Part shown: one piece after another, positions 1 to 64,000 of the stretch
Position numbering within the stretch: position 1 is the stretch's first letter
Layout of the letters: each line of letters starts with the position of its first letter
Assembly (NCBI GenBank): GCA_009841115.1
Contig: VXML01000062.1
Coordinates: 64,030-128,029, forward strand
Origin: Gemmatimonadota bacterium
Lineage (GTDB): Bacteria > Latescibacterota > UBA2968 > UBA8231
Direction: 5' to 3'
DNA length: 64,000 bases
Program-made: the position numbers and the translations under genes
Notes under the pieces: model-generated
Database searches by the model: none
Told to the model about the DNA's origin: nothing
What the model saw: the letters and a program-made list of their open reading frames with translations, nothing else

Positions 1-2
1 CG

Positions 3-383
3 CTCGACGAGGCGTACTGGCAGCGACAGGCAAGTGAGTCGGTAGCGTTCGACCGCTGCGTGGAGACGCTGGCGGAGTTAGATGTGCAGGTCGTCGTGGA
101 GATTGGCCCAGACGCGGTGCTAGGTCCGATGGTGGCTTCGGCTTGGCCGGAGTCGGCCGATGGTGCTGGGATGCCGGTCGTGTTGTCCAGCCTGGGAGCC
201 TCGCAGGATGACGATGGCTTCACGGAGGCGGTTGCAGGCGCGTACGAGGCGGGGCTGGCGATTTCCTTTGCGGGGTTGTTCGCTGGGGAGACGCGGTCTC
301 GGGTCTCGCTGCCGAGCTATCCGTTCCAGCGCCGCCGCCACTGGATCGAAGCGCGGCCCGCTCCAAGCGTCGTGGAGCGTTGA
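3..383 (+). CDS. Polyketide synthase C-terminal fragment (acyltransferase end), 5' partial
   Basis: The frame is open from the first bases of the window, so the gene begins upstream. The visible 126 residues look like the end of a type I PKS acyltransferase domain. A YWQRQASESVAFDRCVETL stretch is followed by VVVEIGPDAVL, which matches the usual 'EVGPHxVL' element near the AT C-terminus. Near the end, SLPSYPFQRRRHWIE is the classic post-AT linker (LPTYPFQRxRYW). AT domains load the extender unit onto the carrier protein. No ACP domain follows in the same chain; a free-standing carrier protein gene lies 95 bp downstream and a phosphopantetheinyl transferase after that, so this is probably the edge of a biosynthetic cluster. 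What the upstream modules are cannot be seen. Confidence 0.9.
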   Translation, partial: LDEAYWQRQASESVAFDRCVETLAELDVQVVVEIGPDAVLGPMVASAWPESADGAGMPVVLSSLGASQDDDGFTEAVAGAYEAGLAISFAGLFAGETRSRVSLPSYPFQRRRHWIEARPAPSVVER

Positions 384-478
384 TTACGGTGGATTGACTT
401 AACGCGTTCAACTTTGTAATATTTTGCCCGTCGTTTTAAGCAGCCATATACCTTCACCCTTGAGAAAGGATAATAAAC

Positions 479-718
479 ATGGCTTCAACCGCAGAACGTC
501 TCAGAAACCTCATCAGCGAAAACCTCGAAGTAGATGGGCAGCCAATAGATGTGCCCCAAGATCTGAACTTCAGCCTCATTGAGGCTGGCGTCCCCTCTAC
601 GGATCTCGTTGCGTTCGCGAAGTTGGTTTCGCAGGAGTTCAACGTTACGTTCACCGTCGAACATTGTACGCAGCTTAAAAGCGTACAGGAAGTAGTTGAA
701 CTCATCGATTCTCAATAG
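479..718 (+). CDS. Discrete acyl carrier protein with atypical GVPS motif
   Basis: This 79-residue protein has the length and four-helix pattern of a carrier protein. The phosphopantetheine site is read as EAGVPSTDLVAF, with Ser40 at the position of the usual DSL serine. The aspartate before it is replaced by proline and the following leucine by threonine, which is unusual. Downstream EFNVTFTVEHC resembles the helix III region of PKS/NRPS carriers. A good ribosome site (GAAAGGATAATAAAC) precedes the ATG. It sits between the PKS end and an Sfp-type transferase, which is its likely activator. If Ser40 is modified, the protein would shuttle an acyl group for the PKS; loss of function cannot be excluded because of the altered motif. 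Confidence 0.8.
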   Translation: MASTAERLRNLISENLEVDGQPIDVPQDLNFSLIEAGVPSTDLVAFAKLVSQEFNVTFTVEHCTQLKSVQEVVELIDSQ

Positions 719-809
719 CTAAACGCCTTTGGAAGGTGTCCGCTGATCCTGTGAAAACCGGCGGCTTTCTAGTCGGGCCGACACGGCCGATTGGGAAGCC
801 GCCGTTTCC

Positions 810-1550
810 ATGCGGATGGTAGTGCCCCGACATATGCCTGATTCCATTGCCGAGTGCTGGTGGCGTCCGTTTAGAAAGGTTGGCTGTGCTACGGTCCTGC
901 ATGTCGATTTGACGGCTCATGCGGACCGCGAGGCGGAGGCTTGGGCGTGGCTGGATGAGGAAGAGCAGGCGCGTTGGCAACGCTACCAGCACGATGGTAC
1001 GCGACGCCGATTCGCCTTATGCCGTGCGGCGCTCCGCGCCGTGCTCTGTGGTCAGCTCGGTTGCCGCAATGAACAGCTTGCGTTTGGTGCGTCTGATCAC
1101 GGAAAGCCGTACGCGGTGATGCAGGGGGTGGCGGCTCCCGTCAGTTTCAACGTCAGTCATAGCGGCGCGCATGGACTAATCGCGGTTGCAGAGGCAGGGC
1201 GGCTGGGGGTGGATGTGGAGGAGCGCAGCACGCCGCGCGATCTCGATGGACTGATCAGCAGCGTGCTGGGGCCGGACGAACAAGCCGAGCTGGCATTGGC
1301 GCGTGGAGGTCGCAAGTTGCACTTGTTCTTCAATTTTTGGACTATTAAAGAAGCCTTGATCAAGGCACTTGGCCTAGGGCTTGCTTTGGATATGTCCCGA
1401 TTCGAGATCCCGTTGGCCATGCGTCACGGTGAGACGACGAGCGTATTTCAGTTTCCGCAGATGCCGACCGTCAGATGGCACATAGAGGACCTTGGCAACG
1501 AGCATTTCGCGGCTGCCATCGCTTGCGAATTAGATCCGGATCCCAATTGA
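810..1550 (+). CDS. Sfp-type 4'-phosphopantetheinyl transferase
   Basis: The 246-residue protein has the three marker motifs of the Sfp/HetI family: FNVSHSG at about 113-119, GVDVEE at about 133-138 (metal-binding acidic residues) and WTIKEALIK at about 177-185. These enzymes move phosphopantetheine from CoA to the serine of carrier proteins, here most likely the ACP just upstream and the PKS carriers. The start is uncertain: ATG codons at 810, 816 and 834 are all possible and none has a strong ribosome site. The stop TGA overlaps a TTG that is the best start for the next gene, suggesting translational coupling. Confidence 0.93.
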   Translation: MRMVVPRHMPDSIAECWWRPFRKVGCATVLHVDLTAHADREAEAWAWLDEEEQARWQRYQHDGTRRRFALCRAALRAVLCGQLGCRNEQLAFGASDHGKPYAVMQGVAAPVSFNVSHSGAHGLIAVAEAGRLGVDVEERSTPRDLDGLISSVLGPDEQAELALARGGRKLHLFFNFWTIKEALIKALGLGLALDMSRFEIPLAMRHGETTSVFQFPQMPTVRWHIEDLGNEHFAAAIACELDPDPN

Positions 1551-2452
1551 CCTCAACTTCAGAACCCGTCTGGGAAATACCCGAGCCGCTTTCCACTAGC
1601 GATGTTCGCGTGGATGATGACACTGTCATCACTCTGCGCCGTCATGGGAATCCGGCGGGGCCGCGGCTCGTGCTGTGCCACGGCAGTGGCCTAGCGATTG
1701 ATCTCTATTATCCCTTCTGGTCGCTGCTGACCGATGATTTCGATCTGATCATCTACGACCTCAGAAATCACGGTTGGAATGCTGTTAGCTCCTTGCGAAA
1801 TCACAATGTTCCCACCTTCATTAGCGACCACGACCTCATTCTCGAAGCGATTGACCACCACTACGGCAAGAAACCGAAAATAGGTGTTTTCCATTCGGTT
1901 GCGGCGCTGACAACGCTTTTATCGCCGACCAAAGGCAGTGGCTTCTCGGCGTACGTGCTGTTTGATCCGCCTTTGTGCAAGCGCGGTGCCAGCTATGAAG
2001 AATTTGATGCGGCTGCTGAGCGCTTGGCCGCGATGACGCGGCGCCGCACGCCTCAGTTTCGGACTAGGGAAGAGCTTGTAGATATTCTTCCCTATATACC
2101 AACTTTCCAGCGCGTCGTGCCTGGGGTTTTCGATCTCGTGGGAAGGACTACGCTGCGCGAATGTGAGAATGGCGAGGGTTATGAGCTTCGCTGTCCGCGC
2201 GAGTACGAAGCGCAGGTCGTAGAGTATGCTGCCCCTTATGCCGTGCTGGTAGATTTTGCAACATTCCATTGCCCAATAAAGGTTCTCGGCGCTGATCCTA
2301 CCTTGCCGTATTCCTATCTGCCGACGCTCGATCTTAGTCATATCTTGACCGTAGATTACGACTTCCTGCCCGAATCGACGCACCTGATGCAAATAGAGCA
2401 GCCAGCAGAATGCGCCGCGACAATGCGCGAATTTATCGAGTCTCTGGCTTGA
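1547..2452 (+). CDS. Alpha/beta-hydrolase fold protein, possible PKS release or editing hydrolase
   Basis: About 301 residues. LVLCHGSG (HG near 45-46) gives the oxyanion-hole region, IIYDLRNHG is the usual strand-turn element, GVFHSVAA places the nucleophile serine near 117, and ESTHLMQ near the end supplies the catalytic histidine. I chose the TTG at 1547, which overlaps the upstream TGA as TTGA; an ATG at 1475 would add 24 residues encoded inside the transferase gene and unlike the family. Position in the cluster suggests a thioesterase-like role in product release or clearing stalled carriers, but the substrate is not readable from sequence. The nucleophile elbow HSVAA departs from GxSxG. 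Confidence 0.78.
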   Translation: MTSTSEPVWEIPEPLSTSDVRVDDDTVITLRRHGNPAGPRLVLCHGSGLAIDLYYPFWSLLTDDFDLIIYDLRNHGWNAVSSLRNHNVPTFISDHDLILEAIDHHYGKKPKIGVFHSVAALTTLLSPTKGSGFSAYVLFDPPLCKRGASYEEFDAAAERLAAMTRRRTPQFRTREELVDILPYIPTFQRVVPGVFDLVGRTTLRECENGEGYELRCPREYEAQVVEYAAPYAVLVDFATFHCPIKVLGADPTLPYSYLPTLDLSHILTVDYDFLPESTHLMQIEQPAECAATMREFIESLA

Positions 2453-2998
2453 TGCCCATTTTTTCTACCGTGTCCAAAGGGCTACTTATCGTCTCAAGGT
2501 CGATTCTATATAGCAAAATGAAAAAACTGGGTATCAAACGTCCTGAATAAAGGCGATATTGCCTGTCGCAAGATACGACAGTGTTGCAAATCAGCACGTC
2601 CCGCCAAAATTTCCGTAAACCGCGCCATAAGCCACGTGATTTCAAGGAGTTGGCCTCCTCCTCCTCTCCTTCAGCGCCATTCGACCGTTGCATTGTGCGT
2701 CACCTCAGAATTTCCGATCCTCGCGCCTCGATCATCTAACTTCCTTTGTATAAAGGACTTATTCATTTTTCGACGCCTTGGTACGGATTGTGCATCAGTA
2801 TCCGTGGATGCGAACGACTTGCTGTTGACGCTGCGCGTTAATGGGCGGCGTAGGAGGGATGTGTTGTAGTAAGAAGCTGTCTGGAATTTCCGAGTGCGTC
2901 CGAGCGCGAGGCAAGGTGGAGCAAACGGGGTGGACAGCCGCGGCCGCCGCGTTTGCAGTCGTGCGGGGCCCGCGAGGGGTTTCAGGCAGCTTCCTTTT
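2453..2998. other. 546-bp intergenic stretch holding a gene-less Cache-type cassette
   Basis: No convincing gene. It holds a 235-bp block homologous to the upstream region of the Cache gene at 11003-12067 (see the repeat at 2565-2802), about 70 bp with no recognisable content, and a hairpin of the same kind that ends the Cache genes. Short open frames on both strands (2433-2693 minus, 2636-2869 plus) lack ribosome sites and protein-like composition. Confidence 0.6.
2565..2802 (+). repeat. Diverged copy of a Cache-gene upstream region (inverted relative to 12126-12365)
   Basis: Read on plus, this block aligns over its whole length with the reverse complement of 12126-12365. Shared landmarks occur in the same order: GCAAATCAGC, CTCTCCTTCAG, GTTGCATT, CTCGATCAT, AAAGGACTTA, CGCCTTGG and GATTGTGCAT. 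The other copy runs directly into the Cache gene start at 12067; this copy leads into no gene. Homology is clear by eye; the exact identity was not computed. Confidence 0.75.
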
Positions 2999-3000
2999 TT
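2873..3000. terminator. Long-range hairpin terminator behind the NCS2 permease
   Basis: Arms GAAGCTGTCTGGAA (2873-2886) and TTTCAGGCAGCTTC (2980-2993) pair fully if two G-U pairs are allowed, and the right arm runs into CTTTTTT. The left arm resembles those of the Cache-gene terminators (AAGCYRTCTGAAAA). On minus it begins directly after the permease stop codon; on plus it would end any transcript from the repeat at 2565-2802. The loop of about 93 bases is unusually long. Confidence 0.55.
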
Positions 3001-4732
3001 AGGAGGTCACTTGCACTGTAACGATGTCCAGTCCGTGATACTTCTGGTGCCGCACTGAAGAAGCGTAATGGCGCAACAGGCGAAACGATAGCTCTCGTTC
3101 ATCAAAGGTTTCGGTCTGTTCGTCTAGATACGCAAGACGGTCTTCTAGGTTTTCCTCGTCGAAGACCGCTAGAAATTCCATTTCCACAGTCCCGCCTTCG
3201 GGCCGCGCGACGATAATCAAGCGCGGGGCCTCGCCCGCCGGATATGCGTCGCCCGGCTGCAACAAACTCGACAGGGTTTCCTCGCCTGCGGAGCGCAACC
3301 GCTCGGTCGCAGCAGCGTCCCAACCGATCTGGGCGGCAACCTCTTGGAGGAAGGCGTTGATGCGGGGAAGGTCGGCCATATCCAGCCGGATCTCCAAGCG
3401 TCGGCGGCGCGAGCTAGTTAGTTCGAGGAACGCAGTTAGTGCCAGCGCCGTTGTCGTGCCGATGGTTATGCCGTTGCCGAGCAACGCGCCCCAAGGACTA
3501 GGCAGCAGGTCCGCGAGAATGTTCTGATGCTGCATACCAAGGCCGATGGAGAACGCCAGCCCTACCACGATGGCTTTTTGTGGGTCGAGGCCGGCTCGCA
3601 ATAGGGTCTGGATCCCCTCGACGAAGAGCATCCCAATCGCGACCAACAAGAAGCCTCCCATGACTGGACTGGGAATGGCGAGCAGGACGCCTGTTATCTT
3701 GGGGAAAAACGCCAGCAGCGCGAGGAGACCCCCTACGGCATAGCCAGCGCTGCGGGCGGAGACGCCGGTGAGGTGGATGAGCGAGACGGTAGAAGACGAA
3801 TAGGAGGTTGTGGGCGGCGTCCCGGTGAGGCCCGATAATAGGACGCCCACCCCGTTGGCGTAGGTTGAGCCTTGGATCAGGCGAAAGTCGGTCGTCCGTG
3901 GCCGCCGCCGCGATACCTGTTGGACAACCACGCCATCGCCAATGCCCTTGATCACTTGCACGAGGGTGACAATCAGGAACATCGGCAGCAGTGCCCAGAA
4001 TCCCGCGCTCGGCGTCAGGTCTAGGCCCGGAAATCCGCTGGCGGGGATTCCAACCCAAGCAGCGGCGCTCAAGTGTGCAAAGTCATACAGTCCGAATGGT
4101 GCTGCGGCCACGCAGCCGGCTGCGATTCCGAGCAGTAGCGACCACGGCCGCCAAGTTCGGGGGCCACGCAGCATCGACATTGTGGCGGCAATCAGCGTCA
4201 CCGCGGCCACACACGGACCTGCCGCCAGTGAAGATCCCTCGGGCACTTCTTGCAGCCGGTCGAAAGAGATGGGCAGGAGAATCGCCGCAATCAGCATGAG
4301 TACCGTGCCGGAGACAACGGGCGTAATGATGCGGCGCAGCAACGGTAGCCATGCCGCTAATGCCAAGTAAAAGAGCGACGAAAGGACGATGAGGCTGGCC
4401 AACATGGCCGTCCCGCCCTCTTCGATGGCTAGAACCGAGACGGCGATGAAGTTGGGCGTGGCTCCCATAATAAGTATGTGGCCACCGCCCAGCCGTCCGA
4501 TTTTGGCCGCTTGTAGCGCAGTGTTCACCCCGCTGATAATCAGCGCCGCGAAAACGGCCCACGACAGATAGCTTTCGTCTTGGCCGGCTGCTAGGGCGGT
4601 GATGGCCACGATCAGCACCGTCGGTGCTAGCCCTATTATGATACCTTGGACGCCGACCCCTATGGCCACGGGTAGGGGACAGCGCTCGTCTAGTTCGTAG
4701 CGGATGTTTGCGTTTGCGCGGGCTGCTGTCAA
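2999..4732 (-). CDS. NCS2-family nucleobase:cation symporter fused to a C-terminal RsbW-like domain
   Basis: 577 residues. Residues 1-440 are rich in membrane helices with features of the xanthine/uracil permease family: GGGHILIMGAT early, an SGLTGTPPTTSYSSSTVSLIHLTGV motif region, and a QxxxGIGD-type stretch (LVQVIKGIGDGVVVQQ). These carriers import purines, pyrimidines or ascorbate with a cation. Residues about 445-577 are extra and soluble. The order DLPRINAFLQEVAAQIG, RLRSAGEETLSSLL and ELSFRLLRHYASSVRHQKY resembles RsbW-type anti-sigma kinase ATPase domains, but the N-box asparagine is a serine and no DxGxG box is visible, so ATP binding is doubtful. Start is TTG at 4732 with no strong ribosome site. 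It follows the binding-protein gene by 24 bp. Fusion is seen directly; its role is unknown. Confidence 0.85.
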   Translation of the reverse strand: MTAARANANIRYELDERCPLPVAIGVGVQGIIIGLAPTVLIVAITALAAGQDESYLSWAVFAALIISGVNTALQAAKIGRLGGGHILIMGATPNFIAVSVLAIEEGGTAMLASLIVLSSLFYLALAAWLPLLRRIITPVVSGTVLMLIAAILLPISFDRLQEVPEGSSLAAGPCVAAVTLIAATMSMLRGPRTWRPWSLLLGIAAGCVAAAPFGLYDFAHLSAAAWVGIPASGFPGLDLTPSAGFWALLPMFLIVTLVQVIKGIGDGVVVQQVSRRRPRTTDFRLIQGSTYANGVGVLLSGLTGTPPTTSYSSSTVSLIHLTGVSARSAGYAVGGLLALLAFFPKITGVLLAIPSPVMGGFLLVAIGMLFVEGIQTLLRAGLDPQKAIVVGLAFSIGLGMQHQNILADLLPSPWGALLGNGITIGTTTALALTAFLELTSSRRRRLEIRLDMADLPRINAFLQEVAAQIGWDAAATERLRSAGEETLSSLLQPGDAYPAGEAPRLIIVARPEGGTVEMEFLAVFDEENLEDRLAYLDEQTETFDERELSFRLLRHYASSVRHQKYHGLDIVTVQVTS

Positions 4733-4756
4733 AAGAGGCTCAGCTTTCCGTTGGGA

Positions 4757-6076
4757 TCACGGCGCGAACTGGTACACTACTGGCACCTGCGCGATATCCG
4801 TGATGCTCGTGTCCGTGTGGTGGTAGATGTTGATGCGGCCGGTGCCGCAGTCGCCAAAATCGTCGCAGGAGATCGCGCCGATAAGTCCCTGAAAGTCGGC
4901 CGTCGCGCCGACTCCTGAGCGCAGTGCGGCGCGGTCTATGTACAATTTGCCATCTTGCTCTACTGCAACGGATTTGATGGCGCTGAGCAGCACGGTAGTG
5001 GCGTCGTACGCATGGGCCCAGTACGGAGAAGTCGGCGACCCGCCGTACGTAGCTTCATACGCGGCGAGTACGTCGGCCGCATTTTTGCCGGTCGCTGCAT
5101 TGACGTTTGCTCCGTGGTCCGACTCCGGTCCGGCGAAGTACATGCCCTCCGACTGCGGCGTGCCGAGGAACTCGGACACGAAGAGAGCCGCGCCTGAAAT
5201 GAGCGTCACATCTTCTAGGCCGTCGAACGCCTGCGCCTGCTCGGCGAAGGGCGTGCCTTCCTCTTCGAAGAGCGGGAAGAAGATGCCGTCTGGTTCGGCG
5301 GCGGCGAATTCCGCGAGAACGTCCGTCATATCCGTGTCGCCCTTGTTGATGCGGGCAGCGACCGCGATCTCGCCGCCGAGTGCACCGAATGCATTGCCAA
5401 ACGCGCTGACGAGGGCTGTGGTGTATGGATCGCCGTCGTCAACGGCCACCATGCGCCGCAGCCCCAATTCATTGTAGGCGAAGTCGGCGACTGCGTTGGC
5501 CTGATAGAGATCGTTGTTGGCAGTGCGGAAATAGCCGGAGTGATAGTTGGGGTTGGCGTTGCCAGCGAGGTTGGACGTGAGCAGCGGCGACGTGTTGGAT
5601 GGGGAAATCATCACTAGTCCTGCCTCGCTGATCACTGGTGAAGCCGCCACGGCTGCGGCTGAGCACGATGTGCCGATGACGCCTACCACCTGCGGGTCGG
5701 TGCTGATCTGCTCGGCACCCGCGCGTCCGCCATCTGGTGTGCACATGCTGTCCATAGACTCGCCGAGTTCGACGGCGCGACCGTGAATGTCGCCAAAGTC
5801 GCGCACGGCTAACTCGACGCCGTTGCGCAACGCACCGCCTAGCGACGCCGCGCCAGTGATCGAGAGCAACGAGCGAATCTGCACGGCCTCGCCGGGGCCG
5901 AGCGGATGGATCCGCGACTCGGCCCGCCCAGCAACGGGGGTACTGGTCCAAGTTATGCTGCTGATTCTGCGCTTGGCGGCCGGCTCGGTCGGCTCGTTGG
6001 AGGAGACTGGATCGAGATCGGAACATGCGCCTAGGGTCAAGGCGCAGGTGAAGAGGAAAAACAGAGCGGATTGCAT
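4757..6076 (-). CDS. Branched-chain amino-acid-type ABC substrate-binding lipoprotein (Peripla_BP_6)
   Basis: 439 residues. The N-terminus (FLFTCALTLGAC, Cys18) is a lipoprotein signal with a lipobox. The body follows the LivJ/amide-urea receptor family: SLLSITGAASLGGALRNG, then VVGVIGTSCSAAAVAASPVI, then MISPSNTSPLLT, VVDDGDPYTTALV and the late YDATTVLLSAI. Such proteins bind small amides, amino acids or aromatic acids in the periplasm. No ABC permease or ATPase gene is nearby; instead the NCS2-type permease follows 24 bp downstream and a sulfatase lies upstream on the same strand. The pairing with NCS2 is odd and may mean the receptor serves sensing or a distant transporter. Confidence 0.88.
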   Translation of the reverse strand: MQSALFFLFTCALTLGACSDLDPVSSNEPTEPAAKRRISSITWTSTPVAGRAESRIHPLGPGEAVQIRSLLSITGAASLGGALRNGVELAVRDFGDIHGRAVELGESMDSMCTPDGGRAGAEQISTDPQVVGVIGTSCSAAAVAASPVISEAGLVMISPSNTSPLLTSNLAGNANPNYHSGYFRTANNDLYQANAVADFAYNELGLRRMVAVDDGDPYTTALVSAFGNAFGALGGEIAVAARINKGDTDMTDVLAEFAAAEPDGIFFPLFEEEGTPFAEQAQAFDGLEDVTLISGAALFVSEFLGTPQSEGMYFAGPESDHGANVNAATGKNAADVLAAYEATYGGSPTSPYWAHAYDATTVLLSAIKSVAVEQDGKLYIDRAALRSGVGATADFQGLIGAISCDDFGDCGTGRINIYHHTDTSITDIAQVPVVYQFAP

Positions 6077-6147
6077 GGAGACTTCCTTTCTGGAGTTGGC
6101 AAATGCCTTGGTTAATGGTAGCGAGGCTTACGGCGTGGACAATTATT

Positions 6148-7494
6148 TCATTCTGGGTAGATGCCCAAAAATTCGCGGGCCGGGTGGTGCGGCTCCGAGG
6201 CCGAGCGGGCGTCGGGATCGTTGACTACCGCGGTAGCGGGCGGCACTATGGGCTGCCCGTGGGCTAGGGGGTCGTCGGTGTTTTGCATCCATTGGTCGAG
6301 GCGTTGGCGTAGCTCCTCTAAGTGATCTTGGCAATTGGGGTCTGCGGCCAAGTTGTGGGTTTCGTGCGGGTCGAAGACTAAGTCGTAGAGTCGTTCGCGC
6401 TCTAGGGGGCGTTGCCGCCAGCCTTGGTCGATAAAATAGTCTTTGGTCAGGCTGTCGTCGCAATTGGGCATGACTGGGTATTGGCGCTGGTCGAAGCGGC
6501 GGATGTACTTGAAGCGCGGCGTGCGGATGCAGCGCTGGGGTTCGTAGTAAGTGTGGTAGTTTACTTCGGCGAAAATTTCGCCGCGGATTTCCTGCGCTTG
6601 ACCGTTTACCAGTGGCAGAAGTGAGGTGCCCTGCACGTGATCGGGCAACGCGATTCCGGCTAGGGCGCAGACCGTTGGATAGATATCGATTTGGCTGACC
6701 AAGGCATCGACCACTTGGCCGCCACTGAAGCCGCCTGGGCCGCGCAGCACTAGCATGACGCCAAGGCCGTGGTCGGTGAGGTTGCACTTCATGGTGGGGA
6801 AGGCAATGCCGTGGTCGGTGGTGCAAATGACGAGGGTATTGTCGGCCAAGCCATTGTCTTGCAGGGCGGCGAAGACGCGGCCCATTTTGGCGTCGAGGGT
6901 GCGGGCCGCGTCGATGTACTCGGCCATGTCTTGGCGCGTCTCGGGTGTATCGGGGAAGGGCGCGGATGGCCGCACATAGCGCGGGTCGGTGGAATCCTCG
7001 CCGTGGGGCTGGGGCGCAAAACCGCGTCGCTGGCGGTGGGTTTCGCCAAAGCCCACGTCTAAGTAAAAGGGCGCGCGATGATCTTCGGCTAAAAAGGCGG
7101 CGGCCCGGTCCTCGGTCTGGGCATCAGGAGCCTCTTGGGGCAATAGGCGGGTGAAGCCACCGTCGTTGATGTCCGCTACCACGTGCTGGAAGCCGGCCAT
7201 AGCCGTGGTGTAACCGGCCTTTTGCAGAGTGTGGGTCAGCAGCCGTTCGGGGTGGGGCAAGGTCCAGCCGCGATTGACCAAGCCGGTCATGCCGCAGGAA
7301 TGGGCCCACTGGCCCGTGAGCAGGCAGGCGCGGCTGGGCGAGCAGGTGGGGTTGGCGCAAAAGGCTTGGCGGAAGAGGACGCCTTCCTCGGCTAGCTGCT
7401 GGATATGCGGCGTGGGTATGGAGTGGCCGTAGGGCTGGACGTAGCGGCCGGTGTCGTGCGAGTGGATATAGACGATATTGGGGGGGGGTGGCAT
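6148..7494 (-). CDS. Type I sulfatase, probably cytoplasmic
   Basis: 448 residues from the ATG at 7494 (a GTG at 7536 would add 14). NIVYIHSHDTGR near the start gives a metal-binding Asp; CSPSR at 51-55 is the C-x-P-S-R signature whose cysteine is converted to formylglycine; TTDHGIAFP supplies the late Asp-His metal ligands. RERLYDLVFDPHETHNLA is a typical C-terminal sulfatase ending. Overall layout resembles N-sulphoglucosamine sulphohydrolase-like members. No signal peptide is visible, so it may act on imported sulfated sugars. It is upstream of the binding lipoprotein (71 bp gap) and may be co-transcribed with it. The substrate cannot be assigned. Confidence 0.9.
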   Translation of the reverse strand: MPPPPNIVYIHSHDTGRYVQPYGHSIPTPHIQQLAEEGVLFRQAFCANPTCSPSRACLLTGQWAHSCGMTGLVNRGWTLPHPERLLTHTLQKAGYTTAMAGFQHVVADINDGGFTRLLPQEAPDAQTEDRAAAFLAEDHRAPFYLDVGFGETHRQRRGFAPQPHGEDSTDPRYVRPSAPFPDTPETRQDMAEYIDAARTLDAKMGRVFAALQDNGLADNTLVICTTDHGIAFPTMKCNLTDHGLGVMLVLRGPGGFSGGQVVDALVSQIDIYPTVCALAGIALPDHVQGTSLLPLVNGQAQEIRGEIFAEVNYHTYYEPQRCIRTPRFKYIRRFDQRQYPVMPNCDDSLTKDYFIDQGWRQRPLERERLYDLVFDPHETHNLAADPNCQDHLEELRQRLDQWMQNTDDPLAHGQPIVPPATAVVNDPDARSASEPHHPAREFLGIYPE

Positions 7495-7674
7495 GGGAAC
7501 CTGTCGTTGGTCGATGGCGCGGAGCGAAATGGGCACCCGTCGATGGGTATCACCTCATCTTTTAATGAAAAAAAGATAGATACCTTCATCAACTGCAATT
7601 CTCTAGACAACACCCAATGCGGCTACCCTCTGATGCTCATCATTGTCGTCTAGCGTTTGCGGCGTAGCGAACAG

Positions 7675-7733
7675 AAAAGCCGTCTGAAAATTCCCAGCGA
7701 TTACTTGGCGCTGTGAATTCTCAGACGGCTTTT
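7675..7733. terminator. Bidirectional intrinsic terminator after Cache gene 1
   Basis: AAAAGCCGTCTGA (7675-7687) and TCAGACGGCTTTT (7721-7733) form a perfect 13-bp stem bounded by A and T runs, so it can stop transcripts from either side. It lies downstream of the minus-strand Cache gene at 7828-9033 and upstream of the sulfatase. Near-copies follow the Cache genes at 12463 and 13735. Confidence 0.8.
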
Positions 7734-7739
7734 CTTAGG

Positions 7740-7827
7740 CTAACGCTTCCTACCGAACTCGACGGTCAACCCCTCGACGGCGTCGCCTAGGACCGTTGCC
7801 TCCACTTCCGTACGGGTAACGGCGCGT
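7740..7827 (-). pseudogene. Remnant of a C-terminal extension like that of Cache gene 5
   Basis: Directly past the stop of the 7828-9033 gene, the minus strand reads AVTRTEVEATVLGDAVEGL in another frame. This nearly matches TVTRTEVEATVLGDAVEGL in the intact gene at 13735-15375. After about 27 residues it jumps to bases matching the 3' flank of that gene (GCTAACGCTT, CTACCGAAC). The simplest reading is that gene 1 once carried the same long tail and lost it through an early stop, a frame change and deletion of most of the tail. Confidence 0.75.
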
Positions 7828-9033
7828 CTAAAAGCGACTTTTGAGCTGTCCCCAGGTGGCCTCCCGGGTAACGGTCGAGGCATCATCGGGTGCGCGCCCA
7901 TAGAAACCCGACCCAATGATGAAGTTGAGTGGGACTGTGCGTCCGCCTGCACTGAATTCACCTTTGAACTCGCGTGCGTATCCCACCTTGGGGATGTCGG
8001 CACTGTCGGTATCGTCGGTGGGATCGTCGAAGTAATACTCCACGAAGCCGCCTTCCGGGTTACTTTTTGCTGCTTCGATGACCTGAGGCAGAATGAGCTC
8101 TCCAGTAACGACGTCGCGGACCGTGGCTACCAGAGGCCGAAGCTCGAATCTGTCCGGAAACGCACCGTGAAACGTGATGATGTTGCTGGTAAGATCCAAG
8201 ACGTAGAGGTACACCGAACCGTGTCTCCAGGGCCCGTTCTCATCCCGCATGGCGTTCCTAGCTTTATAGAAAGCGGCTGGATCGCCGCTCAGTGAGATTT
8301 CGCGATACCGCTCCCCCGCCTGCGTGACGAAGGCCTTCAGGGTTTCTCGGTCCACTACGTCCCTGGCGGTAATGGTCGGGTCGCCGTAATCGATGACTTC
8401 TTCAACTACGTGAGATTCGTTGAGATCGAATCCCGCGAGCAGCACGATCGGGGACTGGAAACTGGGCGATATAATTGCGGCGGCATAGCCGGAAGCCCCT
8501 GGGATATCGGGCACATTGAACGGACCGCCATCCCCGGCTACCGCGGCAGCGAAAGCGGCCAGGGCCGCAGCACGGTCGGTGAGGTCGGCTGGGTTGATTC
8601 CCAATGCTTGAAGGATCGCTCCATATATCAAGGGGTTGAGTAGCCGGCCCGACAAGGACATGTCCTTTGCGTGAGCGGATAGCCTGCCGTCGGGCGTCAG
8701 TTGCACGACGTAGGTGGAGCCGGAACGGTACGGCCCCCCCTCCTGCCTATAGAGACATCCAAGGTGCAACATCCTATTCAAACTCGCCGATACTTGGCTA
8801 AGCTCCGGATGATTTTTCAGGGCCAGCGCAAAGTCCATCAGGCTGGCGCTGCCGTCTTCCACCTGTTGCGCTGTCACGCTCGGGTCCGCAGGAGGCGTCA
8901 CGCCAGCAGGGAGTGGACAAGCTTCCTCTGTCTGCGCCAGGGCGGCGTGTGCATTGGGAAAGAGGCCGATCAACACGAGCAGGCCGACAACAAGCATCGA
9001 TGTCGAGGTGGGCAATGTTCGAGCTTTCATCAT
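7828..9033 (-). CDS. Secreted two-module Cache-domain protein (array member 1)
   Basis: 401 residues with a Sec signal peptide ending near ANAHAALAQ. The second half is a clear sCache_2-type module: VVDRETLKAFV, then GPWRHGSVYLYVLD, then EGGFVEYYFDDP, then FIIGSGFYG. The first half is a diverged relative (QVEDGSASLMDFALAL, SGSTYVVQLTPDGRLSAH, an AGFDL strand). Cache domains are extracellular small-ligand sensors normally fused to kinases, cyclases or chemoreceptors, but nothing follows here, so this is a free periplasmic or exported protein. It ends TWGQLKSRF, a motif shared with three neighbours. A strong ribosome site (AAGGAGAA) precedes the ATG. Function is unknown; ligand capture or presenting to a membrane sensor is a guess. 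Confidence 0.85.
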   Translation of the reverse strand: MMKARTLPTSTSMLVVGLLVLIGLFPNAHAALAQTEEACPLPAGVTPPADPSVTAQQVEDGSASLMDFALALKNHPELSQVSASLNRMLHLGCLYRQEGGPYRSGSTYVVQLTPDGRLSAHAKDMSLSGRLLNPLIYGAILQALGINPADLTDRAAALAAFAAAVAGDGGPFNVPDIPGASGYAAAIISPSFQSPIVLLAGFDLNESHVVEEVIDYGDPTITARDVVDRETLKAFVTQAGERYREISLSGDPAAFYKARNAMRDENGPWRHGSVYLYVLDLTSNIITFHGAFPDRFELRPLVATVRDVVTGELILPQVIEAAKSNPEGGFVEYYFDDPTDDTDSADIPKVGYAREFKGEFSAGGRTVPLNFIIGSGFYGRAPDDASTVTREATWGQLKSRF

Positions 9034-9522
9034 GAGGGTTCTCCTTATCGGAAAGGCAAGCTCATTAAATTTACTATGTGATGTTACGCAGCCTTTAGCT
9101 GCTGCAATTTAGTTAATATAAGACTTGTTGTGTGATTTTTATGTGATCTACAAGTCTTTTTTTATGATTTTTTATGATTTTTGTCCAATTACGGTATAAT
9201 TTGGCCTCGCCAAGCCTACCGCGCCTCGAATTCCGTTGTCTCCTCTAGGTAGTCGCCGCCCGATGATCCCATAACCATGGATATCTTGCATCCTGACAGA
9301 GGTAAAGAAAAACCCCCGTGCCAATCTCCCGGCACGGGGGTTTTTCACTACTGCGTAAGTCAGTTACTATATGTCGATACGATAAAACAGAGCTATTATA
9401 AAATCATAAAATCGGCCGTGGTCATCGGGACGCTTCGAGGTTGAAGGTGGGATACTCTCAGCCTAGGAACGGTCTCGACCATGGTCAACCTACTAACATC
9501 CTTTAATTAAAGGAGGTCCACC
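9034..9522. other. Divergent intergenic region with two hairpins and a -10-like TATAAT
   Basis: It separates the minus-strand Cache gene 1 from the plus-strand creatininase gene. The left half is AT-rich, with repeated TTTTTATGATT runs and a hairpin AGACTTGT...ACAAGTCT followed by seven T (about 9121-9167). A TATAAT at 9195-9200 faces plus, with only a weak -35. A strong terminator lies at 9308-9345. No convincing gene. Confidence 0.55.
9308..9345. terminator. Strong intrinsic terminator not attached to any gene
   Basis: AAAAACCCCCGTGCC and GGCACGGGGGTTTTT form a perfect 15-bp stem around an 8-base loop. It sits between two divergent genes, so neither gene ends here. It may close a short plus-strand RNA starting near 9207 or act as a leader attenuator for the creatininase gene, which begins 177 bp downstream. 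Confidence 0.85.
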
Positions 9523-10251
9523 GTGACTGATAACAGGGAAGTTATGCTGCAGAATTACACCCGGCGCGAATTCCGCCAAGGTCTTGAGGCCGGAAAATTC
9601 CAGGCCGCGATCATCCCCACCGGCAGCATTGAGCAGCACCTTGAACACCTGCCCTTTGAACACGATATCGCCTCGTCAACTTGGGTCGCGCGCCAAGCGG
9701 CTCTGCGCATGTACCCAAAAGTGATCGTGGCCGTGCCCATGGCCGTGGGCATTTCCGAGCACCACATGAAGCACAAGGGCAGTCTCACGGCCAAGCCGGG
9801 CTCGTGGCTGGCCGTACTCTTTGACGCGGTGGAATGTTTTGCCCGCCACGGCATTGAGAATATCCTAATCCTCAACGGGCACGGCGGCAATGTGCGACCC
9901 GTGAATAGCATACTCCGCCAATGGCGTCTGTTTTTCGAGTCCACAGCTCCGGGGGTCAATCTGCACTTCCACCCCTATTGGAACTTGATTCCGCGGGCGC
10001 TCATCGACGAGCACATGGTTACCAAAAGTGCGCCGGGACACGCCACGGAATTCGAAACTTCGCTGGCCATGCACATGTTCCCGGAGAAAATTCGTCATGA
10101 CGCCATGCAGGATCAGGAGGACAAGACGCCCTTGGAGGCCGATGCGGAGAAGGGAAGGATCTTATCCGAAGAAGCGGTCAAGCGGACCGTGGAATACCTC
10201 GAGGCGATGATGGAAGGGAAAACCCTGCTGGAGGTGGGGGAGCGGTACTAG
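9523..10251 (+). CDS. Creatininase/creatinine amidohydrolase-family metal hydrolase
   Basis: 242 residues, full length for the family. PTGSIEQH provides Glu37 and His39, HDIASS the Asp48, LNGHGGN the His120, and GHATEFETS a late Glu176; these are the expected two-metal-site residues. Members hydrolyse creatinine, formamide intermediates (MftE, ArfB) or other cyclic amides, so the substrate remains open. Start GTG at 9523 has an excellent ribosome site (AAAGGAGGTCCACC). It is alone on plus within the Cache array and shares the hairpin at 10258-10307 with the convergent Cache gene 2. Confidence 0.9.
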   Translation: MTDNREVMLQNYTRREFRQGLEAGKFQAAIIPTGSIEQHLEHLPFEHDIASSTWVARQAALRMYPKVIVAVPMAVGISEHHMKHKGSLTAKPGSWLAVLFDAVECFARHGIENILILNGHGGNVRPVNSILRQWRLFFESTAPGVNLHFHPYWNLIPRALIDEHMVTKSAPGHATEFETSLAMHMFPEKIRHDAMQDQEDKTPLEADAEKGRILSEEAVKRTVEYLEAMMEGKTLLEVGERY

Positions 10252-10257
10252 CAGAAC

Positions 10258-10307
10258 GACTGGGGGCATCCACAGGCTGTTGCAAGCCTCAGCGGATGCC
10301 CCTAGTC
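10258..10307. terminator. Bidirectional terminator between creatininase and Cache gene 2
   Basis: GACTGGGGGCATCC (10258-10271) pairs with GGATGCCCCTAGTC (10294-10307) with one G-U pair; an inner AGGCT...AGCCT can extend the structure. AGTTTT follows on plus. It lies between convergent genes and can serve both. Confidence 0.75.
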
Positions 10308-10336
10308 AGTTTTAGGACTTGTTCAAGTGCGTTTGT

Positions 10337-10900
10337 CTAAAATTGACTTTTGAGCTGTCCCCAGGATTGGTCTGCAACGGCAGTAGAAGCGGGTTCCGGA
10401 AAAAAGCCAGCGCCCAAGACGAAATCTTGGCCGAGAGCGGAATAGGGGATGGCGTAGCTCACTTTAGGAGAGCCGGTGTCCCCTTCTATCTGCGGATCAG
10501 GCCAAATATACTCGACGTAGCCGCCGCCCTCAGCCGTTACTGAGATGAGCTCTTGGACCATTTTGACTCCATTGACGTCTTCGAGGTCATACAAGTTTTG
10601 TCCCTCAAGGCTTGGATCCGCTCCGTGCAGGATGAAGAGACCTTCAGTGGAGAAAAGAAAGAGGTAAACAGATCCCTGCTTCCAAGGTCCTTCGGTTCTG
10701 AATTCCTGCAAGATATTCAGGTATTCGGGCAAGGTGGAGGCTTTATCCCCGTACGCCTTTGCCGCGAGTACAAATGCCTTCAGGGTTTCTCGGTCCACTA
10801 CATCACCAGCCGTTATCTCCGAGTCTTGGGCGATGGCGGGATGCACGGCGAGGAAAAGGGCGGCCAACGTCAGAATGAGTACTGCTGTCAGACGCTTCAT
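10337..10900 (-). CDS. Secreted single-module Cache-domain protein (array member 2)
   Basis: 187 residues. MKRLTAVLILTLAALFLAVHPAIAQ is a textbook Sec signal peptide. One sCache_2-type module follows: VVDRETLKAFV, EGPWKQGSVYLFLFSTEGLFILHGADP, GQNLYDLEDVNGVKMVQELI, GGGYVEYIWPDP, SPKVSYA, FVLGAGFF. It ends SWGQLKSQF like members 1, 3 and 4. The start at 10900 was chosen because AAAGGAGCTCATC precedes it; an upstream ATG at 10963 lacks one and would spoil the signal peptide. This is the smallest member and shows the basic unit. A putative promoter (TGGATT, 17 bp, TATCTT) ends 33 bp upstream of the start. Confidence 0.88.
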   Translation of the reverse strand: MKRLTAVLILTLAALFLAVHPAIAQDSEITAGDVVDRETLKAFVLAAKAYGDKASTLPEYLNILQEFRTEGPWKQGSVYLFLFSTEGLFILHGADPSLEGQNLYDLEDVNGVKMVQELISVTAEGGGYVEYIWPDPQIEGDTGSPKVSYAIPYSALGQDFVLGAGFFPEPASTAVADQSWGQLKSQF

Positions 10901-10933
10901 GATGAGCTCCTTTCTTTTGCTAATTATGGAATT

Positions 10934-10969
10934 AAGATACGTCTGACTTTGCAAAAAATCCATCAGACA
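10934..10969 (-). promoter_or_regulatory. Promoter-like block shared by Cache genes 2 and 4
   Basis: On minus, TGTCTGATGGATT, 14 bases, then ACGTATCTTA. The region above Cache gene 4 (13570-13605) has TGTCTAATAGATT, exactly 14 bases, then ACGTATCTTA. Read as -35 TGGATT/TAGATT and -10 TATCTT, the spacer is 17 bp in both, which fits a sigma-70 promoter. Conservation is visible; promoter function is inferred. Confidence 0.55.
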
Positions 10970-11002
10970 AGCCCATCTGCAAAAGATATGTTCTGCACAA
11001 AG

Positions 11003-12067
11003 CTAAAAGTCACTTTTGAGCTGTCCCCAGGACTGACCTTCCACTGCCGTAGCGGCTCCCGTATATAACCCGGAACCAAAGATATACTCCTGACCTTGGT
11101 ACGTTGCAAGCTCAGCGTAGCTAATTTTGGGCGAACCAGTGTCTTCGTCTCCGACCACCGCCGGATCGTCGAAGTTATACTGGACAAAACCACCGCCCTC
11201 CTTGGCCACTCTAATAAGTTCTCGGAGGTACTTAACTCCGTTTACGTCCGTCTTATCGAGGTCGCTCGTATTGAGCTCTAACGACCGATCGACAGCGTGA
11301 AATAACACGAAACCGTCCGTGGAGAATACGAAGAAGTAAACGGAGTCTTTTCTCCAGGGACCGCCTTCTTCCCTGAAGATATCCACGTGTTGCAGGAATC
11401 GTTCGAGCCCGATTTGGTCTAAGAGAGTGATAAAGCTCCCCATTGCACCTTGCACATAAGCTTTGAGCGTCTCCCGATCTACTACGTCGGCGGCGGTGAC
11501 CTCGGGCATGGGAACGAGAGACGGATCTAGCGGAGGGAAGCCGGCTTGCGCGACCTCCTGATAATAGCCGCCGATTAGGATTATCGGAGTTCCGGTTGTG
11601 CCGGAGGTATAGCTAGTGGCATAGGCGATTTTGGGGGTGTCCTCGTCGCCCTCTTGGGCGGGATCGTCCCAGTAATACTCGACAAAACCGCCGCCGGCAT
11701 TCGCGGCTTCGATGAGGGCTTGCACCACCTTGTTCCCGCGGGCGTCTTCGATGTCGTTTAGGTACTTGCCGTTGGCATTCGGATCACCAGCGTGAAATAA
11801 CACCGTGCCGTTTGGCTGCATGAGGATGAGGTACGTGTTGCCGTGCTTCCAAGCACCCTCGGTGCTGATAGTGGTAGTATAAGGCACGAAATCGTTCGGA
11901 TCGGTAAAGGTCGCCGACCATGCTCTTGCGCCTTCGACAAAAGCCTGTAGGGTTTCCCGGTCCACCACCTCGCTGGCGGTTGTCTCTGGAGATTGAGCTA
12001 CGGTGGGAGAGACGGCGACGAAGAGGCCGGCCAGCCCTAAGATGAGTGCTGTGGTTAGACGCTTCAC
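11003..12067 (-). CDS. Secreted two-module Cache-domain protein (array member 3)
   Basis: 354 residues from the GTG at 12067, which has AGAAAGGAATCATC in front and begins VKRLTTALILGLAGLFVAVSPTVAQ, a Sec signal. The longer open frame upstream is the promoter region read through. Two sCache_2-type modules follow: the first from ETTASEVVDRETLQAFV to the GGYYQ strand, the second from EVTAADVVDRETLKAYV to FGSGLYTG. Each has the GNTYLI/DSVYFF strand, the acidic E-D-x-x-G turn, GGGFVEYYWDDP and PKIAYA. It ends SWGQLKSDF. No transmembrane segment or output domain is visible. The spacer to member 2 holds no evident terminator. Confidence 0.88.
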   Translation of the reverse strand: MKRLTTALILGLAGLFVAVSPTVAQSPETTASEVVDRETLQAFVEGARAWSATFTDPNDFVPYTTTISTEGAWKHGNTYLILMQPNGTVLFHAGDPNANGKYLNDIEDARGNKVVQALIEAANAGGGFVEYYWDDPAQEGDEDTPKIAYATSYTSGTTGTPIILIGGYYQEVAQAGFPPLDPSLVPMPEVTAADVVDRETLKAYVQGAMGSFITLLDQIGLERFLQHVDIFREEGGPWRKDSVYFFVFSTDGFVLFHAVDRSLELNTSDLDKTDVNGVKYLRELIRVAKEGGGFVQYNFDDPAVVGDEDTGSPKISYAELATYQGQEYIFGSGLYTGAATAVEGQSWGQLKSDF

Positions 12068-12125
12068 GATGATTCCTTTCTGTTGATAAGTGTGCATGAC
12101 ATGAGAAAAGACATACTTAATTCCA

Positions 12126-12365
12126 CATCTTAATGCACAATCTGTGCCAAGGCGTAAAAAAACAGGTAAGTCCTTTCTATAAAGGAGGTTATATGATCGA
12201 GGAGTGGAGGTGGGGAAATTCCATAATGACGCATAATGCAACAATCAAATAGCCCTGAAGGAGAGCAGGAAGAAGCCAACTATTTGAAATTATGTGGGTT
12301 ATGGAATGGTTTGTTGGAAAATCTGGCGAGATGGGCTGATTTGCGACATTGTCGCATCCTGCAAC
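12126..12365 (-). repeat. Upstream region of Cache gene 3, duplicated at 2565-2802
   Basis: Noncoding block ending about 60 bp before the start of gene 3. It contains GCACAATCTGTGC (12135-12147), a small perfect inverted repeat that could be an operator and is degraded in the 2.6-kb copy. The other copy is in opposite orientation with no gene behind it. Confidence 0.7.
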
Positions 12366-12386
12366 ATTTGTAGCGCAGCAATAGAA

Positions 12387-12429
12387 AAGCCGTCTGAAAA
12401 TCCCGGCACTGCGAATTCTCAGACGGCTT
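12387..12429. terminator. Intrinsic terminator after Cache gene 4
   Basis: AAGCCGTCTGA (12387-12397) pairs with TCAGACGGCTT (12419-12429); an inner AATTC-like extension is possible. It is a near-copy of the hairpin at 7675-7733, including the GTGAATTC/GCGAATTC loop edge. Confidence 0.75.
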
Positions 12430-12462
12430 CTTAGCTAATGCTTCCGCGTTCAGCGCAAGCTG

Positions 12463-13527
12463 CTAAAAGTTACTTTTGAGCTGTCCCCAAGACGGTTCTT
12501 CCACCGCTGTAGGGTCTCCCGTATATATCCCAGCACCGACGATAATCTCCCGGCCAGTTCTCGTGGTAAAGGATTGGGCGTAACTAATTTTGGGCGAACC
12601 GGTGTCTTCGTCTCCCGTTACTGACGGATCATCGAGGTAGTATTCGACGTAGCCGCCCCCTGCTCTAGCTGCCTTGATCAGTTCTTGGACGACCTTGACC
12701 CCGTTGATGTCCTCAGAGTCGAGCACGGTCCGGGCTTCCTGTGTCCTATTCGCTCCGTGAAAAATCACGTATCCGTTAGAGGTAAAGATGAACAGGTAGA
12801 TAGAGCCATGCCGCCAATCTCCTTCTTCTGCTCTGAAGACGTTCAGGATGTCCCTATAGCGCTCGGCGCCATGCTCCTGCACTGCGGCGACATAGGCCTG
12901 AAGCGCCCCTATTACAAAAGCTCGGAGGCTTTCGAGGTCCGTAACGTCGGCGGCCCTCACCTCCGGAGTCGGAATGAGCGAGAGGTCGTACACGGGCGGA
13001 GGAACATGTGATACATCCTGATAATATCCTCCAATCAGGACGTTCGTGTTGTCGTATGCCCGGCCGGAAAACTGGGTGGCATAGGCGATCTTGGGGGTGT
13101 CTTCGTCGCCTTCCTGCGCTGGGTCGTCCCAGTAATACTCAACGTGGCCGCCTGTCTCCGAGGCGGCGATGAGATCCTGCACGACTGTATTCCCACGATC
13201 GTCTTCGAGCGCAAGGAGGTTCTTGTCTCCCGCATCCTCATCGTCGGCGTGGAACAAGACGGTCCCTTCATCGCTCAGTAGAATGAGGTACAGGTTCCCG
13301 TGCCTCCATTCTCCTTCTTCTCTGAGGCTGGAGATAAACGGCGTCAGCAGTTCTGTCCCCGCGCTTATCTCCTCAATGCGCGATTTCGCGCCTTCCACGA
13401 AGGCTTTTAGCGTTTCCGCGTCCGAGACCTCGCTGGCGGTTACCGCCGGAGATTGGGCCGCGGCGGGATGCGCGGTGGGTAAGAGGCTGGCTAGCCCGAG
13501 AATGAGTACTGCGATCAGACGCTTCAT
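12463..13527 (-). CDS. Secreted two-module Cache-domain protein (array member 4)
   Basis: 354 residues, the same length and layout as member 3. MKRLIAVLILGLASLLPTAHPAAAQ is a Sec signal peptide. Module 1 has VSDAETLKAFVEG, WRHGNLYLILLSDEGTVLFHADD and GGHVEYYWDDP; module 2 has VTDLESLRAFVIG, WRHGSIYLFIFTSNGYVIFHGANR, GGGYVEYYLDDP and IIVGAGIYTG. It ends SWGQLKSNF. In this member VVDRETL is replaced by SDAETL or TDLESL, so the modules are diverging. GAGAGGAGCCACC precedes the ATG. It is followed by its own terminator and preceded by the promoter block at 13570-13605. Confidence 0.88.
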   Translation of the reverse strand: MKRLIAVLILGLASLLPTAHPAAAQSPAVTASEVSDAETLKAFVEGAKSRIEEISAGTELLTPFISSLREEGEWRHGNLYLILLSDEGTVLFHADDEDAGDKNLLALEDDRGNTVVQDLIAASETGGHVEYYWDDPAQEGDEDTPKIAYATQFSGRAYDNTNVLIGGYYQDVSHVPPPVYDLSLIPTPEVRAADVTDLESLRAFVIGALQAYVAAVQEHGAERYRDILNVFRAEEGDWRHGSIYLFIFTSNGYVIFHGANRTQEARTVLDSEDINGVKVVQELIKAARAGGGYVEYYLDDPSVTGDEDTGSPKISYAQSFTTRTGREIIVGAGIYTGDPTAVEEPSWGQLKSNF

Positions 13528-13569
13528 GGTGGCTCCTCTCTATTGGAAGATATAATTGATATTTAGTAT

Positions 13570-13605
13570 AAGATACGTACGATCTTAGAATAAATCTATT
13601 AGACA
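13570..13605 (-). promoter_or_regulatory. Promoter-like block of Cache gene 4
   Basis: Minus-strand TAGATT, 17 bp, TATCTT, within a longer block that matches the one above Cache gene 2 in sequence and spacing. The start codon lies 42 bp downstream. Confidence 0.5.
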
Positions 13606-13639
13606 TGCTCCTTCTGTCGTCTAGTATTTGCAACAAACA

Positions 13640-13704
13640 AAGAAGCCATCTGAAAACCCCGTCGCCCTCGTCAAGGCTTATTAGGTGTCTCCAGATGGCT
13701 TCTT
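13640..13704. terminator. Intrinsic terminator after Cache gene 5
   Basis: AAGAAGCCATCTG (13640-13652) and CAGATGGCTTCTT (13692-13704) form a perfect 13-bp stem. It shares the left-arm pattern of the other Cache terminators, and its flank (GTCGTCTAG, ATTTGC to the left; TTAGCTAACGCTT to the right) matches the flank of the one at 7675. Confidence 0.8.
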
Positions 13705-13734
13705 AGCTAACGCTTTCTACCGAACCGTTCGGCG

Positions 13735-15375
13735 TTACTTGAGGTAGAGCAGCCGTCGCGTCTGCACTCCGTCAGGATAGCTCAGGCGGGTGATATAGAT
13801 CCCCGACGATAACGAGACACCTTGCTGGTCGCGGGCATCCCACTGGGCTTGGTAGGAGCCAGCGGCTTGGAACTGATCCACCAATGTGCGTACCGGCTGG
13901 CCCAGCACATTGTAGATCACCAACTGCACCGGACCGGGGCTGAACAAGTGGTAAGCAATCTGGGTGGCGCTGTTGAAGGGGTTGGGCACATTGGGTGCCA
14001 GACCGCTGGTTGCTACCACGGCCTTGGCTGCGGCTAGTGGTTCGACCCGCACGATTCTCACGTCGCCGCCCAGCGGCAGTTCCAAGACTTGGCGTCGGTC
14101 GCGATTGAGGGGAATGCTGTGCCACTGGCCGACGATTTCGCCAGCGGCGTTGCGGGCGCGAGCCCGATAGTAACCACTCACCCCACGTGTGCTGGAGATA
14201 GTCAGGGATACGTGGCCAGTAGCATCGGTGAACGCGTTCCAGGCATAATTGGGCTGGCGGCCGGCAATGGCGCGAGAAAACTCGACGGCTAACCCCTCGA
14301 CGGCGTCGCCCAAGACCGTTGCTTCTACTTCCGTGCGGGTAACAGTCTTCAGGGCACGGTCGAGGTCACCAGTATAGAACCCGGCACCGACGACATATTC
14401 CCGACCCTGGAACGTGATTAGCTCCGCATAACTCACCTTGGGCGAGCCGGTGTCTTCGTCTCCTGTCACCGCCGGATCGTCGAAGTAATACTCGAGAAAG
14501 CCGCCGCCCGCCCTAGCCAGCTTGATAAGTTCCTGGGTGACCATGATTCCGTTGATATCCTCCCAATCGGACGCATCTCGCAGTTCTCGCGCCCGGTCGG
14601 CACCGTGGAAGATTACATGGCCCTCCGTGGTGAACATAAAGAAGTAGATGGAGCCCTGCCTCCATGGCCCTCCTTCTACTCTGAAGATATCCTGATGTTG
14701 CAGGAGTTCATCGGCCCCGAACTGTTCTAGGGCATTGGTATAACTGTCCCGCGTCCCGTGTACAAAGGCCCTGAGGGTTGCTCGATCTACCACGTCAGCG
14801 GCCGTGACCTCGGGGGGGTGGATTATCGACGGATCAAAGGTCGCCGCAACGGCTCGCGGAGGGGCTTGGTAATAGCCGCCAATCAGGACCACCGTGGTAG
14901 CCGTTGTTCCGGAGACATAGCTGGTGGCGTAGGCGATCTTGGTGATCTCTTCGTCCCCTTCCTGCTCTGGATCGTCCCAGTAGTACTCGACGTGGCCTCC
15001 GCCCATGTCGGCTGCCGCGAGGAGTTGCTGCACAACCTTGTTCCCACGGGCGTCTTCTACTTCGTACAGGCTCTTGCCGTTCACAGATGGTTCATCGGCG
15101 TGAAAGATCACCGTGCCGTTCGGCAACATGAGAACGAGGTACGTGTTGCCGTGCTTCCAGTCACCCTCGGTACTGATAGCGATAGTATATGGCGCGAAAT
15201 CGTTGGGATCGGTAAAAGTCTCCGACCATGCCCTTGCGCCTTCTACAAAGGCTTGTAGCGTTTCCGCGTCCACTACCTCGCTAGCTGTTACCTCTGGGGT
15301 TTGGGCTACAGCGGGATGCGCGGCGAGCAAGAGACTGGCTAGCCCCAGAATGAGTACTGCTGTCAAACATTTCAT
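13735..15375 (-). CDS. Secreted two-module Cache protein with type IX-like C-terminal domain (array member 5)
   Basis: 546 residues. A Sec signal peptide (MKCLTAVLILGLASLLLAAHPAVAQ) is followed by two Cache modules as in members 3 and 4, ending near VGAGFYTGD. Instead of the WGQLKSxF end, the chain continues with a linker (TVTRTEVEATVLGDAVEGLAVEFSRA), a beta-rich segment and a final domain beginning LAPNVPNPFNSATQIAYHL, then IYNVLGQPVRTLVD, GSYQAQWDARD and LSSGIYITRL, ending LLYLK. That last part resembles type IX secretion sorting or FlgD-Ig domains, suggesting surface attachment or secretion across the outer membrane. It is probably the ancestral long form, since gene 1 keeps a scar of the same tail. 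Confidence 0.88.
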   Translation of the reverse strand: MKCLTAVLILGLASLLLAAHPAVAQTPEVTASEVVDAETLQAFVEGARAWSETFTDPNDFAPYTIAISTEGDWKHGNTYLVLMLPNGTVIFHADEPSVNGKSLYEVEDARGNKVVQQLLAAADMGGGHVEYYWDDPEQEGDEEITKIAYATSYVSGTTATTVVLIGGYYQAPPRAVAATFDPSIIHPPEVTAADVVDRATLRAFVHGTRDSYTNALEQFGADELLQHQDIFRVEGGPWRQGSIYFFMFTTEGHVIFHGADRARELRDASDWEDINGIMVTQELIKLARAGGGFLEYYFDDPAVTGDEDTGSPKVSYAELITFQGREYVVGAGFYTGDLDRALKTVTRTEVEATVLGDAVEGLAVEFSRAIAGRQPNYAWNAFTDATGHVSLTISSTRGVSGYYRARARNAAGEIVGQWHSIPLNRDRRQVLELPLGGDVRIVRVEPLAAAKAVVATSGLAPNVPNPFNSATQIAYHLFSPGPVQLVIYNVLGQPVRTLVDQFQAAGSYQAQWDARDQQGVSLSSGIYITRLSYPDGVQTRRLLYLK

Positions 15376-15722
15376 AATGGCCTCCGCGTCTATTGAGGAC
15401 GTGAATGATATAGAGTTAACATGAGTTAGGGATAAGCGGTAACGACCCTAACGTACTCAGCCTACTTGATCATGGATACTCATATATAGTTTTCATACAA
15501 AGAAAATGTCAATAAAATATTACAATATGAGGATCTTATTTGGGGATATTTTTGTTCGGGAAAAAGACGATATATAGCCGAAATTAAATAAAAGGCCATA
15601 TATGGTCTTTAATGAGGATAGATTTTAATGATAGACAACGTGTGTAGTTACCTAAAAGTCCAACAGACAAATCCACCATATCCGCCGCTTCACCGTCTTG
15701 CAAAAGTTGATGCCAGCGTGCA
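15376..15722. promoter_or_regulatory. AT-rich region upstream of Cache gene 5 with two inverted repeats
   Basis: 347 bp with no gene. It holds GTTAGGG...CCCTAAC (15425-15452) and AAAGGCCATATATGGTCTTT (15591-15610), a 20-bp palindrome apart from one G-T pair. Both could be operators for the minus-strand Cache gene 5. The composition is clearly more AT-rich than flanking genes. Confidence 0.4.
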
Positions 15723-17165
15723 TTACGGTTGATTCCGGCTGGCTACGTATTGAGATAGGAGAGCAAGGTTGTGGTTGAAGGTGCGGCAGGAGATGACTTG
15801 GGCGACGATGGGAGCATGGCGGTCTTCGGGATTTCTCAGGCGGCCTTCTTCTATCCAGCGGCCCTCTGCGTCGAGGGCGTCGATAATGGCTTGGATCCGT
15901 TCCGCAGCGACCGGGCGCACTTGGGCGCGTGCGGCTAGGATCGCCTCGCGGCCTTCGGCGAGGATGCGCTGGTACAGGCTTTCAATGCGATCCGTGCGGT
16001 TGCCCACTTTAAAGGCATAGTGCGTCGGTAGGTCTGCATCGCTGTAGGTGAGCGCGTATTCTCTGGTAAAGTAGAGCGGTCGGTTGGTCTGCAATTCGTA
16101 GAACCGAGCCATGCGCCCATCGGGCAATTGCGCTGCTTTAGCCCAAGCTAAGGCGCGGGGAATAGGTTCGAGAAAGCGCGGCTCGCCGTATGCGAGATAG
16201 AGTTCCAACAGGATTTGCATCACGCCAAAACTCTCGCCGCCGGTGATGGCGGGTGGTTCAAATCTGCGCGCCCAAGCTGGCTCCATCGCCAAGTTGTACT
16301 GCTGTGCCCAAGCTGGTTGCGGATCGGGCATCTGGGCTAGGATGATGAAGTCGCCGCCTCGTTCGGCTGCGTGGTGCCAGCGCTCGTCGCCGTAGATTTT
16401 GTGCGCTTCGATCATGGTTTCGATGACGTCGGCGATGGCGTTGTCGTTAAAGGTGTAGTACGCGAGGTAGCGCTGTTTGGGATACTGGCGGGGCCAAGTC
16501 GCCGGATAGCGCGCCTTCTGGACGGGAAATTGGCTGGGATCGGCCCATTCGCTGTAGCGCTGGGGCCAAGCGCCGTTGGGGTATTGGGCTTTGAGCAGGG
16601 ATTCCAGTCCATAGAGGACGGCGCGGTGTATATCAGCATCGGCAAAGTCGAGGTGCTGATCGACCTGCATGAGCAGGCGCAGAGCGCTTTGCGTATTGTC
16701 GTCGTCGAGGGTGGTGCGATTGCGGCGTTTGCCAGTCGTGCGGTCGCCCTGTTCGACATCGCGCCGGTAGTGCCATTTTTTGCTCTGCTCAGGATCAAAG
16801 TCGATCCGGTAATCCCAACCGCCCGAAGATAGTTGTCCCCAGACGAGGGCTTGCGCCGCCTCGACTGCGCCGTTGAGGAAGAGGGTGTCGCCAGTGGCGT
16901 CGTAGGCTTGGAGGAGAGCCATGCCAACCGACGGGGTGCCTGGGGGCTGGACCCAGATGGTGGTCGGCGATGCGATGCCTTCGCCTTCGCGGCGGGTAAA
17001 GTCGCTTTGATAGAGCCAGAGATAGCCGCCGTTGGTGGCCACTTGGTCGCGAAAATAGCGCGTCGCTTGGACCATGGTCTCCACGGCGGCTCGGTGCAAA
17101 ACTTCGTCGCTGTGGAGTGGTGTACTGCATAACAATAGGAGGAATAGCGAGGCGATTTTGTGCAT
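15723..17165 (-). CDS. Secreted pectate lyase-family protein (PL10-like)
   Basis: 480 residues with a Sec signal (ASLFLLLLCSTPLHS). The chain is helical, as in alpha/alpha-barrel pectate lyases. TIWVQPPGTPSVGMALLQAYDATGD and LSSGGWDYRIDFDP recur in proteins annotated as pectate lyase. A DDDNTQSALRLL turn and YPNGAWPQRYSEW give the acidic calcium site and the GxWPQxY signature of PL10-type enzymes. The C-terminal third (about 330-480) is a helical extension. It would cleave polygalacturonate outside the cytoplasm, which fits the PL22-like enzyme and uronate genes at 52-59 kb. It is transcribed toward the Cache array and is separated from Cache gene 5 by 347 AT-rich bases. Confidence 0.8.
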   Translation of the reverse strand: MHKIASLFLLLLCSTPLHSDEVLHRAAVETMVQATRYFRDQVATNGGYLWLYQSDFTRREGEGIASPTTIWVQPPGTPSVGMALLQAYDATGDTLFLNGAVEAAQALVWGQLSSGGWDYRIDFDPEQSKKWHYRRDVEQGDRTTGKRRNRTTLDDDNTQSALRLLMQVDQHLDFADADIHRAVLYGLESLLKAQYPNGAWPQRYSEWADPSQFPVQKARYPATWPRQYPKQRYLAYYTFNDNAIADVIETMIEAHKIYGDERWHHAAERGGDFIILAQMPDPQPAWAQQYNLAMEPAWARRFEPPAITGGESFGVMQILLELYLAYGEPRFLEPIPRALAWAKAAQLPDGRMARFYELQTNRPLYFTREYALTYSDADLPTHYAFKVGNRTDRIESLYQRILAEGREAILAARAQVRPVAAERIQAIIDALDAEGRWIEEGRLRNPEDRHAPIVAQVISCRTFNHNLALLSQYVASRNQP

Positions 17166-17316
17166 CCCATTACCTATGCGGTTTGTCAGTTTGATATATC
17201 TAAATTATCAAAAAAACTTCCAGTGGTTAAAATTCGTTGACAAGTTAATGAGGCCAAACGTAGCTTAACCCCGACAACAGGGCCAACCTTCCCATCCGCC
17301 GAAAGAGGGGTGCAAA

Positions 17317-18495
17317 ATGACTACCGATCAATCTCCGGTACAGGAGACCTACCGCGCCACAGCTTTTGCCGACTCCAAGCCCGAACTCGCCGCTCCCGGG
17401 GCCACGCCCGAGCGGTTGGAACACTTGCGGGAGCATGGTTTCGTCATCATCACCGACTTTGTCGATAACCCGTGGATCCCCGTGCTCCGCGAGGCCGGTC
17501 GCCGCGTCACCGAAGCGTGCGCGCCCGAGCATGGCTACAGCAAGATCGACTGCTCAAAGGGCTACGTGCATCGCGCCGGCGGCAATGAGCCGTGGGCGAT
17601 TCGGGGTCTCGTTCATCCCGCCTTTGAGGAGCCTTGCTTTGCCGAGTTCCACGGCTCGGACGATTTCCTGAATTTCGTCGCCTCGTGGTGCGACGGGCTT
17701 GGACCTGAAGATATGTCGCTGAGTGGTCTGTTGTTGTGGTGCAATCCCCGGCACCACGAGAATGGGCCTAGTTGGCACCGCGACGTGACGTGGTGGGGCG
17801 AGGGCAAGCCCTATTTTTCGCAGCGAGACAACCGAGGGGAAAGCCCGGAGGATTATTCCGAGGAAGTCGAAAAAGTCCGCTGGGCTGAAATCCGCGCCAA
17901 CAACGCCAAGTCGCTCGCTAATCGGAACGGCGTGAGCATGTTCTTGGCGCTGGTGGACGACGAGTGCCACGAACTCATCCCCGGCAGTCACGAACGCTGG
18001 CGCACGCCTTTTGAGCACGATGTACTCTTGCCGCAATCCATGAAGGACCAAGGGGTGCCGCACACGCCTAGTTGGAACAGGAAAGATCCATTGCCGGGCC
18101 AAGTGGCGATCCGCCTCAAGCCCGGGGAAGCTCTCATCCGCAATGGGGTCACGATCCACACCGGGCACACCGTCCCCGAGCGCGAGCGCAATACCTTGTC
18201 CATCGGCTGGTCGAAGTGGTCGGGTCCGTTTACCGGAGAGCCGGCGGTGGCGGACGCGCGCAGTGCGTGGCAGCTCGATCCTGCAGTGCGCGAAGCGTTG
18301 CCGTACGATTGGATGCAGACCGCGTGGGACCGTTGGGCCGAGACCCAGAAGTTAGGGAATACCCTCGAAGACCGGTACGCGGGGTTTGATATCCAGCGCA
18401 TTAAAGCGGGGGAAGTCGTGGGGTGGCGCAGCGAGCTGGAGCGCCAAGCGGCTGCCGCTGGCGAGGCGTGGGAGCGGTTTCAGACCGTGGCGTGA
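17317..18495 (+). CDS. Phytanoyl-CoA dioxygenase (PhyH) family oxygenase, complete iron site
   Basis: 392 residues. SWHRDVTWWG holds the facial-triad His154-x-Asp156, IRNGVTIHTGHTVPERERNT holds the distal His (281 or 284) and the Arg that would bind 2-oxoglutarate, and HELIPGSHERW is the usual PhyH loop. These are cytoplasmic non-heme iron, 2-oxoglutarate-dependent hydroxylases of small molecules. The substrate is unknown. It is divergent from the pectate lyase and convergent with the second PhyH gene at 18512. Confidence 0.88.
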   Translation: MTTDQSPVQETYRATAFADSKPELAAPGATPERLEHLREHGFVIITDFVDNPWIPVLREAGRRVTEACAPEHGYSKIDCSKGYVHRAGGNEPWAIRGLVHPAFEEPCFAEFHGSDDFLNFVASWCDGLGPEDMSLSGLLLWCNPRHHENGPSWHRDVTWWGEGKPYFSQRDNRGESPEDYSEEVEKVRWAEIRANNAKSLANRNGVSMFLALVDDECHELIPGSHERWRTPFEHDVLLPQSMKDQGVPHTPSWNRKDPLPGQVAIRLKPGEALIRNGVTIHTGHTVPERERNTLSIGWSKWSGPFTGEPAVADARSAWQLDPAVREALPYDWMQTAWDRWAETQKLGNTLEDRYAGFDIQRIKAGEVVGWRSELERQAAAAGEAWERFQTVA

Positions 18496-18511
18496 GGCGC
18501 GATCCGACGGA

Positions 18512-19336
18512 CTATTGAGAAGCGGCCTCGGCTAGTTGCGTCTTGCGCTCGACGAACGCCTGCGGTGGGGGCGTGAGGATTGCGCGTTTGCGTTCGTCGA
18601 TTCCTGCCCATTGGTCGGCGTCCGTTGGGCTGAAAAAATTATCCGGCCCGGAATAGGCTTCCCCGCGCTCCGTGTATTTGTAAAAGAGCGTGGTCCGCGT
18701 GCTCGGTGCCGTCCACGGTAGCGTGACGTGAAAAAGGGCCTCGGTGAAGATAATAGCCGTGCCTGCGCGGGCCGGCACGCGCGTGACCATGGGATGCACG
18801 CCTTTGGACAAATCAACCCACGCTTCTGGGACGGGATAATGTCCCTTGTGCGATCCTGCCAAACAGCCGAATCCACCCCCGTTGCAAACGGTATCCTCCA
18901 GTTCGTACGCCACGGTGACCAGACCGTTGGAGAACATCCCGCTTGCGGGGTCACGCGCGAAGTAATGCGTGACTAGCTCATGCGGCCGATTGGGATCTAG
19001 CAAGCGGCCGTTGCCGCCGTGGATAGTGCCTCCGGCGAGATTTTTGTTGAAGGTGCCGTGCGTGTGCACGTTGATATGGTCGATGCGGAAGGGCGGGAAC
19101 TCTACGAGGCGTTGGCCGCCGTAGATCTCTGCTAGGATTTCCGAAATCACCGGCACGTCTAGTAAATCGACGAAAGCCTGCGACCAGAAGCCGCCGCGAT
19201 CCGCGTGCTGCGAGTGGAGCTCTGGGCCTTTTGCATCGACGGTGGCCTTGAGGTCCGCAACCTGCTCGGGGGTGATTGCATCCTCCACCGTGAGGAAGCC
19301 CCACGTGTCAAAAGCGAAGCGCTGTTCCTCATCCAT
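18512..19336 (-). CDS. PhyH-family protein with HXG in place of the HXD iron motif
   Basis: 274 residues with a PhyH fold pattern: WGFLTVEDAITPEQV at the start, FGCLAGSHKGHYPVP in the middle, and a late LFHVTLPWTAPSTRTTLFY with distal His203 and Arg214. The proximal motif reads GGTIHGGNG, so the position of the metal-binding Asp is Gly108 (His106-Gly107-Gly108). In SyrB2-type halogenases the same replacement opens a chloride site, but many uncharacterised PhyH proteins also carry HGG, so this alone does not prove halogenation. The gene starts 14 bp after the end of the large secreted protein at 19351 and is probably in its operon. Confidence 0.82.
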   Translation of the reverse strand: MDEEQRFAFDTWGFLTVEDAITPEQVADLKATVDAKGPELHSQHADRGGFWSQAFVDLLDVPVISEILAEIYGGQRLVEFPPFRIDHINVHTHGTFNKNLAGGTIHGGNGRLLDPNRPHELVTHYFARDPASGMFSNGLVTVAYELEDTVCNGGGFGCLAGSHKGHYPVPEAWVDLSKGVHPMVTRVPARAGTAIIFTEALFHVTLPWTAPSTRTTLFYKYTERGEAYSGPDNFFSPTDADQWAGIDERKRAILTPPPQAFVERKTQLAEAASQ

Positions 19337-19350
19337 TTTGGATCGACTCT

Positions 19351-21963
19351 TCAGTACGCGACGGCAATGGTTTTCAGGACCTGTTCGCCATCGATGCCAG
19401 CACCCTCGGTGTCGGTGTCGATCCGCAAGCGAGCGTAATACACTCCGGGCGGCACCAAGGCTCCTGCGTCATCCCTGCCATCCCAGCCGATGGCGTAGGA
19501 GCCGGTGCTCAAATCCCGCTGTTCCACTAACCGACGCACTCGACGGCCCGCCAAATCGAAAATTTCCACTTCCGCCGGGCTATCGTCACCTACTCGCACC
19601 ACCTTGAAGGCGAACTGAGCTTGGTCGTTGATGCCGTCGCCGTTGGGCGTAAAGGCGCGAGGTATCACTTCCGCCTCTGTTAGCAGCGAGGTACTCTGCA
19701 CCGCACCGACTAGGGTCGTAGTGTTGCTCTCGATCTCGGCCAGTGCGTTGCCGGCATCGACGCGCTGCCAGTTGTCCGTGCCGGCGTCGCTATTTTTTAA
19801 GAGCGCCCGCATCACCGCACCCGTCGAAAACAACGCCGTTGCGAAATCGAGCCGCAGCACTTCTACGCCTGAGCGAGGGTCCACCGGCGGGAAGGCCAAT
19901 TGCAGACTGTCCGCGCGCGTCTGCATCACCTCCACATCGGGTATAGTTAGACTGGACAAGTCGGCGCTGGGTCCGAAGGCGTCCTCGGCACCGGCATATA
20001 GGCCCACAAAGCGCAGTGGCATATCGGACGGTGCCACCAACAGCAACTGGTCGAAGCCTGGATCTCGGCTTCCGAAGTCTGGACGCACATAGAACGAAAA
20101 TAATTGCTCCTTACCCAGTTGGTCCACCTGAAACGGCGAGATTTCGCCAGTGATGCTCTGTGCCACGGGATTGCTAAAGTTGAGCCGAATCGAGCGCAAG
20201 GTCGGACTGACCTCAGGATCGTTCGACAGCAAGGTCGCCCGCAAAGTCAGAAACTCGCGCGGACTGGGCGAAGTCACCGGCGAACCGGTCGGATCTTCGT
20301 ACGGCTGGCTCCACGGCTCCCAGTCGGAACCGGCGGTTTCTTCGGCGACGATTTCGCCGCGGAAGATCGACAGCAGCTTGTCGTAGTCTTCCTTGGATAC
20401 TTCTGTGCCATCTTTTTTGAAGTAATGCAGGGTTTCACTCAACTCGTTGCCAGTACGGGTCTGGATCAGCACGCTCGTGCCGGGCGGCGTGTCGGCATCC
20501 CACTCGACGGAGAGCAGGTTGCGGCTGCCTCCCAAACGGATCAGATCGGAGGTCAGCGTTACTTCGGGCAGGAAACCTCGCCCGTATAGCTGTAGCTCTG
20601 CTGGCTGCCCAGTGGCTCCGCCTTTGCCCGTAGAACTGGTGCTTTCGAATTGCTTCCAGACAAAGCGAAAGAAACGGGCTTTGAGCCGCGCGAAATTGTT
20701 GCCTTCGTAAAAGCCGAAGCCCAAGGCCGAAATCCCACCGCCGCCGCGCTGCTCGCGATCGACCGCGGTATTCCACTTGATGCTGCCGTCGGCGGCCAGC
20801 GTGCCGTCCGAAAAATCCAGCCGGTAATTGGAAAACCTAGACCCGCCGTAGGCCATCCTGAAGGCGTCGATCCAGTAAAAGGCACCCAAATCGAAAAGTA
20901 CCTGCCCTTCGGGCGACTTGAGCGATCCCCGACCGTAGGTGTAGATGAACTGCACTTTGCTTTCGATCTGCCCGTCAATCAAGCTATTGATCGATGCCGT
21001 CTGGGAAGCCGTGCCAAAACCGCCCCTGTCCAACGCTCCGGTGAGGATCTCGTCGCCTTCTGCCCACACTTCCAACTCGGCCAGCCGTGGACGCTCGATC
21101 CGGTAATAGCGCACCGATCCTTGTTGTCCCTCAAGTTGGCGGTGTACCTCTTGGGGCACTAGGGTCTCGCGCCCGTTCGCATGGAGCTTAAAGTAATCGA
21201 CCTCGCCCCGCTCGTCGGCCGCGAGCTGATCGTATTCGGTCTGAGTGACTTCACGACCCCGGCCAAAATTGCTGCCAGTTACTACCACCTGCACAAAGCG
21301 AATGCCGACCCCCTCGAACTCGCGCTCCAATTTCAGGTCAATCTCAAAGAGCCGCTGTTCCTTGTTGGGCTTGAGGGTCCGCCACATGGTGGTGTATTCG
21401 AGAGAAGGCCCTCGGCCACCCGTGGGCTTGTTGCCTTGGGACACCAGCACGTCGAATTGCAGGAAGGGATCGCCCAATGCCTCGTCGACGAACTTCAGCA
21501 CGATGCTCTTGGCAATTACTAGCCGCCCCAGATCGACGGTAAACCACCACTGGTCGGCCAGTTCGCCCTCGCCGGTGGGTGGGTCGGGCTGCCAGTACGT
21601 TCCCAAGTCGCCGTCGAAAAGGTTGACCACGTCCGCCCGATTGCCAGCGGTTCCAGCTTGGATGCCGTCTAGGACGGTAATTTCTTCGGGAGCCTTTTTT
21701 ATTCCGGCGGGTGGGCGGGCTTGCAGATAAGCGGCAATGTCCCGCACCGCGTTGATGTCGCGGTGCAACTGGTGCGGCGTCAAGGCACCACTGGACGAAA
21801 TTTCCACTACCCCTTGAGGAAAAGTCCAATTGCGCCAGTGCGCAGCGCTGTTGACCACTACTTGGTCGGACGTCACTCGGTGGCCCGCCCCCTGACCGTA
21901 CGCTGCCGTACCTAGAACCACCGACAAGACCGCCCAACTTATGCACTTCAGAATCCATTCCAT
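19351..21963 (-). CDS. Large secreted discoidin-like protein with FlgD-type C-terminal domain (pair A, long)
   Basis: About 870 residues. The ATG at 21963 (MEWILK) starts a Sec signal; a GTG at 21975 is an alternative. The N-terminal half has an F5/8-type C (discoidin) pattern: NLFDGDLGTYWQPDPP then WFTVDLGRLVIAKSIVLKF, a second round with SLIDGQIESKVQF and VLFDLGAFYWIDAFRM. The middle is beta-rich. The end, AFTPNGDGINDQAQFAFKV, VEIFDLAGRRVRRLVEQ, GWDGRDDAGALVPPGVYYARL, is a FlgD_Ig/gliding-type domain closing with IAVAY. It is a paralogue of the gene at 42950-45298 and follows its short partner by a 28-bp spacer. A role in binding carbohydrate or building the outer surface is inferred from the domains. 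Confidence 0.85.
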   Translation of the reverse strand: MEWILKCISWAVLSVVLGTAAYGQGAGHRVTSDQVVVNSAAHWRNWTFPQGVVEISSSGALTPHQLHRDINAVRDIAAYLQARPPAGIKKAPEEITVLDGIQAGTAGNRADVVNLFDGDLGTYWQPDPPTGEGELADQWWFTVDLGRLVIAKSIVLKFVDEALGDPFLQFDVLVSQGNKPTGGRGPSLEYTTMWRTLKPNKEQRLFEIDLKLEREFEGVGIRFVQVVVTGSNFGRGREVTQTEYDQLAADERGEVDYFKLHANGRETLVPQEVHRQLEGQQGSVRYYRIERPRLAELEVWAEGDEILTGALDRGGFGTASQTASINSLIDGQIESKVQFIYTYGRGSLKSPEGQVLFDLGAFYWIDAFRMAYGGSRFSNYRLDFSDGTLAADGSIKWNTAVDREQRGGGGISALGFGFYEGNNFARLKARFFRFVWKQFESTSSTGKGGATGQPAELQLYGRGFLPEVTLTSDLIRLGGSRNLLSVEWDADTPPGTSVLIQTRTGNELSETLHYFKKDGTEVSKEDYDKLLSIFRGEIVAEETAGSDWEPWSQPYEDPTGSPVTSPSPREFLTLRATLLSNDPEVSPTLRSIRLNFSNPVAQSITGEISPFQVDQLGKEQLFSFYVRPDFGSRDPGFDQLLLVAPSDMPLRFVGLYAGAEDAFGPSADLSSLTIPDVEVMQTRADSLQLAFPPVDPRSGVEVLRLDFATALFSTGAVMRALLKNSDAGTDNWQRVDAGNALAEIESNTTTLVGAVQSTSLLTEAEVIPRAFTPNGDGINDQAQFAFKVVRVGDDSPAEVEIFDLAGRRVRRLVEQRDLSTGSYAIGWDGRDDAGALVPPGVYYARLRIDTDTEGAGIDGEQVLKTIAVAY

Positions 21964-21991
21964 ATCTCGCACCACTCGATGAGTGTTCAGA

Positions 21992-23929
21992 TCAATAAAC
22001 TAGCGAAACCACTTGTTCTTCCGATTTTATCCCCTCGTCGCTGTTCACTTCTAAGCGTAGGATATAGAGACCCGGCGGCACTAACTTGGCTTGGGCGTCG
22101 CGGCCGTCCCAAGTTACTGCGAAACTGCCACTAGTCGCGGTGCCGCGGTATAGCTCACTGATGCGCCGCCCCGCAAGATCGTACAGATCAATAGCTACCG
22201 GTACAGCGCTCAGATTGAGCAATTCGTACTGCATTTTTAGCTGGTCGTTGACCCCGTCTCCATTCGGGGTGAATGACCGCGTGGTCAAACGCAGTGCATT
22301 GACCGCTTTTTTGTCGATGTCTATCAAACCGACGCGCAAGGTGTTGCTATCGACCAGTTGATCGGCATCTCCTGCCGTGACCTCCTGATGCACTTCGTGG
22401 GGCTGCTCGCTATCGAAAATTCGCGCTGCGAATACCGTGCCAAACTGGAAGACTTGAGCTTGGAAATCCACTTCCAGCAATTCGTTGGTGCGCTGCAGGT
22501 CCATGCGGGGAATTCGCAACTCAAATTCATTTTCTTCCACTCGGACCTCAGTGAAATCCACTGGCAAGCCTTCTAGGCGGACCTGATCAATGCTGGCGAC
22601 CCGAGCTGACGTTTGGATCTCAATGCTGTCAAAACCCAGATCAGTGCCGGTTAATCGCGGCAGGATCTTGTAGGTAAACTGCGTCACTGCACCCGCCGAC
22701 ACCTCCACTGGGACGATCTCGGCTAGGGCTTGGGATGCCACCGGCGGATTGGATATTTCAAATTGCAGGTAATGCAGCCACCCGCCCGCTTCTGCGGTAG
22801 AAGAGAACTGGGCGGCAAACTGGACGAATTGCCGCGGCTTGTTGCCGGCAAGGTCGCCGCGGCCGAGGACCAGATCGTACGGAGGGCTCCAAGTTTGCCA
22901 GTTTTCGGTGTCCGGCGTGATTCCGGCTCGCTCCCCTTTGTCCAGTTTGTTGTACGTGGACAAAACCAAGGCTTTGCCGTCGCTATAGCGCGTAGTCTCG
23001 TCGCCGCGGAAGGTTTTGCGCCAGTACGTGTTGGGATCGGAATCGTCGCCGCTGCGCATAGTCAGATCAATCGACGCGCCTTCGTCTTCCTGCGCGGACC
23101 AGTTGAGTCGGCCCAAGCTGACGGGTTGGCCTAGGTCGATCACATTGGAGACGTAGGTGGCATGTGGTGCAAAACCGGAGCCGTAAATTTCAAATTCGGC
23201 GATTTCCCAAGCCCCGCGGATGTTGGCCGGTGCTTCGAACAGGATGTTGCGGATGGGCCGATCAGGCATTTCGAGGACGATATCGGAGCGGGTGTTCTCG
23301 GTAGCGTTGAGGACGATTTCAAAGTCTTTCCGCGCGCCTGGCGGCCGCCTTGCCCACTTCTCGCCTACTAGGTATTCCCGGGTTCCGTCCTTGAGCGGGT
23401 CGCCGTCGTTGATGCCGACTATAAAGGTCTGAATAAAGCGATCTACAAGGTGCTTTTCGCGGGGATAGAAGCGCACCCGGTCGATGTTGAATAACCCGCC
23501 TAGATCGAATACCAGCACTTTGTTTTCTATCGCGCCGTAGTCTCCACCCCAATCGCCGTCGCCGAGAAAGTGGGTGGTGGGGTCGCCGTCGAACATCGGC
23601 GCGTCGCGGGCGGGAAAATCGGCCCAACCCACGATCGAGCGCAGCGTTTCGATCTTTCCGCCCCGTTCATCCAGTAATGGTGTCAGGTTGACTGCGGGGT
23701 CTAGTTGCTCGGGCGCGAGGGTTGTGCTGATCTCCGTCAGCAGAGTGCTGCCGTGCTGCTTGGCGTCGATATCGGCCCATTCCAGTTGGATGAAGTCGAA
23801 AGGCGCGTCGCGCTCGGGCGGCGGCAAGTCGGAGCCGCCGATGCGGTAGATGGTCAGCGCCTGGCTCACGTCGGTCAGAATGGTGCAAAATACCAAGGCT
23901 ATCAGCGGCAATACCAGACGTCGGCTCAT
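21992..23929 (-). CDS. Secreted discoidin-like protein with FlgD-type C-terminal domain (pair A, short)
   Basis: 645 residues with an N-terminal Sec signal (LVLPLIALVFCTILTDVSQA). A discoidin-type domain shows MFDGDPTTHFLGDGDWGG and LVFDLGGLFNIDRVRFYP; then WEIAEFEIYGSG, a strand-rich middle (WQTWSPPYDLVLG), and a C-terminal FTPNGDGVNDQLKMQYELL, IDLYDLAGRRISELY, TWDGRDAQAKLVPPGLYILRLEV unit ending VSLVY. It is a paralogue of 40927-42945 across its length (for example the NTYWRKTFRGDE and PNIYHEYTDRGGEE segments). It leads a likely three-gene operon with the long partner and the HXG PhyH gene. Confidence 0.85.
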   Translation of the reverse strand: MSRRLVLPLIALVFCTILTDVSQALTIYRIGGSDLPPPERDAPFDFIQLEWADIDAKQHGSTLLTEISTTLAPEQLDPAVNLTPLLDERGGKIETLRSIVGWADFPARDAPMFDGDPTTHFLGDGDWGGDYGAIENKVLVFDLGGLFNIDRVRFYPREKHLVDRFIQTFIVGINDGDPLKDGTREYLVGEKWARRPPGARKDFEIVLNATENTRSDIVLEMPDRPIRNILFEAPANIRGAWEIAEFEIYGSGFAPHATYVSNVIDLGQPVSLGRLNWSAQEDEGASIDLTMRSGDDSDPNTYWRKTFRGDETTRYSDGKALVLSTYNKLDKGERAGITPDTENWQTWSPPYDLVLGRGDLAGNKPRQFVQFAAQFSSTAEAGGWLHYLQFEISNPPVASQALAEIVPVEVSAGAVTQFTYKILPRLTGTDLGFDSIEIQTSARVASIDQVRLEGLPVDFTEVRVEENEFELRIPRMDLQRTNELLEVDFQAQVFQFGTVFAARIFDSEQPHEVHQEVTAGDADQLVDSNTLRVGLIDIDKKAVNALRLTTRSFTPNGDGVNDQLKMQYELLNLSAVPVAIDLYDLAGRRISELYRGTATSGSFAVTWDGRDAQAKLVPPGLYILRLEVNSDEGIKSEEQVVSLVY

Positions 23930-24074
23930 CTAAACGACCCCTTTCGGGCGGCGTGAATGATCTTTAACGGGCTTACTTATGGGATATATAGAAAAAGGGG
24001 GGTAAGGGCAACTGCTAACCGCATGTCTGCACATTGAGTTCGACGGCCACCGTGCAGCCGCATTGAGGCTCCCA

Positions 24075-25385
24075 TTAGTTACTTTGTCCTACGGGCAAAA
24101 TGCCGTACTGGCGTAGCGTATCCTCCAAGGTCGGCCGACGGAGGCGAATGCGATCGTCGCTCAGCAAATAAGAGAATACGTAGCCAAGCCCGAGCATTAG
24201 GATGCCGATTAGGAAGCAATAGATGAACGCTCGGTCGGGATATTGATCCTTGAGATACCCCACGTACAGCGGTCCGCAAATTCCCGCCGCCGCCCAAGCC
24301 GTCAAAATGGTGCCGTAGATCGTCGACATCTTTTGCGGGCCGAAAACATCGAGTACGAAAGAGGGCATGGTGGCAAAACCGCCGCCAAAGCACAAGAGGA
24401 CGTAACAAACGAGGACCGAAAAGACATAGGGATTGCGCTCGGTCATCAAAATGCCAAAGACGACCATCTGGCTGGCGAGCAGAATCCTGAAGACCCTGAC
24501 GCGCCCCAGCCGATCTGAGAGCAAGCCCCAAAACAGCCGGCCCACGCCATTGCACAGCGAACTGACGGCGATTAGCGTGGCTCCATACTCGGCCAGCATC
24601 GCTGGTTCTACGGTTGGATCGGCTAGGCCCCAGACTTCTTGGAGAAGTTCCGACTGAAAGCTGATGACGGAGATGCCAGCGGCGATATTGAAGAAGAAGA
24701 CGATCCACATGAGGGCGAACTCAGAGGAGCGCAGATACGGCGCAGCCGAGTCGGACTCGTCGGCGGGCGTTTGTTCGGTAACAGCTGCAGCGGCGGCCGG
24801 GGGATTGCTCAACAGCAAGCTGCAGGGGATTAGGACACAGGCGAAGATTACCCCGAGCCCGAAGAAGACATCGGCCAGATCGCCTGCTAGGTGGGATACG
24901 AGCAGAGGTGCCAAACCTTTGCTCAACAGAAAGGCGCCTACCCCGAATCCCATCACGACGATTCCGGTCGCCAAGCCCTTTTTGTCCGGGAACCACTTGG
25001 CGACCGTGGCCACGGGGGTGACGTAGCCCAGCCCGATCCCCGCGCCCCCGATGACGCCGTATCCCACGTAGAACAGCGCGAGCATGTCCCATTGCAACGC
25101 CAGACTCGCCAGCATGTAGCCGACCGAGAACATGACGCTGCCGGTCACGGCCAAGCGCCGCGGCCCGACCTTCGGCAGTAGCACGCCCGCCCAAGCCGCC
25201 GAAGTGCCCAGCGAAAGGATCGTCAGGCTGAAAGCCCAAGCCGTTTCCGTGAACGACCAACCCAATTGCCGCACCAAGAGCGTCTGGAAGAAACTCCACG
25301 CGTACACCGTCCCAAAACAGACCTGCAGGACCGTGCAAAACAGCGCCATAAGCGAGCGCGGAATTAGTACCCTTTGTCGTGCCAT
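24075..25385 (-). CDS. MFS transporter of the oxalate/formate antiporter (OFA) type
   Basis: 436 residues with about twelve membrane segments. CFGTVYAWSFFQTLLVRQLGWSFTETAWAFS and GGAGIGLGYVTPVATVAKWFPDKKGLATGIVVMGFGVGA are hallmarks of the OFA subfamily; a G-R-x-x-W-G-x-x-S-D-R-x-G-R loop (GRLFWGLLSDRLGR) is the MFS signature. Members exchange oxalate, formate or other carboxylates. The gene lies behind a HAMP sensor and a binding protein on the same strand. A perfect 8-bp inverted repeat (25399-25415) sits just upstream of its start and may be its operator. Confidence 0.88.
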   Translation of the reverse strand: MARQRVLIPRSLMALFCTVLQVCFGTVYAWSFFQTLLVRQLGWSFTETAWAFSLTILSLGTSAAWAGVLLPKVGPRRLAVTGSVMFSVGYMLASLALQWDMLALFYVGYGVIGGAGIGLGYVTPVATVAKWFPDKKGLATGIVVMGFGVGAFLLSKGLAPLLVSHLAGDLADVFFGLGVIFACVLIPCSLLLSNPPAAAAAVTEQTPADESDSAAPYLRSSEFALMWIVFFFNIAAGISVISFQSELLQEVWGLADPTVEPAMLAEYGATLIAVSSLCNGVGRLFWGLLSDRLGRVRVFRILLASQMVVFGILMTERNPYVFSVLVCYVLLCFGGGFATMPSFVLDVFGPQKMSTIYGTILTAWAAAGICGPLYVGYLKDQYPDRAFIYCFLIGILMLGLGYVFSYLLSDDRIRLRRPTLEDTLRQYGILPVGQSN

Positions 25386-25398
25386 TTTTTTTAGACCT

Positions 25399-25415
25399 CA
25401 ATCGCCAGGCGATTG
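25399..25415. promoter_or_regulatory. Inverted repeat upstream of the MFS gene
   Basis: CAATCGCC-A-GGCGATTG, a perfect 8-bp inverted repeat centred 22 bp upstream of the MFS start. This is operator-sized. No T run follows, so it is less likely to be a terminator. Confidence 0.4.
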
Positions 25416-25437
25416 CATCGAGCGACCTCACCCTACC

Positions 25438-25467
25438 TCTGCGCTAATCTGCGTTCATCTGCGGATA
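25438..25467. repeat. Short ATCTGCG repeat
   Basis: TAATCTGCGTTCATCTGCGG carries the unit ATCTGCG twice, 11 bases apart. Similar tracts are scattered between genes in many environmental genomes. Only this copy was noticed in the window. Confidence 0.35.
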
Positions 25468-25485
25468 CGTTATTGGGAATCGAAC

Positions 25486-26208
25486 CTATTCCACGCTTTC
25501 AGGCGAGCGTTGTCCTTTGTCGGCAATGTAGAGAAAGAGTCGAGCTAAGTGTCCAGCTTCGTCTTCGCGCGCCAGCAGGTTGTCATCGTCGGCTTTCCCA
25601 TCGCGCGCCATGTCCACGGCATATCCCAAGAGCGCCCCCAGCGGTTTGGCTGCTAGGTTGACCAACCAGATGGCGGCAAAGACGCCGACGACGAGGATGA
25701 TGGAGAAGAGATAAACCTGCTGGCCAATTGCGCGTTGAATTTTTAGTGCGATCAGACCGGTGTCCATGCCCACGTGAACCGTCCCGGCAACGCCGGCGAG
25801 AATCGGGCTGCCCACTTCGACGAAATCACCCATCCCAGGCAGGCTGCGCTCCACCGTTTCCATATTAAACGGGTCGCTGGCGCGAATTTCCGCGGGAATG
25901 CCTGGCACAAAGGTGTGGGCGAGGAACTCGCCGGATTCGTCGGTGATGTAGATGTACTTGATGCCTTGAATTTCAACGAACTGATCGATGAGCGACTGCA
26001 AGGCCGACAAGTCGCGATTTAAGAGAATATCGACGCTGGAATCGGCGATGGTTTTGGCAATGTCGCGGCTGTTGCTCTCGTATTCGGCCGATAGGTGCGT
26101 ATCGACCGTATAGACGCAGAGAATGGAGGTCGATAGGCCGATCAAGCCAAATAGGGCAAAGACGCCGAACAGGGTTTTCTTAAACAGCTTTTGAACTTTT
26201 ATCACCAT
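25486..26208 (-). CDS. Membrane sensor with HAMP region and no output domain
   Basis: 240 residues. A first membrane helix (TLFGVFALFGLIGLSTSILCVYTV) is followed by a periplasmic sensor of about 130 residues (AKTIADSSVDILLNRDLSALQSLIDQF, IKYIYITDESGEFLAHTFVPG, FVEVGSPILAGVAGTVHVGMD), a second helix (VYLFSIILVVGVFAAIWLVN), and a HAMP-like segment (KPLGALLGYAVDMARDG...DEAGHLARLFLYI). The chain stops there, where a histidine kinase, cyclase or receptor would normally continue. Its start overlaps the binding-protein stop as TAATG, so the two are translationally coupled and probably interact, with the binding protein as ligand receptor. How a signal would leave the HAMP region is unknown. Confidence 0.82.
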   Translation of the reverse strand: MVIKVQKLFKKTLFGVFALFGLIGLSTSILCVYTVDTHLSAEYESNSRDIAKTIADSSVDILLNRDLSALQSLIDQFVEIQGIKYIYITDESGEFLAHTFVPGIPAEIRASDPFNMETVERSLPGMGDFVEVGSPILAGVAGTVHVGMDTGLIALKIQRAIGQQVYLFSIILVVGVFAAIWLVNLAAKPLGALLGYAVDMARDGKADDDNLLAREDEAGHLARLFLYIADKGQRSPESVE

Positions 26209-27497
26209 TATGCAAACCTAATGCGCCAATCGTCTAAGGGGACAAAACGGCCTTCATCGACAACCGTGTAGTACACTCGCTGGAGCCCCTGACGACGGTC
26301 GGGACCAAAGGAGACCTGTTCGCCAATGCCCAGATCAAAGTCCGCGACGGAGAACACCGCGTCTTCGAGTTGGTTGCGCTGCGGCTCGGTCCCGAGGCGG
26401 TGCAAAATTTCGACCAGCAACTTGGCGTTGAGAAAGCCTTCGAGACTGACGAAGCTGTGGTCAAAGGGCGTATAGGGGTCTTTTAACAGTTCCGCAGGCG
26501 GCTGCGGGGCGTAGCGAGTCATCAAGTCGCGGTACTCTTGGACTGCGGGTATGGAGGTGTCTTCGTAGCTGGGCACCACTTGGGAGTTTACCAGCCATTG
26601 CGTGTAGCGCTGGCTGTCGTCGCGTCCCTCGGTGAGCAGCTTGAGGAGGTTTTCGCTGCCGACAAACGACAGGTTGGCAAAGGGCACTTCTAGGCCGAGA
26701 TCGACGGCATCGCGGGCAAAGGCCGCGCAGGCTGCATAGGCACCAATGCAGATCACCGCTTCGGGCTTGGCTTCCTTGAGGATTTCGACCTGTTTGCGCA
26801 TCGTGCCGGTGAATCGCTCGCCGCGCCGGTACGTGGCCTCGCCGACGATTTGCTCGCCGTGCTTTTTCAGGGCGCTGCGCACGCCGGCCCAGCCGCTGCG
26901 GCCGTACGCATCGGCTTGATAGAACACGGCAATGCGCCGGCGGTTGATGCGCACGAAATTGTCGACTAGACCGGCTGTTTCTTGGCGGTAGGAGGCGCGC
27001 AGATTAAAGGCGAAGGTACCATAGGGTGGTTCGCGCTGGGGTTGGGCGCCGGTGAAGGGGAAGAATAAGAGGATGTTCCGGTCTTGGAATTTTTTGAGGA
27101 TGGGCAACACGCGCGTCACCGTCGGCGTGCCAACGTAGCCGAACAGCAAAAACACTTGGTCGTCGAGCATCAGCTTCATGGTGTTTTTGACCGAAGGGCC
27201 AGGCTGGTAGCCATCGTCGTAGGTTTTGACCTGCACGGTGCGGCCAGCTATGCCACCTTGCTGATTGACGTGGGTAAAATACGCACCGGCCCCCCGATAG
27301 AGTTCGATGCCCAACCCTCGGGAGGGGCCGGAGAAAGCAGCGGACGTGCCGAGGATGATCTCGGTATCGGTCACGCCAGATTTCGTCGGTAGCTCGGTGG
27401 GGCGGGCGGCAAAGGCCCGCAGTGCGTGCCACCAAGGGGCGACCAAGCAACCGGTAAGGCCGGCACGGAGCAGCGAGCGCCTCGTCATTGCTCTCAT
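26208..27497 (-). CDS. Tat-exported urea/amide-type periplasmic binding protein
   Basis: 429 residues. TRRSLLRAGLTG near the start is a twin-arginine signal. The body follows the Peripla_BP_6 family: GVTDTEIILGTSAAFSGPSRGLGIELYRGAGAYF, KTYDDGYQPGPSVKNTMKLM, FLLFGYVGTPT, and AVFYQADAYGRSGWAGVRSAL. The VRINRRRIAVFYQADAYG layout resembles urea-type receptors. No ABC transporter genes accompany it; the next gene is the HAMP sensor, overlapping by one base. It is more likely a sensory receptor than a transport component. The start may instead be the ATG at 27488. Confidence 0.87.
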   Translation of the reverse strand: MRAMTRRSLLRAGLTGCLVAPWWHALRAFAARPTELPTKSGVTDTEIILGTSAAFSGPSRGLGIELYRGAGAYFTHVNQQGGIAGRTVQVKTYDDGYQPGPSVKNTMKLMLDDQVFLLFGYVGTPTVTRVLPILKKFQDRNILLFFPFTGAQPQREPPYGTFAFNLRASYRQETAGLVDNFVRINRRRIAVFYQADAYGRSGWAGVRSALKKHGEQIVGEATYRRGERFTGTMRKQVEILKEAKPEAVICIGAYAACAAFARDAVDLGLEVPFANLSFVGSENLLKLLTEGRDDSQRYTQWLVNSQVVPSYEDTSIPAVQEYRDLMTRYAPQPPAELLKDPYTPFDHSFVSLEGFLNAKLLVEILHRLGTEPQRNQLEDAVFSVADFDLGIGEQVSFGPDRRQGLQRVYYTVVDEGRFVPLDDWRIRFA

Positions 27498-27731
27498 ACA
27501 GTTACCGCTAGCTTCTTTTTGCTGGAAAGGCTCAGCATGTGGTCGGGATGTAATAGAAAATAAAGTAACTTTGTCGGTCGTGGGTCAAGTTCGTTCGCAA
27601 TAGTAGGTGATGAAGGTTTATCCGTCGGTGCGATCATGGCGGTGCGGATTTTGAGGGTGGACTTGCGGCGGTTTTTGGCAGTTTTTTTGGGGCGGCTAAT
27701 CCTACCACCCGTCAGAACCACAGGAGCCTCT

Positions 27732-29738
27732 ATGCAAGCTCTCACCTCCCGCGCTCCAACCTTACCGCCGACTCTGCACCCTCGCGTGGCCTATTACGAC
27801 TTGGGCATCCCCTTTATAGGTGCTGTGTGGAACGGCTTCTCCATTACCTACGACCCTGCCAATGGGCACACCTTGGCTTGGGGGGCCGAATTCTCGCAGG
27901 ACGGGGCGCACTACTTTTGCAACGACCTCGACACCGGCAGCTTGGAAGTCTTTCCCATGCCTTGCCGCGAGCACGGCCCCGTCTTCCAAGCCGCAGACGG
28001 TACCATTTACGCTCGGATCATGTCCGGCCTGTCGGCCGACCACGGCCACCATCTCATGGTCTTTGACGCTCAGACCCGCACCTTCAGCAGTCTGGGGCGT
28101 CCCGCCCCCGGCGATCAGCGCCTCCTGTGCATTGAGGAGCGCGACGGTCTGTTGTACATGGGCGGCCACGAACTGGCCGAGCTGTTCTGCTACGACCCAC
28201 AAAAGCGGTGCTTTGACAAACTCTGTCGCCCGTTTGCTCCGCCTACCGACCGCCTAGTGAATATCCAATTGCTGCCCGACGGCCGACTGCTGCTCATTGG
28301 ATATCCGGCTGTCCCGGCCAAGATCTACGATGTGGAAAGCGGTCAGTTGAGCGATGTACCGGCCGCAGCCGAGGGGATTGCAGGCGCTGTATCCGAAGGA
28401 GAGCGCCTGTTTTTGGCGGCTGGCGATCAAGTGCGCGTTCTCAACGCCGATTTCACCGAAGTGGCCCGCCTCGACAGTCCCGTTGCTGGTGCGGCGCTCG
28501 TGCCTTTAGCCTTGGGTCGCAACAGCCGCGCCAGTGATCGCGGGGTGGTGTATGCCTGGGCTGGGGATCAATTGGTGGTCATCGACGCCCAGACCTTGGA
28601 CATCCGCTCTGTTTGCCAAGGTCCTTTCGCCGGCATATCGGGGCTGAGCAAAGACGGCCATTTGGTCTTCGCCCAAGTCGAGGAGGGCCGCGCTACGATT
28701 GTAGATCCCGACACCGGCGACCAGGAAGAACGCAGTTTTGAAGTCTATCAAGGCAGCCGTGGCAGCGCGGTGTGCGCCTTGGGTAGAGGGCCGGAGGGCA
28801 AAATCTACGGCACCAATATCTACGGCATGCATCTGTGCGCCATAGATCCCGATACCGATGCCATAGAGGATTTGGGTTACACTTGGTCCGGCGGCGAACT
28901 CTACCACGTTCACGCCCATAAAGACAAGCTCTATGTCGGCAGCTACGGCGGCTCCAATATCGGCGTGTACGACCCGAGTCAGCCGTGGAATCCCGGCTCG
29001 GAGGACGACAGCAATCCGCGCAATTGGGGACAGTTGGGCCAGAATCAGAACCGGCCCTTTGAGGCGGTGACTGGCCCCGACGGCCGCATTTACGTGGCCA
29101 ACCGCAGCAACTATGGCATTCCCGGCGGCTCCTTGGCTTCGTACGATCCCGCGACCGGCCTCGATGATAGGGAAATTTACCTCGACCCCGAGCAAAGCGT
29201 GCAATGCGTGGCTGCGGACCAGCGCTATGTGTACGGTGGCACTAGCATTTATGGGGGGCGCGGTTCGGAAGTCACCACCCGCGACGGCTTGTTGTTCGTC
29301 TTTGACCCTCAGACAAAACAGCGCATTTGCGAACTGCGTCCAGTGGAAGGGGCCAACACGGTCACCAGTTTGGCCGTCCATCCCTCGGGGTTGGTTTTTG
29401 GCACTACGGATAACCGCCGCTTGTTCGTCTTCGACCCGGAGCGGTTTGTCATAGAAGAGGTGATAGGTCCCTTGCGCTCGGAGGGGACTAGGTTGATGGG
29501 CGTGCCCGAAGGGGTGGAGATGTTCCCGCTGATCTGCGCTTCTGACGGCTTTATCTACGGCCTGACGCGCTTCGACTTGTTCCGCATAGACGGCTCGTCC
29601 CGCGTCCTGACCTATCTCAACGATCCTCCCCTGCCCGAACTCTACGCCCTGACCGAAGGGAATCCCGGCGTGCTCTACATGAGCGCAGGCACTCACGTCA
29701 TCAAATGCCTGCTGAGGCCGCCGCCGTTTTACCGCTGA
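27732..29738 (+). CDS. Beta-propeller protein, probably cytoplasmic
   Basis: 668 residues from the ATG at 27732, which has CAGGAG eleven bases upstream; a longer frame from 27636 lacks support. The whole chain is made of repeated four-strand blades of the form D-G-x-I/L-Y ... V-x-D-x-x-T (for example DGTIYARIMS, GKIYGTNIYGMHLCAIDPDT, DKLYVGSYGGSNIGVYDPSQ, GRIYVANRSNYGIPGGSLASYDPATG). At least ten blade-like units can be picked out, suggesting two propellers. No signal peptide is visible. The family is common in bacteria that degrade polysaccharides, but no catalytic residues can be named. Codon use matches its neighbours. Confidence 0.78.
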   Translation: MQALTSRAPTLPPTLHPRVAYYDLGIPFIGAVWNGFSITYDPANGHTLAWGAEFSQDGAHYFCNDLDTGSLEVFPMPCREHGPVFQAADGTIYARIMSGLSADHGHHLMVFDAQTRTFSSLGRPAPGDQRLLCIEERDGLLYMGGHELAELFCYDPQKRCFDKLCRPFAPPTDRLVNIQLLPDGRLLLIGYPAVPAKIYDVESGQLSDVPAAAEGIAGAVSEGERLFLAAGDQVRVLNADFTEVARLDSPVAGAALVPLALGRNSRASDRGVVYAWAGDQLVVIDAQTLDIRSVCQGPFAGISGLSKDGHLVFAQVEEGRATIVDPDTGDQEERSFEVYQGSRGSAVCALGRGPEGKIYGTNIYGMHLCAIDPDTDAIEDLGYTWSGGELYHVHAHKDKLYVGSYGGSNIGVYDPSQPWNPGSEDDSNPRNWGQLGQNQNRPFEAVTGPDGRIYVANRSNYGIPGGSLASYDPATGLDDREIYLDPEQSVQCVAADQRYVYGGTSIYGGRGSEVTTRDGLLFVFDPQTKQRICELRPVEGANTVTSLAVHPSGLVFGTTDNRRLFVFDPERFVIEEVIGPLRSEGTRLMGVPEGVEMFPLICASDGFIYGLTRFDLFRIDGSSRVLTYLNDPPLPELYALTEGNPGVLYMSAGTHVIKCLLRPPPFYR

Positions 29739-29748
29739 GGTTAGTTTG

Positions 29749-30540
29749 TTATGCGAGGGCTTCCCGCACCACTTGTCCGGCCCAATCCTCTGCCGGTGCC
29801 ACTTCGAGCAAAGCGGCAATGGTCGTTGGGTTGTCGATGATGCTCACCGGCTCTTGCAAGCTCCGTCCGGGGGATACCGCAGGACCGGAGATTACCCACG
29901 GAATGGTCATGTCCTCGTCCATTTCCGTGCCGTGGGTGCTATCGTGTCCTCCGTGGTCGCTGGTGACGATGGCCACGGTCTCTTCTTGGTTGACTGCTTC
30001 CAACACCGTGCCAATGCCCGCATCGGCCCGTCCAATAGCGGCCAGATATTCGTCCGACATCCAGCCGTGGTTGTGGCCGGCGATGTCAGTTCCTCCTAGA
30101 TAGACAAAGGCGAAATCGGGCGTCCATTCCCGCAGCGTCGCCGCAGCCAAGTCGGCCAAGTCCTCATCGCCGTTTGGCTCGTGGCAATTGTTCATGTAGT
30201 ACGAGCGGTCTAGCGATCCCGGATCGGCCAGATCGCGCAATTGCTCCCAATTGTAGAAGAAGGCCGTGCGCTTGCCAGCTTGGTGCAGCACGTCGACTAG
30301 GCTGGGTACGGGTCTGACTTGGGGCACCCAAGTGTTGGTGAGGATGCCGTGCCGTTGTGGGGTCACGCCGCGGAACATGGAGGTGTGGCAGGGCAAGGTG
30401 GACGAGGGCATCACAGTGCGGGCCGCATAGGTGCAGGCGCCCTGGTTGATCAAGCGATCGACGTGGGGGGTGGTGGCTTGTTGCAAGCCGTCGGGCCGCA
30501 GTCCGTCGAGGACAAAGAGGATGACGCGTTGTGAGGACAT
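29749..30540 (-). CDS. Type I phosphodiesterase/nucleotide pyrophosphatase-family hydrolase
   Basis: 263 residues. ILFVLDGLRPD gives the first metal aspartate, PSSTLPCHTSMFRGVTPQRHG the nucleophile Thr/Ser region, LGGTDIAGHNHGW the Asp and His ligands, and VTSDHGGHDSTHG the last Asp-His pair. This is the alkaline-phosphatase superfamily pattern of NPP-type enzymes that cut phosphodiesters. No signal peptide. It ends 10 bp from the convergent propeller gene and follows the dehydrogenase gene by 30 bp. Confidence 0.88.
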   Translation of the reverse strand: MSSQRVILFVLDGLRPDGLQQATTPHVDRLINQGACTYAARTVMPSSTLPCHTSMFRGVTPQRHGILTNTWVPQVRPVPSLVDVLHQAGKRTAFFYNWEQLRDLADPGSLDRSYYMNNCHEPNGDEDLADLAAATLREWTPDFAFVYLGGTDIAGHNHGWMSDEYLAAIGRADAGIGTVLEAVNQEETVAIVTSDHGGHDSTHGTEMDEDMTIPWVISGPAVSPGRSLQEPVSIIDNPTTIAALLEVAPAEDWAGQVVREALA

Positions 30541-30570
30541 GGGTTTCCTTTCTTGGGGGTACTGATGCGA

Positions 30571-31620
30571 TTACGCGCTTGCGTACAGTTCCGCATCGTG
30601 CGGTTTCAGGGGATACCTCGGCACTACACCTCGGTTGACGATGTTTTCCGGCGCTGGCCAGTGGCCCTTGAGGACGGAGGCCAGATTGCAGACGCCAGTG
30701 CGCGCCACGTCTTCGCCAGACTGCACCGAGTGAGCGGAGACGTGGGAGGTCATTAGGACGTTGTCCAGTTCCATGAGGGGATGCTGCAAGGTCTGATCCT
30801 CGTCCGTGAACACGTTGAGCCATTCATACGTATCCAGCGCCGCGCCGGCCAGTGGTCCTTCTCGTAGGACTCGCGCCAGCGCGTCTTCATCTACCAAGGC
30901 TCCGCGAGACGTGTTGATTAGGTAGGATCCCGGCTTCATCTTGCGCAGTAGCTCTTCGTCGAACATGTGATAGGTGTCCGCGTTTAGGGGAACCTGCAAG
31001 GAGACGAAGTCGGACTCGGCTAGTAGCGTTTCTAGGTCCACCATTTCGATTTCCAAGTCTGACGGTAGAGGTGCCTGCAAGTTTCTGCGCGTGGCCAAGA
31101 CTCGGAGGCCGAAGGCCCTGGCGCGGCGGGCGACCATCTCGCCGGTGGCTCCAAAGCCGACGATGCCCAGCGCACAGGTGGAGAGTCGCTGCAACTGGGT
31201 GGACTCGGCGCGGGCTTGGCGGAAGCGGCCGGCGCGCATGAATTGCTCCATCCTCGGTAGTTGACGGGCTAGGGACAACAGCATGGCCATGATGTGGTCA
31301 GTCATTTCCTCGGCGCAGAAGAAGGGGGCATTGGAGACGATGATGCCGCATTCCGTGGCCTTTTCCACGGCGATTTTATCGGTGCCATTGCCGAGGCGAG
31401 AGATCAGGCGACAGCGGTTCAGCGATGCGACCACGGCCGCGGGCAAGCCGGTTGAGACGACGGCGACGGCGTCGCAGTTAGCTAGTTGGCGAATGAGTTC
31501 CTGCGGGTCTTCTTCCTCGACGTATTCAGGTGTGATGCCGAACTTGGCGTACAGCGATTGTTCCAGCTCGTTGGCTGGGTACATGGTGGCGTTGAGGCGG
31601 ACGAAGCGGAAGGACGCCAT
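30571..31620 (-). CDS. D-isomer-specific 2-hydroxyacid dehydrogenase
   Basis: 349 residues. GIVGFGATGEMVARRARAFG is the NAD-binding GxGxxG fold, NTSRGALVDEDAL carries the catalytic arginine region, and a late TSHVSAHSV supplies the catalytic histidine. The family reduces 2-keto acids or oxidises D-2-hydroxyacids, including 3-phosphoglycerate, so the substrate is open. It follows the metallo-hydrolase by 13 bp and precedes the phosphodiesterase by 30 bp, implying an operon of three. Confidence 0.9.
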   Translation of the reverse strand: MASFRFVRLNATMYPANELEQSLYAKFGITPEYVEEEDPQELIRQLANCDAVAVVSTGLPAAVVASLNRCRLISRLGNGTDKIAVEKATECGIIVSNAPFFCAEEMTDHIMAMLLSLARQLPRMEQFMRAGRFRQARAESTQLQRLSTCALGIVGFGATGEMVARRARAFGLRVLATRRNLQAPLPSDLEIEMVDLETLLAESDFVSLQVPLNADTYHMFDEELLRKMKPGSYLINTSRGALVDEDALARVLREGPLAGAALDTYEWLNVFTDEDQTLQHPLMELDNVLMTSHVSAHSVQSGEDVARTGVCNLASVLKGHWPAPENIVNRGVVPRYPLKPHDAELYASA

Positions 31621-31633
31621 GGCTCTGAACCGA

Positions 31634-32497
31634 TCACCAGGCTACTTCCATCATGTCCCGCGCCCAGTACATCGGCCCGTCAAAGACGCTTTTTACCTCG
31701 GCGATTCCTTGGGTGGTCTCCTCTGGGGGATCGAGAGTTATTGACTGGTGGTTGATTATCAAGCGCTTGGCACCGGCCTCGGCGGCCATGCGCCCGGCGT
31801 TCAGGGTGCCGGTTTCGGAGATGACGCTGGGGAAGGTTTGAATCTTTTCCTCTCGATGCACGGCCTCCATTACGAATAGGTCCGCGTCTCTCGCTAATTC
31901 GACCACGGACTCGATCGGCGCGGTATCGCCGCTGAAGGCGACGACGCCTTCTTCGGTCTCAAAGCGGAAGCCGTAGCATTCGATGTAGGGCTGGGCGTGC
32001 TTGACCTCGCGCGCATAGCAGGTCCAGCCTTCCCCGGCGGCCACTTCTCCCTCGGTGTATTCGACTGCGTGGACCACTGGTTCCGGCCTGGACTCTCCTA
32101 CGCCGCCGCGCATCTGGTAGGCGTGGACGCTCATGGGATGATTAGTGCGGGCGATCACGTCGTACCAGAAGAGGCCATTGGGACTCCAGATGCCGTTGGT
32201 GATGCGTTTGATCGGGGGAGGTCCGTAAACATGGAGGTCGGGCTCGGTGCCGATGCACTGGTCGAAGCGGGTCATCAGGAAGCAGAGATAATCGGAGATG
32301 TGGTCGGAGTGCAGGTGGGTAAAGAACAGGTTGTGCACCGAGGTGCAGGGAATGCCTAGGCGGTGCATCTTAAAGGTCGATGCGGGACCGCAGTCGATCA
32401 TCAGCCGCTGATCGCAGATTTCGAGGATGAAACAGGTGCCCCAGCGGTCGCGAGTGGGGGTGGGTGTACCGGCACCGACAATGTTTAGCTTTGGCAT
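31634..32497 (-). CDS. Metallo-beta-lactamase-fold hydrolase (RNase Z/arylsulfatase-like)
   Basis: 287 residues. FFTHLHSDHISDY is the zinc motif HxHxDH, VAFSGDTAPIESV supplies the bridging Asp and INHQS the last His. GTGTPTP-like VGAGTPTPTRDRWGT near the start is typical of RNase Z, PhnP and related phosphodiesterases. It leads the operon with the dehydrogenase and NPP-type gene. Its specific substrate cannot be read. Confidence 0.88.
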   Translation of the reverse strand: MPKLNIVGAGTPTPTRDRWGTCFILEICDQRLMIDCGPASTFKMHRLGIPCTSVHNLFFTHLHSDHISDYLCFLMTRFDQCIGTEPDLHVYGPPPIKRITNGIWSPNGLFWYDVIARTNHPMSVHAYQMRGGVGESRPEPVVHAVEYTEGEVAAGEGWTCYAREVKHAQPYIECYGFRFETEEGVVAFSGDTAPIESVVELARDADLFVMEAVHREEKIQTFPSVISETGTLNAGRMAAEAGAKRLIINHQSITLDPPEETTQGIAEVKSVFDGPMYWARDMMEVAW

Positions 32498-32610
32498 GGG
32501 ATCGTCTCCGAATCGTAGGGCAAATAAATAGGCATTATTGGTAAGGGGTCAAGCTCGTCAGCAGGTATTTGCACAACTGCTTTTTGTGAGAAAATAGTGA
32601 AAAAAATGCC

Positions 32611-32650
32611 AAAAGCCCCCGACGCCACTGCGGCATCGGGGACTTTTTAG
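32611..32650. terminator. Terminator for the small membrane-protein gene
   Basis: AAAGCCCCCGACGCC pairs with GGCATCGGGGACTTT with two mismatches around a short ACTGC loop, with A and T runs outside. It lies between the minus-strand small gene (32722-32937) and the MBL-fold gene and reads as a terminator for the former. Confidence 0.65.
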
Positions 32651-32674
32651 GGTCGAAAATCAATAGCGGGACCA

Positions 32675-32719
32675 GCGAGGATGAAGCCTACCCGGTCGAG
32701 AGCACGTAGCCGCCGACCG
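32675..32719 (+). pseudogene. Fragment matching the 3' end of the cupin gene
   Basis: These 45 bases align with 33317-33361, the end of the cupin gene. Shared runs are GAAGCCTACCCGGTCGAG and GCCGACCG-like sequence, with a TAG interrupting the frame. It looks like the last trace of a second cupin copy, now separated from the intact one by the small membrane-protein gene. Confidence 0.7.
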
Positions 32720-32721
32720 CC

Positions 32722-32937
32722 CTAGTTATCTATATCACTCGCTTTAGTTCGGGCTCCTTCTAGCAATCCTTCTATGTGGGCTACGCGCTCTGCCAAACTT
32801 GATACGCGCCTATCTACTGCCGTTATTTTTTCGCTTAAACGCAATTCAACGCCCGAAATATCCTTAGTAAGTTTCCACAAAAACGCCAGAACAGCAGCTA
32901 TTCCGGCTAAGGTAATCCCAGTGCCTAAATCAATCAT
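32722..32937 (-). CDS. Small membrane protein with C-terminal coiled coil
   Basis: 71 residues. One membrane helix (ITLAGIAAVLAFLWKLT) is followed by a heptad-rich stretch (ISGVELRLSEKITAVDRRVSSLAERVAHIEGLL) typical of a coiled coil. GAAAGGAGGCCGTC is a strong ribosome site before the ATG, so translation is likely. The layout recalls XhlA-type or phage-like small membrane proteins, but no family can be assigned. A dedicated terminator follows. Another small protein with the reverse order (coil then helix) lies at 59219-59419. Confidence 0.7.
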   Translation of the reverse strand: MIDLGTGITLAGIAAVLAFLWKLTKDISGVELRLSEKITAVDRRVSSLAERVAHIEGLLEGARTKASDIDN

Positions 32938-32976
32938 GACGGCCTCCTTTCAAATCCCAAATTAAGCAAATCGACC

Positions 32977-33372
32977 GTGAAATTCGACACTAAAAAACTA
33001 CCCGCCACCCCTGACGTGACGGCCCCCGACGGCTCGGATGTGCGCATTTTATTGGGCTTGCAAGGCGGCGGCATGGCTCATTTTGAACTCCAACCCGGCC
33101 AGACATCGAAGGCCGTTGCCCACCGCACGGTCGAAGAGATTTGGTTTTTTTTCACCGGTTGCGGTCAGATGTGGCGGCGACAGGACGACTGCGAGGAAGT
33201 CGTGGCGGTCGAGCCGGGCGTCTGCCTGACCATTCCGCTGGGCACCCACTTCCAGTTCCGCGCCTTGGGCGACGAGCCACTCGCCGCGATTGCCGTTACC
33301 ATGCCCCCTTGGCCCGGCGAAGACGAAGCCTACCCGGTCGAGGGAATGTGGCCACCGACCGTGTCCGATTAG
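32977..33372 (+). CDS. Cupin-domain protein
   Basis: 131 residues from a GTG. The single double-stranded beta-helix pattern is visible: ELQPGQTSKAVAHRTVEEIWFFFTGCGQMW (cupin motif 1, with His and Glu ligands) and VEPGVCLTIPLGTHFQFRALG (motif 2, with His). Such proteins bind a metal and act as small isomerases, oxygenases or sensors. The start lies only 39 bp from the divergent small gene, and no ribosome site is evident. An acetyltransferase follows 11 bp downstream. Confidence 0.8.
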   Translation: MKFDTKKLPATPDVTAPDGSDVRILLGLQGGGMAHFELQPGQTSKAVAHRTVEEIWFFFTGCGQMWRRQDDCEEVVAVEPGVCLTIPLGTHFQFRALGDEPLAAIAVTMPPWPGEDEAYPVEGMWPPTVSD

Positions 33373-33383
33373 GCGGTGTAGCT

Positions 33384-33938
33384 ATGCCTCTCAAAAGCCA
33401 CGCCGTCCACCTACACACGCCCCGTCTGCACCTGCGTCCCATGACCGACGCCGATTGGGATACCTTGCTGAGTTGGAACCAAGATCCCGACGTGTTGTAT
33501 TACGCCGATGGCGCGGATGTGACAGCCTATACGCTCGACCAGATCAAGCGCATCTACGGCGGTATCTCGCAAGCCGCCTTCTGCTTTATCGCCGAGCTCG
33601 ACGGCCAGCCCATCGCCGAAGCTTGGTTGCAAGCCATGAATCTGTCGCGCATCATTGAGGCCCACCCCGGCTGCGACTGCCGCCGCATTGACCTGTCCAT
33701 TGGTGAGAAGCAGTACTGGAATAAAGGCTTGGGGACGGAAATAATCCGCGCGTTGGTCGATTTCGGTTTTTCTGAGGAAAAGGCCGATCTTATCTTCGCC
33801 TGCGACATTGCCGACTACAATCCCCGCAGCCGCGCCGCGTTTGCCAAAGCAGGCTTCCAAGTCGTGGCTCACATTCCGCAGCCGCCCGGTGGCAAGGCGC
33901 GCTCCACCTGCGACATGCGCATCGCCCAAGCCGAGTAG
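33384..33938 (+). CDS. GNAT-family N-acetyltransferase (RimJ/AacA-like)
   Basis: 184 residues from the ATG at 33384; a longer frame from 33141 is an out-of-frame reading of the cupin. HTPRLHLRPMTDADWDTLLSWNQDPDVLYYADG is the RimJ/RimL-type start, IDLSIGEKQYWNKGLGTEIIRALVDFGF holds the acetyl-CoA loop (usually Q/RxxGxG; here NKGLGTE), and YNPRSRAAFAKAGFQ the conserved C-terminal part. Possible roles are protein N-terminal or aminoglycoside-type acetylation. The TAG stop lies inside the palindrome 33935-33963, so the C-terminus may have been cut by insertion of that element. Confidence 0.88.
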   Translation: MPLKSHAVHLHTPRLHLRPMTDADWDTLLSWNQDPDVLYYADGADVTAYTLDQIKRIYGGISQAAFCFIAELDGQPIAEAWLQAMNLSRIIEAHPGCDCRRIDLSIGEKQYWNKGLGTEIIRALVDFGFSEEKADLIFACDIADYNPRSRAAFAKAGFQVVAHIPQPPGGKARSTCDMRIAQAE

Positions 33939-33963
33939 GGGGCGGTTTGAAACCGCCCCCTAC
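33935..33963. repeat. Perfect palindromic element containing the acetyltransferase stop codon
   Basis: GTAGGGGGCGGTTT, one G, then AAACCGCCCCCTAC: a perfect 14-bp inverted repeat with a single central base. It resembles the short GC-rich palindromes (REP-like) scattered between genes in many uncultured bacteria. It lies between convergent genes and could also act as a terminator, though no T run follows. Confidence 0.7.
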
Positions 33964-33979
33964 AATGCGTAACATCAGT

Positions 33980-35389
33980 TTATTTCTTCAAAAATGTCGC
34001 GATGTCGTTTGGGTCCCAAAGGTAGAGGTGCGGGTCGCGGAGATTTTTGAGGGTGTCGGTAAAGCCGGATTTGGAGGTGATTAGATAAAAAGCGTTTGCG
34101 GTCGGGAGGTTTTGGGCGCGATGTTTGAGGGTTTGCAGAACGTCGGTGCCAACAGGGGTGGATGTCCATTTGCATTCAACAAAGAGAGTTTGCCGGGTTT
34201 CGGAGTTGAGGGCGACGAGGTCTATTTCGCTTTGTCGGTCCCACCAGCGTCCGATTCGGTGAAAGTAGAAAGGGGCGCGGTTGTGAAGGTTGAGTTTGAG
34301 CAAGAGTTCTCGCGTGATATTTTCAAAGGCAAAGCCCATAAATTCCGCTACGCAGGTATTGAGACGATTGAGAAAGTACGGAAAGTTGCCCGATTCGTAG
34401 ATACTCAATTGACGGTAGATGAATCGCATCCAGAAAGTGATAAAGGGGTCGCGGATTTTATAGCGACTTTTTTTGGTTTTCCAAGATTGCTCGGTAATGG
34501 GCACTTCGCGTTCGATGAGGTCAAACAGGTCGGACAATTCGCGCAGGTATTTGGACAAGCTAGTGGCCGGCAGTCCGGCGGGGCCGGCGATTTCAGAGCG
34601 GCGGGTTTTTCCGGTGGCGATGGCTTCGAGGATTGCCAAATAGGTGTGGGCAGTGCCACCAAATTCGGAGAGGATGATATCGCGCATTTCATTGCGAAAG
34701 GGGGCAAAGGGGGAGAACAGCGCTTGATGGAGAATTTGTCGGATGGTGCTGCCGCCCAATCCCATGCTTTCTATAATTTCGTAATATCGGGGCATGCCGC
34801 CGAAGATGCCGTAAAGGGTAAGTATGTCTGTGGGCGATTGAAAGCCGAGGTCTGTAGCGATTTGATAGATGGCTTCGATGGGTAAAGGGCTGAGATCAAT
34901 TTCCCGGGTGAGACGACCGTAGAGGGGTTCTTTGGCGTCTTGGAAAACTTTTTTCATCAGGCCCACGACAGACCCTATGGCAATGAGATGTATGCTGGAT
35001 TGTTTGTGCCAGGTGTCCCACACGCCTTGGAGGATGGAATAGATGGCGGGATCGACAGTGAGAAAGTTTTGAAATTCATCGAAGACGACGATCAGGTGCC
35101 GGTGCCGGGTTTCGGCAAAGAGAAAAACGAAAAAGTCCTGCCAACTTGTAAATGTGGGTGCGTGGGCAATGTGCGATTTGAGGGTAGCCGAAAATTCGGC
35201 GAGGAGGGCATTTGCCGGGCGTTTTTCAACAAAAAAATAAATGCCGCCATGCTGGATATGTTGGCGCACGAGTTCTGTTTTTCCCACACGCCGTCGCCCA
35301 AAGATCGCGGTGAATTGAGAAAATTGTGCAGATCTTTCGGTGAGGTCGCGAAGAAGTGTCAGTTCTGTTTCTCGGTCGTAGAATCTCAT
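33980..35389 (-). CDS. AAA-type ATPase with DUF234 C-terminal nuclease-like domain
   Basis: 469 residues from the ATG at 35389 (an upstream TTG-type extension is low-complexity). FYDRETELTLLRDL begins the archaeal-ATPase family; AIFGRRRVGKTELV is Walker A, HLIVVFDEFQNF Walker B, and LYGRLTREIDLSPLP the usual later motif. The C-terminal part reads EIDLVALNSETRQTLFVECKW, a PD-(D/E)xK-like pattern. Family roles are poorly known; some members are linked to mobile elements or defence. Its upstream region carries ATTATTCT repeats shared with the divergent oxidoreductase. Confidence 0.88.
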   Translation of the reverse strand: MRFYDRETELTLLRDLTERSAQFSQFTAIFGRRRVGKTELVRQHIQHGGIYFFVEKRPANALLAEFSATLKSHIAHAPTFTSWQDFFVFLFAETRHRHLIVVFDEFQNFLTVDPAIYSILQGVWDTWHKQSSIHLIAIGSVVGLMKKVFQDAKEPLYGRLTREIDLSPLPIEAIYQIATDLGFQSPTDILTLYGIFGGMPRYYEIIESMGLGGSTIRQILHQALFSPFAPFRNEMRDIILSEFGGTAHTYLAILEAIATGKTRRSEIAGPAGLPATSLSKYLRELSDLFDLIEREVPITEQSWKTKKSRYKIRDPFITFWMRFIYRQLSIYESGNFPYFLNRLNTCVAEFMGFAFENITRELLLKLNLHNRAPFYFHRIGRWWDRQSEIDLVALNSETRQTLFVECKWTSTPVGTDVLQTLKHRAQNLPTANAFYLITSKSGFTDTLKNLRDPHLYLWDPNDIATFLKK

Positions 35390-35390
35390 T

Positions 35391-35425
35391 ATTATTCTCT
35401 TAATAATTATTCTTTTTAGAATAAT
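35391..35425. promoter_or_regulatory. ATTATTCT repeats between divergent genes
   Basis: ATTATTCT occurs at 35391-35398 and 35406-35413, then as its inverse AGAATAAT at 35418-35425. The last two form an 8-bp inverted repeat around TTTT. An AT-rich operator for the divergent ATPase and oxidoreductase genes is plausible. Confidence 0.4.
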
Positions 35426-35448
35426 AATAGACATGGAGACAAGTGTCA

Positions 35449-36522
35449 ATGCAAAGCAAGCCTGCTAAACGACCTATGCGCCTAGTCATCTTGTCGTACA
35501 GCCACCACGGCCGCGGCATCGGCCAGACCATCCGCGCCTTGGGACACGATATAATCGGGGTTGTGGATGGGGAAGAAGGCCCGCGCCAACAACTTACAGA
35601 GATTTTCCAATGTCCGGGCTTTGCCACCACGGGCGAGTGCCTCGACGCCGCGCAGCCCGACGCCGCTCTAGTCGCTGGCAAGCACATTGAAATGCCGGAT
35701 CACGTGCAGGCTTGCGTCGATCGGCGCATTCCCTATCTGCTCGACAAACCCTTTGCCGATTGCGCTGCTCGGCTCCGCCCCGCGGCCGAAGCTTCGGCCA
35801 AACACGGGGTCTTCAGCGCCCTCACGCTGCCCAACCGCGCCAGCCGCATCGTCGCCACGGTGGAGCGTCTGTTAGCTGATGGTACGCTGGGCGATGTGGT
35901 CCAGTATAGCTGCCGTCTCAACAACGGCCCGCCCTCGCGTTACGATCCGACGCCCTCGGCTTGGCACAACGACCCGGCCATTTCCGGTGGCGGCAGTTGG
36001 GCCGTAGAGGCGGCCCACGGCATTGACACCTTCCTGCAATTCGTCGGCGAGCAGACGGTACACGTGGTCGGTGCCATCATGTCCAATGCGACGCACGGCC
36101 GTATGGTGGAGGATATTGGCTTGGGAATGTTGCGCACGGAGGGGGGCGTGACCGGCGTTATTGAAAGCGGCTACGCCTATCCGTCAGGGGTGCGCAGCGG
36201 CGACCACTTCTTCCGCTTTATCGGCACCCGCGCCATGGTTTTCCAGCAGTACGGCAAAGAGGGCGAGCCGCTCATCGAAGTCCACACTACCGAGGGCGTG
36301 CAATTCAGTGAGGATTTGTCGCACGGCGAGCGCATGACGACCATTGTCGATCAAGCCCTGACCGCTTTGGCAGATGGGCGGTCCTTCACCCCCAATATCG
36401 ACCAAGCCGTGCGCGTTCTTGAAATACAGGACGCGGTGTACGACCACGCTCGCAGAAACCCGCTGACCGACGGCCCACATCCCATGGGCACCCCGCCTAG
36501 CCGACCGCAAATCTCCCCATGA
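35449..36522 (+). CDS. Gfo/Idh/MocA-family oxidoreductase
   Basis: 357 residues from the ATG at 35449, ten bases after GGAG; a GTG at 35443 is too close. The N-terminal Rossmann part (LVILSYSHHGRGIGQTIRALGHDIIGVVDG) ends at the conserved LLDKPFAD, a variant of the EKP motif. GGGSWAVEAAHGIDTFLQFVG matches the substrate-site helix. These enzymes use NAD(P) to oxidise or reduce sugars and inositols. It overlaps no neighbour and is convergent with the glycosyltransferase. Confidence 0.87.
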   Translation: MQSKPAKRPMRLVILSYSHHGRGIGQTIRALGHDIIGVVDGEEGPRQQLTEIFQCPGFATTGECLDAAQPDAALVAGKHIEMPDHVQACVDRRIPYLLDKPFADCAARLRPAAEASAKHGVFSALTLPNRASRIVATVERLLADGTLGDVVQYSCRLNNGPPSRYDPTPSAWHNDPAISGGGSWAVEAAHGIDTFLQFVGEQTVHVVGAIMSNATHGRMVEDIGLGMLRTEGGVTGVIESGYAYPSGVRSGDHFFRFIGTRAMVFQQYGKEGEPLIEVHTTEGVQFSEDLSHGERMTTIVDQALTALADGRSFTPNIDQAVRVLEIQDAVYDHARRNPLTDGPHPMGTPPSRPQISP

Positions 36523-36541
36523 CGCAGCGAATAGCTACGGT

Positions 36542-37693
36542 CTATAACTGCTTATACAGTTGAATAGTTCGCTGAGCCGCGTCTTCCCACGTGAAGGCAG
36601 CGGCCCGTTGGCGTCCTTGGTGCGATAGCCGTTGGCGGAGCGCGGAATCGGTCAGCAGGCGCTGCATTCCGGTAGCGATGGCTGCGGTGTCGAGCGGATC
36701 GACGAGCACTGCATCTTCTCCGGCGATTTCGGCGAGCGACGAACAGTTCGACGTCAGTACCGGGCAGCCGCTGGCCATTGCTTCGAGCACGGGTAACCCG
36801 AATCCCTCTATCAGCGATGGAAACGCGAAAAAGAGCGCGTGGGCAAAACAGGCGCGGATTTGCTCGTCGCTGAGTTGGCCGGCGAGGAGCACCCGGTCGC
36901 TTAGGCCGAATTGATGCGCTAGGCGCACGAGCGCGGGATTGCCCTCGCCGCGGCCGGCGAATACGAGGGCGAGATCGGGATGGTCCGGGGCGACTTGGGC
37001 AAAGGCGCGCACTAGCCGAGGCAGGTTTTTGTACGGCAAGCTGTTGCCTAGGCCAAACGCAAAAGGCCGTTCTGCAAGACCGTTGAGAATATCCTGCTGT
37101 GCTTGGTCTTGGACGGTCGAGCTACCCAAGTCAAACGGGGCCGGTTCCGCGTGGGACGAGTGCCAGACGGATGCCACACCGTGGAGGATGGCGGTTACTT
37201 TGTCGGCGGGGATGCCGTGGTCGAGCGCAGCTTGGCGCGTGCTGGCGGAGACGGCGACGATATGGTCCGCTGTGGCAATGGCGCGGCGGATACCGAAGCT
37301 GCCCAGAGACCCTTTGACCCAGCGCCGCCAGCGCCGTCCGTCGGCGAGGTGGGGATGATCCACCCAGATCAGGTCGTGCAGGGTGATGACGACGCGCCGG
37401 GCGCGCACGCCGATGGGGAGAAAGTGGTACAGGGAGTGATATACGTCGGCGTCGAGCCCGTTGATGGTCCGGGCACCGGCGAGGATGTTGTGCGGCGAGG
37501 AAATGTCGTGCGGTGAGAAAATCTCCCTGAAGTTGGCCTGATCGGCGATGGGGCCGTGGCGCGAGGGACGGCGGACGACGATGTACTCGTTTTCGTGGTC
37601 TAGCTTGGCGATATGGCTGACGAGGTCGGCGGCGTAGCGGCCGAGGCTGGTGGGCACATCTCGCAACGAGCGGGCGTCGATGCAGATCCTCAT
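36542..37693 (-). CDS. GT4-family glycosyltransferase
   Basis: 383 residues with two Rossmann-like halves. FGLGNSLPYKNLPRLVRAFAQV is the linker motif, and SLIEGFGLPVLEAMASGCPVLTSNCSSLAEIAGEDAVLVDP the E-x7-E nucleotide-sugar site of GT4 (GT-B) enzymes. It would transfer a sugar to a membrane lipid or glycan in the cytoplasm. Its ATG overlaps the stop of the DUF3047 gene by four bases; it is the last gene of a four-gene operon with a CDP-alcohol transferase and a flippase-like protein. Confidence 0.92.
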   Translation of the reverse strand: MRICIDARSLRDVPTSLGRYAADLVSHIAKLDHENEYIVVRRPSRHGPIADQANFREIFSPHDISSPHNILAGARTINGLDADVYHSLYHFLPIGVRARRVVITLHDLIWVDHPHLADGRRWRRWVKGSLGSFGIRRAIATADHIVAVSASTRQAALDHGIPADKVTAILHGVASVWHSSHAEPAPFDLGSSTVQDQAQQDILNGLAERPFAFGLGNSLPYKNLPRLVRAFAQVAPDHPDLALVFAGRGEGNPALVRLAHQFGLSDRVLLAGQLSDEQIRACFAHALFFAFPSLIEGFGLPVLEAMASGCPVLTSNCSSLAEIAGEDAVLVDPLDTAAIATGMQRLLTDSALRQRLSHQGRQRAAAFTWEDAAQRTIQLYKQL

Positions 37694-38439
37694 GGGGCGA
37701 GGCCGGCGCAGTAGTTGGGGATGTGCACCAGTGCTGCTCGCGGCCAGACCCGGAAGTCAGCGTAGGCGGCCGCGGCGTATCCCTGGGTCGAATTGGCATC
37801 GGTGAGCAAGGCTATGCCGATGGTTTTTTTCGGTAAGTTGGACGACAAGATGCGCTCGTGATCTTTTTCCAGATCGACCCACTCTTGGAGCCATTGCCCC
37901 AACTTCTCCGGCCCGCTTTGGAGCACGACAAACCAAGGGCGGGCAATGCCTTTGCGGCGGGAGACGGTACCCGGGGCCAAGGTCGTGCTCCACACGTATT
38001 TGATCTGCCGTGGGATGCCAAGGAAGTTGTGCGAAAAAATGACGTGCACTCCGGCGGCGCTGTCGTTGGTCTCGGTATAGCGCTCGTCGCCGCCCGGCGG
38101 CAGGGCGTCGGCGCGCCAGCACCAAGTCATAATTGGGTATTGTCGAGGATCCCAGTGGAATCGCTTCATGAGGACGACCGAGTGGCCGGTGTCTTGCGCA
38201 GCTAGGTAGCGGCGGCCGTTGGCCTCGCGGACGGCGTAGAGTTTGGGTTTGTCGTCGTCCTTGCTGCGCCAGCGCCAGTCACGGGGCAGGCTGTCTAGGG
38301 GCGTGGAGGCAAAGTCTTCAATGACGATGTAAGGAGGGGCTTCGTGCTCTCCTCCGTCCGGCGGCGAGTCTTGGGCAGAGGCAGTGTAGAGAGAGAGGAC
38401 GCAGGATCCCGCTAGGCAAGCGAGTATGTGTCGACGCAT
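37690..38439 (-). CDS. DUF3047 secreted protein
   Basis: 249 residues from the ATG at 38439; the frame extends further upstream only as a shadow of the previous gene. A Sec signal (ACLAGSCVLSLYTASAQ) is followed by a jelly-roll-like domain with IVIEDFASTPLDSLPRDWRWRSKDDD, YPIMTWCWRADALPPGGDER and AAGVHVIFSHNFLGIPRQIKYVWS, the DUF3047 pattern. Function is unknown; a carbohydrate- or lipid-binding periplasmic role is inferred from its operon. Confidence 0.85.
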   Translation of the reverse strand: MRRHILACLAGSCVLSLYTASAQDSPPDGGEHEAPPYIVIEDFASTPLDSLPRDWRWRSKDDDKPKLYAVREANGRRYLAAQDTGHSVVLMKRFHWDPRQYPIMTWCWRADALPPGGDERYTETNDSAAGVHVIFSHNFLGIPRQIKYVWSTTLAPGTVSRRKGIARPWFVVLQSGPEKLGQWLQEWVDLEKDHERILSSNLPKKTIGIALLTDANSTQGYAAAAYADFRVWPRAALVHIPNYCAGLAP

Positions 38440-38465
38440 TGCTCTATCTCTTGTGTGTCGCGGGG

Positions 38466-39497
38466 TCAGCGCGGGTTTTCTTGTTCCTGAAGCATGGTTA
38501 AGGCCGTTGCAGGACGGCGTTGGAGCGCGGTGCGGCTCATGTAGCTGAGGCAGGTCCAGCCAATGAAAATCCAGAACACGCGGCGCATGCGGCGCGTAAG
38601 ACCCAAAGACAGGCCGAGAGATGGATCCAACCCCAAGCTGGAGAACAGAAATACGAGGCTGCCTTCCATGACCCCGATGTTGGAGGGCATGAAGAAGAAC
38701 AGGCCGTTGATGACCGCGCCCAAGGCATTGAGTAGAAAACAAAACCAAAAACCAACGCCTGCGTCCAGTGCCCAGAGGATGGCGTAGGTCTCGCAGGTGC
38801 CCATAAACCAGCCGATGCTCTGAAAGAACAAGGCGCGCAGAAAGCGAGTGCGGTGGGTGCGGTAAAAGGAGCCGATATTGGTGTCGATGCGCGCCGCGCG
38901 TCCCATATTGCGCTCGATCATGTCGGTGCGCAGGCCAGCCGATCGGAGCAGTTTGAGCAGAGACGTGAACATGCGCTCTTGGCGCTTGTAGAAGACCCAG
39001 AAAGCCGCCAAGCTGACGATGAGCAGGCATGCGAACAAGACCCGGTATTCCAAGGGAATAAGCTCGGACACGTCGTGGTAGTAGAACAACAGCCCTAGGC
39101 CGAGGACGGTAAAAGACAGGCCAACCGCAATCTGCGCGGTTTTGTCAACGACCACCGAGGCCATGCCACGCGGGCCGGGCGTCCGGTGGGTGAGCAAATA
39201 TGCCTTGACTGGCTCGCCGCCGAGATTGGCCAGCGGCGTGAGTTGATTGACCGCCTCGCCGGCCAGCTTGGCCGCAAAAAGGGTGAGTAGCCGCGGTTTG
39301 AAGGCGTCGGGCGGGAAGGCGAAGTTCCAGGCGATTGTGTTGGAAAGATGCCAGGCGCACGAGGGTAGCAACAGCAGGGGGAATATCCACTTGATCGCGT
39401 CTAAGTGGTGGAGGACCTCATCAGCCCCGAGCTGACCGACGAGATAGCCCAGCAGCAGGAAGCCAAAGGCGACCATGGAGATTTGCAGTGCTCTCAC
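38466..39497 (-). CDS. UPF0104/lysylphosphatidylglycerol synthase TM-region (flippase-like) membrane protein
   Basis: 343 residues from the GTG at 39497, which overlaps the upstream stop as GTGA and follows GAGAGGAG. Eight or so membrane helices are visible. LTPLANLGGEPVKAYLL is the family signature and MPSNIGVMEGSLVFLF the second conserved element (PxxxGxxEG). Relatives include the flippase part of MprF and AglD-type proteins. It probably moves the lipid or glycolipid made by the neighbouring enzymes. Confidence 0.88.
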   Translation of the reverse strand: MRALQISMVAFGFLLLGYLVGQLGADEVLHHLDAIKWIFPLLLLPSCAWHLSNTIAWNFAFPPDAFKPRLLTLFAAKLAGEAVNQLTPLANLGGEPVKAYLLTHRTPGPRGMASVVVDKTAQIAVGLSFTVLGLGLLFYYHDVSELIPLEYRVLFACLLIVSLAAFWVFYKRQERMFTSLLKLLRSAGLRTDMIERNMGRAARIDTNIGSFYRTHRTRFLRALFFQSIGWFMGTCETYAILWALDAGVGFWFCFLLNALGAVINGLFFFMPSNIGVMEGSLVFLFSSLGLDPSLGLSLGLTRRMRRVFWIFIGWTCLSYMSRTALQRRPATALTMLQEQENPR

Positions 39498-40780
39498 GCG
39501 GTCTCCTCTCGGTTGACGGCCGGCGCTGGAAGCGAGGCGATCTGCCGCTCGGCGGTGCGCTGATTGCCCATCAGTCGATAGTGGGTGGTCAAAACGCCCA
39601 GCGCTGCTACGTGCAACAGGACGACGAGGAGCCAATAAACGACCGGCAACAGATTGGCTACCAAGCCGATGGCAATAAACAACGAGAGAAAATCCCGCTT
39701 GGTAATAAAGCCAGCGCGCTCTAGGAACCGATAGCTCCAGTCCTTTTCGCCATCGGGCACCTTGTTGCCCAAGTCGCCGAGGTAGTACTGTAAGCTGCCA
39801 GTGCCGGTTTTCAGGGCGTAGCTGTAGAGTAAAATCAAGGTCAGGACCATCGAGGCGATGGCGGAGATACCAGCGTAGATGGGGAGATAGGTGTCGGGAT
39901 AGAGGTGCCACATACCAGCCATCAGAGCAGCGTAGCCGCAGAGATAGGCGAGATTGTCGGTGACCGTGTCGAACCAAGCGCCGAATTTGGTCTCGGCCAG
40001 CTTGACGCGGGCGATCTCGCCATCGCAACCATCGAGGATGGAGGCGAGCTGCCAGAGGATACCGGCACAGGCAAGCCGCAGGTAGGAGTCGGGCTGCGTC
40101 GCCAGATAGGCCGCGAACAAGCCCGGACACAGGACCATGAAAAAGGTCACCATGTTGGGCGAGATGCCAGTATCGACGATGAGTTTGCTGATGGGCACTG
40201 AGATGCGCACATTGAGCAGGCGCGCTACTGTGCCGCTGGTGGCCTTGCTCACTTGGTCGAAGAGCATGTTTTTGGCGGCGCGTGCACTGCGCTTGTCGGT
40301 TACGCGGTGCCACAGAGTCGGCGCGATGTCTGCGCGGCGATGTGGACGCGCTGCGAGTGCACTCCAGAGATCGCCGGTTAGCGCATCCGAGGATAACGCG
40401 CCCGTAGCGCAGAGGAACGCCCCGCTACTGACGCCTTGGCTAGTCTGGGCGACGAGGTCGTCTTGCTGTAGGCCCGCGTCGATGAGGGCTTGCAGCGAGG
40501 AGTGGTGGTGGACGCAATCGCCTCTGAGTAGCAGCAAGGGGGCGTTGGGTAGGCGAGCGGCCTCCGGGGTGGTTTGCTCTACTTGGATGTCGAGGTCGGG
40601 GACTAGGGATTTGTCGCTGGAGGTGTGTCCGGGGGGAAGCACGACCAAGATGCGCTTGATGCCCGCGCTGGCCATGGTGCGGATCCCGCGTTGGAGGAGG
40701 GTGCGGCCAGCGACTTGTATATCGGTTGCAGCGCCAGCGGGAAAAACCAAAATTCCTTGCTCAATTGCGCACTTTGGCAT
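39494..40780 (-). CDS. CDP-alcohol phosphatidyltransferase with N-terminal nucleotidyltransferase-like domain
   Basis: 428 residues from the ATG at 40780; a TTG at 40795 is an alternative. The C-terminal half is membrane-bound and carries the full CDP-OH-P motif DGCDGEIAR-x8-G-x3-D-x3-D (residues near 240). The first 190 residues resemble a sugar-phosphate nucleotidyltransferase (GRTLLQRGIRTMASAGIKRILVVLP, LLLLRGDCVHH), though the AAGxGxR loop is changed to PAGAATD. The arrangement recalls archaeal and thermophile enzymes in which CTP:inositol-1-phosphate cytidylyltransferase is fused to the DIPP synthase. It probably makes an inositol- or polyol-type phospholipid; the altered loop leaves cytidylyltransferase activity in doubt. 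Confidence 0.85.
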   Translation of the reverse strand: MPKCAIEQGILVFPAGAATDIQVAGRTLLQRGIRTMASAGIKRILVVLPPGHTSSDKSLVPDLDIQVEQTTPEAARLPNAPLLLLRGDCVHHHSSLQALIDAGLQQDDLVAQTSQGVSSGAFLCATGALSSDALTGDLWSALAARPHRRADIAPTLWHRVTDKRSARAAKNMLFDQVSKATSGTVARLLNVRISVPISKLIVDTGISPNMVTFFMVLCPGLFAAYLATQPDSYLRLACAGILWQLASILDGCDGEIARVKLAETKFGAWFDTVTDNLAYLCGYAALMAGMWHLYPDTYLPIYAGISAIASMVLTLILLYSYALKTGTGSLQYYLGDLGNKVPDGEKDWSYRFLERAGFITKRDFLSLFIAIGLVANLLPVVYWLLVVLLHVAALGVLTTHYRLMGNQRTAERQIASLPAPAVNREETA

Positions 40781-40902
40781 GCGTTTGCCGTTCAATTTGG
40801 GGATGTAGATAAAAGAGGCGCTTTATAAAGAAACACTTAGTATAAGGAATTTTGCACAGTTTGTCGGACCTTAAATTTGTGTGGCTATTGTGTTATATGT
40901 GT

Positions 40903-40908
40903 TATAAT
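40903..40908 (+). promoter_or_regulatory. -10-like TATAAT upstream of pair B
   Basis: TATAAT lies 18 bp before the ATG at 40927 within an AT-rich stretch. TTGTGT candidates upstream have imperfect spacing. The transcript would have a short leader and carry both discoidin-like genes and the oxidoreductase. Confidence 0.4.
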
Positions 40909-40926
40909 TGACCAAAAGGGTTTGTC

Positions 40927-42945
40927 ATGGCGATTAAGACTTTCACATGGCTGCTGCTGGTCTGCTGGGCGACGGCTAGCGGTGCCCAGCGGCAAAGTTG
41001 GCAAATCGGCGGCGCAGGCTTGGCTTGGAGCGAGGGCGATTCTGCTGTGGTGCTCATTGATTTTGACTCGGTGCCCGGCGCGATCCAACCCGTGTATATC
41101 GACCCTGACAAGAGCTTGTTCTCGCTCTTTACGGGCTGGGAACCACTCAAAGAGCCACGCGAGCTGACCTATGTCGAAGGCGAAACGCCACGAGCTTGGA
41201 AGGGGTCGCAGGGCAACGTGACGACGGCTCACAATGGCACCTATATGGTCGATGGCGACAGTATGTCTTTTAATCCGCCGGTTTCGTCCAATCCCGAGTC
41301 GGTATGGTACACCATCGATTTAGCTGTGCCGGTACCGGCGTACCGCTTTGGTTTTTTTACGCCGCCTCGGGGCTTTCGCTCCGACGGGATCCCCTTTGCC
41401 GAGGATGCTGTGCCGGCCTACGAGGTGTCTATCGCCGCGGAAGGCGATCCGAGTTGGCTCGAAGGGAGCCAACCCTACAAGCGCATTGGTCCGCTAATCG
41501 CCGATGTAGCCGAAAATTTTGTCGCCCGGGTGCAGATCGAATTTCCCAGACAATACGTGCGCTTCGTGCGCTACAAGCGGAAGACCTCGCTGTTGGATTC
41601 GGGGAGGGGGGGCAACACCAGCGTGGGTTCGGGGACCGCTTTCAAGGGATCAATCGGCGACTTTGAACTCTTCGGCGAGGGGGTGGCGCGCAAAGTGGTG
41701 TACCGCTCGCGGATATTCGACTTGGATGCGCCCCGCAATTTCGGTCGCCTGTTCTGGTCAGCAACTCCGCTGCGCGTGGTTGATGGGGCGCTAGTGGAGG
41801 CTCTCGATGCCGAGGTGGGGGTGGAGGTGGAGATGCGCACCGGTCGCGATGGGGATCCAAACATCTACCACGAGTACACCGATCGCGGCGGCGAGGAAGT
41901 GGTGCCGCGCGAGCGCTACGATTTGGTGCTGCAGCCGCGCTGGCGCGCTGGCCGTCTGCGCGACCCCCGGCCGGGAATGCGCGCCTCTATTCAGTACGAT
42001 AGCGACAATTGGTCTTTCTGGTCGCTGCCCTTTGCCGAGTCAGGGCAGGCGATTGATCTCAAAGGGGGGAGTCATTTCCAGTTGCGGATTACGCTCAAAA
42101 GCGAGGATTTTGCTGCGTTCGTGCGGCTCGACTCGCTGTGGATTGAGACTGCGCCGCTTTTGGCTAGCCGAGTCGTGGGCGAGGTAGCGCTAGCCGGCGA
42201 TGTGCAGCCGGCGGGAGGCTTGACCCAAGTGCCGTTGGGGAAAGCGGCGGAACTGATCTACGATATTCGCGGTGAATTTGTCGGTGAAGGAGCGGGCTTT
42301 GATGCGCTGAGGATTCGCACCGGGACGCGGGCTGCGTTTATCCGGCTAGAGATGGGGGATCCCCCGAGGGTGGTCGAGCCGGTTGCAGTCACCGAGGGCG
42401 ACGAGGAACTAGCGGTGGTGTTGCCGGAGCGGATCGGGCTGGGATTCGCGGAAGGAGCGCGAGTCGTCTTTGTCGCCGATGTGTTCTCGCTGGCTTGGAC
42501 GTTTTCAGGCGAGGTCTATAACGACGGCGTCGATGCACTGCCCCAGCCCGTCGAACCGGGCGATGCCAGCGCCGAACTGGGGACCAATAGTTTGCGGGTC
42601 TTGGGGATGGCCGGGCAAAGCGATGGGCCGGTGGTGGGATTGGATTTTTCCACTAGGGTGCTGACGCCCAATGGCGACGGAGTCCACGACGAGGTCGAGA
42701 TCGGCTATGCGCTAGTGGGATTGCCCGAGGATGTCCCCGTGGTGTTCAAGGTGTATTCGCTCGACGGAAGGCGGGTGGCCAAGCGGTCGTTAGGTACGCA
42801 GCGCTTTGGTGCGCAGCGGGTGCGCTGGGATGGGCGCGATGAGGACGGGGTTTTATTGTCACCGGGGATCTACTTGGTTGAAGTAGCGCCTAAAGCCGAG
42901 CGGACGGGGGCACGCCGATTGCGCCCGTTAACACTTATCTACTGA
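40927..42945 (+). CDS. Secreted discoidin-like protein with FlgD-type C-terminal domain (pair B, short)
   Basis: 672 residues with a Sec signal (TFTWLLLVCWATASGAQ). A carbohydrate-binding beta domain has NGTYMVDGDSMSF and SVWYTIDLAVPVPAYRFGFFTPP, then QIEFPRQYVRFVRYK; a strand-rich middle; and a C-terminal VLTPNGDGVHDEVEIGYALV, FKVYSLDGRRVAKRS, RWDGRDEDGVLLSPGIYLVEV domain ending LTLIY. It is paralogous to 21992-23929. The pair partner begins four bases after its stop, so the two are tightly coupled. Confidence 0.85.
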   Translation: MAIKTFTWLLLVCWATASGAQRQSWQIGGAGLAWSEGDSAVVLIDFDSVPGAIQPVYIDPDKSLFSLFTGWEPLKEPRELTYVEGETPRAWKGSQGNVTTAHNGTYMVDGDSMSFNPPVSSNPESVWYTIDLAVPVPAYRFGFFTPPRGFRSDGIPFAEDAVPAYEVSIAAEGDPSWLEGSQPYKRIGPLIADVAENFVARVQIEFPRQYVRFVRYKRKTSLLDSGRGGNTSVGSGTAFKGSIGDFELFGEGVARKVVYRSRIFDLDAPRNFGRLFWSATPLRVVDGALVEALDAEVGVEVEMRTGRDGDPNIYHEYTDRGGEEVVPRERYDLVLQPRWRAGRLRDPRPGMRASIQYDSDNWSFWSLPFAESGQAIDLKGGSHFQLRITLKSEDFAAFVRLDSLWIETAPLLASRVVGEVALAGDVQPAGGLTQVPLGKAAELIYDIRGEFVGEGAGFDALRIRTGTRAAFIRLEMGDPPRVVEPVAVTEGDEELAVVLPERIGLGFAEGARVVFVADVFSLAWTFSGEVYNDGVDALPQPVEPGDASAELGTNSLRVLGMAGQSDGPVVGLDFSTRVLTPNGDGVHDEVEIGYALVGLPEDVPVVFKVYSLDGRRVAKRSLGTQRFGAQRVRWDGRDEDGVLLSPGIYLVEVAPKAERTGARRLRPLTLIY

Positions 42946-42949
42946 GAGC

Positions 42950-45298
42950 ATGGCGATGCACTCGTTTTACGCGCTACTATTGGGAGTCGGCGCGGTATGG
43001 GCCGATGAGCTGCGCTTCGACAGTGCGGCGGTGTGGCAGACTTGGCAGATGCCCAACGACTTGGTGCAGAGCGATGCCGACGGCAGGCTGCAGCTGCGTA
43101 AATTCCGCAAGGAGATCAACGCCGTGGCCAACGCCGGAGACTTCCGCCATGCGACGCAGGAGCGCGGCGAGGTGGCAGGCGGGATCTGGGAAGCCAAGAG
43201 CAATCCGCAGACGGCAGACTTTATCATCGATGGCGATCCCACTACTTACTGGCAGCCCGACCCCGACGACGCGCCTGATCAGTGGTCGGTGCAGATAGAT
43301 TTGGGGCGTCCGGTGCTGGCGCGCCAAATTCGCTTGTTCTTTCCCGACCGCGAGGGGGCGCGGCCCTTGCGGCAATTTAGCGTCTTCATCGCCTCGGGAG
43401 CGCGGATTCAGGCGCTCAACGATGTATTCAAGTTTGAAGCGGTCTATCGCACTTCTAAGCCCAACACCGAGACGGAGTTGGTGATTCCCTTGGAGTATCT
43501 GGGCACGGATAGCACCTATGTATTGGACGCGTCCTTGGACATTGATCGCGAGCGCGAGCGCCGTTATCAGGTGATCCAGTACATCATCGTCGAAGCCGAC
43601 GAGCAGCATCCAGACGCGGCGCTGGCCGAAATCGAGGTGTTGGCCGTAGGGGATAACGTGAGCTTGGGCACGGCCGAGCGCGGTGGCAGCTTTCTCGAAG
43701 GGGGCCGCACTACGGGCGCGGCCCTGATGTTCGACGGCGATATGGACAGCTTCGCCCTGTTGACTAGCGCCGAAGGCGGTTGGCGCGATGCAGGCGTGTG
43801 GTGGCGGGTGGATTTGGGGGCGGTGTTTTTTCTCGACGAGCTTTTTATCTATTTCAGCCAGCTAGGCGAGGGGTTGCGCAGTCAGGTCCAGGGTGGCAAC
43901 CCTTCGGCGGCGGGTGGGCTTTTCTTGGTTTCCGACGGTCGCCCGGCCGCGGGATCGGGGTTGCCAGTGCCCGAGCGAGTTGATTACGAGGTGCTCGTCG
44001 AAGATCGCTGTCGGCCCCGGTGTTTGGGACGGATTTTTCACCAGCGCTATTTATTTGCCCCGCGCAAAGTCCGCTACCTACTCTGGCACGAGATAGACGG
44101 GACGGCCCCGGGCTTTGGTTGGGGCTTGGAGACCATGCTCTTTTCGGCGGGCTACCCAGCGCGCGTGGAGATGCGCTCGGACTTTGTCAATTTAGCGGCA
44201 GTAGCCGGGGACGGGCGGCCCAAGGTGATTGAGCGGCTGACGTGGGACGCCGACCTGCCGCCGCAGACTCGGATCCAACTGCGCTCGCGCTCGGGCAATG
44301 CACTACAGGAGGTGTACACTTTTTCCGACCGCAAAGGCGATATTGTCACCGAGGAGAAGTGGAACAGCTTGCCCAAGGTGTTAAAAGGGCCGATTGATAC
44401 GACCTTGGTAGTAGGCGAAGACTGGGACGCTTGGAGCAATGTGTACCAGTCTTCGGGCGAGACCTTCCAATCGGCGAGTCCGCGCCGCTTTGTGCAATTG
44501 GAGATGATCCTCTCGACCGAAGACCTGCACGTGGCTCCCTCCGTAGATGCGCTGGCGATTGAATTTGTCGATGCTTTGGTACAAGAAGCGCGAGGACAAA
44601 TCTGGCCGCGCGAGGCCCGACTCAACGAGGATACGCGCTTTACCTATACGCTGTGGCCAAGCACTGATGGGCAGGACAGTGGCTTTGATCGCTTGCGCTT
44701 TCACATTCCCGGCGCGACCACGGGCGAGGTGGGCCTGCGGATTGGCGGAGAAGAGGTTGCGCCCGAGGCGGTGAGGTTGCACGGCGATTCACTGTTGGTC
44801 TCGTTGCCGCGTACCGTGGTTGCCGATTCGGTGGAGGTGGATTTTACGGCGCGGATTTGGGACAACGCGGCACTGTTCGCGCTCGACCTAGGCATGGGCG
44901 AGCGTCCCGGGATCTGGCAGTCGGTAGAGCCGAGCGAGCGGCGGGCCAATATCGTGTTGTTGCCCGACCTGCCGGTCCAATCTGCGCTCGTCGGCGATGT
45001 GGCGATTGCGCCTGTGGCGTTTACGCCCAACGGCGATGGGGTCAACGACGCGGTGGAGATCAGCTTTATGGTCTTCAAGGCAACGGGCATAAAGCCGCAG
45101 GTGCAGATTTTCGACGTCGCCGGTCGGTTGGTGGCGCGGCTGGTTGGTAGCGAGGGTGTTGGACGTTGGCACTTTCGCTGGTCAGGACGCGTTGCGGACG
45201 GCGCATTGGCGTTGCCGGGGATGTACCTCTGCCGGATTGAACCGGGGACGGCGAGCGGTAGCGCGGCGATTTTGCGCCCCCTTGCCTTGGCCTATTAG
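42950..45298 (+). CDS. Large secreted discoidin-like protein with FlgD-type C-terminal domain (pair B, long)
   Basis: 782 residues. A short signal (YALLLGVGAVWA) precedes FDSAAVWQTWQMP. F5/8-type features include FIIDGDPTTYWQPDPDD with VQIDLGRPVLARQIRLFF, and a second round LMFDGDMDSFALL with WWRVDLGAVFFLDELFIYF. The end, AFTPNGDGVNDAVEISFMV, VQIFDVAGRLVARLV, RWSGRVADGALALPGMYLCRI, closes with LALAY. It matches 19351-21963 in order (NAAHWRNWTFP/SAAVWQTWQMP, TYWQPDP, SDWEPWSQPY/EDWDAWSNVY). An oxidoreductase follows 32 bp later. Confidence 0.85.
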   Translation: MAMHSFYALLLGVGAVWADELRFDSAAVWQTWQMPNDLVQSDADGRLQLRKFRKEINAVANAGDFRHATQERGEVAGGIWEAKSNPQTADFIIDGDPTTYWQPDPDDAPDQWSVQIDLGRPVLARQIRLFFPDREGARPLRQFSVFIASGARIQALNDVFKFEAVYRTSKPNTETELVIPLEYLGTDSTYVLDASLDIDRERERRYQVIQYIIVEADEQHPDAALAEIEVLAVGDNVSLGTAERGGSFLEGGRTTGAALMFDGDMDSFALLTSAEGGWRDAGVWWRVDLGAVFFLDELFIYFSQLGEGLRSQVQGGNPSAAGGLFLVSDGRPAAGSGLPVPERVDYEVLVEDRCRPRCLGRIFHQRYLFAPRKVRYLLWHEIDGTAPGFGWGLETMLFSAGYPARVEMRSDFVNLAAVAGDGRPKVIERLTWDADLPPQTRIQLRSRSGNALQEVYTFSDRKGDIVTEEKWNSLPKVLKGPIDTTLVVGEDWDAWSNVYQSSGETFQSASPRRFVQLEMILSTEDLHVAPSVDALAIEFVDALVQEARGQIWPREARLNEDTRFTYTLWPSTDGQDSGFDRLRFHIPGATTGEVGLRIGGEEVAPEAVRLHGDSLLVSLPRTVVADSVEVDFTARIWDNAALFALDLGMGERPGIWQSVEPSERRANIVLLPDLPVQSALVGDVAIAPVAFTPNGDGVNDAVEISFMVFKATGIKPQVQIFDVAGRLVARLVGSEGVGRWHFRWSGRVADGALALPGMYLCRIEPGTASGSAAILRPLALAY

Positions 45299-45330
45299 TT
45301 CCTCAACCCAAACAAGCAAAGGTAGATAGT

Positions 45331-46356
45331 ATGGCAGTTAAGACGTGTTTGATGATCGGGGCCAGCGGCATGGCCGGTGGTTGGATAGAGCGGATGACCC
45401 AGCAACTCGGCGACAGAATTCAGATCGCCGGGCTAGTGGATGTCAACGAGGAAGTGCTGGCGGCCCAAGGGGCTAAGCTCGGCTTGGGTGCCGATCAGCT
45501 CTTTACCGATTACAAAGAGGCTTGCGCCAAGGTACGGGCCGATTTCTGCGGCATTGCCACCCCGCCGCAGTTCCACAGCCCGCAGGCCATTGCCGCGCTG
45601 GAAGCCGGGATGCCGGTTATTTGCGAGAAGCCGATTGCCGATACCTTAGCAGCGGCCAAGGCCATGGCCGCCAAGGCCGAGGAGACGGGGTTGCCGTGCG
45701 CGATTATCCAGAATTACCGCTACGCGCCCAACAAGCAGGAGGTGGTGCGGATTCGCGAGGAGGGGCGACTTGGGCGGCTGCAGCACATCTTCGGCCGCTA
45801 TGCCTGCGACTATCGCGAATACAAGTCGTGGGGCAAGGAGTGGCGACACGATATGGACTTTAGCCTGCTCTTTGAAGGCTCGGTGCATCACTTCGATATG
45901 ATGCGCTTTTTAGCGGGAGGGGATTGCGAGGTGTTGCAAGGGTTTGGGTGGAACCCGGCGTGGTCGAGTTTTAAGCACTATTCGAGCGGGTTTTATCTGA
46001 TGAGGATGGACAATGGAGTGCACACCGCATACGAGGGGAACAGTTCGGCTGCCGGGATTACGAGTTGTTGGCAACGCGAGTACTATCGCTTGGAGTTCGA
46101 GGAAGGGACGGTGGAAATAGGGGCGGGAGACGAGGTGCGAATTTATCGGGTGGGGCAGGAGGCGGAGGTGTATGCGGCACCGGCGATGGAGCGGGCAGGG
46201 CACGATTATTTGTTCAAGGAGTTTGTGGATTGGCTGGAGGGCGGGGCCGCGTCGGCGACGAGGATTGAAGATAATTTGCAGAGCTTTGCGCTGGTGATTG
46301 CGGCGATGGAGACGACGGTGGATGGACAGCCCAAGCGAATTGCGGATTATGTGTAA
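45331..46356 (+). CDS. Gfo/Idh/MocA-family oxidoreductase
   Basis: 341 residues. LMIGASGMAGGWIERMTQQ is the dinucleotide-binding start, VICEKPIADTLAAAKAM the EKP motif with catalytic lysine region, and FEGSVHHFDMMRFLAGGD the active-site histidine helix. Substrate unknown; sugar or inositol dehydrogenase is likely. It follows the pair B secreted proteins closely, as the HXG PhyH gene follows pair A. Confidence 0.9.
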   Translation: MAVKTCLMIGASGMAGGWIERMTQQLGDRIQIAGLVDVNEEVLAAQGAKLGLGADQLFTDYKEACAKVRADFCGIATPPQFHSPQAIAALEAGMPVICEKPIADTLAAAKAMAAKAEETGLPCAIIQNYRYAPNKQEVVRIREEGRLGRLQHIFGRYACDYREYKSWGKEWRHDMDFSLLFEGSVHHFDMMRFLAGGDCEVLQGFGWNPAWSSFKHYSSGFYLMRMDNGVHTAYEGNSSAAGITSCWQREYYRLEFEEGTVEIGAGDEVRIYRVGQEAEVYAAPAMERAGHDYLFKEFVDWLEGGAASATRIEDNLQSFALVIAAMETTVDGQPKRIADYV

Positions 46357-46656
46357 GGTCTTGGCTTTAGAAACTAAGACTCAGACGTACGGCTCCGGTC
46401 GTGCCGTTGAAACTGAACAGGAATAGTGGAAGTGCCTGTACTAACCGTCGTTGCCGCCGCGCAGCAGGAATTTGTAGGGAGATAGGAAGTACATTATATC
46501 CTTTTGAATCGTCTGTTGCTTTTGTGAGACGACTTGCACACGATTGTCGTTACAACAAATCTTGGAGGAGATGGAGCTTTTGCTACTTTTCGGCTTGGTA
46601 CTTATCGCAAGGGGGTCGCTTGATCTCCTGTTTTACTCTAACTCAGGAGGGTCGTT
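46357..46656. other. Intergenic region with a fragment matching the 3' end of the membrane gene at 48258
   Basis: No gene is supported. Bases 46442-46470 match 48259-48287 at 24 of 29 positions (CGCGCAGCAGGAA and CCGTCGTT shared). On minus this reads as the last residues of the membrane protein at 48258-48698. It appears to be a relic of a duplicated copy. Confidence 0.5.
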
Positions 46657-48261
46657 ATGAGTTACGTTTTTATTGTCCTTCTTATCGTAGCTTGCTCTGG
46701 CGGGCAGAAGCCTACGGCACCGGCGGGTAAGGCTGGCGACTTCTCCGACCTGTTCGGTTTGTTCGGCGGATTCGAGAACTCGGAAGAAGAGGAGGACGAG
46801 ACGGCGGAAGAAGAGGCGGAAACGGATAGTACGTCCAGCGAGGGGGGACCGGATTTGATTGTTCAATCGCCTTCGGTCAGCGACTCCATGCTGACGCCGG
46901 AGCAGGCGTTCACCTTGCATGCCAACGTGCATAACCAAGGCGACGAGCAGGCGGCTGCGACGATGCTACACTACTATCGCTCTAACAACGCGACGATTAC
47001 TTCCCTTGATACGGAAGTGGGTACGGACGCAATAGGTACACTGGCCGCCTCGGACAGCAGTGTGGTGTCGATTGCGTTGACGGCCCCAACGGGTGGAGGG
47101 CCGGGGGTATATTTCTATGGCGCGTGTGTGGACAGCGTCAATGGAGAGAGCAATACCGATAACAACTGTTCCTCGGCTGTGAGGATCACGGTGAGCGGGC
47201 AGGACACTGATACAAGCTCCGACGGCACTTCCCTATTCGACGCTTTTGACGCCATAAGTTCCGAATCGCCATCAATTGGTAGTATAGAGACTCGTCTTCT
47301 CACATCTAGTGGGCGCGGGCCAAGATGGTCATCAGATGGTCAACGCATTGCTTTTTACTCCAGTCGCAATGGCTGGTGGGATGTATATAGTATTGATGCT
47401 GATGGAACAAACGAAATCCGACTAACGACACACGAAACGGGTGAAGCGGCTCCGACGTGGTCGCCTGACGGTTTCAGAATTGCCTTCACGTCTTACCGCG
47501 ACGGTTACGACGGTCACCAGAGTATTCACATCATGGACTCTGATGGAACAAACGAAACTCGACTAACAGAAAATGACCGTCATGACACATCTCCAACTTG
47601 GTCCCCTGATGGTCGGCGTATAGCATACGTATCTCAGCTTCGTGAAGATAATGGTCTTCGGCTAGACGGCGATGGTTTAAACAGCGAGATCTATGTCATG
47701 GACGCCGATGGTTCCAACAAGACCCGACTCACACAACATGTTGAGGATGACGAGTTGCCGACGTGGTCGCCCGATAGTCAACGAATTGCGTTTTTATCTG
47801 CACGCAATTCTCCTACTGCGATCTATGTCATGGATGCTGATGGTTCCAACAAGAAAAGACTTACGCAGGACGATAGGAGTTTTGATCCAGCTTGGTCGCC
47901 TGATGGTACAAGTATTGCCTACAGTTCATTGCATGCGATTGACGATGGTCTATATGAGATCTATGTCATGGATGCCGATGGTTCTAACAAGAAAAGACTG
48001 ACACGGTCTGAAGGCTACGATATCAGTCCAACTTGGTCGCCTGATGGGGAACGTATTGCCTTTGTGTCTGAGCGTGATGGCGATATGGAGATCTATGTCA
48101 TGGACGCTGATGGGCGCAACGAGAAAAGACTCACATACGGTGCTGGAAAAGATGGTAATGTGCCAGGCTCCCTTGCGTGGTCGCCTGGTCCTGATAGGCA
48201 GAGAATCGTCTTTGAGCGAGATCGGGACGAAGAAATATATATCGTGGAGTTCGTGGATTAG
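46657..48261 (+). CDS. Lipoprotein with CARDB-like domain and PD40/TolB-type propeller
   Basis: 534 residues. SYVFIVLLIVACSGG is a lipoprotein signal with a lipobox. An acidic linker (EEEEDETAEEEAE) is followed by a CARDB-like Ig domain (about 60-180: PDLIVQSPSVSDSMLTPEQAFTLHANVHNQG, ending NTDNNCSS). Then come six or seven PD40 blades, each SPDGxRIAF ... EIYVMDADGSNxxRLT, as in TolB-type propellers. It may bind a protein partner or ligand at the outer membrane. CTCAGGAGGGTCGTT gives a strong ribosome site. Blade repeats are nearly identical at DNA level, showing recent internal duplication. It overlaps the convergent membrane gene by four bases. Confidence 0.88.
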   Translation: MSYVFIVLLIVACSGGQKPTAPAGKAGDFSDLFGLFGGFENSEEEEDETAEEEAETDSTSSEGGPDLIVQSPSVSDSMLTPEQAFTLHANVHNQGDEQAAATMLHYYRSNNATITSLDTEVGTDAIGTLAASDSSVVSIALTAPTGGGPGVYFYGACVDSVNGESNTDNNCSSAVRITVSGQDTDTSSDGTSLFDAFDAISSESPSIGSIETRLLTSSGRGPRWSSDGQRIAFYSSRNGWWDVYSIDADGTNEIRLTTHETGEAAPTWSPDGFRIAFTSYRDGYDGHQSIHIMDSDGTNETRLTENDRHDTSPTWSPDGRRIAYVSQLREDNGLRLDGDGLNSEIYVMDADGSNKTRLTQHVEDDELPTWSPDSQRIAFLSARNSPTAIYVMDADGSNKKRLTQDDRSFDPAWSPDGTSIAYSSLHAIDDGLYEIYVMDADGSNKKRLTRSEGYDISPTWSPDGERIAFVSERDGDMEIYVMDADGRNEKRLTYGAGKDGNVPGSLAWSPGPDRQRIVFERDRDEEIYIVEFVD

Positions 48262-48698
48262 CCGTCGTTATTACCGCGCAGCAGGAACACGCCCATCGCG
48301 CCCGTAAGCAGTGGTAGGGTGGCGTCGATGAGGATCCACACGAGGGAAGCTGTATCCGCTCCTATGGCCGTGAATGCAGGGCTATACAGGATAAACCAGT
48401 TCCAGAAGAACATGATGCCCACGCACAGGAAGCCGTAGAACTGCACATTGGCGGCGACAAACTCGCGCGTCACCGCGCCGCTGTCTCCCTCGCTGTCAGC
48501 GGCTTTCTTGCGGAGGTAGCCGAATATCACACCCAACACAATGGCTATTGCCATCAATATATCTAGGATTTCCCAAAGCGGGCTGTACGGCTGCCCTTCG
48601 CTGGAAGTGTGGTAGAGCGGTTCGACTACGGTGTGGACTGCGACCGCAACCGCCGTTAAGACGAGAAATAGGCCGCAGATTCGCTTGAGTGTATCCAT
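48258..48698 (-). CDS. Four-helix membrane protein of unknown function
   Basis: 146 residues with four membrane segments: ICGLFLVLTAVAVAVHTVV, WEILDILMAIAIVLGVIFGYL, VQFYGFLCVGIMFFWNWFIL and LVWILIDATLPLLTGAMGVFLL. A charged loop (RKKAADSEGDSGAVTREF) lies between helices 2 and 3. No family is recognised. The stop overlaps the propeller gene on the other strand. A fragment of its 3' end is repeated at 46442-46470. Confidence 0.7.
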   Translation of the reverse strand: MDTLKRICGLFLVLTAVAVAVHTVVEPLYHTSSEGQPYSPLWEILDILMAIAIVLGVIFGYLRKKAADSEGDSGAVTREFVAANVQFYGFLCVGIMFFWNWFILYSPAFTAIGADTASLVWILIDATLPLLTGAMGVFLLRGNNDG

Positions 48699-48750
48699 AA
48701 TTCCCTCCCGTGTGATGTGGTTGAACTTCCCCTCAAGTTAAGAACTATGC

Positions 48751-49632
48751 CTATGGTGGTTCAATAGTAAAAGCGCGCACTCGCACATCGACTTCGAGAC
48801 GGATTTCTCCGCCACCTTGGAGGACGCCGCGCGTCGGCGACACGTCGTGATAATCGCGTCCTACTGCGATGTGTACTTTCCTTCCCTCGCCGGCGAAACT
48901 CTGGTTGGTCGGGTCGAAGCCGACCCAGCCAAGCTCTGGCAGTCGGCATTCGACCCAGGCGTGCGTGGCGTTGCTCGGTGCCTGCTCGCTGGATTGATCG
49001 GTTGGGTTCAGGTAGCCTGAGACATAGCGGGCGGGAATGTCCCAAGAGCGCGCAATGGCGATCATGAGGTGGGCATAATCTTGGCAGACGCCCCGACCGG
49101 TTTCGAGAATGTGCCCGACGGGTGATTCCGCTGTGGTGCTGCCCGGGATGTATTGCAGGCAGTCGTGGAGCGTGTGCGACAGTTGCATCAGACTTTCGAG
49201 CGGGTCGTCCATAGGCGCGATGCCATGCCGAGCGACGAACTCAGTGAGTGTGGACGAGGGGCGCACCAGCGCGCTCGAGTGCGTGAAATCCCAATCGGCG
49301 TACGACTCTCTACGGGAGCGGATCTCCTCCCAGGCACCGGTACGCAAGCGCGCTGGGAGCGGCGGGGCGTATGCAACTTCGACCGTAGAGTGGGTTGTGA
49401 TCTCCAAGGTTTGGTGCGTTTGGTGGAGGTCGAGGAGGTGCCGCGTGTTGCCAAAGCAGTCTGTCTCGCGGCTTAGGTAGGCCGGAGGGGATGTCTCAAT
49501 GTCGAAGTCGATGAGCCGCTGCCCTCGATCTTGGCGCGGCTCCAAACACAGGAGCATCACGCACTGCTGTACTGGGGCCGTGTAGGAGTAGTGAGAGAGG
49601 TGCTCGATTTCGTAACGGACGGCTCCGGTCAT
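48751..49632 (-). CDS. Transglutaminase-like protein of the ATP-grasp/Alpha-E system
   Basis: 293 residues from the ATG at 49632, which overlaps the previous stop as ATGA. MTGAVRYEIEHLSHYSYTAPV is the usual N-terminal beta domain; GRGVCQDYAHLMIAIAR holds the catalytic cysteine, THAWVECRLPELGWVGFDPTN the His and Asp. The family is papain-like and predicted to form or cut isopeptide or peptide bonds. It is the last gene of the conserved trio with Alpha-E and circularly permuted ATP-grasp proteins. Confidence 0.92.
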   Translation of the reverse strand: MTGAVRYEIEHLSHYSYTAPVQQCVMLLCLEPRQDRGQRLIDFDIETSPPAYLSRETDCFGNTRHLLDLHQTHQTLEITTHSTVEVAYAPPLPARLRTGAWEEIRSRRESYADWDFTHSSALVRPSSTLTEFVARHGIAPMDDPLESLMQLSHTLHDCLQYIPGSTTAESPVGHILETGRGVCQDYAHLMIAIARSWDIPARYVSGYLNPTDQSSEQAPSNATHAWVECRLPELGWVGFDPTNQSFAGEGRKVHIAVGRDYHDVSPTRGVLQGGGEIRLEVDVRVRAFTIEPP

Positions 49633-50678
49633 AGCGTTTGCACTTGAGAGTCCTCGATGGCGTAGTCGATATAGGCAGTAGTCACGAGTGAGTGGAGCTT
49701 CCGGCACTGCTCGTCCCCCTGCACGAGCAGTGCTTCCCGATCTTCCCGATCCGGCCACTCATAGCGGATCAGGGTGCCGAGGCGACCAGCGAGCCGTTTG
49801 GTCGCCGCTCCCGTGTGTGCATCAGGGCTTTCACCAATGGACGTCAGTTCTGCCGCTATTGCGTCGAGGGCGCAGCACAATGAGTTGGGCAGTAGGGGAT
49901 TGGTAACGAGTAGGTCTAGCACCCGACTTGGCTGGACCTTGATGCCGTAGCTGCGCTTGTAGGCGTCGAGTGCTTGGCACGAACGCAACAAGCTCGTCCA
50001 GTTAGTATCCTCGGTCTCGCCCTGCTCGCGGCCAGCGGCAAACTGGGCGAGGAGCAATGAGACCAGCAGTTGGGCGCGTTCGATGAACCGGCCGAGCCGC
50101 ATGAAGTGCCAACCTTCGTCGCGGTACATGGTCGCATTGGCCACCCCAATGAAGGTGTTGATTTCCCGTGCGGTCTCTGCATAGAAGCTCTCAGGGGAGA
50201 CCTTCCAGATGTCCTCAATGTCGAGGTCGCGGATGCGTAGCCAAGCCAAGTTCAGGCAGGTCCACATCTCGGCACTGATGCAGTGGCGCACTTGGCGGGC
50301 GTTTTCGCGGCCGAGGGCGAAGCAGTTCCGCATCGCATTGGGGTTGTCGCGCTCGAACGTGAGATCGCCCGCTAGGGTGTAGGAATCGGCCAAGGTGTAA
50401 TCGTCGCTCTCACCGGCCGTAAGATCGTTCCAATACAGAGGAAGATAACCCCACAAAATCCCATAGGAGATGTCAGTGTCGCTCTCATTGGCCGCAAGAT
50501 CGCCCCAAGGCGGTTGCCGCCTTAGGGCCTTGTATATCCGGTTCCAGCCAAAGTGGATTTCAGCAAGTGGCCGGTCCACCAGTGCTTCCACCTGCCAGCG
50601 CAGCAAATGGCACAGATGTTCGGCCCGCTCGATGTTGCGGCCCATCCAGTACAGTCCTTGAGCACTGCGCGAAAGCAT
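49629..50678 (-). CDS. Alpha-E domain protein (DUF403)
   Basis: 349 residues, all helical. MLSRSAQGLYWMGRNIERAEHLCHLL is the classic start, NARQVRHCISAEMWTCLNLAW the conserved middle, and GWHFMRLGRFIERAQ the repeated RxxERA element. Its biochemical role is not established; comparative genomics links it to peptide or amine modification by the adjoining ATP-grasp and transglutaminase proteins. Its start directly abuts the ATP-grasp stop. Confidence 0.93.
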   Translation of the reverse strand: MLSRSAQGLYWMGRNIERAEHLCHLLRWQVEALVDRPLAEIHFGWNRIYKALRRQPPWGDLAANESDTDISYGILWGYLPLYWNDLTAGESDDYTLADSYTLAGDLTFERDNPNAMRNCFALGRENARQVRHCISAEMWTCLNLAWLRIRDLDIEDIWKVSPESFYAETAREINTFIGVANATMYRDEGWHFMRLGRFIERAQLLVSLLLAQFAAGREQGETEDTNWTSLLRSCQALDAYKRSYGIKVQPSRVLDLLVTNPLLPNSLCCALDAIAAELTSIGESPDAHTGAATKRLAGRLGTLIRYEWPDREDREALLVQGDEQCRKLHSLVTTAYIDYAIEDSQVQTL

Positions 50679-52115
50679 TCAGTCCTCCAGTACCCAGAGG
50701 TCCTTGCCGCCTCCGCCTTGGCTGGAATTGACCACGAGACTGCCCCGGCGCAGCGCCACGCGGCAGAAGGCCCCGGGCACGATGCGGGTCTCGCGGCCGT
50801 GGAGGACAAAAGGGCGCAGATCAACGTGGCGCGGCTCGGCGCGGCCCTCAATGAAGCAGGGTGCGCTTGACAGCGAGAGGACCGGCTGAGAGATAAAATC
50901 GGCTGGGTCGGCGCGAAGCTCCTCGGCGTAGGCTGTGCGCTCGGCGGGCGTGGCGTGCGGGCCGATGAGCATACCGTAGCCGCCGGATTCGCCCACGCGC
51001 TTCACCACTAAGTTTTCGAGGTTGTCGAGGGTGTACTCCAAGTCCTTTGGCCGTCGGCACAGGTGGGTCTTCACGTTGGCGAGGATTGGCTCTTCGCCTA
51101 GGTAGTAGCGGATCATGTCGGGGACGTAAGCATAGACGCTTTTGTCGTCGGCCACGCCCGTCCCCGGGGCGTTTGCCAAAGCCACGTTTCCGAGCTTAAA
51201 GGCGTGCAGCAGTCCAGGCACTCCGAGCAGGGAGTCGGGGCGGAAAACGAGGGGGTCGAGGAAGTCGTCATCGACCCGGCGGTAGATCACATCGACGCGC
51301 CGCAGTCCCTTGGTGGTGCGCATGTACACGAAGCCGTTGTTGACTAGCAAGTCGCGTCCTTCTACGAGTGATGCGCCAATCTCATAGGCTAGGAACATGT
51401 GCTCGTAAAAGGCCGAGTTATAGACTCCGGGTGTGAGCAGGACGATACAGGGGTCGGTGCATCCATCGGGGGCGAGGTCGCGCAAGGTCTGGAGTAGGAC
51501 CTGCCCGTAGTGCTCTACCTCGCGCACGCGGCAGCTCCGGTAGAGGCGGCGCAAGCTGGTCTTCACCACCTTGCGGTTGGCGATCATATAGGACACGCCC
51601 GAGGGCACGCGCAGGTTGTCCTCAAGCACTAGGAAGCCGTCTTCGAGGGTGCGCACTATATCGGTGCCGCAGACGGCGACCCACGTGCCGTGGGGGACGG
51701 AGACGCCGCGCATATCAATGCGGTACTGGGGACAGCCGCGCACCACGTCGGCCGGGATCACGCCATCGGCGATAATGCGGGCTTCGCCGTACACGTCCTC
51801 TAGAAAGCGGTTCAGGGCACCGATGCGCTGGGTGAGGCCGCTTTCGAGATGCCGCCACTCGGCAGCCGAGAGGAGCCGAGGCACGCAGTCGATGGGAATG
51901 ATGCGCTCGTCGGCCTCGTCGTCGCCATAGACGGTGAAGGTGATGCCTTCAGAGGAGAAGGAATGCGTTACTCGCTCTTGGATCGCACCGAACTCTTCGT
52001 CGGAAAGCCGGCACAGGGTGTCGTATAATTCACGGCAGTGCTCGCGGGGTGTGCCGTCGGGCAGAAACATTTCATCGTAGATTGCGGCGTTGAGATCGTA
52101 GGCGTCGAAGTGCAT
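50679..52115 (-). CDS. Circularly permuted type 2 ATP-grasp protein
   Basis: About 478 residues from the ATG at 52115 (MHFDAYDLNAAIYDEMF, the family's usual start); a GTG at 52154 would add 13. PFDxIPRxx-like IIPIDCVPRLLSAAEWRHLESGLTQR, then RVPSGVSYMIANRK, LLTPGVYNSAFYEHMFLAYEIGASLVEGRDL, and ANAPGTGVADDKSVYAYVP are the hallmark segments. ATP-grasp ligases join a carboxylate to an amine using ATP. It is first in the three-gene unit with Alpha-E and transglutaminase. Confidence 0.93.
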   Translation of the reverse strand: MHFDAYDLNAAIYDEMFLPDGTPREHCRELYDTLCRLSDEEFGAIQERVTHSFSSEGITFTVYGDDEADERIIPIDCVPRLLSAAEWRHLESGLTQRIGALNRFLEDVYGEARIIADGVIPADVVRGCPQYRIDMRGVSVPHGTWVAVCGTDIVRTLEDGFLVLEDNLRVPSGVSYMIANRKVVKTSLRRLYRSCRVREVEHYGQVLLQTLRDLAPDGCTDPCIVLLTPGVYNSAFYEHMFLAYEIGASLVEGRDLLVNNGFVYMRTTKGLRRVDVIYRRVDDDFLDPLVFRPDSLLGVPGLLHAFKLGNVALANAPGTGVADDKSVYAYVPDMIRYYLGEEPILANVKTHLCRRPKDLEYTLDNLENLVVKRVGESGGYGMLIGPHATPAERTAYAEELRADPADFISQPVLSLSSAPCFIEGRAEPRHVDLRPFVLHGRETRIVPGAFCRVALRRGSLVVNSSQGGGGKDLWVLED

Positions 52116-52318
52116 GGGACGATTCGCCGATCGGGGGGAGGGTTGCGAGGGCACGACCGGAGGAGGGGAAGGATTCCGGCCGACTCCACACTTAGGTGAA
52201 ATATATACTATTTACTTTTGGAAAAACAGATGAATCCCTCCTATGTGACGAGGACCATCTTGCACCTGTGACCGACCGACCTGTAACTGACGCCTGCGTA
52301 TAGTCGCTTAGCCCTGCC

Positions 52319-53572
52319 TCATTCCGCCGTCAGCACGGGCGACTCGGCAGCGCGGGCGTAGAGGTCGGCGAATTCGGCGCTGCTGTCGTCGTCGAGGAGT
52401 TCGGTGCTCGATCCCCATTCGTCAACGGGGTGGTTGCCGCCTTGGAAGAAGGTCCACTTCTGCCCAGAGTTGGCAAAGTAGATGTTGATGCCGCCGGCGC
52501 GGGAGACCTTGACCAGCCGTTTGGGCAGGCTGTGGTCGGCTTGTTCGACGCGGTATTTTGCCAGCGCTTCTTCGTCGATTTCAATGCCTAAACCCGGCGC
52601 TTCGGACACCCGGGCGTGGCCGCCGATGACCTCGATTCGCTGTTTGAGCAGGCTGTGCTCGTATAGCTCGTGGCAGGTGATGGTCGGCCACTGGGCTTGG
52701 ACTAGCACTGCGCTCAGGTGCAGCGAGAGTGCGGTGGTTGGCCCGGCACCGACCATTTGCAGGAAGAAGGGCATGCGCAGCGCCTCGCACGTGTGGCCTT
52801 GGCTGGTGATCGCGTTGACGCCGCCGCCCAAGATCCAGCCGTCGCAGACGCCGCCTAGCTCCATGGCCTCTCGGGGGTGGATTACGCCGTAGTGATGGGC
52901 GATGGCGGTGCTGATCTGGGTGCGCAGGAAGCGGTTGCCAGAGGCGTCGTGGCGCGGGATTGGGTCTTCGAAAATTTTGATTTTGGGGAAGGTCTGCTCC
53001 AACTCGCGCAGTAGGGGGATGGCATTGGAGGCATTGTTTAAAAAGGCGTTCCAGTCGGCGTCGATGCGGAAGTGGTCGGGAGTAACGGCACTGATTTGGC
53101 GGATAGTCTCGCGGACATCGAACCACGGTCGGGTCTTGATCTTTATGCTGGTGTAGCCGAGCTCGACCGCGGTTTGAGCCTCGATGGCGTAGCGTTCCGG
53201 AGACATATCGTGATCCCAAAACGAGATGGCGCACCAGTCGCGGCACTTGGTGCCCAAGAGCTTGTAGAGCGGCACGCCGGCCAGTTTCCCTGCGGCGTCG
53301 AAGAGGGCCATTTGCAGGCCAGCACCCAAGGAATCGTCCCACATGACGGCAAAGGGCGATTGGCCGAGGACGCGCTCGTGGGTTTGGACGCGACCCCAGG
53401 TGTAGTTCTGAATGGTCTCGCCCCAGCCGACGACGCCAGCGTCGGTTTCGACGCGGGTGATTTCGAGCTCGGACCAGGTGTGGATGCCGGCGCGTTCCAT
53501 GTCGCGGCGGACGCGCTCGACAAACGGCACTTGCAGGGTGAAGCGTTCGACGTGAGTGATAGTGGCAGTCAT
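52319..53572 (-). CDS. Mandelate racemase/muconate lactonizing enzyme-family protein
   Basis: 417 residues of the enolase superfamily. YTSIKIKTRPWFDVRETI gives the K-x-K base, FRIDADWN the first metal Asp, and IKIFEDPIPRHD the Glu. Members dehydrate or epimerise sugar acids. It is divergent from the DapA-like gene at 53702, across 129 bp that should hold both promoters. Given the nearby oligogalacturonate-lyase-like enzyme, an acid-sugar dehydratase is likely, but the exact sugar is open. Confidence 0.88.
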   Translation of the reverse strand: MTATITHVERFTLQVPFVERVRRDMERAGIHTWSELEITRVETDAGVVGWGETIQNYTWGRVQTHERVLGQSPFAVMWDDSLGAGLQMALFDAAGKLAGVPLYKLLGTKCRDWCAISFWDHDMSPERYAIEAQTAVELGYTSIKIKTRPWFDVRETIRQISAVTPDHFRIDADWNAFLNNASNAIPLLRELEQTFPKIKIFEDPIPRHDASGNRFLRTQISTAIAHHYGVIHPREAMELGGVCDGWILGGGVNAITSQGHTCEALRMPFFLQMVGAGPTTALSLHLSAVLVQAQWPTITCHELYEHSLLKQRIEVIGGHARVSEAPGLGIEIDEEALAKYRVEQADHSLPKRLVKVSRAGGINIYFANSGQKWTFFQGGNHPVDEWGSSTELLDDDSSAEFADLYARAAESPVLTAE

Positions 53573-53701
53573 GGGAGAGCCTTCCTTGGTGTTGGGTGAT
53601 GGGCAGTAGTGTCGAGCGGGGCAGCGGAAGTGTCAAGGCCGCTTGACGGGTCAAGCGCGCCTCCCTTAATTCCCGGCCTCACATAGCCAAAGGAATGCCT
53701 T

Positions 53702-54661
53702 ATGTCTGCTACTAGTTGGCGGGATCACCCCTACGCGGGTGTGTTTCCCGCGACCTTGTGTCCTTTCCACGCCGACGAGTCGATTGACGAAGAAGGGCTG
53801 CGGGACTATATCGCCGAATTAGCCGCGGTCGATGGCGTCGATGGCTTGACCTGCAATGGCCACACCGGCGAGATCATGTCGCTGCGCCCGGCCGAGCGCA
53901 ATCGGGTGACGCAGATTGTGGCCGAGACGGTCAAGGCTGCTGGGCGCACGGTGAAGACGATCTCCGGCGTGTCGGTCGAAGGTAGCTTGGAGGGCATTGA
54001 CCATGCACTGGCGGCCAAGGACGCCGGGGCCGATGCGATCTTGTTGATGCCGCCGCACCACTGGTTGCGCTTTGGCCGGTCGAGTCAGACCGCGGTGGGT
54101 TTTTTTGAGGATGTGGCCTCGGCCGGGATCGACATTGTGGTGCATCAGTATCCAGCGTGGACCAAGGCCGGCTATACGCTCGACGAGATGAAGGCGCTAG
54201 TGCAGATTCCCCGAGTCAAGTGCATCAAGATGGGCACCCGCGATATGAGCCGCTGGCTCTACGACTACCAAGAGTTGAAAAAGGTAAACTCCGACGTGCC
54301 GATTATCACCTGCCACGACGAGTTTTTGCTGCCCAGCTTGCTGGAGGCGGCCGATGGAGCGCTGGTCGGCTTTGCCGGTTTTGTGCCCGAGCTGATCGTC
54401 GAGTTGGTGCAGCGGGCGTTAGACGGGGATTTGGCTGGGGCCAAGGAGGTGCAGAAAAAGGTCGAGCCGCTCAACCGCATTGTCTATGCTTTTGGCGAGC
54501 CGTCGTCGAGCGCGCATCAGCGCATGAAGTGCGCCCGCTGGCTGCTGGGCAAGTTCCCCTCGCCGAAGATGCGGCGGCCCCTGCGGGACTTGGCACCAGC
54601 GGAGATCGCGGGCATTCGGCAGGGGTTGGAGGCGCTTGGTTACGAGTGCGTTCGCAAGTAG
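53702..54661 (+). CDS. Dihydrodipicolinate synthase (DapA)/N-acetylneuraminate lyase-family aldolase
   Basis: 319 residues. GLTCNGHTGEIMSL is the T-G-E substrate loop, VVHQYPAW the active-site Tyr, and RVKCIKMGTRD carries the Schiff-base Lys. These class I aldolases or dehydratases act on pyruvate-derived keto acids. In this setting a 2-keto-3-deoxy sugar-acid aldolase or dehydratase role is more likely than lysine synthesis. It begins a run of five plus-strand genes with small gaps. Confidence 0.9.
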   Translation: MSATSWRDHPYAGVFPATLCPFHADESIDEEGLRDYIAELAAVDGVDGLTCNGHTGEIMSLRPAERNRVTQIVAETVKAAGRTVKTISGVSVEGSLEGIDHALAAKDAGADAILLMPPHHWLRFGRSSQTAVGFFEDVASAGIDIVVHQYPAWTKAGYTLDEMKALVQIPRVKCIKMGTRDMSRWLYDYQELKKVNSDVPIITCHDEFLLPSLLEAADGALVGFAGFVPELIVELVQRALDGDLAGAKEVQKKVEPLNRIVYAFGEPSSSAHQRMKCARWLLGKFPSPKMRRPLRDLAPAEIAGIRQGLEALGYECVRK

Positions 54662-54676
54662 AAGGGAAGGTCTGTC

Positions 54677-55957
54677 ATGGAAGTTCCCAAGTTGGATGAT
54701 CCGGTAAAAGTCGCCCTGATCGGCACGGGCAATCGCGCCAGCACCATTTACCAACCCTTGCTGCCGACGCTTAAAGATTGGGTTGAGGTGGTGGCTTGCG
54801 TTGATCCGGTCCAGGAGCATTGCGACCGGGCGGCTGCCGCGCTCGGGGCGCGGGCTTATTACGATGTGTGCGAATTGGTCAAGGACGGGATCGCCGAGGC
54901 CGCATTGGTCGTCACGCCGGTGCCGTCGCACTACGCCTATTCGGTCTATCTGTCGAGCCACGGCATCCACAATATGTGCGAGACGACTTGGTGCAGCTTG
55001 ATAGCCCAGGCGCGGGAGATGATCCGGGTGGCGCGGGAGCAAGGGGTGGTGGTGCGAGTGGCAGAGAACTTCTTCCGCTTTGCCTGCGACCGCTTCGCCC
55101 TAACGGTGAAGGACAGCGGGTTTATCGGCCGCATTGGCCGCATCTTCAGCTACGCCGACCACACCGGGTATCACAACAACTCGCGCTGGGTACGCTTTTT
55201 TGGGCATCCCGTATGGGCACAGGCCATCGGGCATTCGATGGAGACGCCGTCCTTCCGCTCTATGCCGCACCGCTTTCACTCCGGCGAGCACTTCACGGCG
55301 CATTACTTCGGTTTTGCCGATGGCGAGATGGTCGCCGATCAGCTTGCCAATGGCAAAGGCTGGTTGGGGCGGCATCCGCGGCCTGGGTACACCGAATGGC
55401 AGGGCGAGCGCGGGACGCTGCTCTATCGGGCGCAGGATCCGGGGGTGGGAGCGAGCAAGGGGGGCTTTACGATCGCCAAGATGCAGCTTAGGCGCTGTTC
55501 GGATGCTGGGATTGACCCTGAGCACGGGGTGGAGACGATTCGCTCGATTGCCGACGAGATCGTCGATGTCATCGACGAGGACGACGGCTATAGCTGGACC
55601 CGGAGCTATGCCGACACCAGCCTGGGCCGGATCGAATACGAAAATCCCTTTCGCACCAATGAGTATTCGAATCTGCGCAAGGACTACGGCGCATCGGCGA
55701 TGAGCCATATTGCCGACTTTGCGCTCGCCGTGCGGGGGGTGCAGCAGAGCGAATTCGACGACGAAGACGCGTTGATGTCACTGGCGATGAATATGGCCTG
55801 CGATTTGTCGGCGCAGAACGAGGGGCAGCGGATAGCCCTGCCATTGGCCGACGAGGCGGCTGCGGACGCTCCGCAGCACCAGAGCCTCACCAAACAGTAC
55901 GGCATCGATCCAATGGACGTAGAGGGCATGATGTCGGTCAACTACGCCCAGCCCTGA
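54677..55957 (+). CDS. Gfo/Idh/MocA-fold protein lacking the EKP lysine
   Basis: 426 residues, longer than usual. KVALIGTGNRASTIYQPLLPTL is a clear NAD(P)-binding start, and LVVTPVPSHYAYSVYLSSHGIHN fits the second half of the Rossmann domain. At the place of E-K-P the sequence is MCETTWCSL, so the catalytic lysine is absent. The C-terminal domain has HSMETPSFRSMPHRFHSGEHFTAHYFGFADGEMV. It might still bind the cofactor and act as a lyase-type or regulatory member. It lies between the aldolase and PL22-like genes. Confidence 0.83.
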   Translation: MEVPKLDDPVKVALIGTGNRASTIYQPLLPTLKDWVEVVACVDPVQEHCDRAAAALGARAYYDVCELVKDGIAEAALVVTPVPSHYAYSVYLSSHGIHNMCETTWCSLIAQAREMIRVAREQGVVVRVAENFFRFACDRFALTVKDSGFIGRIGRIFSYADHTGYHNNSRWVRFFGHPVWAQAIGHSMETPSFRSMPHRFHSGEHFTAHYFGFADGEMVADQLANGKGWLGRHPRPGYTEWQGERGTLLYRAQDPGVGASKGGFTIAKMQLRRCSDAGIDPEHGVETIRSIADEIVDVIDEDDGYSWTRSYADTSLGRIEYENPFRTNEYSNLRKDYGASAMSHIADFALAVRGVQQSEFDDEDALMSLAMNMACDLSAQNEGQRIALPLADEAAADAPQHQSLTKQYGIDPMDVEGMMSVNYAQP

Positions 55958-55958
55958 C

Positions 55959-57050
55959 GTGGGACGGGGCACGCTTTATCCGCCCGAGTCGCGGACTTTG
56001 CGCGACGCCCAGACGGGTGCTGAAGTCCGCCAGATTACGGCGCATGAGTCCATTCACCACCATCCTTTCTACTATATCCCCGCGTACGACGACGCGATGC
56101 GGCATCTGGTGTTTGTCTCGCACCGCACGGGCCGCCCAGAGCTTTTTTTGGAATTGCGCGATTCTGGACAGTTGCTGCAGCTAACCGAGCACGAGGAGCT
56201 GGCCGAGTTTTCGATCGCGCCGTCGCACGATGGCCGTTATGTCTATTTCACCGATGGGCAAGGGGCTTGGCGGGTGGATACTGAGACCTGTGAGGAAGAG
56301 CAGTTGGCTTCTTTCGCCACCGAGTCCATGCGCGAAAAAGGCATGGTTGCAGCGGCGATGGGGACGACGGCGCTTAGTTACGACGATCAGTGGTGGGCGG
56401 TGCCGGTGAAGATGGGCGATGTGGCGCGCTTGGTGGTGATTGATATCTGTAGCGGCGCGAGTGAGGTGATTGTGGAACGGGATTCGATTGGCCATCCAGA
56501 ATTTCATCCGAATGATAGTTCGCTGTTGCGCTACGCCGGGCCGTATTACGAGCGGATGTGGGTGGTAAATCGGGATGGCAGCGGCCATCGGCTGGCGTAC
56601 GCGCGCGAGGGGAACGAGTGGATCGTCCACGAGACTTGGCACCCGTGCAAGCGGGAGTTGCTGACGACGCGCTGGCCGCACGGAGTTATCGGCGTTGATG
56701 TCGATACCGGGGCCGTGCGGCCGGTCTGTTCGTTCAACGCTTGGCATCCGATGGTCAGCCGGGATGGCGCGCGAATGGTGGCGGATACGACGTTTCCCGA
56801 TAGCGGGTTGCAGGTGTTTGATCCCAACGATGGGGTCGGTGCGCCGCAACTGCTCTGCCTGTCGCGGTCGAGTAACGAGGGCAAACACTGGAATACTGAC
56901 CACTGTCCGTACGACGATGGCCCGGTTGAGGTCTATGCGCCGCAGCACACGCATCCGCATCCGAATTTTTCGCCGGATGGGCGCTACGTGGTCTTTGCGT
57001 CGGATCAGAGTGGATGGGCGCAGGTGTACGAGTGCCGAGTTGAGATTTAA
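55959..57050 (+). CDS. Oligogalacturonate lyase-like beta-propeller (PL22 family)
   Basis: 363 residues from a GTG one base after the previous stop. A seven-bladed-propeller pattern is visible (LVFVSHRTGRPELFLEL, GRYVYFTDGQGAWRVDT, DGRYVVFASDQSGWAQVYE). The segment QHTHPHPNFSPDG has Q-x2-H-x-H, the spacing of the metal ligands described for PL22 oligogalacturonate lyase, and NAWHPMVSRDGARMVADT could hold the additional histidine. The enzyme would split unsaturated oligogalacturonates in the cytoplasm. It supports a pectin pathway with the pectate lyase at 15723. Confidence 0.82.
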   Translation: MGRGTLYPPESRTLRDAQTGAEVRQITAHESIHHHPFYYIPAYDDAMRHLVFVSHRTGRPELFLELRDSGQLLQLTEHEELAEFSIAPSHDGRYVYFTDGQGAWRVDTETCEEEQLASFATESMREKGMVAAAMGTTALSYDDQWWAVPVKMGDVARLVVIDICSGASEVIVERDSIGHPEFHPNDSSLLRYAGPYYERMWVVNRDGSGHRLAYAREGNEWIVHETWHPCKRELLTTRWPHGVIGVDVDTGAVRPVCSFNAWHPMVSRDGARMVADTTFPDSGLQVFDPNDGVGAPQLLCLSRSSNEGKHWNTDHCPYDDGPVEVYAPQHTHPHPNFSPDGRYVVFASDQSGWAQVYECRVEI

Positions 57051-57071
57051 TCCCTAAATAGAGGAAGGATC

Positions 57072-57968
57072 ATGCTACCTATCGTCGATACGCATCAACA
57101 CATGTGGGATTTGGCGCAGTTTGCGCTGCCGTGGCTGGAGGGCGAGGGAATGGACCCGCTGCGGAAAAATTACTTGATGAGCGATTACTTGGCCGCGGGT
57201 GCTGGGGCTGGTATTGCCCGCACCATTTATATGGAAGTGGATGTCGCCGCTGAGCAGCACATTGCGGAGGCGGAGTTTGTCGCTGGCTTGTGTAGGACCG
57301 ACGACAATCCAATGGCCGGGGCGGTGATCGGGGGCAGTCCGGGGGAGGATGGTTTCCGCGCTTATATCGACCGCTTTAAGGACGAGGGCGCTATCAAGGG
57401 TGTGCGGCAGGTGTTGCACGTGCCTGACGCCGAGCCGGGCCATTGTCTGCAGGAGGGTTTCGTTCGGGATGTGCAGTACCTAGGAGAGATCGGCATGAGC
57501 TTCGATTTGTGCCTGCGGCCGAGCGAGTTAGGAGACGCGGTCGGCTTGGTGGATCAGTGTCCAGATACGCTTTTCATCGTCGATCACTGCGGCAACGCCG
57601 ATCCGCAGATCGTCAACGGCGCGGCGGATCACGATCCGGCCAACCCGTTCAGCCACACCAAAGAGCAATGGCAGAGCGACATGGCCGCATTGGGCGCACG
57701 GGAACAAGTAGTCTGCAAAATATCCGGGATCGTCGCTCGGGCACCCGCAGGATGGAGCGCAGACACACTGGCGTCGGCGGTCAATCACTGCTTGGACAGC
57801 TTTGGGCCGGATCGGGTGGTGTTCGGCGGCGACTGGCCGGTGTGCAACTTTGGGGCGAGTTTGGGGGCGTGGGTGGCGGCGCTGCGGGAGATCGTCTCCG
57901 GGCGGCCGGAGGAAGAGCAGGCTAAATTGCTCGCCGGCAATGCCGAGCGGCTCTACGGACTGGAGTGA
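57072..57968 (+). CDS. Amidohydrolase 2-family metal hydrolase, possibly a sugar lactonase
   Basis: 298 residues. IVDTHQHMWD is the metal H-x-H, LFIVDHCGNAD the strand 6 His, and VVFGGDWPVCN the strand 8 Asp. PF04909 members include L-fucono- and L-rhamnono-lactonases and decarboxylases. With an aldo/keto reductase and aldolase next to it, a sugar-lactone hydrolase is the best guess. The stop overlaps a GTG upstream of the next start, showing coupling. Confidence 0.88.
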   Translation: MLPIVDTHQHMWDLAQFALPWLEGEGMDPLRKNYLMSDYLAAGAGAGIARTIYMEVDVAAEQHIAEAEFVAGLCRTDDNPMAGAVIGGSPGEDGFRAYIDRFKDEGAIKGVRQVLHVPDAEPGHCLQEGFVRDVQYLGEIGMSFDLCLRPSELGDAVGLVDQCPDTLFIVDHCGNADPQIVNGAADHDPANPFSHTKEQWQSDMAALGAREQVVCKISGIVARAPAGWSADTLASAVNHCLDSFGPDRVVFGGDWPVCNFGASLGAWVAALREIVSGRPEEEQAKLLAGNAERLYGLE

Positions 57969-57970
57969 GC

Positions 57971-58984
57971 ATGGACCCTTTTGAGAAAGTAGCGATTGGC
58001 AATACGGGCGTGGAGGTGACGCGGCTTGGGTTGGGCGGCGCGCCTTTGGGTGGGATGGTCTTAGCTGATGGAATTTTTGTGGGCAGCGGCTACGACGAAG
58101 CGTTGGCCATCATCCGCCGGGCCTATGAAATGGGCGTGCGCTATTTTGATACCGCGCCGATGTACGGCGATGGGCGCAGCGAGGTGCGCTATGGACGTGT
58201 GTTGGGCGAGTTTCCGCGTGAGTCGTTTGCCATCTCGACCAAGGGATCGCGGGTGTTGCGGCCTGAAAACCCGGACGATTTGGAACTTTACAGCGAGGAC
58301 GGGATTCCGCACTACGTTTACGATTTTGATTTTAGCGCTGCGGGCTTGCAAGCCTCGCTCGATTCGAGCTTGGAACGGCTGGGATTGGCGGCGGTGGATA
58401 TCTTCTTCGTCCACGATAGCGACTTCAAGGGGCAGCACACCGACGAGGACTTTATCGAGGCGCTGGAGGCTGCGGTCGAATTGCGGGCGACCGGCACGGT
58501 CAAGGCTATTGGCATGGGCATGAACGAGTGGGAGCGCACTGGGCGGATGGTCGAGCGCTTTGACTTGGACTACATCCTGTTGGCTGGGCGTTACACGCTG
58601 CTGGACCAATCGGCGTTGCCCGAATTTTTGCCGCTGTGCGTAGAGCGCGGGGTGAAGCTGACCATGGGCGGGCCGTACAACAGCGGCATCCTCGCCCGCG
58701 ATTTGAACCAGCCGGTTTCTTTTGATTACCTGCCCGCGCCTGAGCATCTGGTGCAACAGGCCAAGGCACTCAAGGCCGTCTGCGACCGGCACGGCGTTGA
58801 ACTGCGGGCCGCAGCATTGCAATTTCCCTTTGGACACGAGGCGGTGATTTCGGCGGTGCCCGGCGCGGCGTCGGTGGCCGAGCTAGAGGACAATGCGCGC
58901 GTGATGCAGGTGGAGATTCCGCCGGCTCTGTGGGCGGAGTTGAAGGCCGAGGGGCTGCTGCCAGAGGGGGCACCGACGCCGTGA
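57971..58984 (+). CDS. Aldo/keto reductase
   Basis: 337 residues from the ATG at 57971 (GGAG five bases upstream); a GTG at 57965 overlaps the previous stop. VRYFDTAPMYGDGRSEVRYGRVL holds the catalytic Asp and Tyr, FAISTKGSRV the Lys, and VDIFFVHDSD the His. GNTGVEVTRLGLGGAPLGG is the family start. It resembles D-threo-aldose 1-dehydrogenase (L-fucose dehydrogenase)-type members. It probably oxidises a sugar to the lactone that the adjacent amidohydrolase opens. Confidence 0.9.
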   Translation: MDPFEKVAIGNTGVEVTRLGLGGAPLGGMVLADGIFVGSGYDEALAIIRRAYEMGVRYFDTAPMYGDGRSEVRYGRVLGEFPRESFAISTKGSRVLRPENPDDLELYSEDGIPHYVYDFDFSAAGLQASLDSSLERLGLAAVDIFFVHDSDFKGQHTDEDFIEALEAAVELRATGTVKAIGMGMNEWERTGRMVERFDLDYILLAGRYTLLDQSALPEFLPLCVERGVKLTMGGPYNSGILARDLNQPVSFDYLPAPEHLVQQAKALKAVCDRHGVELRAAALQFPFGHEAVISAVPGAASVAELEDNARVMQVEIPPALWAELKAEGLLPEGAPTP

Positions 58985-59218
58985 GATTCACCGCGCCGAC
59001 GGCAAGGTGAACTCTATTCGCCGCCCAATCTGGGTCCGATTATCGCAGGGGTCGCTGAATAAGCGTGTAAGTGCTTTTTAAGTGTCTGTTAAAATTGTAG
59101 TTGCGATTTCTTGCAGTTAGATCAATCTCCTACACCGCAAGAGGTAACGGGATATTGGGCCCCCAAGACAAAAAGCAGGGCCATGCTCAGATTCAAGAGG
59201 AGGAGTCGTTCAATTTCA

Positions 59219-59419
59219 CTAGTTCAGCACCTTCAACAGGGTGGTGAGTTGTAGGCCCACCACGCCGAATAGGATACCGAGAATCCAGCGTTGGCCGGCG
59301 CGAAGATCGGCCATGGCTCGCTCCATGCTCTCCAAGCGGCGATCTAACTGCTCGGCGATCCCTTCTAACCGTCCAATGCGGCGGTCGTGGTCTTGCTGCG
59401 GAGTAATCGGTTCGTTCAT
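59219..59419 (-). CDS. Small coiled-coil protein with C-terminal membrane helix
   Basis: 66 residues. A heptad stretch (DRRIGRLEGIAEQLDRRLESMERAMADLRAG) is followed by one membrane helix (WILGILFGVVGLQLTTLLKVL). This is the reverse layout of the small protein at 32722. No family is assigned. The ribosome site (GAAGAGATGACCGC) is moderate. Confidence 0.6.
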   Translation of the reverse strand: MNEPITPQQDHDRRIGRLEGIAEQLDRRLESMERAMADLRAGQRWILGILFGVVGLQLTTLLKVLN

Positions 59420-59834
59420 GCGGTCATCTCTTCGTCAAGATCATAACGGACGTTACACGGCGACGCAACCACGGGCGAAGTCGTGGGGGATAGGCGATGT
59501 TGGAGACATTGCAATATCCGTGCCAGCGTCGCTGCTGGTCTGGTAGAGGGAGCTTGTGAGCGGTGCCTACTGTGTCGGCAAACATACACCGATGAGTTGT
59601 TTACGCGCCGTGGGTACTTGTCGGCTCCCTTGCTCAAGGCTCTTTTCCGTGAAATAGTGCAGGGTCGACGATAAGGATCGCCATGATGGTTTCTGATGAT
59701 GAGCCGACCGCATAACATCAGTTATACCAGATCGTTTTAGGCCAGATAGTCTTTGACCTTTCGGGCAAGGGCTATCTGGCCTTTCTTTGGGCTGGAGGGT
59801 GGTAGCGGATCGCGTATATCACAGGGAGGCAGCT
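59420..59834. other. 415-bp region with leader-type terminator
   Basis: No convincing gene. Open frames at 59483-59674 (+) and 59416-59718 (-) lack supporting features. A terminator at 59739-59788 stands directly upstream of the aminotransferase. Confidence 0.5.
59739..59788 (+). terminator. Intrinsic terminator upstream of the aminotransferase
   Basis: AGGCCAGATAG (59739-59749) and CTATCTGGCCT (59772-59782) form an 11-bp perfect stem followed by TTTCTTT. No plus-strand gene ends nearby, so it may be an attenuator for the aminotransferase, whose start is 46 bp further on. Confidence 0.65.
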
Positions 59835-60773
59835 ATGGCCAAACGACTGGTGTATTTTAACGGCGAGTTCGTCCCCGAGCCGGAGGCGCGGATCTCGATT
59901 TTCGACTGCGCGCTGATGTATGGGGACATGGTTTTTGAGATGACGCGGAGCTTTGGGCAACAGCCCTATCGGCTACGCGAGCATCTGGAGCGGCTCTACG
60001 GCTCGCTCAAATACGCGCAGATCCACTGCGGGATGGACATCGACGCAATGGAGGAGGCGACCCACGAGACCATTGCCCGCAACCTGCCCGCGATAGGCGC
60101 GCTGGACTTCCAGATCATGCACGACGTCACGCGCGGTGCCCTGCCGCTGTACAATACTATCGTCAAAGAGGGCACGGCCCCCATTGTCACCATCAACGTC
60201 TTCCCACTGGTGCGGCATATCGGCGGGATGGCGCATCTCTATCAGGAGGGGACGCACTTCGTCGTCCCGCCTCAGCAGTCGGTGCCCTCGCGTTACATCG
60301 ACCCCAAGGCCAAAAACCGCAGCCGTATCTTCTACAAGATCGCCGAGTTGCAGGCCGCGCAGATGGAAGCTGGTGCTCAGGCGCTTCTGACTGACGAGCA
60401 CGGCTTTATCACCGAGGGAACGGGCAACAACTTCTTCATGGTCCGCGACGGCCAAGTAATAACGCCCAAAGGGCACAATGTCCTGCGCGGCGTATCGCGC
60501 GGCGCGTGTATGGAGTTGGCGGGCAAGCTCGGTCTCCCTTTGTGCGAAGCCGACATTGAGCCTTACGACGTACGCGAAGCCGATGAGGCGTGGTTTACCA
60601 GCACTACGATCTGCATGGTGCCGATTACGCGCTTTAACTTTCAGGCGGTGGGCGACGGCCAAGTGGGGCCGGTGTATAGCCAGTTGCTAGCGGCGTGGTC
60701 TGAAGAGGTCGGAGTGGACATCGCCGATCAGGCGCGCCAGTACGCCGAGATGATGGAGGAGTGGGCCCCCTAG
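59835..60773 (+). CDS. Class IV (branched-chain/D-amino acid type) PLP aminotransferase
   Basis: 312 residues from the ATG at 59835, preceded by CAGGGAGGCAGCT; a longer frame from 59787 lacks such a site. YFNGEFVPEPEARISIFDCALMYGDMVFEMTRS is the usual fold IV start, AKNRSRIFYKIAELQA the PLP-lysine region, and LLTDEHGFITEGTGNNFFMV the cofactor Glu motif. The substrate could be a branched-chain or D-amino acid. It precedes the PhyH gene by 13 bp and is probably co-transcribed with it and the subunit III homologue. Confidence 0.9.
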   Translation: MAKRLVYFNGEFVPEPEARISIFDCALMYGDMVFEMTRSFGQQPYRLREHLERLYGSLKYAQIHCGMDIDAMEEATHETIARNLPAIGALDFQIMHDVTRGALPLYNTIVKEGTAPIVTINVFPLVRHIGGMAHLYQEGTHFVVPPQQSVPSRYIDPKAKNRSRIFYKIAELQAAQMEAGAQALLTDEHGFITEGTGNNFFMVRDGQVITPKGHNVLRGVSRGACMELAGKLGLPLCEADIEPYDVREADEAWFTSTTICMVPITRFNFQAVGDGQVGPVYSQLLAAWSEEVGVDIADQARQYAEMMEEWAP

Positions 60774-60786
60774 GAAGGCTCTGATT

Positions 60787-61572
60787 ATGACCGACCATCC
60801 CACAGACGCCGAGCGCTTCTTCTTCGACAACAACGGGTACTTGGTGCTGGAAGACTTCCTCGCGCCGGATCGGGTCGCAGCGCTCTACGCGGCACTGGAA
60901 TGCACCATTGAGCGGCGGCGCGACTCCCAGTTCAAGCGCGAGCACGAGCCAGCTTTTGCCGACCGGCTCGACGCGGCCAACGTGCGGGTCATGCACCTGC
61001 TGGCCGAAGACCCGCTCTTTTTGGAAATGCTCGACTACGAGCCGATGATGGCCTACGTCCACGGTCTGTTTAACGAGATGCCGCACCTGCACTCGACGGA
61101 CGCCTTCTACGAGGTTGAACCCGCCGACTACCACGGACAGGGCTGGCACATCGACGGCATTCAGGATGGCTTCCGCAACCTCAAGCCGCACATCCCCCTG
61201 TTGCAGTTCAAGGTGGGCTATTACCTGAGCGACATGAGCGCGTCTGATCAAGGCAACCTGACCTTAGTGCCCGGCAGTCACAAGGCGCTGCTAGAACCGG
61301 ACACGGGGAATGGTATGCCCGGGGCCGTGCAGATATGTGGCGGCCCGGGGACGGCGGTGCTTTTCCACAACGCGATGTGGCATACGGCTGGTTCCTTTAC
61401 GCGCCGTGGGGGCAAGCGGGTGATGCTGTATTATGGATACGAACATCCGTGGATGCTGGCGTGTGCCGAACAGTGGCGCTACGACCAAGCCTTCTTGCAG
61501 GGGCTTTCACCAGCGCAGCGGCGCTTTTTCCACGGGTTTGTGTTCGACCCGCCTGAGTATCGCTGGGGATGA
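60787..61572 (+). CDS. Phytanoyl-CoA dioxygenase (PhyH) family oxygenase with intact HXD
   Basis: 261 residues. GQGWHIDGIQDG provides His121-x-Asp123, LFHNAMWHTAGSFTRRGGKRVMLYYGY the distal His199 and Arg, and LTLVPGSHKALLEP the PhyH loop. It is a non-heme iron, 2-oxoglutarate-dependent hydroxylase of unknown substrate. Its TGA overlaps the ATG of the cytochrome oxidase subunit III homologue (ATGA), showing translational coupling. Confidence 0.9.
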   Translation: MTDHPTDAERFFFDNNGYLVLEDFLAPDRVAALYAALECTIERRRDSQFKREHEPAFADRLDAANVRVMHLLAEDPLFLEMLDYEPMMAYVHGLFNEMPHLHSTDAFYEVEPADYHGQGWHIDGIQDGFRNLKPHIPLLQFKVGYYLSDMSASDQGNLTLVPGSHKALLEPDTGNGMPGAVQICGGPGTAVLFHNAMWHTAGSFTRRGGKRVMLYYGYEHPWMLACAEQWRYDQAFLQGLSPAQRRFFHGFVFDPPEYRWG

Positions 61573-62135
61573 ACTGGAACTCGCCCGATCTACGAGGTCG
61601 CCGCCAGTTGGGCCTGACCCTGTTTTTGATCTCGCTAGCTATGCTGTTTGGGGCCAGCATCGCGGCTTTTGCCTACCTGCGGCTGACCAGCCCGGCGCTA
61701 CAGGGGAGCGAGCGCATGGAGCTGCCGCTGGCGCTTGGCGTTTCGACGGTGGTGCTGTTGGGCGCTGGGGTGGCGATGTACAAGGCGACGCAAAACGCCA
61801 AGCGCGGGCACTTCCCGCTTTTGCGGCGGTGGTTGGTCTGGGCTTGGGTGACGAGCGCGTTGTTTATCGCCGTACAGGTGCCGGCGCTGATGCAGCTACT
61901 CGACCGCCACCAGGCCCTAGGGGTGAGTGTCTATGGCATTGCATTCGCACTGGTGGTAGTTCACGCGCTGCATGTGGTAGGCGGTATGGTGCCGTTGTCG
62001 ATGCTGGCTTGGAAGGCGCGCGGGAATCGGCTCGACAGCGAGCACTTGCTCGCCGTGCGGGCCTGCGCCGCGTACTGGCATTTCCTCGAAGCGGTGTGGA
62101 TTGCGCTATTGGCCGCGTTCTATGTGTGGGGGTGA
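61569..62135 (+). CDS. Cytochrome c oxidase subunit III-family membrane protein, without partner subunits
   Basis: 188 residues with five membrane helices, the number in bacterial subunit III of the short type. GLTLFLISLAMLFGASIAAFAYLRL is the first; ALVVVHALHVVGGMVPL and RACAAYWHFLEAVWIALLAAFYVWG are typical late motifs of the family. No subunit I or II gene is in view. It overlaps the PhyH gene by four bases. It may serve a distant oxidase or be an unusual orphan linked to the oxygenase. Confidence 0.85.
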   Translation: MNWNSPDLRGRRQLGLTLFLISLAMLFGASIAAFAYLRLTSPALQGSERMELPLALGVSTVVLLGAGVAMYKATQNAKRGHFPLLRRWLVWAWVTSALFIAVQVPALMQLLDRHQALGVSVYGIAFALVVVHALHVVGGMVPLSMLAWKARGNRLDSEHLLAVRACAAYWHFLEAVWIALLAAFYVWG

Positions 62136-62277
62136 AGGGCCTTGGGCTCGCAACGGCTCAGCCTTGTCGGCGCGCGGCCTGAAGTTCTTGCGGTGTGAGC
62201 AGATCCGGGTATGATATAGGGGTTTTACTGACTATCTATGTCTAACAGTTCCAATCACTTAACTGGGAGGGGTTATT

Positions 62278-64000
62278 ATGCGGAGCATATATGAGGACTT
62301 GGCCGGTCTAATGCGCCTGTTGGGAACGGCGGCCCTGAGTCTCGTCCTCGTCGGTTCGCTCGTCGTCGGGGAGGCGGCGTGGTCTGAGGAGGCGGAGGAA
62401 GAAGACGAGGAGGGGGCCTATACCGAGGATGTCTATCTGATGGAAGAAGCCATCGTCGTGGGGTCGCGCCATGCGCCGCGCTCGGAGAAGGAGTCGGCTG
62501 CGCCCGTAGATGTGCTGAATGCCGACGAACTGCGCACGCAAGCTGCGGTCGATATGGACGACATGCTGCGCACCTTGGCTCCATCGTACAATATCCAGCG
62601 GCACGGTATTGACGACGAAGCAACCTTAGTGCGCCCGGCCACGCTGCGGGGCCTGCCGCCGGACAACCTGCTGGTGCTGGTCAACGGCAAGCGCCGCCAT
62701 CGCTCCGGCGTAATCGCACTGTTGGGTAGTTCGCTCAATACGGGATCGCAAGGGCCGGATTTGAGCGTGATCCCGGCCATTGCTTTGAGGCAAATGGAAC
62801 TGCTGCGCGACGGCGCGGCGGCCCAGTACGGCTCCGATGCCATCGCCGGGGTTTTGAACCTGCGATTGCGCGAAGCCTCCGAAGGGGTGCTGGTGGAGAC
62901 GCGAGGGGGCCAGTACTTCGAGGGCGACGGTAGCTTGTATCAAGTCGCCGCCAATGTCGGCCTGCCGCTTACCGAGGATGGTTTTTTCAACGTCAGCGTC
63001 GAGTACCGCCAGAGCGATCCAACCATCCGCAGCGGCCAACGCGCCAATGCGGAGACGCTGAGGGAGCGGGGCTATCCCGTCAAGGAGCCGGCGCAGATTT
63101 GGGGTAGTCCCGACCTCGACGGCGTGTGGAATACCTTTTTCAACAGTGGAGTTGATCTCGGCAATGGGTCCGAAGCCTATAGCTTTGGCGGCTGGGCCAA
63201 GCGCCGCGCCGAAGGGGGCTTTTTCTTCCGCGCTCCAGGTACTTCCTCGGCGCGCAGCAGCGTATTCCGCATCGGCGATCAGCGGGCCGTAGCCGATCTC
63301 GACTTGGACGATGACATTGATCCTGCAAACTTGGACGTACCTTCTTTGGACTCCAGCTTCGACGAGACCCAGGCTTTCGTCGATGAGTACCAGGGCGATC
63401 TCTTTCTGTTCAACGAGCGCTTTCCGGGTGGTTTTACACCGCGCTTTGGAGCCGACATTCGCGATGTGAGCTTGGTGGCTGGGCTGCGCAGTGCCCGCTC
63501 CGGCGGCCTCAGGTGGGACGCCAGTGTCAGCGCCGCCCGCAGCAATATAGAATTCTTCATCTTCAATACCATCAACGCCTCGCTGGGGCCGGATACGCCG
63601 ACGTCGTTCCGCCCGCGCGACTACATCCAGACCGAAGTCGCGGCCAACCTCGATCTTTCCTATGCGATGGAGGTGGGTGGTTTGGCGTCGTCGCTCGGCC
63701 TCGCTTGGGGTGCGGAATGGCGCCAGGAGACGTTCGAGTCCGTGGCCGGTGATGAAGCCTCCTACGTGGTGGGCCGCTTTGCCGCTCAGGGCTTCAGCAG
63801 CGGTTCCAACGGCTATCAGGGGCTGCACCCGAGTAACGCTGGCAAGTGGGATCGTCCCAACTATGCCTTGTACTTGGATTTGCAGGCGGACGTGGTGCCG
63901 CAACTCCAGCTAGGCACGGCCGTGCGCTACGAGGATTTCTACGCCGACTTTGGCAATACCCTCAACGGCAAGCTCTCGGCCCTATTGCGGGCTAGCGACC
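62278..64000 (+). CDS. TonB-dependent outer-membrane receptor, 3' partial
   Basis: The frame is open from ATG 62278 (preceded by GGGAGGGG) to the window end, 574 residues so far. A Sec signal (LLGTAALSLVLVGSLVVGEAAW) precedes an acidic stretch and a plug domain: EAIVVGSRHAPRSEKESAAPVDVL is TonB-box-like, then LRGLPPDNLLVLVNGKRRHRSG and QMELLRDGAAAQYGSDAIAGVLNL, the plug signature. Beta-barrel strands follow (LVETRGGQYFEGDGSLYQVAANVG). It imports a siderophore, vitamin or glycan. The antisense frame at 62626-63903 is a shadow. Confidence 0.93.
   Translation, partial: MRSIYEDLAGLMRLLGTAALSLVLVGSLVVGEAAWSEEAEEEDEEGAYTEDVYLMEEAIVVGSRHAPRSEKESAAPVDVLNADELRTQAAVDMDDMLRTLAPSYNIQRHGIDDEATLVRPATLRGLPPDNLLVLVNGKRRHRSGVIALLGSSLNTGSQGPDLSVIPAIALRQMELLRDGAAAQYGSDAIAGVLNLRLREASEGVLVETRGGQYFEGDGSLYQVAANVGLPLTEDGFFNVSVEYRQSDPTIRSGQRANAETLRERGYPVKEPAQIWGSPDLDGVWNTFFNSGVDLGNGSEAYSFGGWAKRRAEGGFFFRAPGTSSARSSVFRIGDQRAVADLDLDDDIDPANLDVPSLDSSFDETQAFVDEYQGDLFLFNERFPGGFTPRFGADIRDVSLVAGLRSARSGGLRWDASVSAARSNIEFFIFNTINASLGPDTPTSFRPRDYIQTEVAANLDLSYAMEVGGLASSLGLAWGAEWRQETFESVAGDEASYVVGRFAAQGFSSGSNGYQGLHPSNAGKWDRPNYALYLDLQADVVPQLQLGTAVRYEDFYADFGNTLNGKLSALLRASD

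Follow-up and report, generated by a model that had tools for sequence, protein, structure and literature searches.

What does a bacterium do with Cache proteins that belong to no receptor? No extracellular sensor is commoner in bacteria than the Cache domain, which is regarded as a part of membrane receptors. In the stretch of Latescibacterota DNA analyzed here (64,000 nucleotides, referred to as the window), however, an array of five minus-strand genes at positions 7828-15375, here called A to E, encodes exported proteins that between them carry nine modules of the sCache_2/dCache_2 type and no output domain. The original prediction had described five such genes with nine modules; the open reading frames lie exactly where it placed them, and Pfam agrees, with one of the nine, the first module of gene A, being degenerate. 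The scores of the array proteins run from 8e-6 to 3e-29 for dCache_2 and from 0.02 to 7e-27 for sCache_2; genes B-E exceed the curated Pfam cut-off and gene A falls slightly under it (25.7 vs. 26.5 bits). The closest solved structures are the Cache domains of methyl-accepting chemotaxis proteins (MCPs) 2qhk, 4exo and 4k08 (E down to 1.6e-15). AlphaFold2 models of D and A (pLDDT 89 and 88) have the Cache fold, a predicted model being matched by Foldseek to 4k08 with E 9e-9. Profile search and structure prediction thus returned Cache and no other fold, and the Cache identity of the array is not chance.

Gene A (7828-9033; this and all features below are on the minus strand) encodes a signal peptide, its two Cache modules and the ending WGQLKSRF; its module type is the one that recurs across phyla. 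Gene B (10337-10900) has a signal peptide, a single sCache_2 module and WGQLKSQF, while genes C (11003-12067) and D (12463-13527) each have a signal peptide and two sCache_2 modules, ending in WGQLKSDF and WGQLKSNF, respectively. Gene E (13735-15375) also encodes a signal peptide and two sCache_2 modules, here followed by a linker and a T9SS type A sorting domain (13750-13986; TIGR04183, FlgD_ig-like, scoring 35.2 bits where the cut-off is 23), which is absent from A-D; the type IX-like tail foreseen for the fifth protein is thus real, as are the four WGQLKS[RQDN]F endings. None of the window genes has an autotransporter barrel (PF03797). A signal peptide of the form MKRLTAVLILGLA..AQ is common to all of B-E, and since it is accompanied by a ribosome-binding-like site, the likely starts of B (ATG, 10900) and C (GTG, 12067) are later than those of the drawn reading frames, which extend to 10963 and 12244. 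A terminator-like hairpin lies 3' of A (7672-7733) and similar hairpins lie downstream of D and E, as expected if entire gene units had been duplicated. The repeated amplification that had been proposed is supported, and the array would have grown as a unit of one or two modules was duplicated in tandem.

The ligand pocket has apparently been kept in the array. In PscD, Tyr90, His103, Tyr143 and Lys156 hydrogen-bond the ligand carboxylate (PMC5062169), and eight of the nine modules in the window have equivalents of all four. The second module of 50 gene-A relatives has the first Tyr in 50, the His in 48, the second Tyr in 50 and the Lys in 50; in the first module of these relatives (n=50), Tyr and His alone are retained. 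Judged by sequence, the carboxylate-holding residues of characterized sCache_2 sensors are almost invariant in the relatives of gene A, and the array modules are probably carboxylate binders.

The C-terminal ends are of particular interest. WGQLKSxF proves to be one form of a tag, [ST]-W-G-x-[ILV]-K-x-x-[FY](x), which occupies 7828-7854 in A (TGGGGACAGCTCAAAAGTCGCTTTTAG), 10337-10363 in B, 11003-11029 in C and 12463-12489 in D. A genome-wide search turned up further tag-bearing proteins, among them exported ones that belong to other, unclassified families, and the tag is also present in other families of the phylum; WGQLKSxF is therefore general to exported proteins of this phylum rather than a Cache-specific feature. 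The tag-bearing non-Cache proteins that were compared with Pfam and NCBIfam models gave no match. By a home-made heuristic, and in a tag set that includes orthologues, 36 of 39 tag-bearing reading frames have a signal-peptide-like start, vs. 41 of 131 background frames. The tails end in WGQLKSxF with no hydrophobic stretch, and so lack the hydrophobic C-terminal helix and basic end of PEP-CTERM- or LPXTG-type signals; in the AlphaFold2 model of D the tag region (residues 342-351) is disordered. In C-like orthologues from related genomes, a stop precedes an out-of-frame tag. Nor does the tag mark lineages that lack type IX secretion, as SprA and type A tails were found in 12 of 12 genomes tested, tag or no tag. 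As a counter-point to surface display, the tag could keep proteins in the periplasm.

Gene A itself records how such an ending can be acquired. Its relatives end in a T9SS tail, and one of these, L101, has 90% DNA identity to A upstream and is missing a 42-nt insert (7823-7864) that supplies A with its tag and stop; the insert is flanked by 10-bp copies of CCGTTACCCG at 7865-7874 and 7813-7822, the whole arrangement covering 7813-7874. Downstream of the tag are relics of the T9SS tail, including an untranslated relict of the linker that lies ahead of the tail in E and its relatives (7756-7820, 89-94% DNA identity); the remainder of the tail has been deleted. Gene A is, on this DNA comparison, a tail swap, with the tag in place of the T9SS tail. 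The genome encodes the T9SS translocon SprA (SprA_N) and 84 type A tails (TIGR04183). In relatives from other phyla the double-Cache passenger is joined to T9SS tails, to other C-termini or to autotransporter barrels (L172, L154, L176, L163 and L142 score above the PF03797 cut-off), in open frames of up to 1919 amino acids whose signal peptides and C-terminal modules fit. The relatives in Acidobacteriota, Binatota and Aminicenantes have unclassified C-termini or no extra domains, which means that not every relative has a delivery module. Spondin-like flanks suggested for Cache protein L080 had no Pfam support, and the idea was dropped.

Of 118 matches the best 80 were used, and in these gene A's double-Cache module is found at 76 loci in 57 named genomes of many phyla, as judged from submitter titles of bins that may be contaminated; SB0670_bin_29 (titled Gemmatimonadetes) and COS4_bin_9 (titled Gemmatimonadaceae), for example, belong by contig match to the window's own genus and family. 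The best protein identity to gene A is 51-67% in most of the 19 genomes tested, and genes in Bryobacterales and Alphaproteobacteria bins have 75-77% DNA identity to it. In a tree of the double-Cache relatives the phyla are interleaved, with many forks weakly supported; the AU test rejects a single Latescibacterota clade (p 0.013) and likewise a single Pseudomonadota clade (p 8e-11). No relative was found among the viral contigs scanned, so by that scan the module is not phage-borne. By their codes, 49 of the 57 named genomes can be tied to sponge studies and eight cannot, a raw count to be read against the sponge share of the collection. Within Cyanobiaceae the module occurs in 6 of 251 genomes, and by rpoB these six group with Ca. 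Synechococcus spongiarum in a single clade; in the family to which a Paracoccaceae bin belongs it occurs in 4 of 397. The module has thus probably been passed horizontally between sponge symbionts belonging to many phyla. It may be exclusive to them, though the scan used peptide patterns from the window family, which distant free-living members could escape; its sharing suggests a common role in sponge life.

The explanation toward which we lean, with modest confidence, is that the array consists of carboxylate-binding Cache proteins that are not receptors and that a Latescibacterota symbiont of sponges keeps at its cell surface or releases from it, the double-Cache module of gene A having spread horizontally. 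The proteins would cross the outer membrane and then be retained or released, each module keeping its ligand pocket with neither membrane segment nor signaling domain, and the C-terminus would act as an exchangeable delivery module: the T9SS type A tail in E, the WGxxKxxF tag in A-D and the autotransporter barrel in other phyla. Their most likely job, we infer, would be surface binding of a small carboxylate or of a carboxylate-bearing host glycan; the benefit might be nutrient capture in the mesohyl, or else holding on to, or recognition by, host tissue.

A rather unlikely alternative is that these are adhesins or host-recognition proteins proper, the Cache fold binding host glycans or proteins (e.g. 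through the carboxylates of sialic or uronic acids) and not free metabolites. The module repeats with their surface-delivery tails, the duplication in tandem and the spread among sponge symbionts would all suit such a role, and the Cache domains of sponge Thaumarchaeota have been proposed as surface recognition candidates (PMC7848895, the only relevant paper that our search on Cache domains in sponge symbionts found). However, the pocket resembles those of small C2/C3 carboxylate sensors, and Pfam finds no known adhesion domain adjoining the modules.

Still less probable is the main idea of the original prediction, periplasmic capture of a ligand that is then passed to a sensor or transporter in the membrane. 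The Cache fold with its intact carboxylate pocket and the signal peptides would fit, but all 11 sCache_2 matches of the 6.16-Mb genome lie in reading frames of 208-570 amino acids, and receptor output was seen in none of the proteins examined among them. No array protein has a transmembrane anchor with HAMP, MCP or kinase output; the absence of an output domain is thus borne out, and the proteins are not fragments of membrane sensors. No cognate sensor or transporter gene is a neighbor common to several phyla, only common ABC and SDR-type families recurring, and the barrels and T9SS tails of the relatives deliver past the periplasm. Chemotaxis genes, moreover, are reported to be depleted in Ircinia symbionts (PMC9531527). 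The notion of feeding a sensor thus fares poorly, and the other option then offered, surface proteins, gains support, with the location itself one that we infer. That same depletion, the degenerate first module of A and the stop ahead of the out-of-frame tag in C-like orthologues might suggest functionless remnants of lost chemoreceptors, but the pocket residues invariant across phyla, the long intact frames with export signals and C-terminal modules, and the recurrent amplification and transfer make this very improbable.

Cache thus occurs here receptor-free, as repeated exported modules, in hosts with chemotaxis genes reported depleted. One passenger with several delivery modules across phyla amounts to a natural domain-swap experiment, the array offers a route to the function of an uncharacterized C-terminal tag, and the module is a testable molecular candidate for the convergence of unrelated bacteria on sponge life. 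We put forward more tentatively, as a joint proposal, that a surface Cache module, horizontally shared by at least eight phyla, is a symbiosis trait widespread in the bacteria of sponges, and that WGxxKxxF is an undescribed Latescibacterota targeting signal able to replace a type IX tail.

The array shares its fold, sequence family and carboxylate-contacting Tyr/His/Tyr/Lys with the chemoreceptor sCache_2/dCache_2 domains (PscD 5g4y, Adeh_3718 4k08, V. parahaemolyticus 2qhk/4exo; the CtpM and MctS families). Unlike these, its proteins have no transmembrane helix after the domain and no HAMP, MCP or kinase, and are exported, in tandem and with C-terminal delivery modules. Gene E and many relatives have the tail of T9SS type A substrates (TIGR04183), but A-D are tailless in this respect and the passenger, a Cache pair, is not the usual T9SS cargo. 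Type V autotransporters (PF03797) are represented by barrels with a Cache-pair passenger in Proteobacteria, Cyanobacteria and some bins titled Gemmatimonadota or Latescibacterota, in contrast to the barrel-free window genes, and that passenger is not the usual beta-helix. PEP-CTERM, GlyGly-CTERM and LPXTG are short, conserved sorting tags on unrelated exported proteins; WGxxKxxF resembles this class in being short, conserved and on unrelated exported proteins, but differs in having neither hydrophobic segment nor basic cluster. The Cache domains for which sponge Thaumarchaeota are enriched (PMC7848895) are archaeal, and the available part of that report describes no cross-phylum family, tags or barrels; what they have in common with the array family is the sponge habitat and a proposed surface location.

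All five minus-strand genes of the predicted array, A (7828-9033), B (10337-10963), C (11003-12244), D (12463-13527) and the T9SS-tailed E (13735-15375), are borne out as Cache genes. Each matches dCache_2/sCache_2 in Pfam, gene A slightly below the cut-off, and the closest solved structures to their modules are the chemoreceptor Cache domains 2qhk/4exo, 4k08 and 5g4y. The AlphaFold2 models of D (pLDDT 89) and A (88) are confident and show two modules each, and both retrieve sCache structures in Foldseek. The modules total nine, one of them, the first of the pair in A, being degenerate. B and C are given as the ORFs drawn; their most likely starts are 10900 and 12067, since the signal peptide common to B-E (MKRLTAVLILGLA...AQ) begins there. 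DNA repeats in the array are duplicated whole units, terminator hairpin included.

All 11 sCache_2 matches in the 6.16-Mb genome (four contigs) sit in ORFs of 208-570 aa. Cache proteins from the window, like those fetched from other contigs, have a signal-peptide-like segment, end in Cache modules or a tail, and contain no receptor domain that we could find; nor was a partner-like neighbour shared across phyla found beside the relatives' genes. These are therefore not fragments of membrane sensors, and the suggestion in the original prediction that they feed a sensor likewise loses its support, while its other option, surface proteins, has support. Further exported Cache proteins of this genome (G000:C66:268061, C60:57698 and C1:24002) carry variant tags (WGQLKSRQ, WGSLKGRV and WGSLKEPSP).

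Neighbouring minus-strand genes encode a pectate-lyase-like protein (15723-17165; Pec_lyase, 95 bits), whose homologues likewise adjoin the array in the relatives L106-L110, L112 and L119 (Latescibacterota), a long exported protein with FlgD/CHU_C-like (T9SS) and F5/8 type C-like domains in Pfam (19351-21975), and a second one similar to it by eye (21992-23929). On the plus strand, 60-1550 holds, by eye, the end of a polyketide-synthase-like frame and then a phosphopantetheinyl-transferase-like gene.

The WGQLKSxF end of genes A-D is one form of a wider C-terminal tag. Searching the genome in frame for the tag pattern yielded 12 matches, compared with 2 for a reversed control. The 12 comprise the four Cache genes and others, among them exported proteins from further families (with ends such as ATGVEASTWGQIKSSF, TSVEANSWGRIKSQF and TTAVEAESWGRIKAQYQ), with no Pfam family for the four non-Cache proteins scanned and no NCBIfam family for the two scanned. 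Beyond this genome the tag turns up, mostly as WGxIKxLF[RK], elsewhere in the genus and in further families of the phylum, its frequency in families f3 and f4 being close to control level. By one heuristic for both sets, a signal-peptide-like start is present in 36 of 39 tag-bearing ORFs vs. 41 of 131 background ORFs. The tag of D is disordered in its model. Because SprA, a T9SS marker, and type A tails (84 in this genome) co-occur with the tag, it may be a T9SS signal or something else. Relatives' loci L086 (6835-7885), L087 (3686-4757), L088 and L089 (12290-13370) hold a Cache paralogue that stops just short of where the tag would be expected; an out-of-frame WGQLKS follows in L086 and L087, which is read as recent tag loss.

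Gene A shares 90% DNA identity over 1.17 kb with a T9SS-tailed gene (L101/L144) from another genus of the same family, and at the exact point of divergence holds 42 nt that contain the tag and stop codon, flanked by two copies of CCGTTACCCG. Next on the 3' side come about 57-65 nt of the linker found ahead of the T9SS tail in E and relatives, and after them the 3' region of an E-type gene; the rest of the tail is absent. A tagged Cache gene in a same-genus genome matches 31 nt of A exactly, the tag among them. Most simply, A would have arisen when a tag cassette was inserted into a T9SS-tailed gene, whose dead tail would then have been deleted.

What follows this Cache pair differs among phyla: a PF03797 barrel (by Pfam scan, or a sequence heuristic where there was no scan) in alpha- and gammaproteobacteria, cyanobacteria, Myxococcota and some bins titled Gemmatimonadota and Latescibacterota; a T9SS tail in Latescibacterota/Gemmatimonadota; the WGxxK tag in Latescibacterota; and, by eye, a terminal hydrophobic and basic segment in one Dadabacteria protein (L145). 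No recognisable module follows it in Acidobacteriota and Binatota relatives. That two of these modules are established routes of secretion or surface display is the chief reason for thinking that the Cache module would act extracellularly and that the tag would serve an equivalent function. In the L145 protein (6537-9107) a CTERM-anchor-like cysteine-alanine, hydrophobic and basic segment stands after each of two double-Cache units; autotransporters of up to 1919 aa carry at least two tandem units (L142 7563-13319, L135 7218-11582 and L141); and Acidobacteriota L115, L116 and L158 encode proteins of about 940-1035 aa that are nearly all repeated Cache-like modules.

Relatives numbered 118 in a scan of 84,980 species genomes; the 76 loci retained come from 57 named genomes, with titles naming Latescibacterota, Gemmatimonadota, Acidobacteriota, Pseudomonadota (alpha, gamma), Cyanobacteriota, Binatota, Dadabacteria, Myxococcota and others; the phylum is taken from the bin title, which can mislead, as with two bins called Gemmatimonadetes and Gemmatimonadaceae that fall in the window's own genus and family. 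Protein identity to gene A is 51-67% in most of 19 such genomes tested. The tree of relatives has interleaved phyla and short branches, and AU tests reject a single clade of Latescibacterota (p 0.013) or of Pseudomonadota (p 8e-11). Simple contamination is argued against by the lineage-typical barrels and the cyanobacterial rpoB: all 6 positive Cyanobiaceae (of 251 genomes) form one rpoB clade with Ca. Synechococcus spongiarum, itself among the sponge-tied genomes, and all eight negatives in that tree lie outside. The family of a Paracoccaceae bin has 4 positives in 397 genomes.

Of the 57 genomes, 49 can be linked to sponge studies through their isolate codes; the other 8 are untraced, none shown to be non-sponge. 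Host species for the RHO/COS/IRC codes are listed in PMC8163846, and IRC and RHO are spelled out in PMC12203066, which mentions SB0677 in a sponge context; the SB06xx genomes are probably I. ramosa MAGs. The jk18x genomes are from Ircinia (PMC9531527), and the p16x genomes, with the same accession series, appear to belong with them; the Aplysina bins are from PMC5649159. Spread among sponge symbionts is the best explanation, with no claim of exclusiveness to sponges.

The family is best read as exported Cache proteins of sponge symbionts that probably bind carboxylates and are probably displayed on the cell surface. The ligand would be a small carboxylate or a group bearing one. Among gene-A relatives (n=50) the second module has the pocket Tyr in 50, His in 48, second Tyr in 50 and Lys in 50, while in the first module Tyr and His alone are retained. 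PscD holds its ligand's carboxylate via Tyr90, His103, Tyr143 and Lys156 (PMC5062169), and of the nine modules in the window, eight have Tyr, His, Tyr and Lys aligned at the equivalent positions.
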